DNA of 64,000 bases from Liolophura sinensis (lineage: Eukaryota; Mollusca; Polyplacophora; Chitonida; Chitonidae). A program made the position numbers and the translations under genes. The DNA lies in contig NC_088300.1 in assembly GCF_032854445.1 (NCBI RefSeq), forward strand, positions 81,445,084 to 81,509,083, written 5' to 3'. Of the stretch, positions 1 through 64,000 are shown in pieces (positions within the stretch are counted from its first letter, which is position 1; every line of letters starts with the position of its first letter). The notes under the pieces are model-generated. The model did not search any database. It was not told the DNA's origin and worked only from the letters and a program-made list of their open reading frames with translations.

Positions 1-1395
1 CATCATTTCTGTGAACATTGAAGTGGGCAGTTTGGACAGGACCTTGTGGGCATCATTTCTATGAACATTGAAATGGTCAACTGGAACAAGGCCTTATGTA
101 AACATTACAGTGGACAGTTTGGACAGGGCCTTGTGAGCATCACATTTGGAAACATTACAGTGGGCAGTTTGGACAGGACCTTATGTAAACATTACAGTGG
201 ACAGTTTGGATGGGACCTTGTATGCATCATTTCTGTAAACATTGAAGTGGGCAGTTTGGACAGGACCTTGTGGGCATCATTTCTATGAACATTGAAATGG
301 TCAATTGGAACAGGGCCTTATGTAAACATTACAGTGGACAGTTTGGACAGGGCCTTGTGAGCATCACATTTGGAAACATTACAGTGGACAGTTTGGACAC
401 GGACTTGTGAGCATCACATCTGGAAACAATACAGTGGACAGTTTGGACATGGACTTGTCAGCATCACATCTGGAAACATTATAGTGGTCAGTTTGGACAG
501 GGCCTTGTGAGCATCACATTTGGAAACATTACAGTGGACAGTTTGGACACGGACTTGTGAGCATCACATCTGGAAACTTTATACTGGACAGTTTGGACAC
601 GGACTTGTCAGCATCACATTTGGAAACATTACAGTGGACAGTTTGGACACGGACTTGTCAGCATCACATCTGGAAACAATACAGTGGACAGTTTGGACAC
701 GGACTTGTGAGCATCACATCTGGAAACATTATAGTGGACAGTTTGGACACGGACTTATCAGCATCACATCTGGAAACATAATAGTGGTCAGTTTGGACAG
801 GGCCTTGCGAGCATCACATTTGGAAACATTATAGTGGACAGTTTGGACAGGGACTTGTCAGCATCACATCTGGAAACATAATAGTGGACAGTTTGGACAC
901 GGACTTGTCAGCATCACATCTGGAAACATCACAGTGGACAGTTTGGACATGGACTTGTCAGCATCACATCTGGAAACATTACAGTGGACAGTTTGGACAG
1001 GGCCTTGTGAGCATCACATTTGGAAACATTATAGTGGACAGTTTGGACAGGGACTTGTCAGCATCACATTTGGAAACATTATAGTGGACAATTTGGACAC
1101 GGATTTGTCAGCATCACATCTGGAAACATTACAGTGGACAGTTTGGACAGGGACTTGTCAGCATCACATCTGGAAACATTACAGTGGACAGTTTGGACAG
1201 GGCCTTGTGAGCATCACATTTGGAAACATTATAGTGGACAGTTTGGACACGGACTTGTCAGCATCACATCTGGAAACAATACAGTGGACAGTTTGGACAG
1301 GGCCTTGTGAGCATCACATTTGTAAACACTAAAATGGACACCTTGGACAGACCTTTGTAAGCATCACATTTGGAAACATTAAAGTGGGCAGTCTT
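1..1395. repeat. 50-bp minisatellite array, cut by the left window edge
   Basis: About 27 tandem copies of a 50-bp unit with the recurring words TTTGGAAACATTACAGTGGA and CAGTTTGGACA. Copies differ by scattered substitutions. The open frames running through the array are a product of the repeat and are not taken as genes. It ends about 175 bp before the candidate exon at 1571. Confidence 0.95.
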
Positions 1396-1570
1396 AGGGC
1401 GCTTACAATTATGCAGAAACATCAGTGTCGCAAATTGTGAAGACCAATCACATAACAATAACTGCAAACGGCAAATAATGTCACACAATTGGCTATACGC
1501 AATAATGTATAATCGTAAACGCCCTGAATCTAATACCTGTAATGTGTTGAATTTCCTTTTCCTCTGCCAG

Positions 1571-1694
1571 GTTTCCCTTGCTTCAAAAGTGAGTCATAAG
1601 GATTCTTGGATCCTTCACATCCCTCAGTCTGCAGCAATCCCTCTGCGTGGATATGTAAATGTGCAGTCAACTTTTCCAGGACCTGCTCTTCAGT
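1571..1694 (+). CDS. Candidate internal exon of an unrecognised gene
   Basis: A 124-bp open stretch is preceded by a pyrimidine tract ending TCCTCTGCCAG and followed by CAGT|GTAAGT, so it has the form of an internal exon entering in phase 0 and leaving in phase 1. It would encode 41 residues including DSWILHIPQSAAIPLRGYV, which look like ordinary protein and not repeat-derived sequence. I do not recognise the family. No matching downstream exon was found before the PGAP4 gene, so it may join a short exon I missed or be part of an alternative transcript. It lies between two minisatellites. Confidence 0.4.
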
Positions 1695-1784
1695 GTAAGT
1701 CTTTATGTCCTGTTTAATTTGTGAGGTCATCATGTGTGGTGATGAACTAACATCTGTACAAAAAAACATATGTATATATGCACA

Positions 1785-2375
1785 TATTTATCAATTTATT
1801 TGGATAAACCTCATAACATTCAAGTAAATGCACGGATGAAACCAGAGTGCTCTAAGGGAAGCGGGCCCTCAACCACATACCTGACAAACCTCACAACATT
1901 CAAGTAAATGCATGGATGAAACCAGAGTGCTCTAAGGGAAGCGGGCCCTCAACCACATATCTGACAAACCTCATAACATTCAAGTAAATGCATGGATGAA
2001 ACCAGAGTGCCCTAAGGGAAGTGGGCCCTCAGCCACAAACCTGACAAACCTCATAACATTCAAGTAAATGCATGGATGAAACCAGAGTGCCCTAAGGGAA
2101 GCGGGCCCTCAGTCACATACCTGACAAACCTCACAACATTCAGGTAAATGCATGGATGAAACCAGAGGGCCCTAAGGGAAGTGAGCCCTCAGCCAGATAC
2201 CTGACAAACCTCATAACATTCAGGTAAAGGCATGGATGAAACCAGAGGGCCCTAAGGGAAGTGGGGCCCTCCGCCAGATACCTGACAAACCTCATAACAT
2301 TCAGGTAAAGGCATGGATGAAACCAGAGGGCCCTAAAGGAAGTGGGCCCTCCGCCAGATAAGGGACAAACCTCAT
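1785..2375. repeat. 80-bp minisatellite, about 7 copies
   Basis: The word CAAGTAAATG recurs at 1821 and 1901 and then about every 80 bp. Each unit also carries GGATGAAACCAGAG and GGGCCCTC. The last copies drift (CAGGTAAAGG). The array starts about 90 bp after the donor of the candidate exon at 1571-1694. Confidence 0.93.
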
Positions 2376-3048
2376 AACTAACAGCAACATCAAAATCAGT
2401 AGGGGCTTAATTCAATCTCCTTGCTTTAGGACCTGGGCCAGAAAAGAAAACGAAATTAAATACTGATTAATACAAATGGGATGCTTCTCTGTCAGTCAAC
2501 ACTGATGAAGCCATGGCACTTTCAAAAACAGAACAGCCCACAATGACAGTAACCTATTTGTCTACTTAATCTGTATAACCTATCAGAGTACACTATGTCA
2601 TTTGTCCATGTTACTGGGTCCTAACCGTTAAGATATCAGGTACTGTGCCCAACACAACCTCTGTCAAACCATTAATCACATGACCGTTCATTCCTCAGCT
2701 TGCACATAATACAGTCAAAGATCGTGGTCTTAATGAATACTTTTACATGTGGCAAACAGAAGCAACCATTCAAATCCACCACAGAGAGAAGGGAAAGGCC
2801 TCCATAACAAGGTGAACCCTGCTGGTGGTGACGGCGAGGTTAAGATTACTTTTCCCGAGCAGGTCTAGATCTAGGCAATTTAGGTGTACAGTCCAATCAA
2901 ATAAAGTAATATGTATGTCCATGAGCTATCAATTAAGATCCCTCGTTTATCTCTGCTGTTAGCCTTTTCAAAATTTGATTTAAAAACATATAGTTCGGCG
3001 GGTGTTACTTTGATGATTACGACTGTTACATGTTCTAAAAGTCAGTAT
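2376..3048. other. Non-coding, nothing recognised
   Basis: No exon-like open stretch with splice sites, no RNA gene and no repeat were recognised here. Only short chance open frames occur. Confidence 0.5.
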
Positions 3049-3250
3049 AGGTCCTATGAGAGATACGAGTTCTCGGGAGTTCCGCGTGAGGGCGCTAACG
3101 CATATACCGGAAGTTGGGGGTAGAAAACGCTCCATTAACCCAATGCTCATACGAGAAGGTCGTGTGCCGCCAGGGTTCTGACCCCAACTTCCGGTAAATG
3201 CGCGAGCGCCCTCATGCGGACTCCCGAGGCCTCGTATCTCTCACAGGCCC
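3049..3250. repeat. Inverted repeat (hairpin element) with mirrored ETS-type sites
   Basis: Arms of about 70 bp (3049-3121 and 3181-3250) are near-perfect reverse complements, separated by about 59 bp. Both arms carry GAGAGATACGAG, GAGGGCGCT and ACCGGAAGTTGGGG. The ACCGGAAGT cores at 3106-3114 and, inverted, at 3187-3195 match the ETS/GABP consensus. It could be a MITE-like foldback element or part of a GC-richer promoter region. No target-site duplication was identified. Confidence 0.7.
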
Positions 3251-3658
3251 TGTGGAGAGTGTGCAAATTTGCGGCCTAGCGACCTAGCAGTACCAGTTGT
3301 CCCGGTCCGAGAAGTTGAAGTGTCAACGTCTTCTGTCAGTGGCTCGCAAACTCGCTGAAATGTCCTTCTACTCATTGTTCGTCATTTTCCCACTGTTTGC
3401 ATCTATCTTACAAAATAATGGCCCCTGACAACATAACCATGCTGTCAATTTCCGCTCTTCCCAACATTACCAAAAATATACAAGATCACACTTGCCGCGA
3501 TCTCCTGGCGCGTCCTGTGACGTCATGGTGAAAATAACGTACCTTGAGTGAAGCCTGAGACAGTTCAAGGTCCCAAGGCTGGAGCATACGTCACACCTGT
3601 ACATTCAAACTAAAAAGGGCAAAAATGATACGACGAAAAGTCACATTATCAGTATCAT
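3251..3658. promoter_or_regulatory. Possible regulatory segment with a CRE palindrome
   Basis: A full TGACGTCA cyclic-AMP response element lies at 3518-3525 in a locally GC-richer stretch (CTGGCGCGTCC nearby), just after the hairpin with ETS-type sites. This combination resembles a TATA-less animal promoter, but no first exon could be assigned. It might serve a 5' non-coding exon of the PGAP4 gene or of an unidentified gene. Confidence 0.25.
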
Positions 3659-3873
3659 GGGCCGATTCCACAAAAACATGTCTGACTTAAGTCAAAATTT
3701 AAAACGTTGTCACAATGCTCAGTTTTCGGGAATGGAAGTTAAAATCTGGACACATTTATTTTGAGATAACATTGATGAAGTCTTACAAAACATGGCTCAA
3801 TCTAAGCTCTGATTCGAAATCACATTTTAAATTTTTTACTTAAATCAGAACTGGCTTTGTGGCATCGGCCCCT
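3659..3873. mobile_element. MITE-like element with imperfect terminal inverted repeats
   Basis: The left end GGGCCGATTCCACAAAAAC is mirrored at the right end, whose reverse complement begins GGGGCCGATGCCACAAAG. Similarity continues inward through TCTGACTTAAGTCAAAATTT against TCTGATTTAAGTAAAAAATT, giving arms of about 45-50 bp. The size (about 215 bp), hairpin form and absence of coding capacity suggest a non-autonomous DNA element. The superfamily was not determined. Confidence 0.6.
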
Positions 3874-5934
3874 GACCAATAGTTAATTCCATACAGGAAA
3901 CAATGCAGCGTGTGGAAAAGTAATGTTTTCTTACTTAAAGTCATTTAAAACTTAATTTATCATTTGCCTGTTAAAGGCGGGTATTCAAAACTGACTTGAG
4001 CAACAAACAAGAAAGTGTAATCTCAGCCATCAAAACACACACACACACACACGCACACACACACACATAATGTCTAACAGAAAATACTTTTCAAACGCGG
4101 AAAGGTTTAAATCTTGATCTGCTATAGCTGTTTCTACAAATACTTGCATTGCGGTGCCCTCTCGTGGGTGAATACTGGACATAGTGAAGCACCTTTTTGT
4201 ATCCCACATAGCGAATCACTTAAAATGCATCCATCTTTCGGGGATCGAACGCACCCACGAGCAGCAGCGGGTCGCTGTTCAGGCAGGTACTCTAAAAACA
4301 CTACTTGATTTCTGAATAAAGGGAACGGACTTGTGTCTACAGTTAAGACTTCCGGGAGGTTGCTACACACCTATGCGTTAATAATGTGAAATACAAAAGC
4401 TAAGTCAGCGCAGTGTTTGCTGCAAATAAAGAACTACACGGGCATAAACATTAATAGCCTACTTGTAAACCCAGTCATCGAGACGGACACCGTACCGGGT
4501 TCCCGGTCTGCCAGTGGTTTACACTTCAACGCTCACAAGTTGTGATAACATTACTGTTAGCTGTGGCCTTGTAAATTTGCCTCTCACAGTAAAGATGTGA
4601 ATATATTTGGTACGTTACAAAGTTAAAAAAAAAACATTTATGGGTTTCCATTGCCTACGTACATGTAAGCACAAATTTATCATCTTGTTTTGTGTATTAC
4701 ATGCTGGGCCAAAAACGAAGAAACGCCATTAAGGAGAATGTAATCATTCTCCTGGAATGATTGCTTAATTAACTTAATATGTCCGCACACAAACTGATAG
4801 ATATAAGCTGGGACTGTTATGTACCTGGTATAACAGATTATACATGTTAGTTCCAGTATATACTTAGTCTCAGATGATAACAAAGATGTGTCGAACCACA
4901 AACTTTTGTCCACGGGGTCATTTACTTTTTAATCGTACAATCGTATATTCTCTATTTTAATAATGTTGGTTAGAGAAAATACACAGATACAAAATAATCC
5001 ACTGATTTTGAACACAATCACTCCGTAATAAATCATCCGATCTAGTTCCTATTTCTGCGCTCTCTTCAACGCCGATTTTCAAGACATTTTCCGTGAACTC
5101 CGTTTTCCTCTTTTTAGCATTCCTCCACATTGAGCGGGACAAAAGTAACTAGCCGGTGACGGCTGCACTCAAACGGCTGTCTCAGTAGGGAGCCTTCTGT
5201 GATGTACAGCGAACTGTTCTCATGCGGTAGGTCGATCATTATTTATATTGTTAAATTTCTAAACTTTTGAATAAAGGTGATGCGATGTTCAGGGCTATTA
5301 TGGGTCGTTGGTGTTAAAAAAGTTGATAGTGGTATGTGTTGTTGGTGGGTGTGGGCTCGGTTTGCTACTGAGTCGTGTGTGTACGTTGTTATTGGTTCAT
5401 TCATCAGATAGTTTGAGATGGCCACGGGCCCTCGTGTGGATCCAAGGGCCCCGGTCATATTCTACTGTATGCACTATAGCGTATATGTATTCAGAAGGAA
5501 TTTGTATATAGATATAGCACACATATAGTAGGGTATGGGCGGGCCTATTGGATCGATGACAGGTCCTGTGGGACAGACCATGTCAGTGCTAACACGGCCT
5601 AATCTGGCCTCAGAAGAGCAGGGGGTGAAACCAACAGTGAAGGGCACCTCATTGTTGAATATTTCGATTGTCATACATTTTTAAGGGCCTGGGTCCCTAC
5701 GGTTGACCTCCACCCCACGTACACACCACAACATGTGCCCAACCCAAAAATTCAGTCTAAGGATGGCATGTGTTTACTGATACATGGAGAACTCTGCCAT
5801 CCCGGATTCCTGACCCGAGTAATCTGAATGCTAATTGAATTATCGCGGGTCCAATTTTCGTCCCATGCTTCAGGGCATACATTTCCGATGTTAAATGCTC
5901 TTTAAAAACTGTGTACTCTATCACATACTAGGAC
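3874..5934. other. Non-coding stretch with a CA microsatellite and a tRNA-like B box
   Basis: A (CA)n run lies at about 4036-4069. On the minus strand near 4220-4300 there is GTGCGTTCGATCCCCG, which contains an exact tRNA B-box core (GTTCGATCC). It is probably a worn tRNA-derived SINE head, as no complete cloverleaf can be drawn. Nothing else was recognised up to the array at 5935. Confidence 0.4.
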
Positions 5935-7270
5935 CAAGGTCATATCACCAGTGTTTTCTGTGTACTCTATCACATACTATGGCCTAGGTCATATCACCAG
6001 TGTTTTCTGTGTACTCTATAATATACTATGGCCTAGGTCATATCACCAGTGCTTTCTGTGTACTCTATCACATACTATGGCCAAGTCATATCACCAGTGT
6101 TTTCTGTGTACTCTATCACATACTATGGCCCTAGGTCATATCACCAGTGTTTTCTGTGTACTCTATCACATACTATGGCCTAGGTCATATCACCAGTGTT
6201 TTCTGTTTACTCTATCACATACTATGGCCCTAGGTCATATCACCAGTGTTTTCTGTGTACTCTATCGCATACTATGGCCTAGGTCATATCACCAGTCTTT
6301 TCTGTGTACTCTATCACATACTATGACCTAGGTCATATCACCAGTGTTTTCTGTGTACTCTATCACATACTATGGCCTAGGTCATATCACCAGTGTTTTC
6401 TGTGTACTTTATCACATACTATGGCCTAGGTCATATCACCAGTGTTTTCTGTGTACTCTATCACATACTATGGCCTAGGTCATATCACCAGTGTTTTCTG
6501 TGTACTCTATCACATACTATGGCCTAGGTCATATCACCAGTGTTTTCTGTTTACTCTATCACATACTATGGCCGGAGGTCATATCACCAGTGTTTTCTGT
6601 GTACTCTATCGTATACTATGGCCTAGGTCATATCACCAGTGCTTTCTGTGTACTCTATCACATACTATGGCCAAGGTCATATCACCAGTGCTTTCTGTGT
6701 ACTCTATCACATACTATGGTTTAGGTCATATCACCAGTGTTTTCTGTGTACTCTATCACATACTATGGCCTAGGTCATATCACCAGTGTTTTCTGTTTAC
6801 TCTATCACATACTATGGCCCTAGGTCATATCACCAGTATTTTCTGTGTACTCTATCGCATACTATGGCCTAGGTCATATCACCAGTGTTTTCTGTGTACT
6901 CTATCACATACTATGGCCTAGGTCATATCACCAGTGTTTTCTGTTTACTCTATCACATACTATGGCCTAGGTCATATCACCAGTGTTTTCTGTTTACTCT
7001 ATCACATACTATGGCCTAGGTCATATCACCAGTGTTTTCTGTGTACTCTGTCACATACAATGGCCAAGGTCATATCACCAGTGTTTTCTGTGTACTCTGT
7101 CACATACAATGGCCAAGGTCATATCACCAGTGTTTTCTGTGTACTTTATCACACACTAGGGCCTAGGTCATATCACCATTGTTTTCTGTGTACTCTATCA
7201 CATACTATGGCCTAGGTCATATCACCAGTGTTGTCTGTGTACTTTATCACATACTATGGCTTAGGTCATA
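5935..7270. repeat. 49-bp minisatellite, about 27 copies
   Basis: The unit is 49 bp, with GGTCATATCACCAGTGTTTT and CTATCACATACTATGGCC repeated throughout. Some copies differ by one base in length, which shifts the frame between units. Open frames of up to 159 residues here are repeat artefacts. Confidence 0.95.
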
Positions 7271-7803
7271 TGATGTGACACAATACACAGAAGACTATCT
7301 CTTCTAGCCCTGGATGACTGTTCCCTTTTTTCTATTTATTCTGGCGTTGGTATAGTCATGAGAGTAGGATGCTTCATGAAGTTTTAGAAATTAGTTGATT
7401 ACTGAGCCCATCAGTCTGTTCAGTCACTCCTTTAAAGTGCTTAAGGTTCCGTAGAACTCCAGATCTATAAAATCCAAAGGAAAATATCCATCCATATTTT
7501 GGCAAGTTCAACTTCACAAAAGTTGCCACCCATCATAGTCACCATTGGGTTCCTGGGAAACATGTTCCCACCACTTGTAGTTGCGAGGCCCTGGAACCAG
7601 GATGACCACCTATCCAGCATCATAACAAACAGGAAACATTGGCACTCGACAGCTGGGGATTTTGTCAGTGTGGCAGTCTAGTACCCTAAAAACTGAAAAG
7701 GAGTAACTGGACAGGCACTTGAGGTTAGTAACCAATTGTTTTCCGAAACTGTGCAAAGCATCCTAAAAGGGTGAAAAGGGCCCACCCATGAGTATGCATC
7801 CTG
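7271..7803. other. Presumed 5' flank or 5' UTR of the PGAP4 gene
   Basis: Unique sequence between the 49-bp array and the PGAP4 reading frame. An open frame at 7499-7681 has no flanking splice signals that I trust and no family resemblance. A 5' non-coding exon may lie here, but it cannot be placed. Confidence 0.3.
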
Positions 7804-9153
7804 ATGCCTTCTTGGAAAAAGTTGACGACTATTACAAGATGTATGGGTAATGACATTCATTGTACACCTGTTCTACAGCTTGCTTTTGTCTTTATTCCTT
7901 ACAGATTGCTCAGGCCTTGTGTGTGGTGCTGGACTGATCGCCCATGTCAACTGATTCAGGCACTGAAGAGAGACAGGCAGTGTCAACAGATCCTCAAGCA
8001 CCTGCTAGTCCTCTATCTAGTCACTTTCCTTCTTATTCTGCCAGTGCTTTGTTTCAAGCTACGCTTTTCTGTTTATCACATAAGACCTCGACCAGAGGAG
8101 GCTGAGAAGAACTACATGAAAGCAGAAAACAATGAGCGTGTAAAGCAGGCCGTAAAAACCATAGAGGCCCACCGTGCCTCTCTCACTCATGCCCCAGAGG
8201 ACAGTTCAGCTGTTGATGTGGCCATAACTATCATCACATTGTCACGCAACAGGCACAAGTTTGGCAGTTTTGAACCCAAGTATTTAAGCCAAGCTGTCAG
8301 CAGCTATCTCCAGTTACTTCACACACCAGAGGCGCAGGAGAAACACTACAAGCTGTATATTTGTGGTGTTGACACAGAGCCACACACATATTATGAGTAC
8401 AAGAATTTGACCAGATTTTTACCATCATTCCAAAGGTTTGCTGATCATGGAAAGCGAGTGAGTGTGCCTGATGTGTTTACCAAAGAGAAGGATGATTATG
8501 TGTACTGCCTCAACCAGACGCTGCAGACGGGTGCCAAAAATGTCCTCCTGGTGGAAGACGATGCTTTACCTTTGGCGGATCTTTTTCTTGTCCTAAATCA
8601 TGTGATGGATACTCATCTACATACACTTCACAGAGAGGTAAATCAGGGAGACCAACAAGCCCCAGCATTCATCAAATTGTACCACCCTGATAGGCTACTA
8701 GGTTACTGGAGCCCAGAGGTAGATCGAATCCCTCAGCTACTGGCTTTTGGTTGTTTATGGGGATCTCTTTTGTGTGTTTTATACGGCAGGAAATATTCTA
8801 GTAGTTCCAGTTGTCTTTGGGCCATGTTTTGTCTGTACTTCATGCTAGTTGCCATGGCAATAGGTCGTCAAAATCTGCTAGAGTGGCGTCGTCTGTCTAA
8901 ACACTTCTATCTGTACACACGGACAGCGTCTTGCTGCACCCCGGCTATCCTCTATCCTAAAGTTGGGGCAGAGAAAGTTGTAAGATTTTTGGCAGGTAAG
9001 ACAAGTCATCGAGATTTTCCAAAGGATATGGCTTTAGATGAGTTCCGCGGGAAAACTGGTTCTTCGGCTTACATGATTCAGCCTAACCTATTTAGACATA
9101 TTGGTCTTATTTCAAGTTTGAGAAGTACTGTTCTTAATCCATTTGCTGTTTGA
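7804..9153 (+). CDS. PGAP4: Post-GPI attachment to proteins GalNAc transferase 4-like (TMEM246)
   Basis: Single-exon frame of 449 residues (human PGAP4 is about 403). In the family this Golgi membrane enzyme adds the GalNAc side chain to the GPI anchor. Visible features: an N-terminal membrane segment at about 67-84; the DYVYCL...LQT block at 231-241; a metal/donor-binding EDD at 251-253 (VEDDALP); IKLYHPDRL at 290-298; a hydrophobic hairpin at about 311-328 and 337-355 inside the catalytic domain, which is the unusual hallmark of PGAP4; CCTPA at 377-381; KDMAL at 407-411; and a C-terminal PNLFRHIGLISSLR. The start is uncertain. The N-terminus is about 45 residues longer than the human form, and a pyrimidine-rich TTATTCCTTACAG ends at 7904, so the true coding exon may begin at 7905 and join an upstream exon. 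Everything from residue 67 on is confidently PGAP4-like. Confidence 0.92.
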   Translation: MPSWKKLTTITRCMGNDIHCTPVLQLAFVFIPYRLLRPCVWCWTDRPCQLIQALKRDRQCQQILKHLLVLYLVTFLLILPVLCFKLRFSVYHIRPRPEEAEKNYMKAENNERVKQAVKTIEAHRASLTHAPEDSSAVDVAITIITLSRNRHKFGSFEPKYLSQAVSSYLQLLHTPEAQEKHYKLYICGVDTEPHTYYEYKNLTRFLPSFQRFADHGKRVSVPDVFTKEKDDYVYCLNQTLQTGAKNVLLVEDDALPLADLFLVLNHVMDTHLHTLHREVNQGDQQAPAFIKLYHPDRLLGYWSPEVDRIPQLLAFGCLWGSLLCVLYGRKYSSSSSCLWAMFCLYFMLVAMAIGRQNLLEWRRLSKHFYLYTRTASCCTPAILYPKVGAEKVVRFLAGKTSHRDFPKDMALDEFRGKTGSSAYMIQPNLFRHIGLISSLRSTVLNPFAV

Positions 9154-9900
9154 TTCGTTTTAACCAAATTTTAATAGTGATTTAATTGGTTCTGTTTAGC
9201 AGTACAGTTTTTTAATTTTTTTTTTGTGTTGATAAGTAAAAAAGCAATACTGTAGTTGAAGTAAAAAATGTCATTCAGGTAAATTAAGTAAATAAATTTA
9301 CTTATGGTAGCCTTCACTTTACCAAGGCTTTCTATTTAGCCAATTTTAAATGTGTATTTTCTTGTTCTGTGTACTGATATATTCAAGTATATAGATGTAC
9401 ATATATGATCTATTTGACCATTGTCCTTGGCGGTGGTGCCCCTTGGCGAGCCTACTTTCTTTGATGAACCTGAGGTCATTGTTGAAATCCAGATACCATT
9501 GGGTCAGCGACTGTGTACATCAGGAAGTCGGGCACGTACATTTATGTACATGGTGAACTCATCCAGTTATCTCCCCTTTTTTAATACCTGAGGAGTGTCT
9601 GGTAGCTAATTTTGTGGTGGATTCCGCAGATTGTTCATAGTCGTTTAAGGCTAATTGTTGGGAATATTTCCCCTCCCTCTCCCCCCTCCCACACTTGCTT
9701 CACTGTAATTTTTAGGGAACGTTTTGTTTCTCTTTATTATATGTGCCATAGTACCCATTGTGTACAGATACTTGTTTTTTTATTTTTTTTAAGTTTATGT
9801 TTTGACTGGTGTTCTGATAAAAAAGATTTCATCACAGCTAATTTTATTGTAAGCATAGTTTGTAATAGTTTTATTGACAATAAAACATGTTTACGAAACC
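9154..9900 (+). other. Probable 3' UTR of the PGAP4 gene
   Basis: A/T-rich unique sequence follows the stop. Canonical AATAAA hexamers lie at 9291-9296 and 9879-9884. The second is preceded by a long T-rich stretch and is a plausible main cleavage signal. 3' ends cannot be proven from sequence alone. From 9901 to about 10295 nothing is recognised. Confidence 0.45.
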
Positions 9901-10299
9901 AGGGCACACAATTTTGGTGAGTTGTTAACAGTGTTTAGTAAGTTATCAGTCTTATTCACTTTTTAGAATTTTATTATATATTTTATAACATGCTATGCCA
10001 TTTTTGTCCATTTTAATCACATTATACATGTATAACTTACAGTAATGAATTTGACTGATAGTTTTAACTTAATTTACCATGCCATTGCATTTCTGTATAC
10101 TATTGTGAATAGTTGAGTAGTGATTATGATCTATTTATGTTTCACTGACACAGTAATTGATTTTATTAATTAAAAAGTTGACTGAAATCGACAAGGGGTT
10201 TTCTTAGTTATCATTTCAAGGAGTTGTCTCACAGTGTTATGAAGAAGCGATATCTGTTTCATTGACACTATTAATTAAAGCTGCCTGAGTGGTCACGTG

Positions 10300-10830
10300 G
10301 GAGGGTATGGCAGAGTGGCTAAGATGGTTCTCCATCAATCAGTAGGACACAGAAGAGTCCCATGCCTTTGACAGGGCTGGTAGGTGTGAGGGAGTGGCTA
10401 AGATGGTTCTCTACCAATTGGTTGGGCACACAACAGTCCCATTCCTTCACTGTGCTCAGGGCCTTGGTGGCAGTAATCTATTGGCAGGGCTTGTATGTGT
10501 GAGGGAGTGGTTGTTGATGACTTGTAGGTGTGAGGGAGAGGCTAAGAGGGTTCTCTACCCATTGGTAGGACACACAAGATTCCCATGCCTTCACTGTGCT
10601 CAGGGCCTCGGTGGCAGTAATCTATTGGCAGGGCTTGTATGTGTGAGGGAGTGGTTGTTGATGACTTGTAGGTGTGAGGGAGAGGCTAAGAGGGTTCTCT
10701 ACCCATTGGTAGGACACACAAGATTCCCATGCCTTCACTGTGCTCCAGATCTTGGTGACCATAGGCAGGGCTCGTAGGTTTGAGGGAACGGCTGTTGACG
10801 ACTCGTAGGTCTGAGAGGGTGGCTAAGATG
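10300..10830. repeat. 144-bp tandem repeat, about 3-4 copies
   Basis: The word CTTGTAGGTGTGAGGGAGAG recurs at 10521 and 10665, and CACTGTGCTCAGGGCC is shared. Outer copies are more diverged. The 127-residue open frame at 10394-10777 only reflects the repeat. Confidence 0.85.
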
Positions 10831-11059
10831 GTTCTCTAGCAATCCATGCCTTCATTATTGTCATGGTCTGTGTTATGGCACATCTTGAACTTCCTGTTAA
10901 GAACTAGAAACCAAAGGTTTAAATTAATGTATCCTTTAACGCCAATCACAAGTACATTAATGTACACATATTTCGTCATGGATGATGGGTACATTTTGTT
11001 TTATGTAGATGGTTGGAGATGTGGAAGTGTACACAAGGTATCACAGTACATACCTGACA

Positions 11060-13575
11060 ATATGAGGGATAAAGAAATCCATGACAACAGGATAAGACAT
11101 CACATAACATGGTTACATAGGACAACAGGATAACACATCACATAACATGGTCACATAGAACAGCAGGATAACACATCACATAACATGGTTACATAGGACA
11201 GCAGGATAAGACATCACATAACATGGTCACATAGAACAGCAGGATAACACCACCTGGCATGGTTACATGGAACAGCAGGATAACACATCACATAACATGG
11301 TCACATAGAACAGCAGGATAACACCACCTGGCATGGTTACATGGAACAGCTGGGTAATGCACCACATAACAGAGAACAGCAGGATAACACATCACATAAC
11401 ATGGTCACATAGAACAGCAGGATAACACCACCTGGCATGGTTACATGGAACAGCTGGGTAATGCACCACATAACAGAGAACAGCAGGATAATACACCACA
11501 TAACATAGAACAGCAGGATAACACCCCACATAACATGGTCACATAGAACAGCAGGATAACACCACCTGGCATGGTTACATGGAACAGCTGGGTAATGCAC
11601 CACATAACAGAGAACAGCAGGATAACACATCACATAACATGGTCACATAGAACAGCAGGATAACACCACCTGGCATGGTTACATGGAACAGCTGGGTAAT
11701 GCACCACATAACAGAGAACAGCAGGATAATACACCACATAACATAGAACAGCAGGATAACACCCCACATAACATGGTCACATAGAACAGCAGGATAACAC
11801 CACCTGGCATGGTTACATGGAACAGCTGGGTAATGCACCACATAACAGAGAACAGCAGGATAACACATCACATAACATGGTCACATAGAACAGCAGGATA
11901 ACACCACCTGGCATGGTTACATGGAACAGCTGGGTAATGCACCACATAACAGAGAACAGCAGGATAATACACCACATAACATAGAACAGCAGGATAACAC
12001 CACCTGGCATGGTTACATAGAACAGCTGGGTAATGCACCACATACCAGAGAACAGCTGGGTAATGCACCACATAACATAGAACAGCAGGATAACACCACC
12101 TGGCATGGTTACATAGAACAGCTGGGTAATGCACCACATAACATAGAACAGCAGGATAATGCACCACATGGCATGGTTATATACAACAGCAGGATAACAC
12201 CCCACATAACATGGCTACATAAAACTGCACGATAACACTACATGGTATGGTTACATAGTACAACATAACGCACCACGTGGCATGGTTACATGGAACACCA
12301 GTATAAAACACCACATGGCATGGTTACATAGAACAGCAGGACAACACACCACATGGTATGGTTACATAGAACAGCAGGACAACACACCACATGGCATGGT
12401 TACATAGAACAGCAGGACAACACACCACATGGCATGGTTATATACAACAGCAGGATAACACCACATAACATGGTTACATAGAACAGCAGGATAACACACC
12501 ACATCACATGGCTATATAGAACAGCAGGATAGCACAACACATCACATGGTTACATAGAACAGCAGGATAACACCGCATAATATGGTTACATAGAACAGCA
12601 GGATAACACTACATAACATGGTTACATAGAACAGCAGGATAACATGGTTACATAGTACAGCAGGATAACAAACCACATCACGTGGCTATATAGAATAGCA
12701 GGATAACACACCACATAGAATGGTTACATAGTACAGCAGGATAACGCCGCATAACATGGTTACATAGAACAGCAGGATAACACACCACATAACATGGTTA
12801 TAGAGAACACCAGAGTAACACACCACATGGCATGGTTACATAGAACAGCAGGATAACACACCACATAACATGGTTACATAGAACAGCAGGATAACACACC
12901 ACATAACATAGTTACATAGAACAGCAGGATAACACACCACATAACATGGCTACATAGAACAGCAAGATAGCACACCACATAACATGCTTACATAGAACAG
13001 CAGGAATAACACACCACATAACATAGTTACATAGAACAGCAGGATAACACACCACATAACATGGTTACATAGAACAGCAGGATAACACACCACATAACAT
13101 GGTTATAGAGAACACCAGAGTAACACACCACATAACATGGTTACATAGAACAGCAGGATAACACACCACATAACATGGTTACATAGAACAGCAGGATAAC
13201 ACACCACATAATATAGTTACATAGAACAGCAGGATAACACACCACATAACATGGCTACATAGAACAGCAAGATAGCACACCACATAACATGCTTACATAG
13301 AACAGCAGGAATAACACACCACATAACATGGTTATAGAGAACACCAGGATAACACACCACATAACATGGTTACATAGAACAGCAGGATAACACACCACAT
13401 AACATGGTTACATAGAACAGCAGGATAACACACCACATAACATAGTTACATAGTTCAGTAGGATAACATACCACATCACATGGTTACATTGAACAGCAGG
13501 ACAACACACCACATAACATGGTTACACAGAACAGCAGGACAACACACCACATGGCATGGTTATATAGTACATATT
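11060..13575. repeat. 38-bp minisatellite, about 65 copies, with a 238-bp higher-order block
   Basis: The basic unit is 38 bp, built on GGTTACATAGAACAGCAGGA and ACACACCACATAACAT. Between about 11330 and 11950 the monomers form a larger block repeated with a 238-bp period: identical 98-residue minus frames start 238 bp apart. Another longer block with ATAACATGGTTATAGAGAAC and CATGCTTACATAG is repeated between 12.8 and 13.4 kb. No coding role is inferred. Confidence 0.95.
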
Positions 13576-13639
13576 GTGCAACATCAATCCAACAATAGTT
13601 GTACAAAAGCATCATAAAGCAAAATTCTGCCATGGTGTG

Positions 13640-13990
13640 GTAAATATTTTTGATCTTTTGTTCCGATTCTGAAGTTGTTTCTCACAGGACAACCTGTCCT
13701 CAATTATGTTATTTCGAGTAGTTCAGATTGAATACTTCCTTAGATTTGTTGTTTTCTGTTTGTCATAGATAACTTTGATACCGTGAAAGACATTTGTTTC
13801 TAAATTGTTAAGTCATTTTCTGTAATAATTGGCGGTTAATAAGGTCAGATGCCTTGCTAAGATCAATATATAACACACTTGTCAGCTGGCCTCCGACCAT
13901 CTGTGAAAGCCAGTTATCAGTAATGTTTATCGATGCAGTTTGGCACGATTGATGGGATCTGAAAGCTGACTGTAGTTCAGGCTTTTCCTT
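13640..13990 (-). mobile_element. Decayed LINE (non-LTR retrotransposon) reverse transcriptase fragment
   Basis: On the minus strand around 13985-13830 the translation contains QSAFRSHQSCQTASINITDN, NWLSQMVGGQL and VLYIDLSKASDLINR. These match the early reverse-transcriptase blocks of non-LTR elements (the usual form is QSGFR...SC.TAL...DLSKAFD). Further along, towards 13665, a piece reading SRYQSYLTNRKQQI corresponds to the next conserved block. Stops and frame breaks interrupt it, so it is a dead fragment. It starts just after the 38-bp array. Confidence 0.75.
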
Positions 13991-15435
13991 ATCTCTATGT
14001 TATTTGGTTTCTGTGTACTTTTACCAGCAGTTACAAAATTTTCATTCAGTATACTTGAAATTGTTTTAGTGGTATTTGTTGATAGATTAATTTTGGATCC
14101 GGCAATTACCGGGTACTAAATCGGATCGAGTATGAGGGATTGTGCCTTGATAAGGGTACCAACAGAAAAGTACTACGGAATGGAACCTGAAAACCTGGAC
14201 GAGTTGATAATCCATGACAAACAAGTGGGTTATATCCTTCCACACAGGCTCACGTGTAACGGGAGAGTATGGCGTAAAACAACAATCTAATGAATAAATA
14301 TATAAATAAACAAATATGTAACATGAGGCCCCAGCAAAGGCACATTTTTTTGTCTTCCGTATTGGCTTTCATCGCTCTGTTAAGAGCGGCGACAATTCGC
14401 GTACCGGTATTTGTGTTAGCACATCAGTCTAATATAGATCCCTATGTAAAAGTCAAGTATCGATGCTTTTGTTTCTGTGATCCCTATGCGGCCTACTTCA
14501 CACTTAACTAGGTATTCTCTGCAAACAGTGCATGATGCTATCACAACTCGTGAGATGCTTTATATTCAACAAATAATCCACAATTGTGCGAACCACAACA
14601 TCACAATGTGGACTGATGGTCAGTCCCCAGCACAAAGGTATGTGGACGGAAGTGAACTCTCGCCCATATCATCGCCCCATTCTTTTCTGCCAGGGCATGG
14701 CTTGGTTAAGGTGCTGGTCTTCCACTCCCCACGGCATATGCGGTGCGGTGTGAAACTCGGCACATGACAAAAAATCTATATAATAATTCCAACGCTTTCA
14801 TTGTTCGCAGGGCCCCAAGCTCGCCCACTATGCTCGTGTGATCGTTGCACAGTTTACATTCGCTGAAACCTACTTTTCTATATTTACATTGTTCACCAGT
14901 AACTTGCATGAAAGTTAGTGTTATAGTTCGGGTAATCTGGTTTCCTCAACCCATAAAACTGACCGCTAATGTAAAAGTGAAAACTCTTAGTGTATAAATA
15001 GTTGTTATACCGGAATTTGGGCAAAAAAAGTCCATATTCTCCATCAAATCAAATTTTCTGTACCGGTACGGTAGGTATCGAGAGAAGTTGTACTAAATAA
15101 CTGCCTTTCGGTAATAGATATATAGACAGATTTTAGGGATATGACATCGCTCTTTAAGACAAAGCATAAACAGCGATATTTGTGTTGTCAAGCCTAATCC
15201 TTCTCTATACTTCGGTCGGCAGACATTCAAGACACGATCGAAAATCATCGAATTCGACGAACTGTTTTAGCCTCTCGGCGTCTGTTATACCCTTTTGGTT
15301 TTAGCCTCTCGGTGTCTTTTTTCGTTGGGGTGATGTTGAATGTGACAGTCTCGACTTGATGAGGGGTCAAGCAATGAGAGGTAACAGCGTCACGAATACA
15401 ACGTAGACATGACTGTAAAAAAACCGTGTACATTT
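13991..15435. other. Non-coding, unresolved
   Basis: Unique-looking sequence with short open frames that have no splice context or family resemblance. A short direct repeat of TTTTAGCCTCTCGG occurs near 15266 and 15300. The first part may be more LINE debris. Confidence 0.35.
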
Positions 15436-15439
15436 CAAA

Positions 15440-16060
15440 CGGCTAAACATTTATTTATTTATTAATTATTAAGTATTTATTTATTAATTATTAAGTTTTT
15501 ATTTATTACTTATTTAGTATTTATTACGTATTTATTGATAACTTATTTATTAATTATTAAGTATTTATTTATTACTTATTAAGTATTTAGTACTTAATTA
15601 GTATTTATTAAGTATTTATTTAGTACTTATTAAGTATTTATTTAGCACTTATTTAATACTTATTTAGTACTTACTTCGTACTTATTTACTTATTTAGTAC
15701 TTATTTATTTAGCACTTACTTAGTACTTACTACTTACTTATTCATTTTCTTACTCATTTCCTCCTTTCTTACTCCCTTACTCCTTTCTTACTCCCTTACT
15801 CCTTCCTGCCTTACTCCTCCCTCCCTCCCTTACTCCTTCCTCCCTTACTCCTTTCCTCCCTCCTTTCTTGCTCCCTCCCTCCTTTCCTCCTTCTCCCCCC
15901 TTACTCCTTTCCTCCTCCTCCCCTTACTCCTTTCCTCCTCCTCCTTTCCTCCTCCACCCCTTACTCATTTCCTCTTCCTCCCCCTTACTCCTTTCCTCCT
16001 CCTGCTCCCTTACTCCTTTCCTCCATCTCCCCCTCCCTTATTCCCCTCCTCATCCATATA
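15440..16060. repeat. AT-rich simple repeat running into a long polypyrimidine tract
   Basis: 15440-15730 is built from TATTTATTAAG and TAGTACTTATT variants. From about 15740 to 16060 the + strand becomes almost pure pyrimidine (CTCCCTTACTCCTTTCCTCC variants). The proline/serine open frame at 15868-16110 is a product of this composition. Confidence 0.9.
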
Positions 16061-16109
16061 TTCACTGGATGAAATCTGTCCCCAACACATTCGTACCTCA
16101 ACAACAATG

Positions 16110-16313
16110 ATGCAGTCGCTGTGAGTTCAAGTCCAGCTCAGACTGGCTTCCTTTCCGGCCGTACGTGGGAAGGTCTGCGAGCAACCTGCGGATAGACGTG
16201 GATTTTCACCGGGCTCTGCCCGGTTTCCTCCCACCATAATGCTGGTCGCTGTCGTATAAGTGAAATATTCTTGAGTACGGCGCAAAACTCCAATCAAATA
16301 AATAAAATAAATC
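16110..16313 (+). mobile_element. tRNA-derived SINE, nearly intact 3' part
   Basis: A pol III B box GTTCAAGTCC lies at 16125-16134, followed by the element body (GGGAAGGTCTGCGAGCAACC, CCCGGTTTCCTCCCACCATA, GAAATATTCTTGAGTACGGC) and an AATCAAATAAATAAAATAAA tail. The same body recurs at 29.95, 42.2 and 43.3 kb. The A-box half is missing or unrecognisable. Confidence 0.85.
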
Positions 16314-16649
16314 AACAACAATAAAATTGGCTGGGCTACATATGTTTATATATAACATTTGCCTTGAAACGGCCAACATTAGGTACAGGGTGAGAAGCGT
16401 AGCCAGTAATGGAACTAGTATAAGGCTGTACAGCCTGTCTTACGAACTGTTTATGAAACAGTCCCGTTGACAGGCTGGACGCATCTGCATGCGCCTAGAT
16501 ATCGACAATCACATTCAGTGGGACGTTGTTCACACGCACATTACACATCACTTTGGGGGCAGGTAATTGCCTGGTCTTGGTGCACAGAACTTGATTGTCC
16601 TCCTCTGGGCTTGTTACTCCATGAACTTTGGTCTGTGACTTACTGCAAA

Positions 16650-17130
16650 CTACAGCCTTGTGGCTTTTAAGTCTGCAGGATTTGTATTTAGGGTTTTTCG
16701 CGAGGCATTTACGGGCATTGGCCAGGTGTCGATTTGATCCACAGCAGTACCAACGTGTAGGTGAATTTTTTTTGTAGATTTCTGCTGTGGGTTAGCTCTG
16801 TAATTTACCTGAGGTTTGTTCTGAAGCTGGGATTTAGGACGGTTGTGACTTACCCCAGGGCAGGCAGAATCCACACCCAGTGAGAGTATGCCGCTTTCAG
16901 AGCTGGTCCCAACTGAACGGGCCATTTGAATTGCATTGTTCAGTGTTAAATCAGTTTCGATCAGTAATATCTCTCTGATTCTGGGACTGCAAAGGTTTCC
17001 GATCAACTGATCGCGTATCATCTCGTCTTGTAATGTCCCAAAATCACATAACAAGTGGACGCTAACTCACACTGTTTTGGCAATGTAGGAATTTACCGTC
17101 TCGTGTGCGTACTATGCTCGCTGGCGAAGA
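16650..17130 (-). mobile_element. Decayed LTR-retrotransposon gag fragment
   Basis: The minus frame at 17054-16650 contains DEMIRDQLIGNL, RIREILL and DLTLNNAIQMA, the conserved end of the capsid region in Ty3/Gypsy-type gag. About 250 bp further on, in a shifted frame, a cysteine/histidine-rich stretch resembles a CCHC zinc-knuckle region. At least one frameshift separates the parts, and another separates the upstream portion near 17060-17130, so this copy is non-functional. No LTRs, protease or polymerase were found nearby. Confidence 0.7.
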
Positions 17131-17890
17131 CGATGACGTTTGTGTAACAACGTTGATTACAGGATAAAATTGTTTCTTTACCAAATTTGTCTCCAACTGA
17201 AGGGAAAAATTGAAAGGGTGGGTGAATTATCAAATCGGCCATCGTAAATAATGGAAAAATCAGAACGTTTGTCGCAGAATTAGTAACTTATCTATATGTT
17301 CGTGAACTGTAGTAAATTTTTCTGTGATCCACGTCTCCAAATATGGCGGTTTGGTGGCTGTTGACAGTCTATCTGCTATCACTCATGAATCCGCTCTAGA
17401 ACTTTGAAGCAGTCGGTACCGGTACTCAGAAGTGTTCTATAGATGTCAGCTAGGCCTTTGTGATACGCCTGTGTGGTAGGTCTACAGTAAATTATTTAGC
17501 AATGAAACAAGTCTTGAGCACTGTTGCCCACAGGTCAGTCTTCTGGTGTAGGTCGTATGCCTAAAGCTTTTGCCTTCGACGGCTTAAAATGTACAGTATG
17601 AAGGTTACACGTCGCATATCAGCTTCAGTCAGCAGATGTAGTCCCAAGAGTATCCCTGAACCAATCCAAAATTATAGTACAGGTAGGTAGCAAAGGATTT
17701 TTTAAAAATGAATAAAATGCTCATAGGCCTATACTTAAAAAGAAGCAAATGAAATAGAACGATTAAAAAAAGAGCAAATAAAGCTAAACTGCAGTTCACT
17801 AAGAATGTTCATTGCTCTCGATTAAAAGAAAGTTATGTATGGGTGGAGGGGGGGGGGGGGATTAATTAGAATTTGTTGTGCAAACGTCAA
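17131..17890. other. Intergenic, nothing recognised except a poly-G run
   Basis: A run of about ten G lies near 17850-17860. No gene or repeat family was recognised between the gag remnant and the promoter region. Confidence 0.4.
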
Positions 17891-17904
17891 ACTGGGGCTT
17901 GTCT

Positions 17905-18029
17905 GTAAGCATGCGCGTGGATGTGGGATTGGCCTACCCCGTGACGTCACGGATGGACATCTAGCACTAATGCGGAAGTGCAGGCAATGACAGGCAAAAT
18001 GTTTTTGTTCAGTGCATAACTCTGAGACT
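17905..18029 (+). promoter_or_regulatory. Candidate TATA-less promoter of the RING-PARP gene
   Basis: Within 125 bp before the ATG there are GCATGCGCG at 17909-17917 (NRF1-like half site), an inverted CCAAT box ATTGG at 17928-17932, a perfect palindromic CRE GTGACGTCAC at 17941-17950, and an ETS-like GCGGAAGTG at 17972-17980. No TATA box is apparent. The combination is typical of broadly expressed animal genes and could give CREB/ATF responsiveness. The transcription start is not mapped. Confidence 0.55.
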
Positions 18030-18060
18030 ATGGCCAGCCCAATCGTCCTCTCTTCTGATG
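18030..18060 (+). CDS. RING-PARP gene exon 1 (start codon)
   Basis: Thirty-one bp from ATG, encoding MASPIVLSSD plus one base, then the donor GATG|GTAAGG. Joined to exon 2 it reads PIVLSSDESEDEVVVV, an acidic and hydrophobic stretch typical of SUMO-interaction motifs. The clean continuation of the acidic run across the junction supports both the exon and the start. Confidence 0.8.
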
Positions 18061-21000
18061 GTAAGGGGGTCATTTCTGTCCGTCAACTGCTATCTAGGTA
18101 CTTGTGATGTGTATTAAGTTGATTTGTTTTCAGTCAAGCTCGAGATTACTTTTTCTGTGTGGCCATAACAACAACAACAATACAGCTTTCACCACACTTT
18201 CGATTTCCACGCAGCATGCATTCCTACATGACAAACACACTTGACTTCCCGTATATATGTGGTTTGACATTACATTAGAAGATGAATTATGTAGAGTTTT
18301 ACCCACAAGGCAACATGTCAAACACTTATGCTCAAATAACAAGAGCTTTACAGGTCTCACACTGCTGACCGTCTTATGCTGAACGTGGACAAACACACCC
18401 CGACAACAGTTCTTTTCCAAAAGTTAAAATGGCTCACTATTTATCAGCTTGTAGGCTACTGCAAAGGTTAACAGTGTATACAAATCTCTTAATGAATATT
18501 TCACAGGATATATGTCAACTCTGTTTTCAGTTGAATTTAAATCCTGCTATGAATTTAAGATCTACAACTGCATTTAAACTAAAAACACCTTTCCAAGAAC
18601 TGAAATTGATAAAAAATCTTATCATAGTCAAGACCAGTTTTATGGAATGCTTTGAGTAAAGAAATTCAATGTTCTTCCTTGGTTCAATGTTTTAAGAACC
18701 GATATCTTCAAGGGATTATATACTGAAAAATGATACTTCATTTTGAGAATGCCATCATAGCACTCATGGGCTCATGTGCAGATGAGAAGGGGGTGGGAAA
18801 GGGCCATCACCCACTCACTCGTTCTGTGCTTTGAACATGTGTATCATGAAGTTCCAAATTCTGGATAGGATAGGAAGGGGTCGGTAATGGGCCGTCTCCT
18901 ACTGTCTCTTCCATTGGCTGGGATAGTTATGGTGGCAAAATTCACACTTGCTTTTATTATTAAATATAATTTAAGTTTGCTAAATTATAGCTAAAAATTG
19001 AGTTCGGGTTTAATAGTTAACTGCAGTGTTTTCAAATTTCACAAAAATTAGAGCCAGTAGTTTTCTCCTGGTATTGTATAGGATTGCATGAGTTTTCTTT
19101 CTGAAAATCTTTCTTTAAGTATTTTTAATACGAATTATCACTCTTATTGAGCAATGCAATTGCGAGAGTTACTGAGAGGAACAGTCCCAAATGTGTCGGA
19201 TTGACGGTAAGGAACATTTACCACTCTTTACATGCACATTAAATGTTCCCTAGCATAAATTGATGTCAGCTGCCTGTTCCTACAAATTAAACATATCTGT
19301 TCTTAGATTATCCTAACTAAAAATAGCCTATGGCAATAACTCAGATTGACAAAAAAGGACAATTTCAGGGTTTAACTGTACTGCGGCCACACTCTCGATA
19401 ACCCATGAACTGTTATGGTATAGGCTTGGACAATGTGATTATTTTTCATAAGCGGACGTGACTGCCATGGACCATGTTTTGGTTTTCCGAGTCTCACAAC
19501 AGGCTAGTTAATTACAGAGACCACATGAGTGACATCGATTTATATAAGGGAAGATTTTATGCACCTGTGAACAGCCGTAAATGTTCCTTACCATCAGTCC
19601 AACACTTTTGGGCTCTTTAAGTAACTCTCACAACTGCTTTGCTCGATAAGAGATATGCAACTAGCAAATGTAACATTCCATGGAAAACACATGTGCACTG
19701 CTTTCCTGTCTTTTGTTTTTAGGATACTGTAATAACATTGTGGTGTGTGGCACTCATGTTTAAGGAATGGACTAAGGCCATTTTGATGTCTCAATGTTGC
19801 AAAACCAATTTGGAGCAAGTCATGGCATTTTGAGCAATTTAAGCCGGATAGATTGTAAAGATTTGTGCAGGTTATTTCTGGCCATACATATGAAAGCTAC
19901 AAATTGCATACATGATTATGGTACGAAACAATGGAAAAGTCTTACACAACCATGACTTTTAAGCCTTAGATATTCACTAGTTTACCACCCATCAGACAAA
20001 ATACTTCACTTTTCATTGGACAACAAGGGTCATGTGGGGTATGGATATATTACTGAATCCTGCAGACGACGTCAAATGTCTGCTGAGTAGGTTATCTCCC
20101 TTCGTTGGGTTGTGAATACCATGGTCACACCTCTGAAGCGATCACCGTACATCGGTCTTCTGCACTGAATTGATGGGTCTTTGTGGGATAAATTTGTTAC
20201 AAAATCCTTGCTCAATATGAGGATTATTTCCACCATATATTTGCATATCCTATCACTGAAAAACCATGTAAATAATAAAGTCCTGTGCCATCTCAGTAAC
20301 ACTATATTTTCGTCCTTCTAATTTCATGGAACAGTCAAACTTTTATCGAGGGCCACTTGTCACATATAGACAGTTTGTCAGTAACTTGCAAATGGTAGGT
20401 GATTTAGCCCAGGCACTATAGTTTCCTCCATCTATATATCTGACCATCATCATTAGATTTTTTAACATGATGTTAAACAAAAATAAGAAAAATGAAATAG
20501 TTTGACATTGTGAAAGTGACGTCTTTGTACCTGTAGCCAGATGTTTAAAAGTGTATGAAAAGTTAAGCCAGCGTTAAATATTAACATCGGTTTTGGCATA
20601 ATACAAAACTAATGGCACTTTAATCATGACTAAAGTTAGTGCCCGGCTTTAGTTCTGATACACTTTTGAACAACTGGGCTTAAAATGTCAAAAATCAACA
20701 CATGAACAAAGTCAACACCAGAATGTCAAAAATCAACAAACATGAAATAATATCAATTCTAGACACTTTGTTGTGAGAATTATATTATGAACCATTCCCA
20801 ATTTCAGAGTCTGAAGATGAGGTGGTTGTGGTTTGTGAAACAAAAGCAGCCCCAAAAGATTTAGATGAAGATGGAGATGTTGTTTTCTTGTCTATAGAGA
20901 AGTCTGATGGAGGTACAACAAACACAGGTCATGCAAAGACAAATCATTCTGATGTTGCTTCTCTGGCCACTGACAACTCGCATGCAACTCCCCTCACATC

Positions 21001-24000
21001 AGATAGTTCAGATGTGACTCCGCTGACTTCAGACAGCTCAGATGTAACTCCGCTGACTTCATACAGCTCAGATGTGACGCCTTTGAACACAGATATTTTG
21101 TGCACAACTCCAGTAGACACAAATAGTTTAAATGTGGTAACTCCAGTGGTTGCCATTACTAGTGTACAGCATGTATCTAGTAAACAGGTTAAAGTTGAAG
21201 TGCTGGGGGACAGCTGTGCATCTAGGGGGCAAAGGGCGTCATCATGGGCCGTTGTTGGTAGTCAGACAGTGAGCAATGTGTCCACTGTTCTCAGCCAAAG
21301 AGCCCAACCTTTACTGAACGGGAGTGAGGATTCTGCTGATCACATCAAAGTAACAAGCTACAAAGGTGGGGCGCACACAGTTCACCCTCAGTCTGCCAGC
21401 CCCCCTCTGTCCTGTCCCTCCCAATCCTGCCCACAGTTCTACTTAGCAGATTCTGCCAGCGTAACAACATGCTCTCCCACTCCCTCAAGGGCTTCCTCCT
21501 CCGTTGTCTCTCCTGTGACTTTGCCAGCGACTGCAGCTGACAGTGCTTTAGACAAGACTAATCAGATGTTCACCAACTGGCTTCTGCAGGGAGCTGACTC
21601 TGGCGGGGTGTTGCCTGTGGCAGAAAGTAGCACATGTCCTGCCAAAACGTCTGTCAAGTCTTCACTCAGCCGCTCCTTCAGTTCTACCTATCCTTCTGCT
21701 GACTCGGCCAGCCACTCCTCACTGCTGTCACCTCATGTATCTGTCGAGCTATCTGGCTGTACAAGTCCTCAGACCACAAGGTTAATCTCTGATCAGAGGA
21801 ATGTTCCACTGCGTAAACGCCTGCGCAGTGATGGCGAGTTGGGGAAACCCTGGTGCAAGCTGCACGCACCTGGGGGCACAGGGCACGCGGGCTGGAGCAC
21901 ACGCTGCAGCGTGTGTGGGGAAGAGGAGCGTAAAGTCTCATGCTGCATGCAGGGACATCAGACCTGCTGTATCTGTCTGGAGGAACGTGCAAAATACCTG
22001 CTCAGCGACAAGAAGGGAGTAAGTTATAACAAGATAATCTACATGTATGCAATAAAAGCACCACTTCTCTTAGCACAGCTAGGCCACAAACAGCATAGTT
22101 TGGATGGAGGGGGAACAAAAATTGTCTCAGATTCACACTCAAGTATTCAGAACTTGGTTGTGTGTAAATTAATAGGTGATGTTGTTTGTCTCAATGACTG
22201 CGTATTACTAAGTTATGCTTCTTTGGAAAATATTCAGCATTATTTGACTAGCATATCAGTCAGCTTAATTTCCATAACTTTGAACTGCTGTATTTTGCTG
22301 AGATGGTCATCTGAAGGTGCTTGTAACATTCGGGGCTCGGGAGGGCTGCTTTGTTACTCCTATTGTCATCTGAAGGTGCTTGTAACTTTTGGACCTTGGG
22401 AGGGCTGCAGTGTTATTCCCATTGTCATCTGAAGGTGCTTGTAACATTCAGGGTTCAGGAGGTCTGCAGTGTTACTCCTATTTTATCTAATTTGGGTTTC
22501 GTTTTCAATTCACTGACACTGCTTTGATAAAAAGTTTACAAAGGCTTTTTAAATGCTCTACCTTTCATATATAGCAGTTTTTGAGGCTAACCTTGCTTCT
22601 GTTCTTGGTTATACACTGTTGCGTATGTACATGTATTACTATGTATTTTGGCAAGTGGAGGTAACAGTTATTAAAGCATTACACAAGCTTGTAACCCACA
22701 TATACAGACAAATAGGAATATTTTGATCCATGATCAGTAAGTGGTGAGATGTATGCAAAGCTGACCACTACTGCACTACTGCAGCATTCATGTAAATGCC
22801 ACATCATGTTTATGTGGCTATATTCAGTTGACAGTGCATTTTATCTGTCACATCAAGTTTGTAAAGGTGGTGTCTACAGAAAGCCATTGTATTTAGAACA
22901 GTCTGTTTTTGGGACCCTTGGATGTCCTCGTGGATAAGTGGTATGATTAGATGACACAGGAAAATGGCTCCTTGGTACCAGTGGAGATAAAATTAATAAA
23001 CAACATCAACAACACAAGGTTTCATATTAGATAGACATGTTTTGCTGTCCGATAGAAATACTTTTCTGGTAATAAACCTACATTGTCCATGAGTGGTAGC
23101 GTTTGATCACACTTAGTTTTGTGTAATTGTGTAACTTGTCCTGTGTTCAGTGTTGCAGTATTTCCAGGTGTGCCCAACAGGTGATGGTTAAAGGATGAAC
23201 TATTCGTACATTATTTTCTTCTTGGATAAGGCTGTCTGGAAAATAATTGAGTACATGTATGATTTCTCTACCACATGTCTGAGGGAGTTGCTATCAGTAA
23301 TTTGTTACACTCACAGCATTTATTGTAACTTTGTTGGGGAATGAGAATATTTGGATTGTGTTTGTCAATGGTCATGATATGATATGTATTACTGTGAAGA
23401 GTTCATTTGTTAAAATGTGAGAAAGAAAGTGAAAATAGCCTCAGTTCTGCAAATGGAGTCTTTTCATTAACAACTAAATACATGTTACCTATTTTCCAGA
23501 CAACACTGAAATGCCTGTCAGTTGGCTGTGAAAGTTTCTATCCCATGAGTGAGTAAGAGTTGTATTATCTGTGTTTTGTTTAACCCACAAGACGAATAAT
23601 GTAATATTTATTACATGACATGCAGCCATACAGAATTGTATGTAATTTCCATGTGGTACTAGATGATATGACAGAAAAGACTACAATTACAACAATGTCA
23701 GGGGAAAATATCCAAGAGATAAATTAAAAAATGGCTCTGTGAAAGCTTCTGACAACGTTTCATAAGTGGATATTTCAAGTCAAAAAATAAGATTGACTAT
23801 AACAAGCTGATTATTTATTGAAAGTGTGTGTTTGTGGCAACAGGTGAGCAATAGGTAGTGTTTGTGTGGCTATAGGTGAGCATTAGGCTGTGTGTGTGGT
23901 TACAGGTGAGCAACATGTTGGTTTGTGTGTGGTGACTGGTGAGCAATTGGCTGTGTTTGTGTAGTGACAGGTGAGCAGTAGGCTGTGAGTTGACAGGTGA

Positions 24001-27000
24001 ATAATAGCCTGTGTTTGTGTGGTGACAGGTGAGTAGTAGGCTGTGTTTGTGTGGTTACAGGTGAACAATGGGTTGTTTGTGTGGTGACAGGTGAGCAGTA
24101 GGCTGTGTGTATGTGTTACAGGCAAACAGTGTGTTTGTGTAGTGACAGGTGAGCAATAGGGTGTGTGTGTATGGTTACAGGTGAACAATGGGTTGTTTGT
24201 GTGGTGACAGGTGAGCAATAGGCTGTATGTGTGTGGTTACAGGTGAACAGTGTGTTGGTTGTGTAGTGACAGGTGAACAATAGGCTGTGTGTATAGTTAC
24301 AGGTGAACAATGTGTGGTGACAGGTGAGCGTTAGGTTGTGTGTGTGTGTTACAGGCGAACAGTAGGCTGTGTTTGTGTGTGGCCACAGGTGAGCAGTAGA
24401 CTGAGTTGATAGGTAAGTAATAGGCTGTGTTTGTATGGTTACAGGTAATCAGTAGGCGGTGTGTGTGATGACAGGTGAGCATTATGCTATGTGTGTGATG
24501 ACAGGTGAGCATTAGGCTGTGTGTCTGATGACAGGTGAGCATAAGGCTATGTGTGTGATGACAGGTGAGCATTATGCTATGTTTGTGATGACAGGTGAGC
24601 ATTAGGCTGTGTTTGTGATGACAGGTGAGCATGAGGCTATGCGTGTGATGACAGGTGAACATTATGCTATGTGTGTGATGACAGGTGAGCATTAGGCTAT
24701 GTGCGTGATGGCAGGTGAGCATTAGTCTATGTGCGTGATGACAGGTGAGCATTAGGCTACGTGCGTGATGACAGGTGAGCATTAGGCTATGTGCGTGACC
24801 ATAGGTGAGCATTAGGCTATATGCGTGTTGGCAGGTGAGCATTGTGCTATGTGTGTGTTGACAGGTGAGCATTAGGCTATGTGCGTGATGGCAGGTGAGC
24901 ATTGGGCTATGTGTGTGATGGCAGGTGAGCATTAGGCTGTGTGTGTGATGACAGGTGAGCGTTATGCTATGTGTGTGATGACAGGTGAGCATCGGGCTGT
25001 GTGTGATGACAGGTGAGCATTAGGCTATGCGTGTGATGACAGGTGAGCATGAGGCTATGCGTGTGATGACAGGTGAGCATTAGGCTATGTGCGTGATGGC
25101 AGGTGAACATTAGTCTATGTGCATGATGACAGGTGAGCATTAGGCTACGTGCGTGACCATAGGTGAGCATTAGGCTATATGCATGTTGGCAGGTTAGCAT
25201 TAGGCTATGTGTGTGTTGACAGGTGAGCATTAGGCTATGTGCGTGATGGCAGGTGAGCATTGGGCTATGTGTGTGATGGCAGGTGAGCATTAGGCTATGT
25301 GTGTGATGACAGGTGAGCATTAGGTTATGTGCATGATGACAGGTGAGCATTAGGTCAAGTGTGTGAGGGCAGGGGAGCAATAGGCTATGTGTATGATGAC
25401 AGGTGAGCATTAGGCTGTGTGTGTGATGACAGCTGTATTTTGTGGTTACAGGTGAGCTGAAGCACACATTGCCTGGCATGGTGGTGGATGTGCTAGAAAT
25501 ACAGTTGGAGAAACACTATGTGGATTATTTGGCTGACATGGTCATGAAAGAAGTGGACAGTGCTGCTGGTGAAGTCAATATCAGTCAAGATGATGATGAC
25601 CTGAAGGATTCCAAAAGTAGTGCTGGTGCGAAAATAAAAAATGAGTGTATGGAAGTACCAAGTTCATGGATTGACATGGAACCTCAAACTGTAAGTAACG
25701 AAGACAGACAATTTTCTCAGTTTATCCTCACTGCTGAAGTTGGTGGTTTTATCCGCACTAATCTACTCTTATCTGGAGTGATGGTTGTAGTGGTATGGCT
25801 ATCTTTATTGTTATAGAGTTCACAGTGGTGGTACAATCATCTTTATTGTTATAGAGTTCACAGTGGTGGTACAGTCATCTTTGTTGTTATAGAGTACACA
25901 GTGGTGGTACAGTCATTTTTATTGTTATAGAGTTCACAGTGGTGGTACAGTCATCTTTGTTGTTATAGAGTTCACAGTGGTGGTACAGTCATTTTTATTG
26001 TTATAGAGTTCACGGTGGTGGTACAATTATCTTTATTGTTATAGAGTTCACAGCGGTGGTGCAGTCATCTTTATTGTTATAGAGTTCACAGTGGTGGTAC
26101 AGTCATCTTTATTGTTATAGAGTACACAGTGGTGGTACAGTCATCTTTATTGTTATAGAGTTCACAGTGGTGGTACAATCATCTTTATTGTTATAGAGTT
26201 CACAGTGGTGGTACAGTCATCTTTGTTGTTATAGAGTTCACAGTGGTGGTACAGTCATCTTTATTGTTATAGAGTTCACAGTGGTGGTACAGTCATCTTT
26301 ATTGTTATAGAGTTCACAGTGGTGGTACAGTCATCTTTATTGTTATAGAGTTCATGGTGGTGGTGCAGTCATCTTTATTGTTATAGAGTTCACAGTGGTG
26401 GTACAGTCATCTTTATTGTTATAGAGTTCACGGTGGTGGTACAGTCATCTGTATTGTTATAAAGTTCACAGTGGTGGTACAGTCATCTGTATTGTTATAG
26501 AGTACACAGTGGTGGTACAGTCATCTGTATTGTTACGGTATTCACAGTGGTACAGTCATCTTTATTGTTATAGAGTTCACAATGGTGGTACAGTCATCTT
26601 TATTGTTATAGAGTTCACAGTGGTGGTACAATCATCTTTATTGTTATAGAGTTCACAGTGGTGGTACAATCATCTTTATTGTTATAGAGTTCACAGTGGT
26701 GGTAAAATTATCTTTATTGTTATAGAGTACACAGTGGTGGTACAGTCATCTTTATTGTTATAGAGTTCACAGTGGTGGTACAATCATCTTTATTGTTATA
26801 GAGTTCACAGTGGTGGTACAATTATCTTTATTGTTATAGAGTTCACAGTGGTGGTACAGTCATCTTTATTGTTATAGAGTTCACAGTGGTGGTACAGTCA
26901 TCTTTATTGTTATAGAGTTCACGGCGGTGGTGCAGTCATCTTTATTGTTATAGAGTTCACAGTGGTGGTACAGTCATTTTTATTGTTATAGAGTTCACAG

Positions 27001-30000
27001 TGGTGGTACAATCATCTTTATTGTTATAGAGTTCACAGTGGTGGTACAATCATCTTTATTGTTATAGAGTTCATGGTGGTGGTACAATCATCTTTATTGT
27101 TATAGAGTTCACAGTGGTGGTACAATCATCTTTATTGTTATAGAGTTCACAGTGGTGGTACAGTTATCTTTATTGTTATAGGGTACACAGTGGTGGTACA
27201 ATTATCTTTATTGTTATAGAGTTCACAGTGGTGGTACAATCATCTGTATTGTTATAGAGTTCACAGTGATGGTACAGTTATCTTTATTGTTATAGAGTAC
27301 ACAGTGGTGGTACAATCATCTGTATTGTTATAGAGTTCACAGTGGTGGTACAATTATCTTTATTGTTATAGAGTACACAGTGGTGGTACAGTCATCTTTA
27401 TTGTTATAGAGTTCACAGTGGTGGTACAGTCATCTTTATTGTTATAGAGTTCACAGTGGTGGTACAATCATCTTTATTGTTATTGAGTTCACAGTGGTGG
27501 TACAATCATCTTTATTGTTATAGAGTTCACAGTGGTGGTACAATCATCTTTATTGTTATAGAGTTCACAATGGTGGTACAATCATCTTTTTTGTTATAGA
27601 GTTCACGGTGGTGGTACAGTTATCTTTATTGTTATAGAGTACACAGTGGTGGTACAGTCATCTTTATTGTTATAGAGTTCACAGTGGTGGTACAATCATC
27701 TTTATTGTTATAGAGTTCACAGTGGTGGTACAATCATCTTTATTGTTATAGAGTTCACAGTGGTGGTACAATCATCTTTATTGTTATTGAGTTCACAGTG
27801 GTGGTACAATCATCTTTATTGTTATAGAGTTCACGGTGGTGGTACAATCATCTTTATTGTTATAACGTTCACGGTGGTGGTACAATCATCTTTATTGTTA
27901 TAGAGTTCACAGTGGTGGTACAATCATCTTTATTGTTATAGAGTTCACAGTGGTGGTACAGTCATCTTTATTGTTATGGAGTTCACAGTGGTGGTACAGT
28001 TATCTTTATTGTTATAGGGTACACAGTGGTGGTACAGTCATCTTTATTGTTATAGAGTTCACAGTGGTGGTACAATCATCTGTATTGTTATAGAGTTCAC
28101 AGTGGTGGTACAGTTATTTTTATTGTTATAGAGTACACAGTGGTGGTACAATCATCTGTATTGTTATAGAGTTTACAGTGGTGGTACAATTATCTTTATT
28201 GTTATAGAGTACACAGTGGTGGTACAGTCATCTTTATTGTTGTAATACTCACAGTGGTGATACAGTCATTTTTGTTGTTATAGAGTTCAAAGTGGTGGTA
28301 CAGTCATCTTTATTGTTATAGTATACACAGCGGTGGTACAATCATCTTTATTGTTATAGAGTACACAGTGGTGGTACAGTCATCTGTATTGTTACGGTAT
28401 TCACAGTGGTACAGTCATCTTTATTGTTATAGTATTCTCGGTGGTACAGTCATCTTTATTGTTTTAGTATTCACAATGGTGATACAGTCATTTTTATTGT
28501 TATGGTATTAACAGTGGTGGCACAATAATGGTATTCACAGTGGTGGTACACTTACAGTACAGTCCTCTTTTTCTATTATAGTGTTTATAATAGTGCTATA
28601 GCCCTCTGTACCGTGATAGTATTTTACACTCTTGGTATAGTCCTCTGTAATGTGGTAGTATTTTACACTCCTAGTGTAGTCCTCAGTACCGTGATAGTAT
28701 TTTACACTCCTAGTATAGTCCTCTGTACCGTGATAGTGTTTTACACTCTTGGTGTAGTCCTCTTTACTGTGGTAGTAATTTACACTCCTGGTGTAGTCCT
28801 CTGTGCTATGATAGTATTTTACACTCTTGATATAGTCCCCTGTACCGTGATAGTGTTTTACACTCTTGGTATAGTCCTCTGTACCGTGATAGTATTTTAC
28901 ACACCTGGTATAGTCCTCTGTACGATGATAGTATTTTACTCTCTTGGTGTAGTCCCCTGTACTGTGATAGTATTTTACACTCTTGGTATAGTTCTCTGTA
29001 CCTTTATAGTATAGTCCTCTGTACCTTGATAGTATTTTAGACTCTTGGTATAGTCCTCTGTACTGTGACAGTATTTTAGACTCTTGGTATAGTCCTCTGT
29101 ACCGTGATAGTATTTTAGACTCTTGGTATAGTCCTCTGTACCGTGATAGTATTTTACTCACCTGGTATAGTCCTCTGTACCGTGACAGTATTTTAGACTC
29201 TTGGGATAGTCCTCTGTGCCGTGATAGTACTTTACACTCCTGGTATAGTCCTCTGTGCCGTGATAGTACTTTACACTCTTGGTTTAGTCCTCTGTACAAT
29301 GTTGGTATTTTACACTCTTGGGATAGTCCTCTGTACCGTGATAGTATGTTACACTCTTGGTATAGTCATCTTCACTCTTCCAGTCACATTAAAATCATGA
29401 TCATCTGCTTTCTTCCAGCCTTTTCTTCTGGTACAGTTGGAACCAGAGACAGAAGCCTATGTCTCAGTCTCACTCAAGTTTCATGAAACCATGAAGTTTG
29501 GATCTATTGATATAGAAAAGATCTATAGAGTGCAGAATCCTATTCTCTGGAAGTTTTACTCTGTGTAAGTACACATGTATATACATGTATACGGTGGGCA
29601 TAAAGAAAGGGCCGTACTTTGACACTCAATGTCTCCAAAACCCTGTTACATCAGCTTGTAAAAATTTACACACTCAAAAGCCATTATGTCCTAAGTCCTA
29701 ATCAAAATTGAGTCAAAAACGCATGTTCCAGACATTTCAGAATGATGTTGTACCTTGTTTGACTTGAAAAGGTGATCAGTTGGTCCTCCATCTTCTCAGT
29801 AGATGGCGCTGATTGAGTCCAAAATCATGCCAGTTGAATGTCCAAAGTTTGAAAGGGTTTAAACAAAGGATAATGGAGTAATGCAGAATTAAGGTACGGC
29901 CCATTTTATAATCAGTACAATCAGTATTGGTGTGTTAATGTTAATACTTGTTGTCTGTGAGTTCAAGTCCAACTCATGCTGACTTCCTAACCTATCCTCT

Positions 30001-33000
30001 GTGGAAAGGTCTGCCAGCAAACTGTGGATGGTCATGAGCTTCCTCCGGGTTTCTTCCCACCTAGTACTGGACTCTGTTGTATAAAAGTGAAATACTCTTG
30101 AGTATGGCTCTGTCATATAAAGTTGAAATATTCTTCAGTACTGCCTAAAACTCCAGTCTAATAAGTAAATTAGTGCTTGTTCTCTGTCCAGTCTTCACAT
30201 CAATACTGCTAATTAAATGCTGTTCTATTTTGTGTAAGAACTTATGTCCATAGCTGAATTATCATGATAATGTTACCTTTAACTCATCTCAGTCCTTACT
30301 GTCTGTCTGCTCTCCTCATCTGTGTTTGTCTGTGTGTGTGTTTTGTGATAATGTTACATTTAACTCATGTGTCAGTACTTACTGTCTGTCTGCTCTCCTC
30401 ATCTGTGTTTGTCTGTGTGTGTGTTTTATGATAATGTTACATTTAACTCATGTCAGTCCTTACTGTCTGTCTGCTCTCCTCATCTGTGTTTGTCTGTGTG
30501 TGTGTTTTGTGATAATGTTACATTTAACTCATGTGTCAGTCCTTACTGTCTGTCTGCTCTCCTCATCTGTGTTTGTCTGTGTGTGTGTTTTATGATAATG
30601 TTACATTTAACTCATGTCAGTCCTTACTGTCTGTCTGCTCTCCTCATCTGTGTTTGTCTGTGTGTGTGTTTTGTGATAATGTTACATTTAACTCATGTGT
30701 CAGTCCTTACTGTCTGTCTGCTCTCCTCATCTGTGTTTGTCTGTGTGTGTGTTTTGTGATAATGTTACATTTATCTCATGTGTCAGTCCTTACTGTCTGT
30801 CTGCTCTCCTCATCTGTGTTTGTCTGTGTGTGTGTTTTGTGATAATGTTACATTTATCTCATGTGTCAGTCCTTACTGTCTGTCTGCTCTCCTCATCTGT
30901 GTTTGTCTGTGTGTGTGTTTTGTGATAATGTTACATTTAACTCATGTGTCAGTCCTTGCTGTCTGTCCGCTCTCCTCATGTGTGTTTGTCTGTGTGTGTG
31001 TTTTGTGATAATGTTACATTTAACTCATGTCAGTCCTTACTGTCTGCCTGCTCTCCTCATCTGTGTTTGTCTGTGTGTGTGTTTTGTGATAATGTTACAT
31101 TTAACTCATGTGTCAGTCCTTACTGTCTGTCCGCTCTCCTCATCTGTGTTTATCTGTGTGTGTGTTTTGTGATAATGTTACATTTAACTCATGTGTCAGT
31201 CCTTACTGTCTGTCTGCTCTCCTCATCTGTGTTTGTCTGTGTGTGTGTTTTGTGGTAATGTTACATTTATCTCATGTGTCAGTCCTTGCTGTCTGTCTGC
31301 TCTCCTCATCTGTGTTTATCTGTGTGTGTGTTTTGTGATAATGTTACATTTAACTCATGTGTCAGTCCTTACTGTCTGTCCGCTCTCCTCATCTGTGTTT
31401 GTCTGTGTGTGTGTTTTGTGGTAATGTTACATTTGACTCATGTGTCAGTCCTTACTGTCTGTCCGCTCTCCTCATCTGTGTTTGTCTGTGTGTGTGTTTT
31501 GTGATAATGTTACATTTAACTCATGTGTCAGTCCTTACTGTCTGTCCGCTCTCCTCATCTGTGTTTGTCTGTGTGTGTGTTTTGTGATAATGTTACATTT
31601 AACTCATGTGTCAGTCCTTACTGTCTGTCTGCTCTCCTCATCTGTGTTTGTGTGTGTGTTTTGTGATAATGTTACATTTAACTCATGTCAGTCCTTACTG
31701 TCTGTCTACTCTCCTCATCTGTGTTTGTCTGTGTGTGTGTTTTGTGATAATGTTACATTTATCTCATGTGTCAGTCCTTACTGTCTGTCTGCTCTCCTCA
31801 TCTGTGTTTGTCTGTGTGTGTGTTTTGTGATAATGTTACATTTAACTCATGTCAGTCCTTACTGTCTGTCCGCTCTCCTCATCTGTGTTTATCTGTGTGT
31901 GTGTTTTGTGATAATGTTACATTTAACTCATGTGTCAGTCCTTACTGTCTGTCTGCTCTCCTCATCTGTGTTTGTCTGTGTGTGTGTTTTGTGATAATGT
32001 TACATTTAACTCATGTGTCAGTCCTTACTGTCTGTCTGCTCTCCTCATCTGTGTTTGTCTGTGTGTGTGTTTTGTGGTAATGTTACATTTATCTCATGTG
32101 TCAGTCCTTGCTGTCTGCTCTCCTCATCTGTGTTTGTCTGTGTGTGTGTTTTGTGATAATGTTACATTTAACTCATGTGTAAGTACTTACTGTCTGTCTG
32201 CTCTCCTCATCTGTGTTTGTCTGTGTGTGTGTTTTGTGATAATGTTACATTTAACTCATGTGTCAGTCCTTACTGTCTGTCCGCTCTCCTCATCTGTGTT
32301 TGTCTGTGTGTGTGTGTTTTGTGGTAATGTTACATTTATCTCATGTGTCAGTCCTTGCTGTCTGTCCACTCTCCTCATCTGTGTTTGTCTGTGTGTGTGT
32401 TTTGTGATAATGTTACATTTAACTCATGTCAGCCCTTACTGTCTGTCCGCTCTCCTCATCTGTGTTTGTCTGTGTGTGTGTTTTGTGATAATGTTACATT
32501 TAACTCATGTGTCAGTCCTTACTGTCTGTCTGCTCTCCTCATCTGTGTTTGTCTGTGTGTGTGTTTTGTGATAATGTTACATTTAACTCATGTCAGTCCT
32601 TACTGTCTGTCTGCTCTCCTCATCTGTGTTTGTCTGTGTGTGTGTTTTGTGATAATGTTACATTTAACTCATGTGTCAGTCCTTACTGTCTGTCTGCTCT
32701 CCTCATCTGTGTTTGTCTGTGTGTGTGTTTTGTGATAATGTTACATTTAACTCATGTCAGTCCTTACTGTCTGTCTGCTCTCCTCATCTGTGTTTGTCTG
32801 TGTGTGTGTTTTGTGATAATGTTACATTTATCTCATGTGTCAGTCCTTACTGTCTGTCTGCTCTCCTCAACTGTGTTTGTCTGTGTGTGTGTTTTGTGAT
32901 AATGTTACATTTAACTCATGTGTCAGTACTTACTGTCTGTCTGCTCTCCTCATCTGTGTTTGTCTGTGTGTGTGTTTTGTGATAATGTTACATTTGACTC

Positions 33001-36000
33001 ATGTGTCAGTCCTTGCTGTCTGTCTGCTCTCCTCATCTGTGTTTGTCTGTGTGTGTGTTTTATGATAATGTTACATTTAACTCATGTGTAAGTACTTACT
33101 GTCTGTCTGCTCTCCTCATCTGTGTTTGTCTGTGTGTGTGTTTTGTGATAATGTTACATTTAACTCATGTCAGTCCTTACTGTCTGTCTGCTCTCCTCAT
33201 CTGTGTTTGTCTGTGTGTGTGTTTTGTGATAATGTTACATTTAACTCATGTGTCAGTCCTTACTGTCTGTCCGCTCTCCTCATCTGTGTTTGACTGTGTG
33301 TGTGTTTTGTGATAATGTTACATTTAACTCATGTGTAAGTACTTACTGTCTGTCTGCTCTCCTCATCTGTGTTTGTCTGTGTGTGTGTTTTATGATAATG
33401 TTACATTTAACTCATGTGTCAGTCCTTGCTGTCTGTCTGCTCTCCTCATCTGTGTTTGTCTGTGTGTGTGTTTTGTGATAATGTTACATTTAACTCATGT
33501 GTCAGCCCTTACTGTCTGTCTGCTCTCCTCATCTGTGTTTGTCTGTGTGTGTGTTTTGTGATAATGTTACATTTAACTCATGTGTCAGTCCTTGCTGTCT
33601 GTCTGCTCTCCTCATCTGTGTTTGTGTGTGTGTGTGTTTTGTGATAATGTTACATTTATCTCATGTGTCAGTCCTTACTGTCTGTCTGCTCTCCTCATCT
33701 GTGTTTGTCTGTGTGTGTGTTTTGTGATAATGTTACATTTAACTCATGTGTCAGTCCTTGCTGTCTGTCCGCTCTCCTCATGTGTGTTTGTCTGTGTGTG
33801 TGTTTTGTGATAATGTTACATTTAACTCATGTCAGTCCTTACTGTCTGCCTGCTCTCCTCATCTGTGTTTGTCTGTGTGTGTGTTTTGTGATAATGTTAC
33901 ATTTAACTCATGTGTCAGTCCTTACTGTCTGTCCGCTCTCCTCATCTGTGTTTATCTGTGTGTGTGTTTTGTGATAATGTTACATTTAACTCATGTGTCA
34001 GTCCTTACTGTCTGTCTGCTCTCCTCATCTGTGTTTGTCTGTGTGTGTGTTTTGTGGTAATGTTACATTTATCTCTTGTGTCAGTCCTTACTGTCTGTCT
34101 GCTCTCCTCATCTGTGTTTATCTGTGTGTGTGTTTTGTGATAATGTTACATTTAACTCATGTGTCAGTCCTTACTGTCTGTCTGCTCTCCTCATCTGTGT
34201 TTGTCTGTGTGTGTGTTTTGTGATAATGTTACATTTAACTCATGTGTCAGTCCTTACTGTCTGTCCGCTCTCCTCATCTGTGTTTGTCTGTGTGTGTGTT
34301 TTGTGGTAATGTTACATTTATCTCATGTGTCAGTCCTTGCTGTCTGTCCACTCTCCTCATCTGTGTTTGTCTGTGTGTGTGTTTTGTGATAATGTTACAT
34401 TTAACTCATTTCAGCCCTTACTGTCTGTCCGCTCTCCTCATCTGTGTTTGTCTGTGTGTGTGTTTTGTGATAATGTTACATTTAACTCATGTGTCAGTCC
34501 TTACTGTCTGTCTGCTCTCCTCATCTGTGTTTGTCTGTGTGTGTGTTTTGTGATAATGTTACATTTAACTCATGTCAGTCCTTACTGTCTGTCTGCTCTC
34601 CTCATCTGTGTTTGTCTGTGTGTGTGTTTTGTGATAATGTTACATTTAACTCATGTCAGTCCTTACTGTCTGTCTGCTCTCCTCATCTGTGTTTGTCTGT
34701 GTGTGTGTTTTGTGATAATGTTACATTTATCTCATGTGTCAGTCCTTACTGTCTGTCTGCTCTCCTCAACTGTGTTTGTCTGTGTGTGTGTTTTGTGATA
34801 ATGTTACATTTAACTCATGTGTCAGTACTTACTGTCTGTCTGCTCTCCTCATCTGTGTTTGTCTGTGTGTGTGTTTTGTGATAATGTTACATTTGACTCA
34901 TGTGTCAGTCCTTGCTTTCTGTCTGCTCTCCTCATCTGTGTTTGTCTGTGTGTGTGTTTTATGATAATGTTACATTTGACTCATGTGTAAGTACTTACTG
35001 TCTGTCTGCTCTCCTCATCTGTGTTTGTCTGTGTGTGTGTTTTGTGATAATGTTACATTTAACTCATGTCAGTCCTTACTGTCTGTCTGCTCTCCTCATC
35101 TGTGTTTGTCTGTGTGTGTGTTTTATGATAATGTTACATTTAACTCATGTGTCAGTACTTACTGTCTGTCTGCTCTCCTCATCTGTGTTTGTCTGTGTGT
35201 GTGTTTTATGATAATGTTACATTTAACTCATGTGTAAGTACTTACTGTCTGTCTGCTCTCCTCATCTGTGTTTGTCTGTGTGTGTGTTTTATGATAATGT
35301 TACATTTAACTCATGTCAGTCCTTACTGTCTGTCTGCTCTCCTCATCTGTGTTTGTCTGTGTGTGTGTTTTATGATAATGTTACATTTAACTCATGTGTC
35401 AGTACTTACTGTCTGTCCGCTCTCCTCATCTGTGTTTGTGTGTGTGTTTTGTGATAATGTTACATTTAACTCATGTGTCAGTCCTTGCTTTCTGTCTGCT
35501 CTCCTCATCTGTGTTTGTTTTGTGCTGTGCAGGAAGAAACAGCAGATGAGCCAGGATCATGAAGGAGAAATGGTGGAGGAAAAACTGCTGTTCCACGGCA
35601 CCAATGACGACGCAGTAGATGCCATATGCAAATCTGGTTTTGACTGGCGGCTATGTGGCAAGCATGGGACTATGTACGGCCAAGGTATAACCACCCGTCC
35701 GTGGCTCCCTGGCAGCATCACGGTGACTGCTCAACACCCGTCAGTAGCTCCCTGACAGCATCACTGTGACTGCTCAACAACCCTTAGTAGCTCCCTGACA
35801 ACATCACTGTGACTGCTCATTACCCCTGAGTAGCTTCCTGACAGCATCACTGTGACAGCTCATCACCCCTGAGTAACTCCCTGACAGCATCACTGTGACT
35901 GCTCATTACCCCTGAGTAACTCCCTGACAGCATCACTGTGACTGCTCATCACTCCTCAGTAGTTCCGTGACAGCATCACTGTGACAGCTCATCACCCCTC

Positions 36001-39000
36001 ACTAGCTCAGTAGCTCCCTGACAGCATCACTGTGACAGCTCATAACCCGTCAGTAGCTTCCTGACAGCATCACTGTGACTGCTCATCACCCCTCAGTAGC
36101 TCCCTGACAGCATCACTGTGACAGTTCATAACCCGTCAGTAGCTTCCTGACAGCATCACTGTGACAGCTCATCACCCCTGAGTAACTCCCTGACAGCATC
36201 ACTGTGACAGCTCATCACCCGTCAGTAGCTCCCTGACAACATCACTGTGACTGCTCATCACCCCTGAGTAGCTTCCTGGCAGCATCACTGTGACTGCTCA
36301 ACACTCGTCAGTAGCTCCCTGACAGCATCACTGTGACTGCTCATCATCTCTCAGTAGCTCCCTGAGGGCATCATTGTGACTGCTCAACACCCGTCAGTAG
36401 CTCCCTGACAGCATCACTGTGACAGCTCAACACCCATCAGTAGCTCCCTGAGAGCATTAGTGTGAGTGCTCAACACCCGTCGTTAGCTCCCTGACAGCAT
36501 CACTGTGACTGCTCAACACCCAGCAGTAGCCCCCTGACAGCATCACTGTGACTGCTCAACACCCGTCGTTAGCTCCCTGACAGCATGCCTGTGACTGCTC
36601 AACACTTGTCAGTAGCTCCTTGACAGCATCACTGTGACAGCTCATCACCCCTCAGTAGTTCCCTGACAACATCACCCCTGAGTAGCCCCCTGACAGCATC
36701 ACTGTGACAGCTCAATACCCCTCAGTAGCTCCAACAGCATCACTGTGACTGCTCAACACCCGTCAGTAGCTCCCTGACAGCATCTCTGTGACTGCTCAAC
36801 ACTTGTCAGTAGCTCCATGACAGCATCACTGTGAGTGGTCAACACCCCTGAGTAACTTCCTAACAGCATCACTGTGACTGCTCATCACCCCTGAGTAGCC
36901 CCCTGATAGCATCACTGTGACTGCTCATCACCCCTCAGTAGTTCTCGTGACAGCATCACTGTGACTGCTCATCATCTCTTAGTAGCTCCCTGACAGCATC
37001 ACTGTGACTGCTCAACACCCATCAGTAGCTCCCTGACAGCATCACTGTGACTGCTCAACACCCGTTAGTAGCTCCAACAGCATCACTGTGACTGCTCAAC
37101 ACCCATCAGTAGCTCCCTGACAGCATCACTGTGACTGCTCAACACCCGTCAGTAACTCCCTGACAGCATCACTGTGACTGCTCAACACTTGTCGGGAGCT
37201 CCCTGACAGCATCACTGTGAGTGGTCAACACCCCTAAGTAACTTCCTAACAGCATCACTGTGACTGCTCATCACCCCTGAGTAGCCCCCTGATAGCATCA
37301 CTGTGACTGCTCAACACCCATCAGTAGCTCCCTGACAGCATCACTGTGACTGCTCAACACCCATCAGTAGCTTCCTGACAGCATCACTGTGACTGCTCAA
37401 GACTTGTCAGTAGCTCCCTGACAGCATCATCCCTCAGTAATTCCCTGACAGCATCACTGTGACTGCTCAACACCCCTGAGTAACTCCCTGACAGCATCAC
37501 TGTGACTACTGTGACTGCTCATCACTCCTCAGTAGCTCCCTGACAGCATCACTGTGATTACACATCACCCCTGATTGGCTCCCTGCCAGGATCAGTGTAT
37601 GATTGCTTATCACCTCTTGGTAGCTCCCTGCCAGCATCAGTTTGTAACATAATTATGGCTGCTATTATAAATCTGCTGGTTTCTCTGTATGCTTCTGTTA
37701 TATTTTGTGACAGGCTTGTTTTAAAACACGATTTCTCTTGAAACTTTGAAGACATTTTTATTAAGCTTGTACCACATGAGCACCTACAGATAATCATACA
37801 GATCATCTGACAGAAGCACCCTATTTGTTTTCAGTGACCTTGATCTACTTTTTCAAGGTCATTAGGACTCTGCCTCTTTTACCTTGTAAACGTTGGCATC
37901 TGTAGAATGCTTGTGGCCATGTTTATTAAACTTCAGCCACATGTACACGTAGGCAATATGAATGGGCCTGTGTATCTGTTACCTTGTAAGCACACTACCT
38001 ACTGCGTGTAGGGCCGGGCAGTATTTTAGTGCATTTTTCACTGTAATTGTTTTTGTATTTCTTTGTGTGTACTTTGTTTTAGTCAGTCAGGTTTTCTTCT
38101 CTGTTTTAGGTTCGTACTTTGCCCAGACAGCATCTTACTCCCATCAGTACTCGGCTGCGGCAAAGGTTAACCGACGGGGCAGACATCCACTCACTGGCTT
38201 GTTGGGAGGGAAAGTCCGGGCCTGCAAGATCAAGATCCCCAAACTGCCCAAAAAGTCTTCTGCGAGCTCACCTCAGGCCATGCAGCTTAATAACTATACC
38301 TTTCTCTCCAGCTCAGCTGGTGTCAATCCAACCACCAGTGGTCCATACAGCTCTGGACTAGGAGGCTTAACCATGTCCTCTGTGGCAGGAGGCCAGTTTC
38401 CAGCCCCCTGTGTCCTGCCTCCATCCAGCCCTGTCAGCCACAGCATGAGCTCAGCCACTCACGGCTCGAGCATAGGTAGCCATGGTAGCAGTGTCTTCAC
38501 CTCTAGCTCCACAACCCCAGCTGGAACTGGGGGGCCTCAGACACTGAGCTGGCCACCCTCACAGCCTAACCCCCTTAACCTGTCCATGAGCAGCTATTCC
38601 ACACCCAGCTCTACTGCCCCACCAAATGTAGCCCTCTCTTCTCCTCTGGGAGCCCATTGCAGCTCAGCCCTAAGCTCCTTGTCAACCAATGCCAGTCTTA
38701 CAGTGCCTGGGATGACAGGATTCTACCTGCCTCACGCCTTCCTGGCTAATGTCGTCTCCAGTCAGGCAACGGCGGCAAACCTAGGATTTGGCAGTGCACC
38801 AGCCCTGGGGGGGACAGGGAGTAAGCAAGTGTCAAGCAGTGCACTTTTGACTGACAGCGACGCCCCTGTGTTTAAGATGTTCCTGGCGCGGGTACTGGTG
38901 GGCACTTACACTACTGGGAACAATGACCTTCGTAAACCTCCGCCATTGGACCCAGTCTCTGACCCATACGGCAGGTGCTTTGACAGCTGCGTTGACAATG

Positions 39001-39086
39001 TCATCTCACCTAAAATATTTGTTGTGTTTGATTCAGCTCAGGCATATCCGGAATACATCGTGCATTATAAAGAAAATGTTTCTTAG
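18030..39086 (+). CDS. RING-type zinc module plus PARP-family mono-ADP-ribosyltransferase, seven exons
   Basis: Exons 18030-18060, 20808-22018, 23500-23548, 25452-25690, 29419-29564, 35533-35684 and 38110-39086 sum to 2805 nt, i.e. 934 residues plus stop. All introns are GT-AG and all phases agree. Order of parts: residues 4-39 hold three hydrophobic/acidic SUMO-interaction-like stretches; 56-105 five decapeptide repeats; then Ser/Thr-rich linker; basic RKRLR at 346-350; Cys/His RING module at about 377-431 resembling RING1 of RNF216; PARP catalytic domain from about 511, with His580, Tyr612 and Ile912 at the triad positions; and a Ser/Pro-rich insert at about 626-865 inside that domain. The H-Y-I triad predicts transfer of single ADP-ribose units, as in PARP7, 10, 11 and 12. 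No WWE, macro or CCCH domain is seen, so no vertebrate symbol is assigned. Role in ADP-ribose/ubiquitin signalling is inferred. Confidence 0.85.
19141..19653. mobile_element. MITE-like element with about 80-bp terminal inverted repeats
   Basis: The left arm at 19141-19221 (CTCTTATTGAGCAATGCAAT, GAGAGTTACT, GACGGTAAGGAACATTTAC) matches the reverse complement of the right arm at 19577-19653 (CTCTTATCGAGCAAAGCAGT, GAGAGTTACT, GATGGTAAGGAACATTTAC). The interior of about 355 bp is non-coding. It looks like a non-autonomous foldback or DNA element in intron 1. No target-site duplication was established. Confidence 0.6.
20534..20682. mobile_element. Short hairpin element (MITE-like)
   Basis: The left arm AGCCAGATGTTTAAAAGTG and onward (20534-20580) is an imperfect reverse complement of the right arm (20633-20682), whose reverse complement reads AGCCCAGTTGTTCAAAAGTG and onward. 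The whole is about 150 bp with a loop of about 50 bp, and ends about 125 bp before exon 2. Confidence 0.55.
20808..22018 (+). CDS. RING-PARP gene exon 2
   Basis: The acceptor ATTTCAG|AGTCTG and donor GGGA|GTAAGT give 1211 bp ending in phase 0. It encodes residues 11-414: two more hydrophobic/acidic motifs (EVVVVCE near 15-21, DVVFLS at 34-39); five tandem ten-residue repeats of the SDVTPLTSDS type at 56-105; a long Ser/Thr/Pro-rich linker; basic RKRLR at 346-350; and the first half of the zinc module. The zinc candidates are C377-x2-C380, C389 or C390, H394, C397 or C398, and C400. The frame runs on past the donor into intron 2, but that tail has no family resemblance. Confidence 0.88.
22019..23499. 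other. Intron 2 of the RING-PARP gene
   Basis: About 22300-22480 holds three copies of a roughly 61-bp unit containing TCATCTGAAGGTGCTTGTAA. The remainder shows nothing recognisable. Confidence 0.7.
23500..23548 (+). CDS. RING-PARP gene exon 3 (49 bp)
   Basis: A tiny exon, acceptor TTTTCCAG|ACAACA and donor CCCATGA|GTGAGT, encodes TTLKCLSVGCESFYPM plus one base. It supplies C419-x4-C424, the last zinc pair. Together with exons 2 and 4 it gives LKC....C.SFYPMSELKHTLP, very close to the C-terminal half of the RNF216 RING1 domain. Confidence 0.82.
23825..25435. repeat. Minisatellite (30-36 bp unit) built from the exon 4 acceptor
   Basis: About 45-50 units. In the right two thirds the period is 30 bp (GATGACAGGTGAGCATTAGG); on the left it is about 36 bp, with TGGTTACAGGTGAGCA. 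The true exon 4 junction just downstream is TGGTTACAG|GTGAGCTG, so each unit carries a copy of the intron end plus the first exon bases. Histidine/threonine-rich minus-strand frames here are artefacts. Confidence 0.93.
25452..25690 (+). CDS. RING-PARP gene exon 4
   Basis: Begins GTGAGCTGAAG after TGGTTACAG and ends CAAACT|GTAAGT, phase 2 in and phase 0 out. It encodes residues 431-510: SELKHTLPGMVVDVLEIQLE completes the RNF216-like RING1 tail, followed by an acidic, Lys-rich linker (SQDDDDLKDSKSS). The reading frame continues into intron 4 only by chance. Confidence 0.83.
25780..28545. repeat. 39-bp minisatellite, about 70 copies
   Basis: The unit is 39 bp: GTTCACAGTGGTGGTACAGT then CATCTTTATTGTTATAGA. 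It starts about 90 bp after the exon 4 donor and fills most of intron 4. Many units differ only at a few positions (CAGTCATC/CAATCATC/CAATTATC). Confidence 0.95.
28546..29375. repeat. Second 39-bp minisatellite, diverged from the first
   Basis: About 21 copies built on TAGTCCTCTGTACCGTGATA and GTATTTTACACTCTTGG, the same 39-bp period as the neighbouring array. Position-by-position similarity (GTTATAG/GTGATAG, GGTACAGTC/GGTATAGTC) suggests common origin. The long Tyr/Lys/Ser frame on minus (28535-29299) exists because 39 is a multiple of 3. Confidence 0.92.
29419..29564 (+). CDS. RING-PARP gene exon 5 (start of catalytic domain)
   Basis: Acceptor CTTTCTTCCAG|CCTTTT, donor TCTGT|GTAAGT, 146 bp. 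It encodes residues 511-558, FLLVQLEPETEAYVSVSLKF through IEKIYRVQNPILWKFYS. The I..I.RVQNP.LW..Y block is the signature opening of the PARP catalytic domain in the PARP7/10-15 branch. Confidence 0.9.
29605..29906. mobile_element. Possible short TIR element
   Basis: AAAGGGCCGTACTTTGAC near the left end and AAGGTACGGCCCATTTT near the right end are imperfect reverse complements of about 14-15 bp enclosing about 270 bp of non-coding DNA. The repeats are too short to be sure. Confidence 0.25.
29949..30175 (+). mobile_element. Diverged tRNA-derived SINE with a duplicated tail block
   Basis: B box GTTCAAGTCC at 29961-29970, then a worn version of the body seen at 16.1 kb. The block GAAATACTCTTGAGTATGGC is followed by a second, altered copy (GAAATATTCTTCAGTACTGC) before the tail. 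It lies in intron 5. Confidence 0.75.
30281..35517. repeat. 83-bp minisatellite, about 63 copies, reaching exon 6
   Basis: The unit contains TCAGTCCTTACTGTCTGTCT, GCTCTCCTCATCTGTGTTTG and GATAATGTTACATTTAACTC. Some copies are shorter because GTGT is lost after CTCATG. The last partial copy ends about 15 bp before the exon 6 acceptor and supplies its pyrimidine tract. Overlapping Cys-rich frames of 70-213 residues are repeat artefacts. Confidence 0.96.
35533..35684 (+). CDS. RING-PARP gene exon 6 (catalytic histidine)
   Basis: Acceptor TGCTGTGCAG|GAAGAA, donor CCAAG|GTATAA, 152 bp. It encodes residues 559-609, VKKQQM..., EEKLLFHGT with His580, then GFDWRLCGKHGTMYGQ. These are the NAD-binding H-G-T and the G-x-x-G-T-x-Y-G motifs of PARPs. 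The donor is a weaker GTATAA. Confidence 0.92.
35693..37640. repeat. 43-bp minisatellite, about 45 copies, starting at the exon 6 donor
   Basis: The unit is 43 bp: CAGTAGCTCCCTGACAGCAT then CACTGTGACTGCTCA. The first copy begins within about 10 bp of the exon 6 donor. Copies vary by small indels. From 37641 to the exon 7 acceptor nothing is recognised. Confidence 0.95.
38110..39086 (+). CDS. RING-PARP gene exon 7 (catalytic core with insert, stop)
   Basis: Acceptor CTGTTTTAG|GTTCG; stop TAG at 39084-39086. It encodes GSYFAQTASYSHQYS with Tyr612, then about 240 residues of insert, then MFLARVLVGTYTTG (from 866), CFDSCVDN, PKIFVVFDSAQAYPEYIVHY and a short tail. The insert starts with basic KVNRRGRH and KIKIPKLPKK, a possible nuclear localisation signal, then continues as Ser/Thr/Pro/Gly-rich low-complexity sequence. 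Ile912 occupies the place of the polymerising glutamate of PARP1. The single open frame across the insert and both flanks shows that no intron is hiding there. Confidence 0.88.
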
Positions 39087-39534
39087 TATCAAGTTTTTTA
39101 TGTACTAAGGAGAAAACTGTCACCAATAATTTTCCTTGGGTTGAGCCATGAAGGCAGTTGATATTGATAGGTGTAATTTGAGTACACAGCTTTGTTGTGA
39201 TATGTACACATCTTGGGTGCTTCTCTACTCTCCAGTTACACCAGACTATATTAATCCATTGTTATACTTTACAGGGAACCTCTCGTTGTGTTTTAGTTAC
39301 TAAATGCTGATGATTGTCCTTACTGTAACTACATACTGCTAACTGTATGTACATCATGACTTTCAGAAACTACACGTACCTGTACAGGTGTATGTGTTAT
39401 ATATATGAGAATAGGCCATATGTTTGGGAATCGTATGTGGTTGATAGACATCTAATTGTTATTTCCATGCAAACATGAACTTACAAATATCCATGTCTAG
39501 AGTGACATCTCGTGAAGCCACACAGGAACACGCA
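39087..39534 (+). other. Probable 3' UTR start of the RING-PARP gene
   Basis: Unique sequence after the stop. A candidate AATAAA lies further on at 40067-40072, after the interspersed repeat described at 39535. Where the transcript ends is not determined. Confidence 0.4.
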
Positions 39535-39870
39535 AGAGTAAGTGAGTGCTTGGGGTTTAACATCGTACTCAACAATTTTTCAGTCATATGATGACAAAGG
39601 AATCCTTAGAGTGCATGTAATGTGCCTCCTTGTTGCAGGACAGATTTTCACTGCTCTTTTATTTAGTGCCGCTTCACTGAGATGATTTACCAAAGGCAAG
39701 TAAAGCGCCCCGTCCGAGGCATTATACTGATACAGGTCAACCAGTCGTTGCATGCTCTTTAATCCAAGCTCTTCAGTGGCCTACCTCTCATACATTTTTG
39801 CACTACTTTTCCAGCATAGTAAAGACTATATTCTGAGTTAATTTAATCATGGATAATCAAGCTGAGAAGT
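39535..39870. repeat. Probable dispersed repeat
   Basis: The stretch GAGTGCTTGGGGTTTAACAT ... TTTTTCAGTCATATGATGAC and the following segment about AGTGCCGCTTCACTG and AGGCATTATACTGATACAGG resemble an interspersed element I have seen in lophotrochozoan sequence. Only one copy is in this window, so this rests on recognition and not on internal repetition. Confidence 0.35.
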
Positions 39871-40429
39871 AAACCAGAGAATGAAAATCACATGAAAATG
39901 TGTCCCTGGTTAAAGTGAAGCGGTCTATAACTGTGATCCCTATGTTGTGAGCAGCAAGATGTGTTTAGTTAAACTATCACAGATGTATTATAAATCAGCA
40001 GCTTTTGTCATATTTTCAGTGAGTTTATTTCGGGTGTGAATTTCTCAGAATGTCATTTATAATTATAATAAATAATTATCAATATTCTTAACCTGTCAAT
40101 CCAAGAATCATCATGAATTGAACCACACTTTATGCATCTTTTTTAGTTATATTTGAATTAGTCTCTTTATTAGTGTTTATAGACTGTGATTTTTCCCTGC
40201 TTGAATAAGTGATGCTGTAAGACTGATATGTTGAATGTGTAAGAAACATATGCAAGTGTTTACAACATGTATATTCATGTACCTGCAATTGTGCTGTGTC
40301 AGTATGTTCTGTTTATCACCTAGCTGTCCATTTGTTAAGTTTATTGTCTGTTTACTTGCCAAATATAACCTGCTAGTCTAAAATTTGTCAACAGATGGAA
40401 CATGTATCTAATCTGTCTTGTGACATGTC

Positions 40430-41935
40430 TTGTGCAGGCGAGTACTGCTCTGGATGTGTCAGTCTGATCTACCTAAACTAAGACATGTCCTGTCCTGAGT
40501 GTGTCAGTCAGTCTGATCTACCTTGACTGAGACATGTCCTGCTTCGGGTGTGTCAGTCAGTCTGATCTACCTTGACTAAGACATGTCCTGCTTCAGGTGT
40601 GTCAGTCTCTCTGATCTACCTTAGCTAAGACATGTCCTGCTTCGGGTGTGTCAGTCAGTCTGATCTACCTTTGCTTAGACATGTCCTGCTCTGGGTGTGT
40701 CAGTCTCTCTGATCTACCTTCACTGAGATATGTCCTGCTCCGGGTGTGTCAGTCAGTCTGATCTACCTTAGCTAAGACATGTCCTGCTCCGGGTGTGTCA
40801 GTCAGTCTGATCTACCTTAGTTAAGACATGTCCTGCTCAGGGTGTGTAAGTCAGTCTGATCTACCTTAGTTAAGACATGTCCTGCTCAGGGTGTGTAAGT
40901 CAGTCTGATCTACCTTTGCCTAGACATGTCCTGCTCTGGGTGTGTCAGTCAGTCTGATCTACCTTGACAAAGACATTTACTGTCCAGGGTGTGTCGGTCA
41001 GTCTGATCTACCTTGATCAAGCCATTTACTGTTCTGGGTGTGTCAGTCAGCCTGATCTACCTTGACTAAGACATTTACTGTCCTGGGTGTGTCAGTCAGT
41101 CTGATCTACTTTGACTGAGACATGCCCTGCTCTGGGTGTGTCAATCTGATCTACCTTAGCTAAACCTTGTCCTGCTCTGGGTGTGTCAGTCAGTCTGATC
41201 TACCTTGACTAAGACATTTACTGTCCTGGGTGTGTCGGTCAGTCTGATCTATCTTGACTGAGACAAGGTGTGTCAATCTGATCTACCTTAGCTAAGACAT
41301 GTCCTGCTCTGGGTGTGTCAGTCAGACTGATCTACCTTGACTGAGACATGCCCTGCTCTGGGTGTGTCAATCTGATCTACCTTGACTAAGACATGTCCTG
41401 CTCCAGGTGTGTCAGTCAGTCTGATCTACCTTAGCTAAGACATGTCCTGCTCCGGGTGTGTCAGACAGGCTGATCTACCTTGATTAAGACATTTACTGGC
41501 CTGAGTGTGTCAGTCAGTTTGATCTACCTTTGCCTAGACATGTCCTGTCCTGAGTGTCAGTCAATCTGATCTACCCTAAGACATGTTCAGCTCCAGGTGT
41601 GTCAGTCAGTCTGCTCTACCTTGACTGAGACATGCCCTGCTCTTGGTGTGTCAGTCAGTCTGATCTACCTTTGCCTAGACATGTCCTGCTCTGGGTGTGT
41701 CAGTCAGTGTGATCTACCTTAGCTAAGACATGTCCTGCTCCGGGTGTGTCAGTCAATCTGATCTACCTTGACTGAGATGTTCTGCTCTGGGTATGTCAGT
41801 CAGTCTGATCTACCTTTGCTTAGACATGTCCTGCTCTGGGTTTGTCAGTCAGTTTGATCTACCTTGACTGAGACATGTCCCGTCTGTGTCAGTCAGTCTA
41901 GGCTAAGACATGTCTGGTCTTTGGTATGTAAGCTT
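40430..41935. repeat. 49-bp minisatellite, about 30 copies
   Basis: The unit contains CAGTCTGATCTACCTTGACT, AAGACATGTCCTGCTCTGGG and TGTGTCAGT. Several copies lose or duplicate a CAGT step, giving length variants. It starts about 1.35 kb after the RING-PARP stop codon. Confidence 0.95.
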
Positions 41936-42232
41936 TGGTAATGTTTCTAGATGAATAAGCGATACAGTCACTGAAGTGGAAATTGCTGTTCAGTTACCTG
42001 TGTAAGGCATTGCTGCTCATCTGCCTGTATAACACATCTAGTTTGATTGGGAAAGAAATTGCACATTTTGCCACTCACGCCTCACTTACGTCTCAAATTT
42101 TAAATATTTTCTTGCTATCTTTAACTTGTATTTGTCACTTTCTCAAGCCTTTGTAAACTAACTTGTTTTTAACTGAATTATATCTGGTACATAGCATTAG
42201 CCATTGCAGATGTTCATGTTCACTGTTTCTGT

Positions 42233-42430
42233 GATTTATTTATTGATTTTATTGGTGTTTTACACTGTCTTCAAGAATATTTTACCAATACAATGACAGC
42301 CAGCATTATGGTGGGATGAAACCCATGACCATTCACAGGTTACTGACAGACCTTCCCCACATACAGCCAGAGAGGAAGCCAGCATGAGCTGGACTTGAAC
42401 TCACAGAGACCACATTGGTCGCTGTTTGTG
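42233..42430 (-). mobile_element. tRNA-derived SINE, minus orientation
   Basis: The reverse complement carries GTTCAAGTCC (at 42391-42400), TGGCTTCCTCTCTGGCTGTA, the GGGTTTCATCCCACCATAAT body and the AAATAAATAAAT tail. It is moderately diverged from the 16.1-kb and 43.3-kb copies. Confidence 0.8.
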
Positions 42431-42769
42431 TGTGGACTTTTAAACATTACGTTATTACCCTGAATGGCTGCTTCATACTCTCAATAAACTTTTTGTATAA
42501 ATGAAATGCTTTATATATAGACCATAACTCTAGACAGGGAAATTCAAATGCTCAACAATTTATTCGTACAAGTGACATGTGGATGCATAAGAACTCCAGG
42601 CATGGACAGAATTCTCTTGACTGTCTCTCAACTGTGACATTCTACCATTTTCAATGTGACAAAGTGACAATCATTGGACGGATTTATATATGCAGAAAAG
42701 TGTATGTGGATTTCAAGAGCTAGGAAATACCCTGCAGGAGAATGTGGGCAGGTCACATACAATGCATGT

Positions 42770-43130
42770 TTTAGTTACATCATCTATGTTTAAGGTCAGC
42801 CAAGGTTGAGTGTGACCCCAAGCCACGTAAATGTAGATCCTTTATGTTTGAGGTCAGCCAAAGTCGATGGTTACACCTTGCCATCTCACAGTCTTAACGC
42901 TTCTCAGAACAAACACATCCTGTGTCTGAGGTCAGACTGAGCCTCTTATGGTTGATGTGGGCCAAAGTTGATGGTCAGACCAAACCTCGTACATTGTACA
43001 TCCTCTGTGTTTGAAGTTGGCCAAGGTTGACGATTACACTAAGCCTTGGACACCCTCTATGTTAGGTGTGGGCCAAGGCTGACAGTCACACCAAGCCTTG
43101 TACACCATCTCTCAGTCTTAACGCTTCTAG
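42770..43130. repeat. Degenerate tandem repeat, about 75-bp period
   Basis: Recurrent GGTCAGCCAAGGTTGA / GGGCCAAAGTTGATGGTCA / TTGGCCAAGGTTGACG blocks, each followed by a CACCAAGCC-like stretch. There are about 5 worn copies. Confidence 0.6.
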
Positions 43131-43297
43131 ACAAACACAGTTTTCCAACATTCTGGTACAAGTTACTTAAACTTACAGCCATGTCAATGATACTGTTATC
43201 ATAGCAGTGTAAAAACCCAATATTACATCAACAAAATGCTTTAAAATAGCTGATCACAGGGTACCCATTCGGTATTTGTGAATATTCTTTACACTGG

Positions 43298-43490
43298 GTC
43301 GGTTAGCGCGCTCATGCTGGCTTCCTCTCCGGCCATAAGTGGGAAGGTCTGCGAGCAACCTGCGGATGGTCGTGGGTTTCCCCCGGGCTGTGCCCGGTTT
43401 CCACCCACCATAATGCTGGCCGTCGTCGTATAAGTGAAATATTCTTGAGTACGGCGTAAAACACCAATCAAATAAATAAATAAATACTTT
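43298..43490 (+). mobile_element. tRNA-derived SINE with internal 5' deletion
   Basis: The best preserved copy of the family: GGGAAGGTCTGCGAGCAACC, CGGATGGTCGTGGGTTTCCC, TTGAGTACGGCGTAAAACAC and an (AAAT)n tail. The head reads GGTCGGTTAGCGCGCTCATG, joining A-box-like sequence directly to the body, so the B box present at 16.1 kb has been deleted. Confidence 0.85.
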
Positions 43491-43554
43491 ACACTGGATA
43501 ATTTATACTTTCAATTAATGTACACTTCTGTGATTCTGTTCGAGCACTAAAATT

Positions 43555-44770
43555 ACCTATATTACCATAAGGAGTGACGACACACCTGGGCTGTCCCACT
43601 GTACACCAACTGGCCTAGACTGATCATATAAGGAATGGAACACACCTGGGCTGTTTCAGGGTACACCAACCGACTTGGTTGATCACATAAGGAATGATGA
43701 CACACCTGAGCTGACACAGGGTTCACCAACTGGCTTTGGGCTGATCACATAAGGAATGGGACACACCTGGGCTGTCTCAGGGTACACCAACTGACTTGGG
43801 TTGATCACATAAGGAATGATGACACACCTGAATTGTCTCAGGGTATGCCAGCTGACTTGGGTTGATCACATATGGAATGATGACACACCTGGGCTGTCTA
43901 AGGGTATGCCAACTGACTTGGGCTGATCACTTAAGGAATGACTGCACACCTGAGCTGTCCCAGGGTATGCCAACTGACTTGTGGTTATTCACATAAGGAA
44001 TGACTGCACACCTGGGCTGTCCCAGGGTATGCCAACTGACTTGGGCTGATCACATAAGGAATGGAACACACCTGGTCTGTCCCAGGGTATGCCAGCTGAC
44101 TTGGGCTGATCACATAAGGAATAACTGCACACCTGAGTTGTCCCAGGGTATGCCAACTGACTTGGGCTGATCACATAAGGAATGACTGCACACCTGAGCT
44201 GTCCCAGGGTATGCCAACTGACTTGTGGTTATTCACATAAGGAATGACTGCACACCTGGGCTGTCCCAGGGTATGCCAACTGACTTGGGCTGATCACATA
44301 AGGAATGGAACACACCTGGGCTGTCCCAGGGTATGCCAGCTGACTTGTGGTTATTCACATAAGGAATGACTGCACACCTGAGCTGTCCCAGGGTATGCCA
44401 ACTGACTTGGGCTGATCACATAAGGAATGACTGCACACCTGGGCTGTCCCAGGGTATGCCAACTGACTTGGGCTGATCACATAAGGAATGGAACACACCT
44501 GGGCTGTCCCAGGGTATGCCAGCTGACTTGGGCTGATCACATAAGGAATGGAACACACCTGAGCTGTCCCAGGGTATGCCAACTGAGTTGTGGTTATTCA
44601 CATAAGGAATGACTGCACACCTGGGCTGTCCCAGGGTATGCCAACTGACTTGGGCTGATCACATAAGGAATGGAACACACCTGGGCTGTCCCAGGGTATG
44701 CCAACTGACTTGGGTTGATCACATAAGGAATGACTGCACACCTGAGTTGTCTCAGGGTATGCTAACTGAT
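43555..44770. repeat. 60-bp minisatellite, about 20 copies
   Basis: The unit contains CACACCTGGGCTGTCCCAGG, GTATGCCAACTGACTTGGGC and TGATCACATAAGGAATG. Variants with GTGGTTATTCACATAAGG recur at intervals of several units, which points to block duplication. It lies about 410 bp beyond the KIF17 stop codon. Confidence 0.95.
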
Positions 44771-45182
44771 CTTTTAGGCAACAAAAATGAGCCAACGCTG
44801 ATCACATATCAAACAGCACATGCTCCATTGAGAAGATAAAATGACTCTCTGGCTAGTGAGATTTTGATTAAAGTATGTTTGTAAAGGCATAAATTATGAA
44901 AAAGAAAATGGTGGCATAATAGTTGTCTTAAATGGAAAATAATAATGTGACAAATCATTGAAATAAATAATTTAAAACAAATGCAAGAACACTGTTAAAA
45001 TCACCTGCATCTAATTCCAATACATGATCTGAGAATATATGCTGACTGTGTCAAAGAAAGTGAACAGCACAATATCTTAAGGTAGACTGTGGAATGTGAC
45101 TTAGCTGCAACCAATAAATAAGTATGAAATGGTGACAACTGGAATGAATGAGACTTTACACTTAGTTCACATAATCTACAAA
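44771..45182 (-). other. Probable 3' UTR of KIF17
   Basis: Unique A/T-rich sequence between the 60-bp array and the stop. No AATAAA or ATTAAA was found on the minus strand here, so the poly(A) site is uncertain and may lie inside or beyond the array. Confidence 0.35.
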
Positions 45183-45475
45183 TCAAATGGGTTCCAGGAC
45201 ATTGCGCTTTTTCTTGGACTTTTTGCTGGCTTGTGGGTTTAAAGACTCGAGTCGCTGAGGCCGTCGGATCAGCCCTTCATCTGGGTTGTTATTGAGGGTG
45301 CCATGGACAAACGCAGCTCTCTGTTCATTGGTCAGGTCATCCTGAGGAACGCCAACAGTCCCGTTCTGTAGAATTCCTGTTCCACTGTTCTGGAACTTTA
45401 CTCCTGCTCCGTTAATATGAGCATAGCGCTTCTGCTGCACCTGCACACTGTTGGTATGGATCAACTGCTGTTTGG
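45183..45475 (-). CDS. KIF17: KIF17 last exon, tail with NLS and PDZ-ligand-like end
   Basis: Acceptor TTTTCAG|CCAAACAG; stop TGA at 45185-45183. It encodes [36 protein letters not shown] and [12 protein letters not shown], ending [14 protein letters not shown]. In mammals the basic cluster of the tail works as a localisation signal for cilia and nucleus, and the extreme C-terminus (EPL) binds the PDZ domain of Mint1. Both elements are recognisable here. Confidence 0.93.
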
Positions 45476-48400
45476 CTGAAAACAGTCAATGTTGGATCTT
45501 CACAAACATGTAGCAATGTGGACAACTAGGTGCTAACTTTCTGACATGGACAACAAATCACACCAAGCAGTGCACACTGTGCACAGAGACGTGTGCTTCG
45601 GGTTTTATTGGTGTCTTTGTGATAAGCCCATGTCCACATCACAGAAAATTTGCTATGATCTTACAAAGTGATTGAATGGATCATGTCTGCAGTGTAGTCA
45701 GTAACATATTATTAATCATACAATTTCAAACAAATTAAAACACTGCCATCATCCTGCTTTACAAAGATTACTTCACAAGGTGTATCACCAGGTGGCATAA
45801 GAGAGTTTTTTGTATATATCTTGTTTCCATGGATACCCTGCTGTACATGAAAACCACATTGTACTGAATATTATAGTTTTAAACATGAATCAAGAAAATA
45901 ATAAAACAAAGGCAACAACCAAATAGTAGACCGGAGCCTGTTGAAATTTCTACATTTCTGAGAGATAATCAAAGCTTCTCTTTAGATTCCTACCTTTCCT
46001 AACAGCCATATTGTTACTTTCTGGTGGAGGCTGAGAAAGAAGCTGACTGGCTCGCTTGGATTGAAAATATGAGTCCACTACATTGTCATTCACCTGTTCC
46101 AGTTTCTGAAAACATCAACAACATATCTACACATTATCAAATATATGTACAGGCCATCATTAAAATAACAATACAATAGCTAAATTTGTACTGTGATATA
46201 ACAATGACTTAAACTGACTTACCTGCCTCAATCTGTCTTCACTGTGAGTGCTCACAGGCATGCTTTGCTCTCCTAGGTACGTCCGAGATTTCGAGTCCAA
46301 ACGTCCACCCGGCATTACACCTGTAGCCATATTCACCACCATGTGTTAACGGTTCTTCTATAAAAGTTGGATACTGTCAGACTATAACATCTACCTTAGT
46401 TCTTCAACTGCCTGTGCAACCAATATTTTGAAACATTCTAAGAGAACTACTGGGTACAGAGAAATAGTTTTAGGAATTATTTTCATATTAATTGCATGCA
46501 TAAATTCAACAGAAAAAATGCTGGTTTAAGGTTGGAAATGTTGAAAATTTCCAACAGTCAAATATTTATTTGTCATCATGCTATCTCCACCACTATAGTC
46601 ACTTTTTGACTGTTTATAGAAAAAAACTCTCCTTGGACAGCTTAGGTTACATGTGAAGGTACCTACATTAGGCACAAATGTCTCCATATGACATACCTGC
46701 ATTAGGCAGAACTGTCTTCTCAATGGGCTGCCTAGGTAACATTTGACACTCCTGCATTAGACACAACTGTCTTCTGCATGGACAGTTTGGGTTACACATG
46801 ACATACCTGCATTAGGCAGAACCATCTTCTCAATGGACTGCCTAGGTAACATGTGACGCACCTGCATTAGGAACAACTGTCTTCTGCGTGGACAGTTTGG
46901 GTTACACATGACATACCTACATTAGGCAGAACTGCCTTCTCAATGGACTGCCTAGGTAACATGTGACGCACCTGCATTAGGAACAACTGTCTTCTGCGTG
47001 GACAGTTTGGGTTACACATGACATACCTGCATTAGGCAGAACCATCTTCTCAATGGACTGCCTAGGTAACATGTGACACACCTGCATTAGGAACAACTGT
47101 CTTCTGCGTGGACAGTTTGGGTTACACATGACATACCTGCATTAGGCAGAACTGTCTTCTCAATGGACTGCCTAGGTAACATGTGACACACCTGCATTAG
47201 ACACAACTGTCTTCTGCGTGGACAGTTTGGGTTACACATGACATACCTACATTTGGCAGAACCGTCTTCCAATGGACTGCCCTAGGTAACATTTGACACA
47301 CCTGCATTAGGAACATCTGTCTTCTCCTATGGACAGTTTGGGTTACACATGACATACCTGCATTAGGCAGAACTGTCTTCTCAATGGACTGCTTAGGTAA
47401 CATGTGACATACCTGCATTAGGAACAACTGTCTTCTCAATGGACTGCTTAGGTAACAGTGTGACACACCTGCATTAGGAACAACTGTCTTCTCCATGGAC
47501 AGTATGGGTTACACAAGACATACCTGCATTAGGCAGAACCATCTTCTCAATGGACTGCCTAGGTAACATGTGACACACCTGCATTAGGAACAACTGTCTT
47601 CTGCGTGGACAGTTTGGGTTATACATGACATACCTGCATTAGGCAGAACCATCTTCTCAATGGACTGCCTAGGGTAACATGTTGACACACCTGCATTAGG
47701 AACAACTGTCTTCTGCGTGGACAGTTTGGGTTACACAATGACATACCTGCATTAGCAGAACTGTCTTCTCAATGGACTGCCTAGGTAACATGTGATGCAC
47801 CTGCATTAGGCACAACTGTCTTCTGCGTGGACAGTTTGGGTTACACATGACATACCTGCATTGGCCAGAACTGTCTTCTCAATGGACTGCCTAGGTAACA
47901 CGTGACACACCTGCATTAGACACAACTGTCTTCTCCATGGACAGTTTGGGTTACACATGACATACCTACATTTGGGCAGAACCGTCTTCTCAATGGACTG
48001 CCTAGGTAACATTTGACACACCTGCATTAGGAACATCTGTCTTCTCCATGGACAGTTTGGGTTACACATGACATACCTGCATTAGGCAGAACTGTCTTCT
48101 CAATGGACTGCTTAGGTAACATGTGACACACCTGCATTAGGAACAACTGTCTTCTCCATGGACAGTTTGGGTTACACATGACATACCTACATTAGGCCGA
48201 ACTGTCTTCTCAATGGACTGCCTAGGTAACATGTGACACACCTGCATTAGGAACAACTGTCTTCTGCGTGGACAGTTTGGGTTACACATGACATACCTGC
48301 ATTAGGCAGAACCATCTTCTCAATGGACTGCTTAGGTAACATGTGACGCACCTGCATTAGACACAACTGTCTTCTCCATGGACAGTTTGGGTTACACATG

Positions 48401-51400
48401 ACATACCTGCATTAGGCAGAACTGTCTTCTCAATGGACTGCTTAGGTAACATGTGACACACCTGCATTAGACACAACTGTCTTCTCCATGGACAGTTTGG
48501 GTTACACATGACATACCTGCATTAGGCAGAACTGTCTTCTCAATGGACCTGCTTAGGTAACATGTGACACACCTGCATTAGACACAACTGTCTTCTCCAT
48601 GGACAGTTTGGGTTACACATGACATACCTGCATTTGGCAGAACCATCTTCTCAATGGACTGCCTAGGTAACATGTGACACACCTGCATTAGACACAACTG
48701 TCTTCTCCATGGGACAATTGGGTTACACATGACATACCTACATTAGGCAGAACTGTCTTCTCAATGGACTGCTTAGGTAACATGTGACACACCTGCATTA
48801 GGAACAACTGTCTTCTCCATGGACAGTTTGGGTTACACATGACATACCTGCATTAGGCAGAACTGTCTTCTCAATGGACTGCCTAGGTAACATGTGACAC
48901 ACCTGCATTAGGAACAACTGTCTTCTCCATGGACAGTTTGGGTTACACATGACATACCTGCATTAGGCAGAACTGTCTTCTCAATGGACTGCTTAGGTAA
49001 CATGTGACACACCTGCATTAGACACAACTGTCTTCTCCATGGACAGTTTGGGTTACACATGACATACCTGCATTAGGCAGAACTGTCTTCTCAATGGACT
49101 GCTTAGGTAACATGTGACACACCTGCATTAGGAACAACTGTCTTCTCCATGGACAGTTTGGGTTACACATGACATACCTGCATTTGGCAGAACCATCTTC
49201 TCAATGGACTGCCTAGGTAACATGTGACACACCTGCATTAGGAACATCTGTCTTCTGCGTGGACAGTTTGGGTTACACATGACATACCTACATTAGGCAG
49301 AACTGTCTTCTCAATGGACTGCCCTAGGTAACATGTGACGCACCTGCATTAGGCACAACTGTCTTCTGCGTGGACAGTTTGGGTTACACATGACATACCT
49401 GCATTAGGCAGAACCATCTTCTCAATGGACTGCCTAGGTAACATGTGACACACCTGCATTAGGAACAACTGTCTTCTGCGTGGACAGTTTGGGTTACACA
49501 TGACATACCTGCATTAGGCAGAACTGTCTTCTCAATGGACTGCCTAGGTAACATGTGATGCACCTGCATTAGGCAGAACTGTCTTCTGCGTGGACAGTTT
49601 GGGTTACACATGACATACCTGCATTGGCCAGAACTGTCTTCTCAATGGACTGCCTAGGTAACACGTGACACACCTGCATTAGGAACAACTGTCTTCTCCA
49701 TGGACAGTTTGGGTTACACATGACATACCTGCATTAGGCAGGACCGTCTTCTCCATGGACAGTTTGGGTAAAATCCAGCATTCATTGTCCTCATCCCATT
49801 TGGCCTCAGCCTTGATCTTGTCCAGGTTGATGTAGTTACAGTCACGCCTGACACATGGGTGGAGGCGCTCTACCAGGGACATGTACAATTTCAACTGCTT
49901 TTCCTGTTTCCGTATTGTGTCCAGGTAATCTGTTCTCTCTGTCTCAAACTCTGACTGAATATCTTTAATATCCTCCTTCAAACCCAGTATCTGCAAGAAC
50001 ACAAAAAAAAAGAAGACTGGCATATTAAAGAAGCATACACAAGGACTACCCAAATATAACACGCATAATATGGCATGTATGTGTTGATACAATCATCACA
50101 GCTTCTGACATATGTTTTAGTTAACCCACACCTGTGCAACAGGTATAATGTTGGGTGTTGATACAGTCATTACAGCTTCTGACGTGTTTTAGTTAACCCA
50201 ACTCTGTACAACAAGCATATTGTTAGGTGCTGATACAGTCATTACAGCTTAAGACGTGTTTAGCTGCCAATACAGGTGTTTTAGCTTCCAACACAGGTGT
50301 TTTAGCCGTCAACACAGGTGTTTTAGCCGCCAACACAGTTGTTTCAGCTGCCAATACAGGTGTTTTAGCCGTCAATACAGGTGTTTTAGCCGCCAATACA
50401 AGTCTTTTAGCTGCCATTACAGGTGTTTCAGTTGACAATACAGGTGTTTTAGCCAATACAGGCATTTCAGCTGCCAACACAGGTGTTTTAGCTGCCAATA
50501 CATGCATTTGAGCTGCCAACACAGGTATTTTAGTCGCCAACGCAGATGCTTCAGCTGCCAAAAACAGGTGTATTAGCTGCCAATACATGCATTTGAGCTG
50601 CCAATACAGGTGTTTTAGCCACCAACGCAGATGCTTCAGCTGCCAAAAACAGGTGTATTAGCTGCCAATACATGCATTTGAGCTGCCAATACAGGTGTTT
50701 TAGCTGCCAATGCAGATGCTTCAGCTGCCAATACAGGTGTTTTAACCGCCAATACAGGTGTTTTAGCTGCCAATACAGGTGTTTCAGCCGCCAATACAGG
50801 TGTTTTAGCCGCCAATACAGATGCTTCAGCTGGCAATACAGGTGTTTTAACCACCAATACAGGTGTTTTAGCTGCCAATACAGGTGTTTCAGCTGCCAAT
50901 ACAGGTGTTTGAGCAGTTGATGCATGTATTTTCCTCCTTGTTCCACAAATTTACCCCTTGAACTATACATTTCTTCGAGAAAGTAGTAGGAGAAATACTG
51001 GTATGAGTTTGCTCATGACTGAAGAGAGCTGTATTTACCACTTGGTGTGCTTTGTCCACTTCCTCAGATTTAGCGTAGACTTCATCCTGGATGTCACCAT
51101 AAATCCTGATCATTATCTGGTCATCATCCATCTGATTTATGGCATCTGTTATACAAAGACAATCATCAGATTTGTGAACACTGCACAATCCCACAGATCT
51201 ATTGATCAAATTTTGATCATCATCCATCTGACTTATGGTATCTGTTAGACATACATGAACACCTGTGAATTACACAAAATCTCACTGATCAAGGTTTGGC
51301 CATCAACCATTTAGTTTCTTGCATCCGTTCTCGAAAGATAAAAACCTTCATAAACAATACATAACTGTTAACAGATAGGCCACTTATTCATATACATTTT

Positions 51401-54400
51401 TGTAACACTCACTGGCTAGCTCCAGTTGTCTCCCATCTGCAAACTCTTTCCTTCTTCGTCTCTTTTTCTTCACTTCTTCATTGTCTGCATTTTCCCCACC
51501 AACCATCTGCATCTGCAGCTCATGTAACCTACATCATGCACACAAATTACCATCTTACCTAAAGTGTAACGTGTGAAATTCATCGTAGCTGACAGGAAAA
51601 AAAAAGTAACAATGAATAACATCAATTTTAGTCTGGGCTTTCAACTTTAATGTCAGTAGTTATGTAAAAACTAACCTGTGCTGAAGTGTACAACAGGAAA
51701 AAACACACAATGCGTTAGAGGTTAGTCTCATAAACCTTTGATTGCTAAGCCTGTATTTGTTACTGCAAGTACACATAGCTTAGTAACATTCAAACTTTCA
51801 GCATCAACAATGTGAACACTTCCAGCACAGAGATCTAGGACATGCTACATGTAACTTACCTGTCAACTGCTTCCTTGTGCATCTGAGCCAAGGTCTGGGA
51901 GTTAGCACTGGTGTTAAAACAAGAGAAAGACAGTGTTAGTGAGGGAGGAGAGCATGACAGCTTCTAGCGCAAAGCCATGACCAGAGTTAGAGAATGGTTA
52001 ACAGGAAGACTGGACATCCTATAAAAAGGAAAATATTAGTGTGAGACAGAGAGGAAAGCGTGACAGCTTCTAGAACAAAGCCATGACCAGGGAGTTAGAG
52101 AATGGTTAACAGGAAGACTGGACATCCTACAAGAAGGAAAATATTAGTGTGAGACAGAGAGGAAAGCATGACAGCTTCTAGAACAAAGCCATGACCAGGG
52201 AGTTAGAGAATGCTTAACAGGAAGACTGGACATCCTACAAGAAGGAAAATATTAGTGTGAGACAGAGAGGAAAGCATGACAGCTTCTAGAACAAAGCCAT
52301 GACCAGGGAGTTAGAGAATGCTTAACAGGAAGACTGGACATCCTATAAGAAGGAAAATATTAGTGTGAGACAGAGAGGAAAGCATGACAGCTTCTAGAAC
52401 AAAGCCATGACCAGGGAGTTAGAGAATGGTTAACAGGAAGACTGGACATCCTATAAAAAGGAAAATATTAGTGTGAGATAGAGAGGGAAGCATGACAGCT
52501 TCTAGAACAAAGTCATGACCAGGGAGTTAGAGAATGCTTAACAGGAAGACTGGATGTCCTATAAGAAGGAAAATATTAGCGTGAGACAGGGAGGAAAGCA
52601 TGACAGCTTCTAGCACAAAGCCATGACCAGGGAATTAGAGAATGGTGAACAAGAGGACTGGACGTTGTTTAACAACAGGTTAAGGAGGTACATCTAGACA
52701 GACTGTGTTAGGAATTTACATAGCTTGTTATACAGGAAGAGACAACATACATGTATGGTAAATGACTTAAGGTTTCCCCTGTCAGTTTCTGTCTTTTGAA
52801 AGGGACATATCAGCAGAAGTTGGTGATTAGCCTATTGCCCGTTTCGTTACCCTGTATATCAGCTATCATTGCTAATTCGTGCCACATGGGGTCAAGTCAC
52901 TGACAGCGAGGTGTGCAGATCTCCCAACTAGCCATCTATAACTATACCCATGACTTAAATGGGCACGATGAAAGTATCAAGTCAGGCGATGACTATTACA
53001 AACCTGTAAATTCCAAACACATGTCTCGATCCATGGTCATGTCAGTACAAATTCTACAATGTACACTCAAGGCCTTGAAACGACAGCCGATTGTTATAGT
53101 AACGTGAAAGTTACGTCGCAGCATTATCTTATGAACTGTTGTGTGTTCTGAGCTCTCATTATTGAACAATTAAATGTACACATGTATTTCAGCTATAAAT
53201 GGATTTCACTGAGAAATATCTGTCAACAAGATCCAGTATAATTTGAATGAATATGTCATTCTATGCACACATTTTGTTTCGTTACAATTAGACCTTGTTA
53301 CAATCAGTCATCCTATTGCAGAAGAGTTATCTTTCCTGCAATATGAAATCGGGAACCCCCATTAAGCACAGAAAACATAGTTTCTGAAAACGACCACGAC
53401 TACCTTTTTCAGTGGCACTGTGTCTGGCATATCGAGAGTCAGTCAGGATTTGTGCGTGTTGTTGACATATTAGAAGTTCACACAACAATGACTGGCTACA
53501 TATCAATTAAAAAGCATGTATTATGATTACCAGTATCCAAATATGCCCAGGTATCGTCAGCGACTGGTAAGATTATTTTTTTGCCTTTCATCTTCCAAAA
53601 TCACGCCATCATACTATTAATAATATTTACATAAACGTGGAGATTTTGAGCAGTGTGATTGCAAGCTGTCGCTTTAAACGCGGTTTTAATCATCATCTGC
53701 TGGTAATTTGAAAGTAAGGATTTGTGGTGTGCTAAGTTTTTTTATAGCTTTGTACATGAAGAGCTGTGCATGCATATTAATGGATATTTGACATGCCACT
53801 CCACATGTCCAAAGGTACTGTCTGGTCACTCTCATGCTCATCAATCTCTAGAGACTTTTCTCCCAAATTCCTTTCATCATAAAACAATCAAGGTGCACCT
53901 TTTGTGGAGTAAGCTTTTATGTACAAAATTCATTGTGATTCAAACTGAGGAAAACATGGAACTGCTCAGTGAAGCACGAGCTTGTTTATTACATTCGGGA
54001 ACTGTAAATATAATCCCTTGACCACCGCTGCTGATCTCCCATAGCATCCAGTCAGTAAGAGCCATAATCAATGCAATGAATCAAGGCATACACTTTTCAA
54101 CACTGAGGACGAAACTTGAGGTCATTTACCGTAATATACATGTAGAGCGTATAGATACAATATGCCAGGTACAGGGCAAAAGTCTGGGGAGCTTCTAACA
54201 ACATGTAGATTACAGGGCAGGGGAGTGAAAGGGGGAGTTAATTTAAGTGGCATACATATACACTGTTGTTTTCCTGCACCTACTGTGTGTAATGCAAACT
54301 GCTTGAAGGTGACTGGTAAGAGCATACCTCCTGAGCAGCTCCATGTGATCTGGTGGCAGGTTTTCTTGGCCGACCCCTGACGTCTCCACCGTCCCCTTGC

Positions 54401-57400
54401 TGCTGGACAGGTGGATGGCCCTCTGTGCTGTGTTACCAGTCTGTGAAGCAGGAGGTGGATGGCCGGGCAACTCATCACGAATATCAGTTGAGGTCTGTAA
54501 AACAGAGGAAAATTTCACCTATACATCAGCTTCCTCAGTCAGACTTCTACTACAGGCTACAAGGCTATATACATGTACACATCAGCATTTCCATCTTGTC
54601 ATAGTACTCTACACTCCGGGTGTTTACAGGTTATGCTGATAAAGCAATGCTAGTACAGTTTACTAAACATCCTGTTAGAAAGTCAAAAAAGACAATTCTT
54701 GTGAAGTTCAGGCTGAAAAGAAAAAGGAAAACATTTAACACTTAACATTTCTGAGATAGTATCACTGAGTAGGTAAGTTAATCCAGGCATAAGCAGGTCC
54801 CTCTGACACTTCCTATGCTCTTGGGGGCCTTTGGGGGCCTTTGTAGTCTAGTACAGCACAATGACACAGGAGCCTCTCATTTATTGATTGCTGTGAGCTC
54901 AAGACCAGCGGATGGTCATGGGTTTATCCTGGTTCTATCCTGTTTCCTCCCAACATAATGCTGGCAGCTGTTGTATTTAAACGTGAAAACGTGAGCTTAT
55001 ATAGCTTATATATATGATGTATAAAAAATTAGTTTGACTCACCACACTTGTGACCTCCAGGGCGTGACCACCATCTAATGGGTGTCCATTGATACCTGTA
55101 AACCAGAGGGGATGAAGTCTGATTCAGAGCTGGATTTCAGATGTAGAGATCAAATCTTGGTGTGATCAACTGTTTAGATCCGACAACCATTACAAATCAA
55201 GTATGATGAGACACACAGGTGCAATGGCCTCCTCCTCCCCTTAGGCTCTCAGACTTCCCATCCCACCCACACCGGGCTATAACTCCCATCTGGTTGAAGT
55301 GGTCTTCCCCTCATCTGAGGCTCTCAGTCTTTTCACTCCACCCACCTGAGGGACATGGTGCTATAACTTACCTGGACCACTTGGTCTAGGCAAGTCATCT
55401 AGAGAAGACAAAGGCTCCCATCTGGTTGCAGTACACTGCCTTTCCCTTCTCCTGAGGCTCTCAGTTTTACACCCCATCCACCTGAGGGACATGCTGATGA
55501 AACTTACCTGGACCACTTGGTCTCTGCAGGTCGTCTAAAATGTAGGCTAATATCTGGGTGCAGTGCCCTGCCCTTTTTCTCCCCTGAGGCTCTCAGTCTT
55601 CCAACCCCATCCACCTGATGGACATGCTGATGAAACTTACCTGGACCACTTGGTCTCTGCAGGTCGTCTAAAATGTAGGCTCGCATCTGGGTGCAGTGCC
55701 CTGCCCTTTATCTCCCCTGAGGCTCTCAGTCTTCCAACCCCAGTCACCTGAGGGACATGCTGATGAAACTTACCTGGACCACTTGGTCTCTGTAGGTCAT
55801 CTAGAGATGTAGGCTCGCATCTGGGTGCAGTGCCCTGCCCTTTTTCTCCCCTGAGGCTCTCAGTCTTCCCACTCCACTCACCAGAGAGACATGCTGATGA
55901 AACTTACCTGGACCACTTGGTCTCTGTAGGTCGTCTAGAGATGTAGGCTCCCATCTGGGTGCAGTACCCTCCTCCTCCCTTGAGGTTCGCAGTCTACCCA
56001 CCCCACCTGCCTGAGGGACATGGGCGTCCTTGTTAACCTTCTTGTGTTTGCTCTCAGGTTTGCCTGTGTAACACAATGAGGAAAGGTCAGTCAGTTTATC
56101 TTAGTCACTAGGGTATATAAATACTCTGCAGCAAACAAGCCATTATACGTATCTTCTCAATAATTACACACTTGCTAATTGAGACACACTGGAAGCAGAT
56201 CAATCAAATCCTCTGCAAAGTGCTCACAGTGGGTGATATTGACATGCCAGCTGCCAAGCTGGTGTATACACCTATCCTGGCCTATAAAGCCAGGCTTTCC
56301 TGACAGCTTGTACACAGCAAATCACGATGTCACTTCTCAGCATACACACCTGTTTAAAAAAAAATAAAAGACAAAAACACTGATACCGGAACATCAATAT
56401 AGAGAAGGTATCTCTTTGCCATTTCCCTACCCAAAACTCCCTCCATGCCACTTTCCCCCACAGTGTTTTACAAACTATGCCATCCAATATTTAAAGTTTA
56501 ATATATTTACAGGGGAACATTCAACACCTTACTGCATTAGGTACATTATCTGCAGGACTGTCTTGAATCTACTGATCCCTTGTCTTCCTCCCTACTCGTG
56601 TATGGGGCCCACATAAGTATAGAACATGGATGATTGCCGTTTGATCATTGAACTAACAATGCTGCCTTACAAATGTGGATAAAACACCTGAAAAACGTGT
56701 GTCCGACTTGTAGGTAGGCTTCCCTTTGATCCCTGAATTAACAATGCTGCCACGTTTTTCAGATAAAGCACCTGAAAAACGTGTGTCTGACTTGTAGGTA
56801 GATGTCCCTACTACTGGTTACTGACTACGTGTCTACTTTGGCGGGAATATAACATAAATCTGACAGTTGAGTCTCGATGAGGAGGGGAGGGGGCTACACC
56901 CTCTTCAGATTAATTTCAGAAAGATACTTTGTAACATATTACCACAGGTACTTCAAGAAAAGTTAGTAGTGTATGTGCAGCCATGTATATATGTTATTAA
57001 ATTAGGTAAACTGGGCTTTTATTATGTACCAGATGACCTTGAGAGAATATCAATCTCTGTGCATATACATGTTGTTATGAAAGGCATTGCTAATTCCACA
57101 GAAAGAACATAAACCATGTTTGCTCAGAAAACAAAGTTCAAGTTGTTAGATCCAACTAAAAAGATGAAAGACCTGATAGCCCAGTTCAGCTGGAGAATAC
57201 AAACCATGTAGATTTCATCTGCCACCTGCAGGTTTGCGATATGGGAGGCTCTGGAAAGTCATTTCCAGACACAAGATCACACATATATGTTCAGTGTCCT
57301 AATAAATGTCTAAAGTAAAGGGAAGAATTGTCAAATTCTCATGTGTATTTATCTATTAATCACTCTAAAGGTATGCTCAAAAGTTAGCAATGGTATGACA

Positions 57401-60400
57401 CAGTCTCAGTAAATACACAACCACATCCTTCCCTTGGACACTCAGTTCATTCTGACTTCAATTAAACAGAAGGACATGTATCTTTACAAACTCTTCAGTT
57501 GAATGTTAGTGAGACAAAATATACAAAGTGCATACTGATTACAAAAATCAAGACAATCGCTACAGGTACTGGCTTTAAAAATTATTAGCATATAACAAAC
57601 TCACAACAAAAGAAATTATTAAAATATTAGGGAAATTCACAGCTTGTATGTATCCCACTGACAGTATATTTTTAAGCAGCCTTCCCAAATTATCGACAGG
57701 CCTACAGGTACATATATACATATAGGTGAATGAACGATTACCTACTGTGACAAAACTTTTGAACCAGGTTTTATTTTTTTTTGATGTGCAATAAAAGCTT
57801 TTAATTCAGAGGAAGCAGGGCTTGATCAGCAGGTGTCTCCAACACAAGCATGTGCCTTATCCAGATGGTAAGTTCAAGTTTCAGCCAGTTTATTAAAAGT
57901 ATGAGAAGGGTGGCGACTACTCAGTGAAAGAATCTCAAAGCACTGTTTATCTAACTTGGATTGGTGTGCATGGCTCACAATATGAGTTGAGGCCACCAAG
58001 TAAAGTCACTTGGGGCTTAGAACTGTCATGGAAGACTTAAAAGGTTGTTATTCGCTAGCCATTTCACATACTCATCGAAGAGTCCGAATGTTGATTGTGT
58101 CAAATGCAGGACCTACGGCCTACGACCATGTGGGATGAAATAGTGTTTGCTGGGACAGTACCGGTAATTACAAACTTGTGCTTAGTCCATCTACATGGAA
58201 TTTTTGGTTTTCTACATCTTGACATTCATCACAACACTGAGTAAATCCCTGACTGTTACAATCGTTCCATGGAAAAATGTGAATCTTTAAAAAATCGGCA
58301 GTGCGTTTCATACCATTCTTGCCAAGATGGTGAGGCTCAATGAGGCGTGAGAGCGGAGTGGGAAGCTGTCACTGATCGACTACTTATAATCCCCTACTCC
58401 CCACAGAGAGTTTACTACTTAAGACAACATCCATCGCAAGGTACTATGGTATACAGTTTCTGAAAATGCATCTGTAATTATTGAGAAGGTACAGTAAAAC
58501 CACTTGAAGTCATTAATATATTGTTGTTGACTAAGCTTGTGTCACATCAGTACTTCATCAGCATGCAACTCCTATCAATTGTTCTCTTCCTTCAAATAAA
58601 AACTGGTAGTAAAACATATTTATTAGTTACTGTATGATTACATCTGAAAATTATGAAAGGTCTAATTCATGTGATAATTTATCTTTCAAATATTACATAG
58701 GGAAACTGCATTCGTAAACTACTCTATTTGTAGTGCAGTGCTCTATTTGCAAGACAGTGAGTGAAATCAATGTACATTAGTTACTGTACATCATTCCGGG
58801 AATTATTCATCAGAACATACAATATACATTTATCTATATATATAGCAACCCTGAACCATCTCACAGAATTGTTACAACCCTACACAGGTATCATCAAAAC
58901 TGTGCAACTTTAGGGCAGTATGATGAAGACACCAAAATGATGTAGGTACATTTAAGCTAAAACATGTGATTGAACAAACAAATTTATATAATCTGTTTAG
59001 TACAAAGACATACACATGCATGCACAATGATAAGGGAAAGTGAAGCCAATATCCCCTCAGCGAAACAAGGTTAGTTTTGAGACAATCTGACAATGACAAG
59101 ACAAAAATGACAATGACAAGACATGAGGACATTTCCACAGCTCACAATAACACAAGCCTCAGCAGGGATGGTGCACAAGTAAAATGAGTGTTGCACTAAA
59201 CCTCAGAAATACAACCTCTTGACCAACCTTTAATCTTCTATTTCTTCTATGTCATTCAACAACATAAACATATTGTAATACTAATGACAGCAATGATGCC
59301 TTTATCACTTTAGTTTTTAATTAGACATCTTTTCACTGTGCAAGTATAAGACGAATAAGGTGTTGTCAAAATCACACTGTGCTGAAATGGAGTGTAAATG
59401 CAATTATTCTGACTTGCGCCAAACCAAAATGTAACACAATGTTATATGTCAATGTGTTGAGTGCCAAGATCTTACGGATTAGACTTCACACGAAAGCAGA
59501 ACAGACATGAACGATAACAGCAGCAAACAGCTAGACTCACGCAGTGACATGTCTTCTGCATTCCATTCTACTTCACCCAGAACTGAACAAAACAGAGACA
59601 CATTACAGCCCTGTTCTCCATAGTATCATCAGTAATGTGTAAACAATTATGTAGCAACATCAAGTCTGCTAGCAACTGACAAATACAAACGTAAAAGTAT
59701 AACTGACATTAACAAGATTATGACGAATATAAATGAGAAGGTGGTAGAGCACAAAAAGTCCATGCCTGCAAACAAGTCTGTATAGGATGTGAGGGGGGCA
59801 GAGTTAGATAACTGACAAGAAAACATTTCTCATGGGTTATACAGCCACTGGCTTTTTAGTCTGAAAAGGTTTCCATCAGATCTATGGGTTAATTAACACT
59901 ATTATTAGCACTACAGTTATCAATCTACTGGAGTTATGAATTTAACAAAAAATACAGAGCACCAGAGTTAGAATAAGGTGACTATACAAGTATCTACAGG
60001 TTAAAAATGGCTATTTAGGTTCAAAATCTTACAGAATCTCCACAGGAAAAATATTTATCATTATTTCAACTTCTCTTATTTATTACGTAGGCTTAAAGAG
60101 CAAGAGAGAGAGACAGAGTAAGCTTGGCCCAGATGTGTATGTGGAAATCAGACTAATTGTATACCTTCAGCTGTTGTAGGGAAGTGGGATATGTGACTCT
60201 CCACAGACGCTAGCCGCTCGTCATAAAACCCTCTCAATCGAGACATGTCCTGCTGTAGTTTGTTCTTGCTGATTTTTTCTGCTTCATACATAGCCTTGAT
60301 ATCCCTTAGCTCCTGGTCGTACTCCTAATGAAGAGGGTCGGACATTCAATGATTCATCAGAAAGGAACACTGGCTATACCAGCTGTGATACACTGTACAC

Positions 60401-61846
60401 GGCTACATTGTTAGTAATGGTAGAAAGTCCTCAAGCATACCAGGCTAAGCATAGCTGTGTCAGTAATCTGTACAAGGAGACCTATTCCCAGCCTACAGGC
60501 ACATGTATCCTATACCTCAGAAATAAGCCCCAAGACTGCGAACTTGTATATCAGACACGGTTTTAGCATCCATGTTACAGTAGATTACAGCTATTCTTTA
60601 ATACCACTACCTAGAGCAGCCCCTTACAAGCAAAAGTTAACAGTAGTTCTATAGGGTATACAACCAGTTTGGCATCACAGCTCCATATAACACAGTGATG
60701 CAAATAGGCCTTGTTCACCTGTCTAATCCTCTCCTTCTCAGCCTCCAGTTCTTCTCTGGTGCTGCCCTCCTCCACCAGGGACTCTCTGCTCCGTTCCTCA
60801 ATGCTGCCACCAAATCGTCCCTCATCTATCACAGTGCTGATGCCATCTGCAACACGGAAATATCAGAACAATCTTCAACACTGAAAACACACAGACATCG
60901 GAACAATTTTTCAACTGAACAACACCCAGATGTCAGAACAATCTTCAACATTGAACAACACACAAATGAAGGCCATACATGTTATAATTCCAAACTTCAG
61001 GTATCATTCCACCCACCATACATGTATCTCTTAGAGGATACATGTATGGTAACATGTTGGAGTTTGATAAGTGAAGTGCAAGGTCTGCTGTAACATTCCC
61101 TGTAACTGGCCCTGCCATTAGCTGCCCAGTCAGCATGGCCTTCAGGTGTCCTCTCTTAGAGGATACATATATGGTAACATGTTGGAGTTTGATGAGTGAA
61201 GGGCAAGGTCTGCTGTAACATTCCCTGTAACTGGCCCTGCCATTAGCTGCCCAGTCAGCATGGCCTTCAGGTGTCCTCTCTTAGAGGATACATGTATGGT
61301 AGCATGTTGGAGTTTGATAAGTGAAGGGCAAGGTCTGCTGTAACATTCCCTGTAACTGCCCCTGCTATGAGCCGCCCAGTCAGCATGGCCTTCATGTTTC
61401 GCCGCTAAGAGGATACATGTATAGCAGCATGTTGGAGTTTGATAAGTGAAGGGCAAGGTCAGCTGTAACGTTACCTGTAACTGGCCCTGCCATTAGCTGC
61501 CCAGTCAGCATGGCCTTCAGTCGCTGGATTTCCTCCTGGTACTCCCTCAATAAAGCATCTTTGGGATCTTCATTAATCTTGGGTTTGTTTTTGATGTTCT
61601 TGGCTCTGTTGGCATATCTGAGAGTGCTGAGTGTCTCGTCATAGTTGTTGTCAGCAGGGGAGAGACAGGCCACCATCAAGGTTTTGGTGTTTCCCCCGAG
61701 TGAGTCTTGCAGCAGTCGTGTCAACTTGGAATCTCTGTATGGTATATGTTTAGACTTGCCATCCACCAGAGCAGAGATAACATTGCCCAAAGCTGAGAGA
61801 GACAAGTTGATCCTTGTGGCTTCCTTCAGCCTGTCCCCTGTCGCAC
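45183..61846 (-). CDS. KIF17: Kinesin-like protein KIF17 (kinesin-2, OSM-3 type), 3' part
   Basis: Nineteen exon segments on minus give 715 residues plus stop in one continuous phase-consistent frame. The motor start lies beyond the right edge. KIF17 is the homodimeric kinesin-2 that carries cargo to ciliary tips and along dendrites. Visible parts: end of the motor domain ([54 protein letters not shown]); the family-specific [20 protein letters not shown] neck; coiled-coil segments; a variable middle with five 27-nt microexons; the basic [18 protein letters not shown] stretch; [20 protein letters not shown] and [14 protein letters not shown] plus [24 protein letters not shown]; and a tail with RLESLN, a KKSKKKR nuclear/ciliary localisation-type signal and C-terminal EPI, comparable to the EPL end of mammalian KIF17 that binds a PDZ domain. 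At least three introns carry arrays derived from its own exon ends. Confidence 0.93.
45994..46105 (-). CDS. KIF17: KIF17 exon, 112 bp
   Basis: Acceptor GTTTTCAG|AAACTG, donor AGGAAAG|GTAGGA. It encodes [20 protein letters not shown] and [30 protein letters not shown] matches NYFRSKRASQILS of the mammalian tail. Confidence 0.92.
46223..46320 (-). CDS. KIF17: KIF17 exon, 98 bp
   Basis: Acceptor ATGGCTACAG|GTGTAATG (poor pyrimidine tract), donor AGGCAG|GTAAGT. Joined to the previous exon it reads [20 protein letters not shown], then [10 protein letters not shown], comparable to the EDRYRLMLSR stretch of mammalian KIF17. The acceptor is weak, notable because some 57 donor-like sites precede it. 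Confidence 0.82.
46618..49767 (-). repeat. 55-bp (110-bp dimer) array made of a KIF17 exon end plus donor site
   Basis: Reading minus, two alternating 55-bp monomers occur: one with GAGAAGACAGTTCTGCCTAA then TGCAG|GTATGTCATGTG, the other with GAGAAGACAGTTGTTCCTAA then TGCAG|GTGTGTCACATG. GACAGTTTGG recurs at 46781, 46891, 47001, 47111 and 47221, giving an exact 110-bp dimer. About 28-29 dimers fit the span. The exon at 49729-49990 ends with the first monomer. Confidence 0.95.
49729..49990 (-). CDS. KIF17: KIF17 exon, 262 bp, conserved tail region
   Basis: Acceptor GTGTTCTTGCAG|ATACTG, donor AATGCAG|GTATGT, phase 0 in and phase 1 out. It encodes [60 protein letters not shown] and [18 protein letters not shown], strongly KIF17-like. 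The last 38 nt are also the founder monomer of the array downstream. Confidence 0.93.
50240..50925. repeat. 21-bp minisatellite, about 32 copies
   Basis: The unit is CAATACAGGTGTTTTAGCTG plus C, with CCGCC/CTGCC variants. Because 21 is a multiple of 3, several frames stay open on both strands and read as seven-residue repeats such as LAAKTPV. It lies wholly in a KIF17 intron and is not taken as coding. The 250 bp before it has a shorter direct repeat around GATACAGTCATTACAGCTT. Confidence 0.93.
51039..51145 (-). CDS. KIF17: KIF17 exon, 107 bp
   Basis: Acceptor TTGTATAACAG|ATGCC, donor CCAAGTG|GTAAAT, phase 0 out. It encodes [20 protein letters not shown] and [15 protein letters not shown], matching the LLNVYDSIQEEVRAKSKLLEK region of the mammalian protein. 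Confidence 0.88.
51190..51260 (-). repeat. Partial duplicate of the next KIF17 exon's 5' end
   Basis: On minus, TAACAG|ATACCATAAGTC then CAGATGGATGATGATC repeats the acceptor and first about 30 nt of the exon at 51039-51145 (TAACAG|ATGCCATAAATC, CAGATGGATGATGACC). The copy then diverges and has no matching donor. Confidence 0.75.
51413..51528 (-). CDS. KIF17: KIF17 exon with basic cluster
   Basis: Acceptor ATGATGTAG|GTTACA, donor AGCCA|GTGAGT, 116 bp. It encodes [32 protein letters not shown], matching the QLLEQQVVGGEQ...KRRKRYADERRKQL region of mammalian KIF17. Confidence 0.9.
51860..51907 (-). CDS. KIF17: KIF17 exon, 48 bp
   Basis: Acceptor TTAACACCAG|TGCTAAC, donor GACAG|GTAAGT, phase 1 nt in and 2 nt out. 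It encodes [16 protein letters not shown], an amphipathic helix. Confidence 0.78.
51925..52680. repeat. 108-bp minisatellite, about 7 copies
   Basis: The unit contains AAATATTAGTGTGAGACAGA, CATGACAGCTTCTAGAACAA and GGAAGACTGGACATCCTA. AAATATTAGT recurs at 52031 and 52139. It starts within about 20 bp of the acceptor side of the 48-bp exon at 51860-51907, so it abuts a splice site as other arrays do. Confidence 0.93.
52681..54327. other. KIF17 intron part, nothing recognised
   Basis: Unique sequence between the 108-bp array and the exon at 54328. A 99-residue open frame at 53722-54021 on + has no family resemblance and lies inside this intron. Confidence 0.5.
54328..54494 (-). CDS. KIF17: KIF17 exon, 167 bp
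   Basis: Acceptor GTTTTACAG|ACCTCA, donor CTCAGGAG|GTATGC, phase 0 in and phase 2 out. It encodes [20 protein letters not shown] and [12 protein letters not shown], a polar linker leading into the conserved second coiled-coil region. Confidence 0.8.
54890..54990 (+). mobile_element. Heavily worn SINE fragment
   Basis: GAGCTCAAGACCAG (altered B box), CGGATGGTCATGGGTTTATC, TTTCCTCCCAACATAATGCT match the family body seen at 43.3 kb. The tail is lost. Confidence 0.55.
55043..55095 (-). CDS. KIF17: KIF17 exon, 53 bp
   Basis: Acceptor TGGTTTACAG|GTATC, donor AGTGTG|GTGAGT, phase 2 in and phase 0 out. It encodes [18 protein letters not shown]. Non-conserved middle region; support is from splice sites and phase. 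Confidence 0.72.
55372..55398 (-). CDS. KIF17: KIF17 27-nt microexon, copy 5 (most diverged)
   Basis: TTCTCTAG|27 nt|GTAAGTT; encodes DDLPRPSGP (Gln to Pro). As the copy nearest the next constant exon it may be the ancestral one. Confidence 0.65.
55508..55534 (-). CDS. KIF17: KIF17 27-nt microexon, copy 4
   Basis: ACATTTTAG|27 nt|GTAAGTT; the 27 nt are identical to copy 3, indicating a recent duplication. Confidence 0.65.
55641..55667 (-). CDS. KIF17: KIF17 27-nt microexon, copy 3
   Basis: ACATTTTAG|27 nt|[16 protein letters not shown], with CTG in place of CTA for leucine (silent). Confidence 0.65.
55774..55800 (-). CDS. KIF17: KIF17 27-nt microexon, copy 2
   Basis: CATCTCTAG|27 nt|GTAAGTT; same phase and same nine residues as copy 1, with GAT in place of GAC at the first codon. 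Confidence 0.65.
55908..55934 (-). CDS. KIF17: KIF17 27-nt microexon, copy 1
   Basis: CATCTCTAG|27 nt|GTAAGTT; enters and leaves in phase 1. Adds nine residues, DDLQRPSGP, per inclusion. Confidence 0.65.
56007..56063 (-). CDS. KIF17: KIF17 exon, 57 bp
   Basis: Acceptor GTTACACAG|GCAAACC, likely donor CAGGCAG|GTGGGG. It encodes [19 protein letters not shown]. The 3' boundary could shift by a few bases because the exon end (CATGTCCCTCAG) is itself a component of the repeat that follows. Confidence 0.6.
56064..59540. other. KIF17 intron, 3.5 kb, no array
   Basis: Mostly unique sequence. Around 56640-56800 there is a two-copy tandem duplication of about 100 bp containing CACCTGAAAAACGTGTGTC. 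No other gene, RNA or repeat family was recognised. Confidence 0.6.
59541..59582 (-). CDS. KIF17: KIF17 exon, 42 bp
   Basis: Acceptor TTTTGTTCAG|TTCTGG, donor CACTGC|GTGAGT, phases fit both neighbours. It encodes [14 protein letters not shown]. Conservation is weak here, so support comes mainly from splice sites and phase. Confidence 0.7.
60165..60324 (-). CDS. KIF17: KIF17 exon: coiled coil
   Basis: Acceptor CTTCATTAG|GAGTACG, donor GCTGAAG|GTATAC, 160 bp. It encodes [20 protein letters not shown] and [18 protein letters not shown], matching the EEYEERLARLKADY...YDVRLSTLE coiled coil of mammalian KIF17. Confidence 0.9.
60719..60846 (-). CDS. KIF17: KIF17 exon: coiled-coil start
   Basis: Acceptor GTGTTGCAG|ATGGCATC, donor AGACAG|GTGAAC, 128 bp, phase 0 out. 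It encodes [20 protein letters not shown] and [13 protein letters not shown], charged helix-forming sequence that continues in the next exon. Confidence 0.88.
61098..61474 (-). repeat. Three extra tandem copies of the exon end, donor sites disabled
   Basis: A 125-bp unit (copies marked by TGTAACTGGC at 61101, 61226, 61351 and, in the real exon, 61476) repeats the last 46 nt of the neck exon plus the first about 80 nt of the intron. In the three intronic copies the donor GTAACG reads GGAATG, so the GT is lost. The real exon keeps GT. Confidence 0.9.
61475..61846 (-). CDS. KIF17: KIF17 exon: end of motor domain and neck
   Basis: Acceptor TTTGTGAAG|GTGCGACAGG (phase 2), donor GTTACAG|GTAACG (phase 1). 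It encodes [20 protein letters not shown] through [37 protein letters not shown] and [20 protein letters not shown]. It contains helices alpha-4 to alpha-6, the microtubule-binding L12/alpha-5 and the neck linker. No usual pyrimidine tract is obvious at the acceptor, but the protein match fixes the junction. Confidence 0.93.
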
Positions 61847-62049
61847 CTTCACAAAGATAGTCACAAGTAATTTGCAGATAAATACATATATTTCCAATAG
61901 AGAGACATTCCTGTCTAAAAAGGAATGTTTTGGTTTCCAAACAGAATACAAATACCAGAACTTCGGTTCTGAGCCAAAAGGTCCTGAATATTCAATCTAA
62001 GATCAGCTATAAAACTGTGATTCTATATTTTATGGAGCAAATAGGATCG

Positions 62050-63860
62050 TGCATGGTACATGTACAGTGTATAGCTCTATGGTTAGTGAGGACGCAGAAG
62101 AATGAAATGGAAGGACCACATGGTTCTTCACTCACTCATCCTGTATGGTATGGTTAGTGATGGCATAGTGAAGTCAGAATAAAGTGGAAGTGAGGGACCA
62201 CATAGTTCTTCACTCATTCATCCTGTATGGTATGGTTAGTCAGGGTGTAGTGGGACCACTTGATTCTTCTATCAATGGTATGGTTAGTGAGGGTGTAGTG
62301 AAGCCAGAATGAAGTGGAAGCAAAGGACCACATGGTTCTTCACTCATACATCCTGTATGGTATGGTTAGTGAGGGCACAGTGAAGCCAGAATGAAGTGGA
62401 AGTGAGGGACCACATGGTTTTTCCCTCACTCATCCTGTATGGTATGGTTAGTGAGGGTGTAGTGAAGCCAGAATAAAGTGGAAGTGAGGGACTACATGGT
62501 TCTTCACTCATTCATCCTGTATGGTATGGTTAGTGATGGCACAGTGAAGCCAGAATGAAGTGGAAGTGAGGGACCACATGGTTCTTCACTCATTCATCCT
62601 GTATGGTATGGTTAGTCAGGGTGTAGTGAAGCCAGAATGAAGTGGAAGTGAAGGACCACATGGTTTTTCCCTCACTCATCCTGTATGGTATGGTTAGTGA
62701 TGGCATAGTGAAGCCAGAACGAAGTGGAAGTGAGGGACCACATGGTTCTTCACTCATTCATCCTGTATGGTATGGTTAGTTAGGGTGTAGTGAAGCCAGA
62801 ATAGAGTGGAAGTGAGGGACCACATGGTTCTTCACTTAATCATCCTGTATGGTATGGTTAGTGTGGGCATAGTAAAGCCAGAATGAAGAGGAAGTGAGGG
62901 ACCACATGGTTCTTCACTCATTCATCCTGTATGGTATGGTTAGTCAGGGTGTAGTGAGGCCAGAATGAAGTGGAAGCAAAGGACCACATGGTTTTTCACT
63001 CAATCATCCTGTATGGTATGGTTAGTGAGAGTGTAGTGAGGCCAGAATGAAGTCGAAGTGGGGGACCACATGGTTTTTCCCTCACTCATCCTGTATGGTA
63101 TGGTTAGTGAGGGTGTAGTGAAGCCAGAATGAAGTGGAAGTTAGGAACCACATGGTTTTTCCCTCACTCATCCTGTATGGTATGGTTAGTGAGGGTGTAG
63201 TGAGGCCAGAATGAAGTGGAAGCGAAGGACCACATGGTTTTTCACTCAATCATCCTGTATGGTGTGGTTAGTGAGGGTGCAGTGAGGCCAGAATGAAGTG
63301 GAGGCAAAGGACCACATGAGTTTTCACTCAATCATCCTGTATGGTATGGTTAGTAAGGGCGTAGTGAAGCCAGAATGAAGTGGAAGTGAGGGACCACATG
63401 GTTCTTCACTCACTCATCCTGTATGGTATAGTTAGTGAGGGTGTAGTGAAGCCAAAATAAAGTGGAAGCAAAGGACCACATGGTTCTTTACTCATTCATC
63501 CTGTATGGTATGGTTAGTGAGGGTGTAGTGAAGCCAGAATGAAATGGAAGTGAAGGACCACATGTTTTTTCACTCACTCACTCATCCTGTATGGTATGGT
63601 TAGTGAGGGTGTAGTGAGGCCAGAATAGAGTGGAAGTGAGGGACCACATGGTTCTTCACTCAATCATCCTGTATGGTATGGTTAGTGAGGGTGTAGTGAA
63701 GCCAGAATGAAGTCGAGGTGAGGGACCACATGATTCTTCCATCAATGGTATGGTTAGTGAGGGCATAGTGAAGCCAGAATGAAGTGGAAGCGAAGGACCA
63801 CATGTTTTTCACTCAATTATCCTGTATGGTAAGGTTAGTGAGGGTGCAGAAGCCAGAATG
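62050..63860. repeat. 80-84 bp minisatellite, about 22 copies, in a KIF17 intron
   Basis: The unit contains CATCCTGTATGGTATGGTTA, GTGAAGCCAGAATGAAGTGG and GGACCACATGGTTCTTCACT. A few units are truncated (near 62260 and 63740). It lies upstream (in transcription) of the 61475-61846 exon. The last 140 bp of the window starts another direct repeat around GGTTAACTGTCATGGTGTGT. Confidence 0.94.
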
Positions 63861-64000
63861 AAGTCAAGTAAAGGTTAACTGTCATGGTGTGTGTTTGTCT
63901 GTACACCAGACAACCCTAACCAGACAGAGAATCATGTAAAGGTTAACCAGACACAGAGTCACGTAAAGATTAACTGTCATGGTGTGTGTTTGTCTGTACA

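What the first reader, a model, noticed from the sequence alone, without database searches (positions are those of the whole stretch)
46618..49990. A KIF17 exon end and its 5' splice site amplified into a 3.1-kb array
Seen: the last 38 nt of the exon at 49729-49990 plus about 17 nt of intron equal the 55-bp monomer of the array that follows. Nearly every monomer keeps CAG|GTATGT or CAG|GTGTGT, so some 57 donor-like sites stand in a row, ahead of a weak acceptor at 46320. Using the second donor (exon end 49674) would add 55 nt and bring an in-frame stop at 49679-49681. Inference: the cell must select the first donor, or distal use triggers decay. Copy number could then tune KIF17 output, or the array could act as a U1 snRNP sponge or elongation buffer.
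Basis: partly seen in the sequence, partly recalled or inferred. Interest (0 to 1): 0.85.

Follow-up and report, generated by a model that had tools for sequence, protein, structure and literature searches.

The report
KIF17 exon-end repeat array ("mirage")
In a chiton, the end of one exon of the motor-protein gene KIF17, splice signal included, has been copied about 55 times in a row into the following intron; similar exon-edge repeat arrays turn up elsewhere in this genome and resemble the 'mirages' known from amphioxus, so the array is most likely a tolerated repeat that splicing ignores by using the first signal.

Summary
On the minus strand an exon (49990-49729) ends in CAG|GTATGT; its last 38 nt plus 17 nt of intron found a 55-bp minisatellite (110-bp dimers, 46685-49771): the real donor, 55 regular copies and one degenerate end copy. 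GT survives in 56 of 57 sites. Every later regular donor (55 of 55) leads to the same in-frame stop at 49681-49679. The gene is KIF17-like; the genome matches the published chiton Liolophura sinensis (first named L. japonica).

It is not alone: 7 of 90 kinesin, myosin and dynein exon loci (one of them KIF17's motor exon) carry junction-spanning arrays, against 2.4 expected by random placement (P about 0.01), and KIF17 has a further one at 55315-56022. These fit amphioxus 'mirages'.

Most likely: minisatellite birth at an exon edge, tolerated because the first donor wins, as in human reporters with two equal donors. The donor block is well conserved, but seven other blocks of the unit are equally so, and some mirages lost their decoy sites; copy-number tuning, U1 sponge and elongation buffer are unsupported. 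No RNA was available. New member of a known kind.

The parts
49729..49990 (-). KIF17-like tail exon ([10 protein letters not shown]...[10 protein letters not shown]), 262 nt; its last 38 nt found the array; real donor CAG|GTATGT after 49729
   Evidence: (55% identity over 84 aa to a recalled human KIF17 tail)
46685..49771 (-). donor mirage: 55-bp minisatellite in 110-bp A/B dimers; real donor plus 55 regular copies; one degenerate end copy follows at about 46663
49679..49681 (-). in-frame TAA met first by every transcript that uses a later regular donor (55 of 55)
46223..46320 (-). next KIF17-like exon, 98 nt, pyrimidine-poor acceptor CTACAG|GTG, donor CAG|GTAAGT
46034..46090 (-). KIF17-like exon part ([19 protein letters not shown])
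   Evidence: E 0.007 to recalled human KIF17
55315..56022 (-). second donor mirage in the same gene, 133-bp unit x5.3, CAG|GTAAGT in 5 of 5 sites found (real one included)
55908..56063 (-). exon that founds the second mirage: 156 nt, phase 1-1, open, pyrimidine-rich acceptor; inferred, no homologue known
61475..61862 (-). KIF17 motor exon; approximate 5' edge; donor CAG|GTAACG after 61475
   Evidence: 90% identity over 118 aa to recalled human KIF17; Pfam Kinesin E 3.3e-39
61027..61520 (-). third donor mirage in the same gene, 125-bp unit x4; copies read CAG|GGAATG, so the decoy donor is lost in 3 of 3
   Evidence: labelled 61473 there

Best explanation
This is a donor-side 'mirage'. A 55-bp stretch spanning the end of a KIF17 exon and its 5' splice site was tandemly duplicated, and the extra copies, now intronic, grew as a minisatellite by dimer-wise turnover (sequence shown; process inferred). 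Splicing most likely uses the exon-proximal first donor, because that donor alone bounds the real exon and because equal tandem donors are served first come, first served (inferred; shown in human reporters, not here). Occasional use of a later donor gives a message that stops after 16 added codons, which nonsense-mediated decay would be expected to remove (stop computed, decay inferred). The array is therefore best read as a nearly neutral passenger, one of several of its kind in a minisatellite-rich chiton genome.
For: Founder relation and 57 sites. All 55 later regular donors give the same premature stop. The same anatomy occurs in other genes: 7 of 90 surveyed exon loci, 5 donor-side (L001, L019, L048, L056, L082) and 2 acceptor-side (L006, L073); L001 is KIF17 itself. 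Random placement of 70 arrays in 245,021 bases predicts 2.42; P(7 or more)=0.009, P(6 or more)=0.032. Seven other five-base blocks of the unit are as conserved as the donor block (8 of 51 with itself). Across 10 arrays, conservation of the splice dinucleotide exceeds the rest of the anchor in 6 and is lower in 4, so no consistent constraint. The human reporter library PMC6783452 states that with two consensus donors the first is predominantly used; its native contexts had donor distances of 2-77 nt (passages read). Amphioxus mirages are reported not to disturb splicing (PMC3087553; PMC3902484; passages read).
Against: No RNA: first-donor use is not shown here. The human rule was measured for two donors, not 56. 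In older in vitro work on duplicated donors (recalled) the intron-proximal site could win, which would predict use of the last copy. The weak next acceptor (6 of 16 pyrimidines) could make this intron slow and leaky. Signs of constraint: in the focal array the donor columns rank above the rest (one-sided P=0.049), and in the array before 25452 (+ strand) the AG|GTGA core is the best conserved stretch; a purely neutral view predicts neither. The excess of junction arrays over random placement also hints at something beyond chance placement.
Confidence: 0.72

Rival explanations
1. Regulatory leak: a fraction of transcripts uses a later donor, gets the stop at 49681 and decays, so array length tunes KIF17 output.
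For: Every later regular donor gives the same stop; 22 of 55 copies match the real donor over nine bases and the donor columns rank above the rest (P=0.049); the human IFI6 (6-16) minisatellite is cited as providing multiple splice donors (Turri 1995; title seen in the reference lists, paper not held).
Against: Seven other blocks are equally conserved; the sister array at 61027-61520 lost its decoys (3 of 3); the first-come rule predicts little leak; no link between length and output was testable.
Confidence: 0.1
2. Local U1 platform: the donors bind U1 snRNP along the intron and suppress premature polyadenylation or pace elongation (telescripting-like, recalled concept); in the strong form a U1 sponge.
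For: Up to 57 donor-like sites; one AATAAA in the intron, at 46570, just past the array.
Against: One AATAAA in a 3,408-nt intron is unremarkable; no conservation of the sites beyond other blocks; a sponge from one gene is quantitatively implausible against cellular U1 (recalled).
Confidence: 0.05
3. Recursive-splicing ladder: every copy is AG|GT, so splicing from the exon to any copy rebuilds the same exon end and donor, and the intron can be removed in steps without scar.
For: All 55 regular copies keep AG before the junction and 54 of 55 keep GT; pyrimidine content of the AG halves (mean 7.6 of 16) is no worse than that of the used acceptor (6 of 16).
Against: The acceptor half is exon sequence without a pyrimidine tract; several other mirages lack AG|GT in their copies.
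Confidence: 0.05
4. Assembly artefact: the copy number, or the array itself, is produced or distorted by assembly.
For: Tandem arrays are hard to assemble; coverage was 14x.
Against: HiFi mean read length 8,347 bp can span a 3.1-kb array; copies differ by many point variants and small indels; other arrays of the same kind exist elsewhere in the assembly.
Confidence: 0.06

Closest known systems
Amphioxus 'mirages' (Adh3, globin BflGb6 and BflGb9, also PGBD5; Canestro 2002 as cited; PMC3087553, PMC3902484)
   Same: Minisatellite-like tandem duplication of an exon-intron boundary, donor or acceptor side, many but not all copies with AG/GT signals; reported not to disturb regular splicing (passages read)
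   Different: Mollusc instead of cephalochordate; 55 regular extra copies here against 6 and 3 units in the two BflGb6 haplotypes; several in one gene; length polymorphism and normal splicing not tested here
Human IFI6/6-16 minisatellite with multiple splice donors (Turri 1995)
   Same: A minisatellite supplying several 5' splice sites; known here only by its title in reference lists
   Different: Details of unit and of donor use are recalled only; here all later regular donors give a stop
Internal tandem repeats at exon-intron boundaries of human duplicated genes (PMC2812944)
   Same: Minisatellites at exon-intron boundaries that can change splicing (passages read)
   Different: There the variable repeats sit in genes within segmental duplications and mostly lengthen coding exons or make new introns
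Earthworm metallothionein gene repeats (PMC12783039)
   Same: Minisatellites in an intron and duplicated exon copies not seen in the transcript, in another lophotrochozoan (passages read)
   Different: The passages do not describe a repeat unit spanning an exon-intron boundary

Membership tests
mirage (boundary minisatellite) | repeat unit spans an exon-intron boundary | tested here: met
   38 nt exon + 17 nt intron per unit
mirage (boundary minisatellite) | tandem, minisatellite-sized units with internal homogenisation | tested here: met
   55/110 bp, 93% matches between dimers; unit identity 0.88 at lag 2
mirage (boundary minisatellite) | copies carry AG/GT splice signals in many but not all units | tested here: met
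   GT in 56 of 57 sites
mirage (boundary minisatellite) | does not interfere with normal mRNA splicing | not testable with these tools
   no RNA data; only frame consequences were computed
mirage (boundary minisatellite) | length instability between alleles or tissues | not testable with these tools
   one assembly only
KIF17 | kinesin motor domain in the same gene | tested here: met
   Pfam Kinesin E 3.3e-39 for 61494-61862; the best kinesin match of the genome search lies here (L001). That motor and tail belong to one gene is inferred from strand, order and phase
KIF17 | KIF17-specific tail | tested here: met
recursive splice site (ratchet point) | strong pyrimidine tract before AG|GT (definition recalled) | tested here: not met
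   mean 7.6, maximum 8 of 16 pyrimidines at the 55 array AG sites

The most novel reading that the evidence does not exclude
In chitons, exon edges are a preferred birthplace of minisatellites, and donor-side arrays are natural ladders of AG|GT sites on which pre-mRNA can be spliced stepwise and without scar; introns would then be grown and kept functional by repeating their own splice site.
Probability: 0.06. Interest if true: 0.8.

Novelty: new member of a known kind. Interest (0 to 1): 0.45.

Why it matters
It extends boundary minisatellites from amphioxus to a mollusc and suggests that they are common in this genome. Apart from the human cases listed, no report of such arrays outside cephalochordates showed up in the listings (searches listed 20 of 40 and 10 of 15 papers, and only open-licence papers are held). 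Tandem identical donors in living genes are natural experiments on how a spliceosome picks one of dozens of equal sites: exon-proximal choice predicts clean mRNA, intron-proximal choice predicts stop-containing mRNA. They are also possible raw material for intron and exon-edge evolution.

Tried and rejected
Selection for decoy donors: not established. Donor columns of the focal array rank above the rest (one-sided P=0.049) but 8 of 51 blocks, the donor block included, are as conserved, and over 10 arrays the direction is 6 against 4 (one of the 10, before 25452, shares only 6 exon bases). Structured RNA: no Rfam match in the window at the gathering threshold; three 140-nt array pieces fold with z -1.21, -0.46 and -0.94. 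Other copies of this array in the genome: none seen (lower bound).

Near-junction arrays dropped from the survey count (one search lists 20 arrays in 19 of 90 loci within 150 nt of a matched exon; 7 counted, 13 dropped): L030 (unit wholly intronic), L070 (2.2 copies inside an exon, by position), L002, L017, L040 and the donor-side array of L054 (start in the intron, read), L010, L045, L050 and L087 (read), the acceptor-side array of L054, L068 and L072 (by position only). Junctions further than 150 nt from the Pfam match were not looked at, so 7 is a lower bound for these loci.

Weak points of the count: the rule of at least 8 exon bases was set after seeing L056, which shares only about 8 exon bases and whose TRF array starts about 50 nt beyond the matched exon, the link being read by eye. 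Without it the count is 6 (P 0.032 in the same run). Exon edges in that test are Pfam match edges, an approximation. One search used arrays of period 15 or more (70), of 10 or more (83, overlapping loci counted twice). L001 belongs to the gene that started the inquiry.

Array 1806-2378 (donor-like GTCAG|GTATGTGG on the minus strand): I recognised no exon next to it by reading. The paper PMC8724738 gave nothing usable in the passages seen.

Full report
What is there. The minus strand of the window holds an exon at 49990-49729 with a pyrimidine-rich acceptor (14 of 16) and the donor CAG|GTATGT. From 49771 down to 46685 runs a minisatellite of 55-bp units arranged as 110-bp dimers. Its unit is the last 38 nt of the exon plus 17 nt of intron. 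There are 56 regular donor positions, the real one and 55 copies, and one degenerate copy at the far end, 57 in all, of which 56 keep GT. Of the 56 regular sites, 23 read CAGGTATGT and 20 CAGGTGTGT. Copies are 67-89% identical to the real exon end.

Which gene and organism. A motor exon at 61494-61847 is 90% identical over 118 aa, and 61494-61862 hits Pfam Kinesin at 3.3e-39. The genome behind the window has 609,464,459 bases in 632 contigs, with C1 96,433,062 and C9 37,343,639 bases long. Contig number, longest scaffold and N50 equal those of the chiton assembly published as Liolophura japonica (PMC11068029, passages read); its stated total, 609,495,693, is 31,234 bases larger, which I did not explain. 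The species was later corrected to L. sinensis (PMC12441733, whole text read).

Consequences for the message. Joining the exon through each of the 56 regular donors to the next exon at 46320, only the first keeps the frame open. All 55 later ones meet the same TAA at 49681. Further exons follow, so decay by the nonsense pathway is expected (inference).

Not alone. In the same gene, a 133-bp array at 55315-56022 repeats the end of an inferred exon (56063-55908, 156 nt, phase 1-1, open) with CAG|GTAAGT in 5 of 5 sites. A 125-bp array at 61027-61520 repeats the end of the motor exon, but its three copies read CAG|GGAATG. To see how general this is I cut 30 loci each for kinesin, myosin and dynein exons. 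Of 90 loci, 7 have an array whose unit spans a junction of the matched exon: donor side L001 (the KIF17 motor exon again), L019, L048, L056, L082; acceptor side L006, L073. L056 is the weakest case, with about 8 exon bases. Placing the 70 distinct arrays at random in the 245,021 bases gives 2.42 expected; 7 or more came up in 0.9% of simulations and 6 or more in 3.2%. So exon edges look mildly enriched, but the test is small and its threshold was set late.

Selection on the decoys? In the focal array the five donor columns average 0.97 conserved against 0.85 for the rest (one-sided rank test P=0.049), which speaks for some constraint; but 8 of 51 five-base blocks, the donor block included, reach that level. 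Over 10 arrays the splice dinucleotide is better conserved than the rest of the anchor in 6 and worse in 4; L056 has TT instead of GT in 9 of 18 sites and L073 has AT instead of AG in 15 of 22. In the acceptor-type array before the + strand exon at 25452 the AG|GTGA core is the most conserved stretch. Overall there is no consistent sign that decoys are kept for use.

How it most likely works. Minisatellites are abundant here: arrays cover 29,772 of 64,000 bases in my list for the window and 33,472 of 292,242 in the 90 loci, overlaps counted twice. When a founder unit happens to span an exon end, the extra copies fall into the intron. They are tolerated if the exon-proximal site wins. PMC6783452 (passages read) found in human reporters that with two consensus donors the first is predominantly used, and that no such preference holds for acceptors. 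That second result does not explain how acceptor-side arrays are tolerated. Amphioxus mirages are reported not to disturb splicing (PMC3087553; PMC3902484; passages read). Whether chitons follow the same rule is not shown.

Comparison with the known. Anatomy, size and splice-signal content fit the amphioxus mirage; normal splicing and length instability, its other reported features, could not be tested. I therefore file it as a new member of a known kind, in a new phylum as far as the listings I saw show.

Limits. No RNA, no reads, no second chiton genome. The KIF17 name rests on recalled human sequence plus the Pfam motor hit. The exon at 56063-55908 is inferred from frame and splice signals alone.

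Noticed in passing
23825-25452 (+): About 52 copies of a 30-32 bp unit with CAG|GTGAGC lead up to an exon starting at 25452 (TTACAG|GTGAGC): an acceptor-side array sharing only 6 exon bases, whose AG|GT core is its best conserved stretch. The exon frame has no Pfam match.
   Followed up: partly
L006:773-1529: Kinesin acceptor-side mirage, 64 bp x11.8; AG kept in 9 of 12 sites.
   Followed up: partly
L019:1605-3168: Kinesin donor-side mirage, 73 bp x21.6, running to the locus end; the commonest copy is GAG|GTACGA (8 of 21), the real site and three copies GAG|GTAAGA.
   Followed up: partly
L082:1657-1783: Dynein donor-side mirage with only 2.2 copies and CAG|GTAAGT in both: looks like a newborn mirage.
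   Followed up: partly
window 30265-35518: The largest array of the window, 83-bp units x63.8, 95% matches; I noticed no exon beside it but did not search for one.
   Followed up: no
37962-39083 (+): Open frame with the C-terminal end of a PARP catalytic domain (Pfam E 1.4e-07), apparently a separate gene on the other strand.
   Followed up: no
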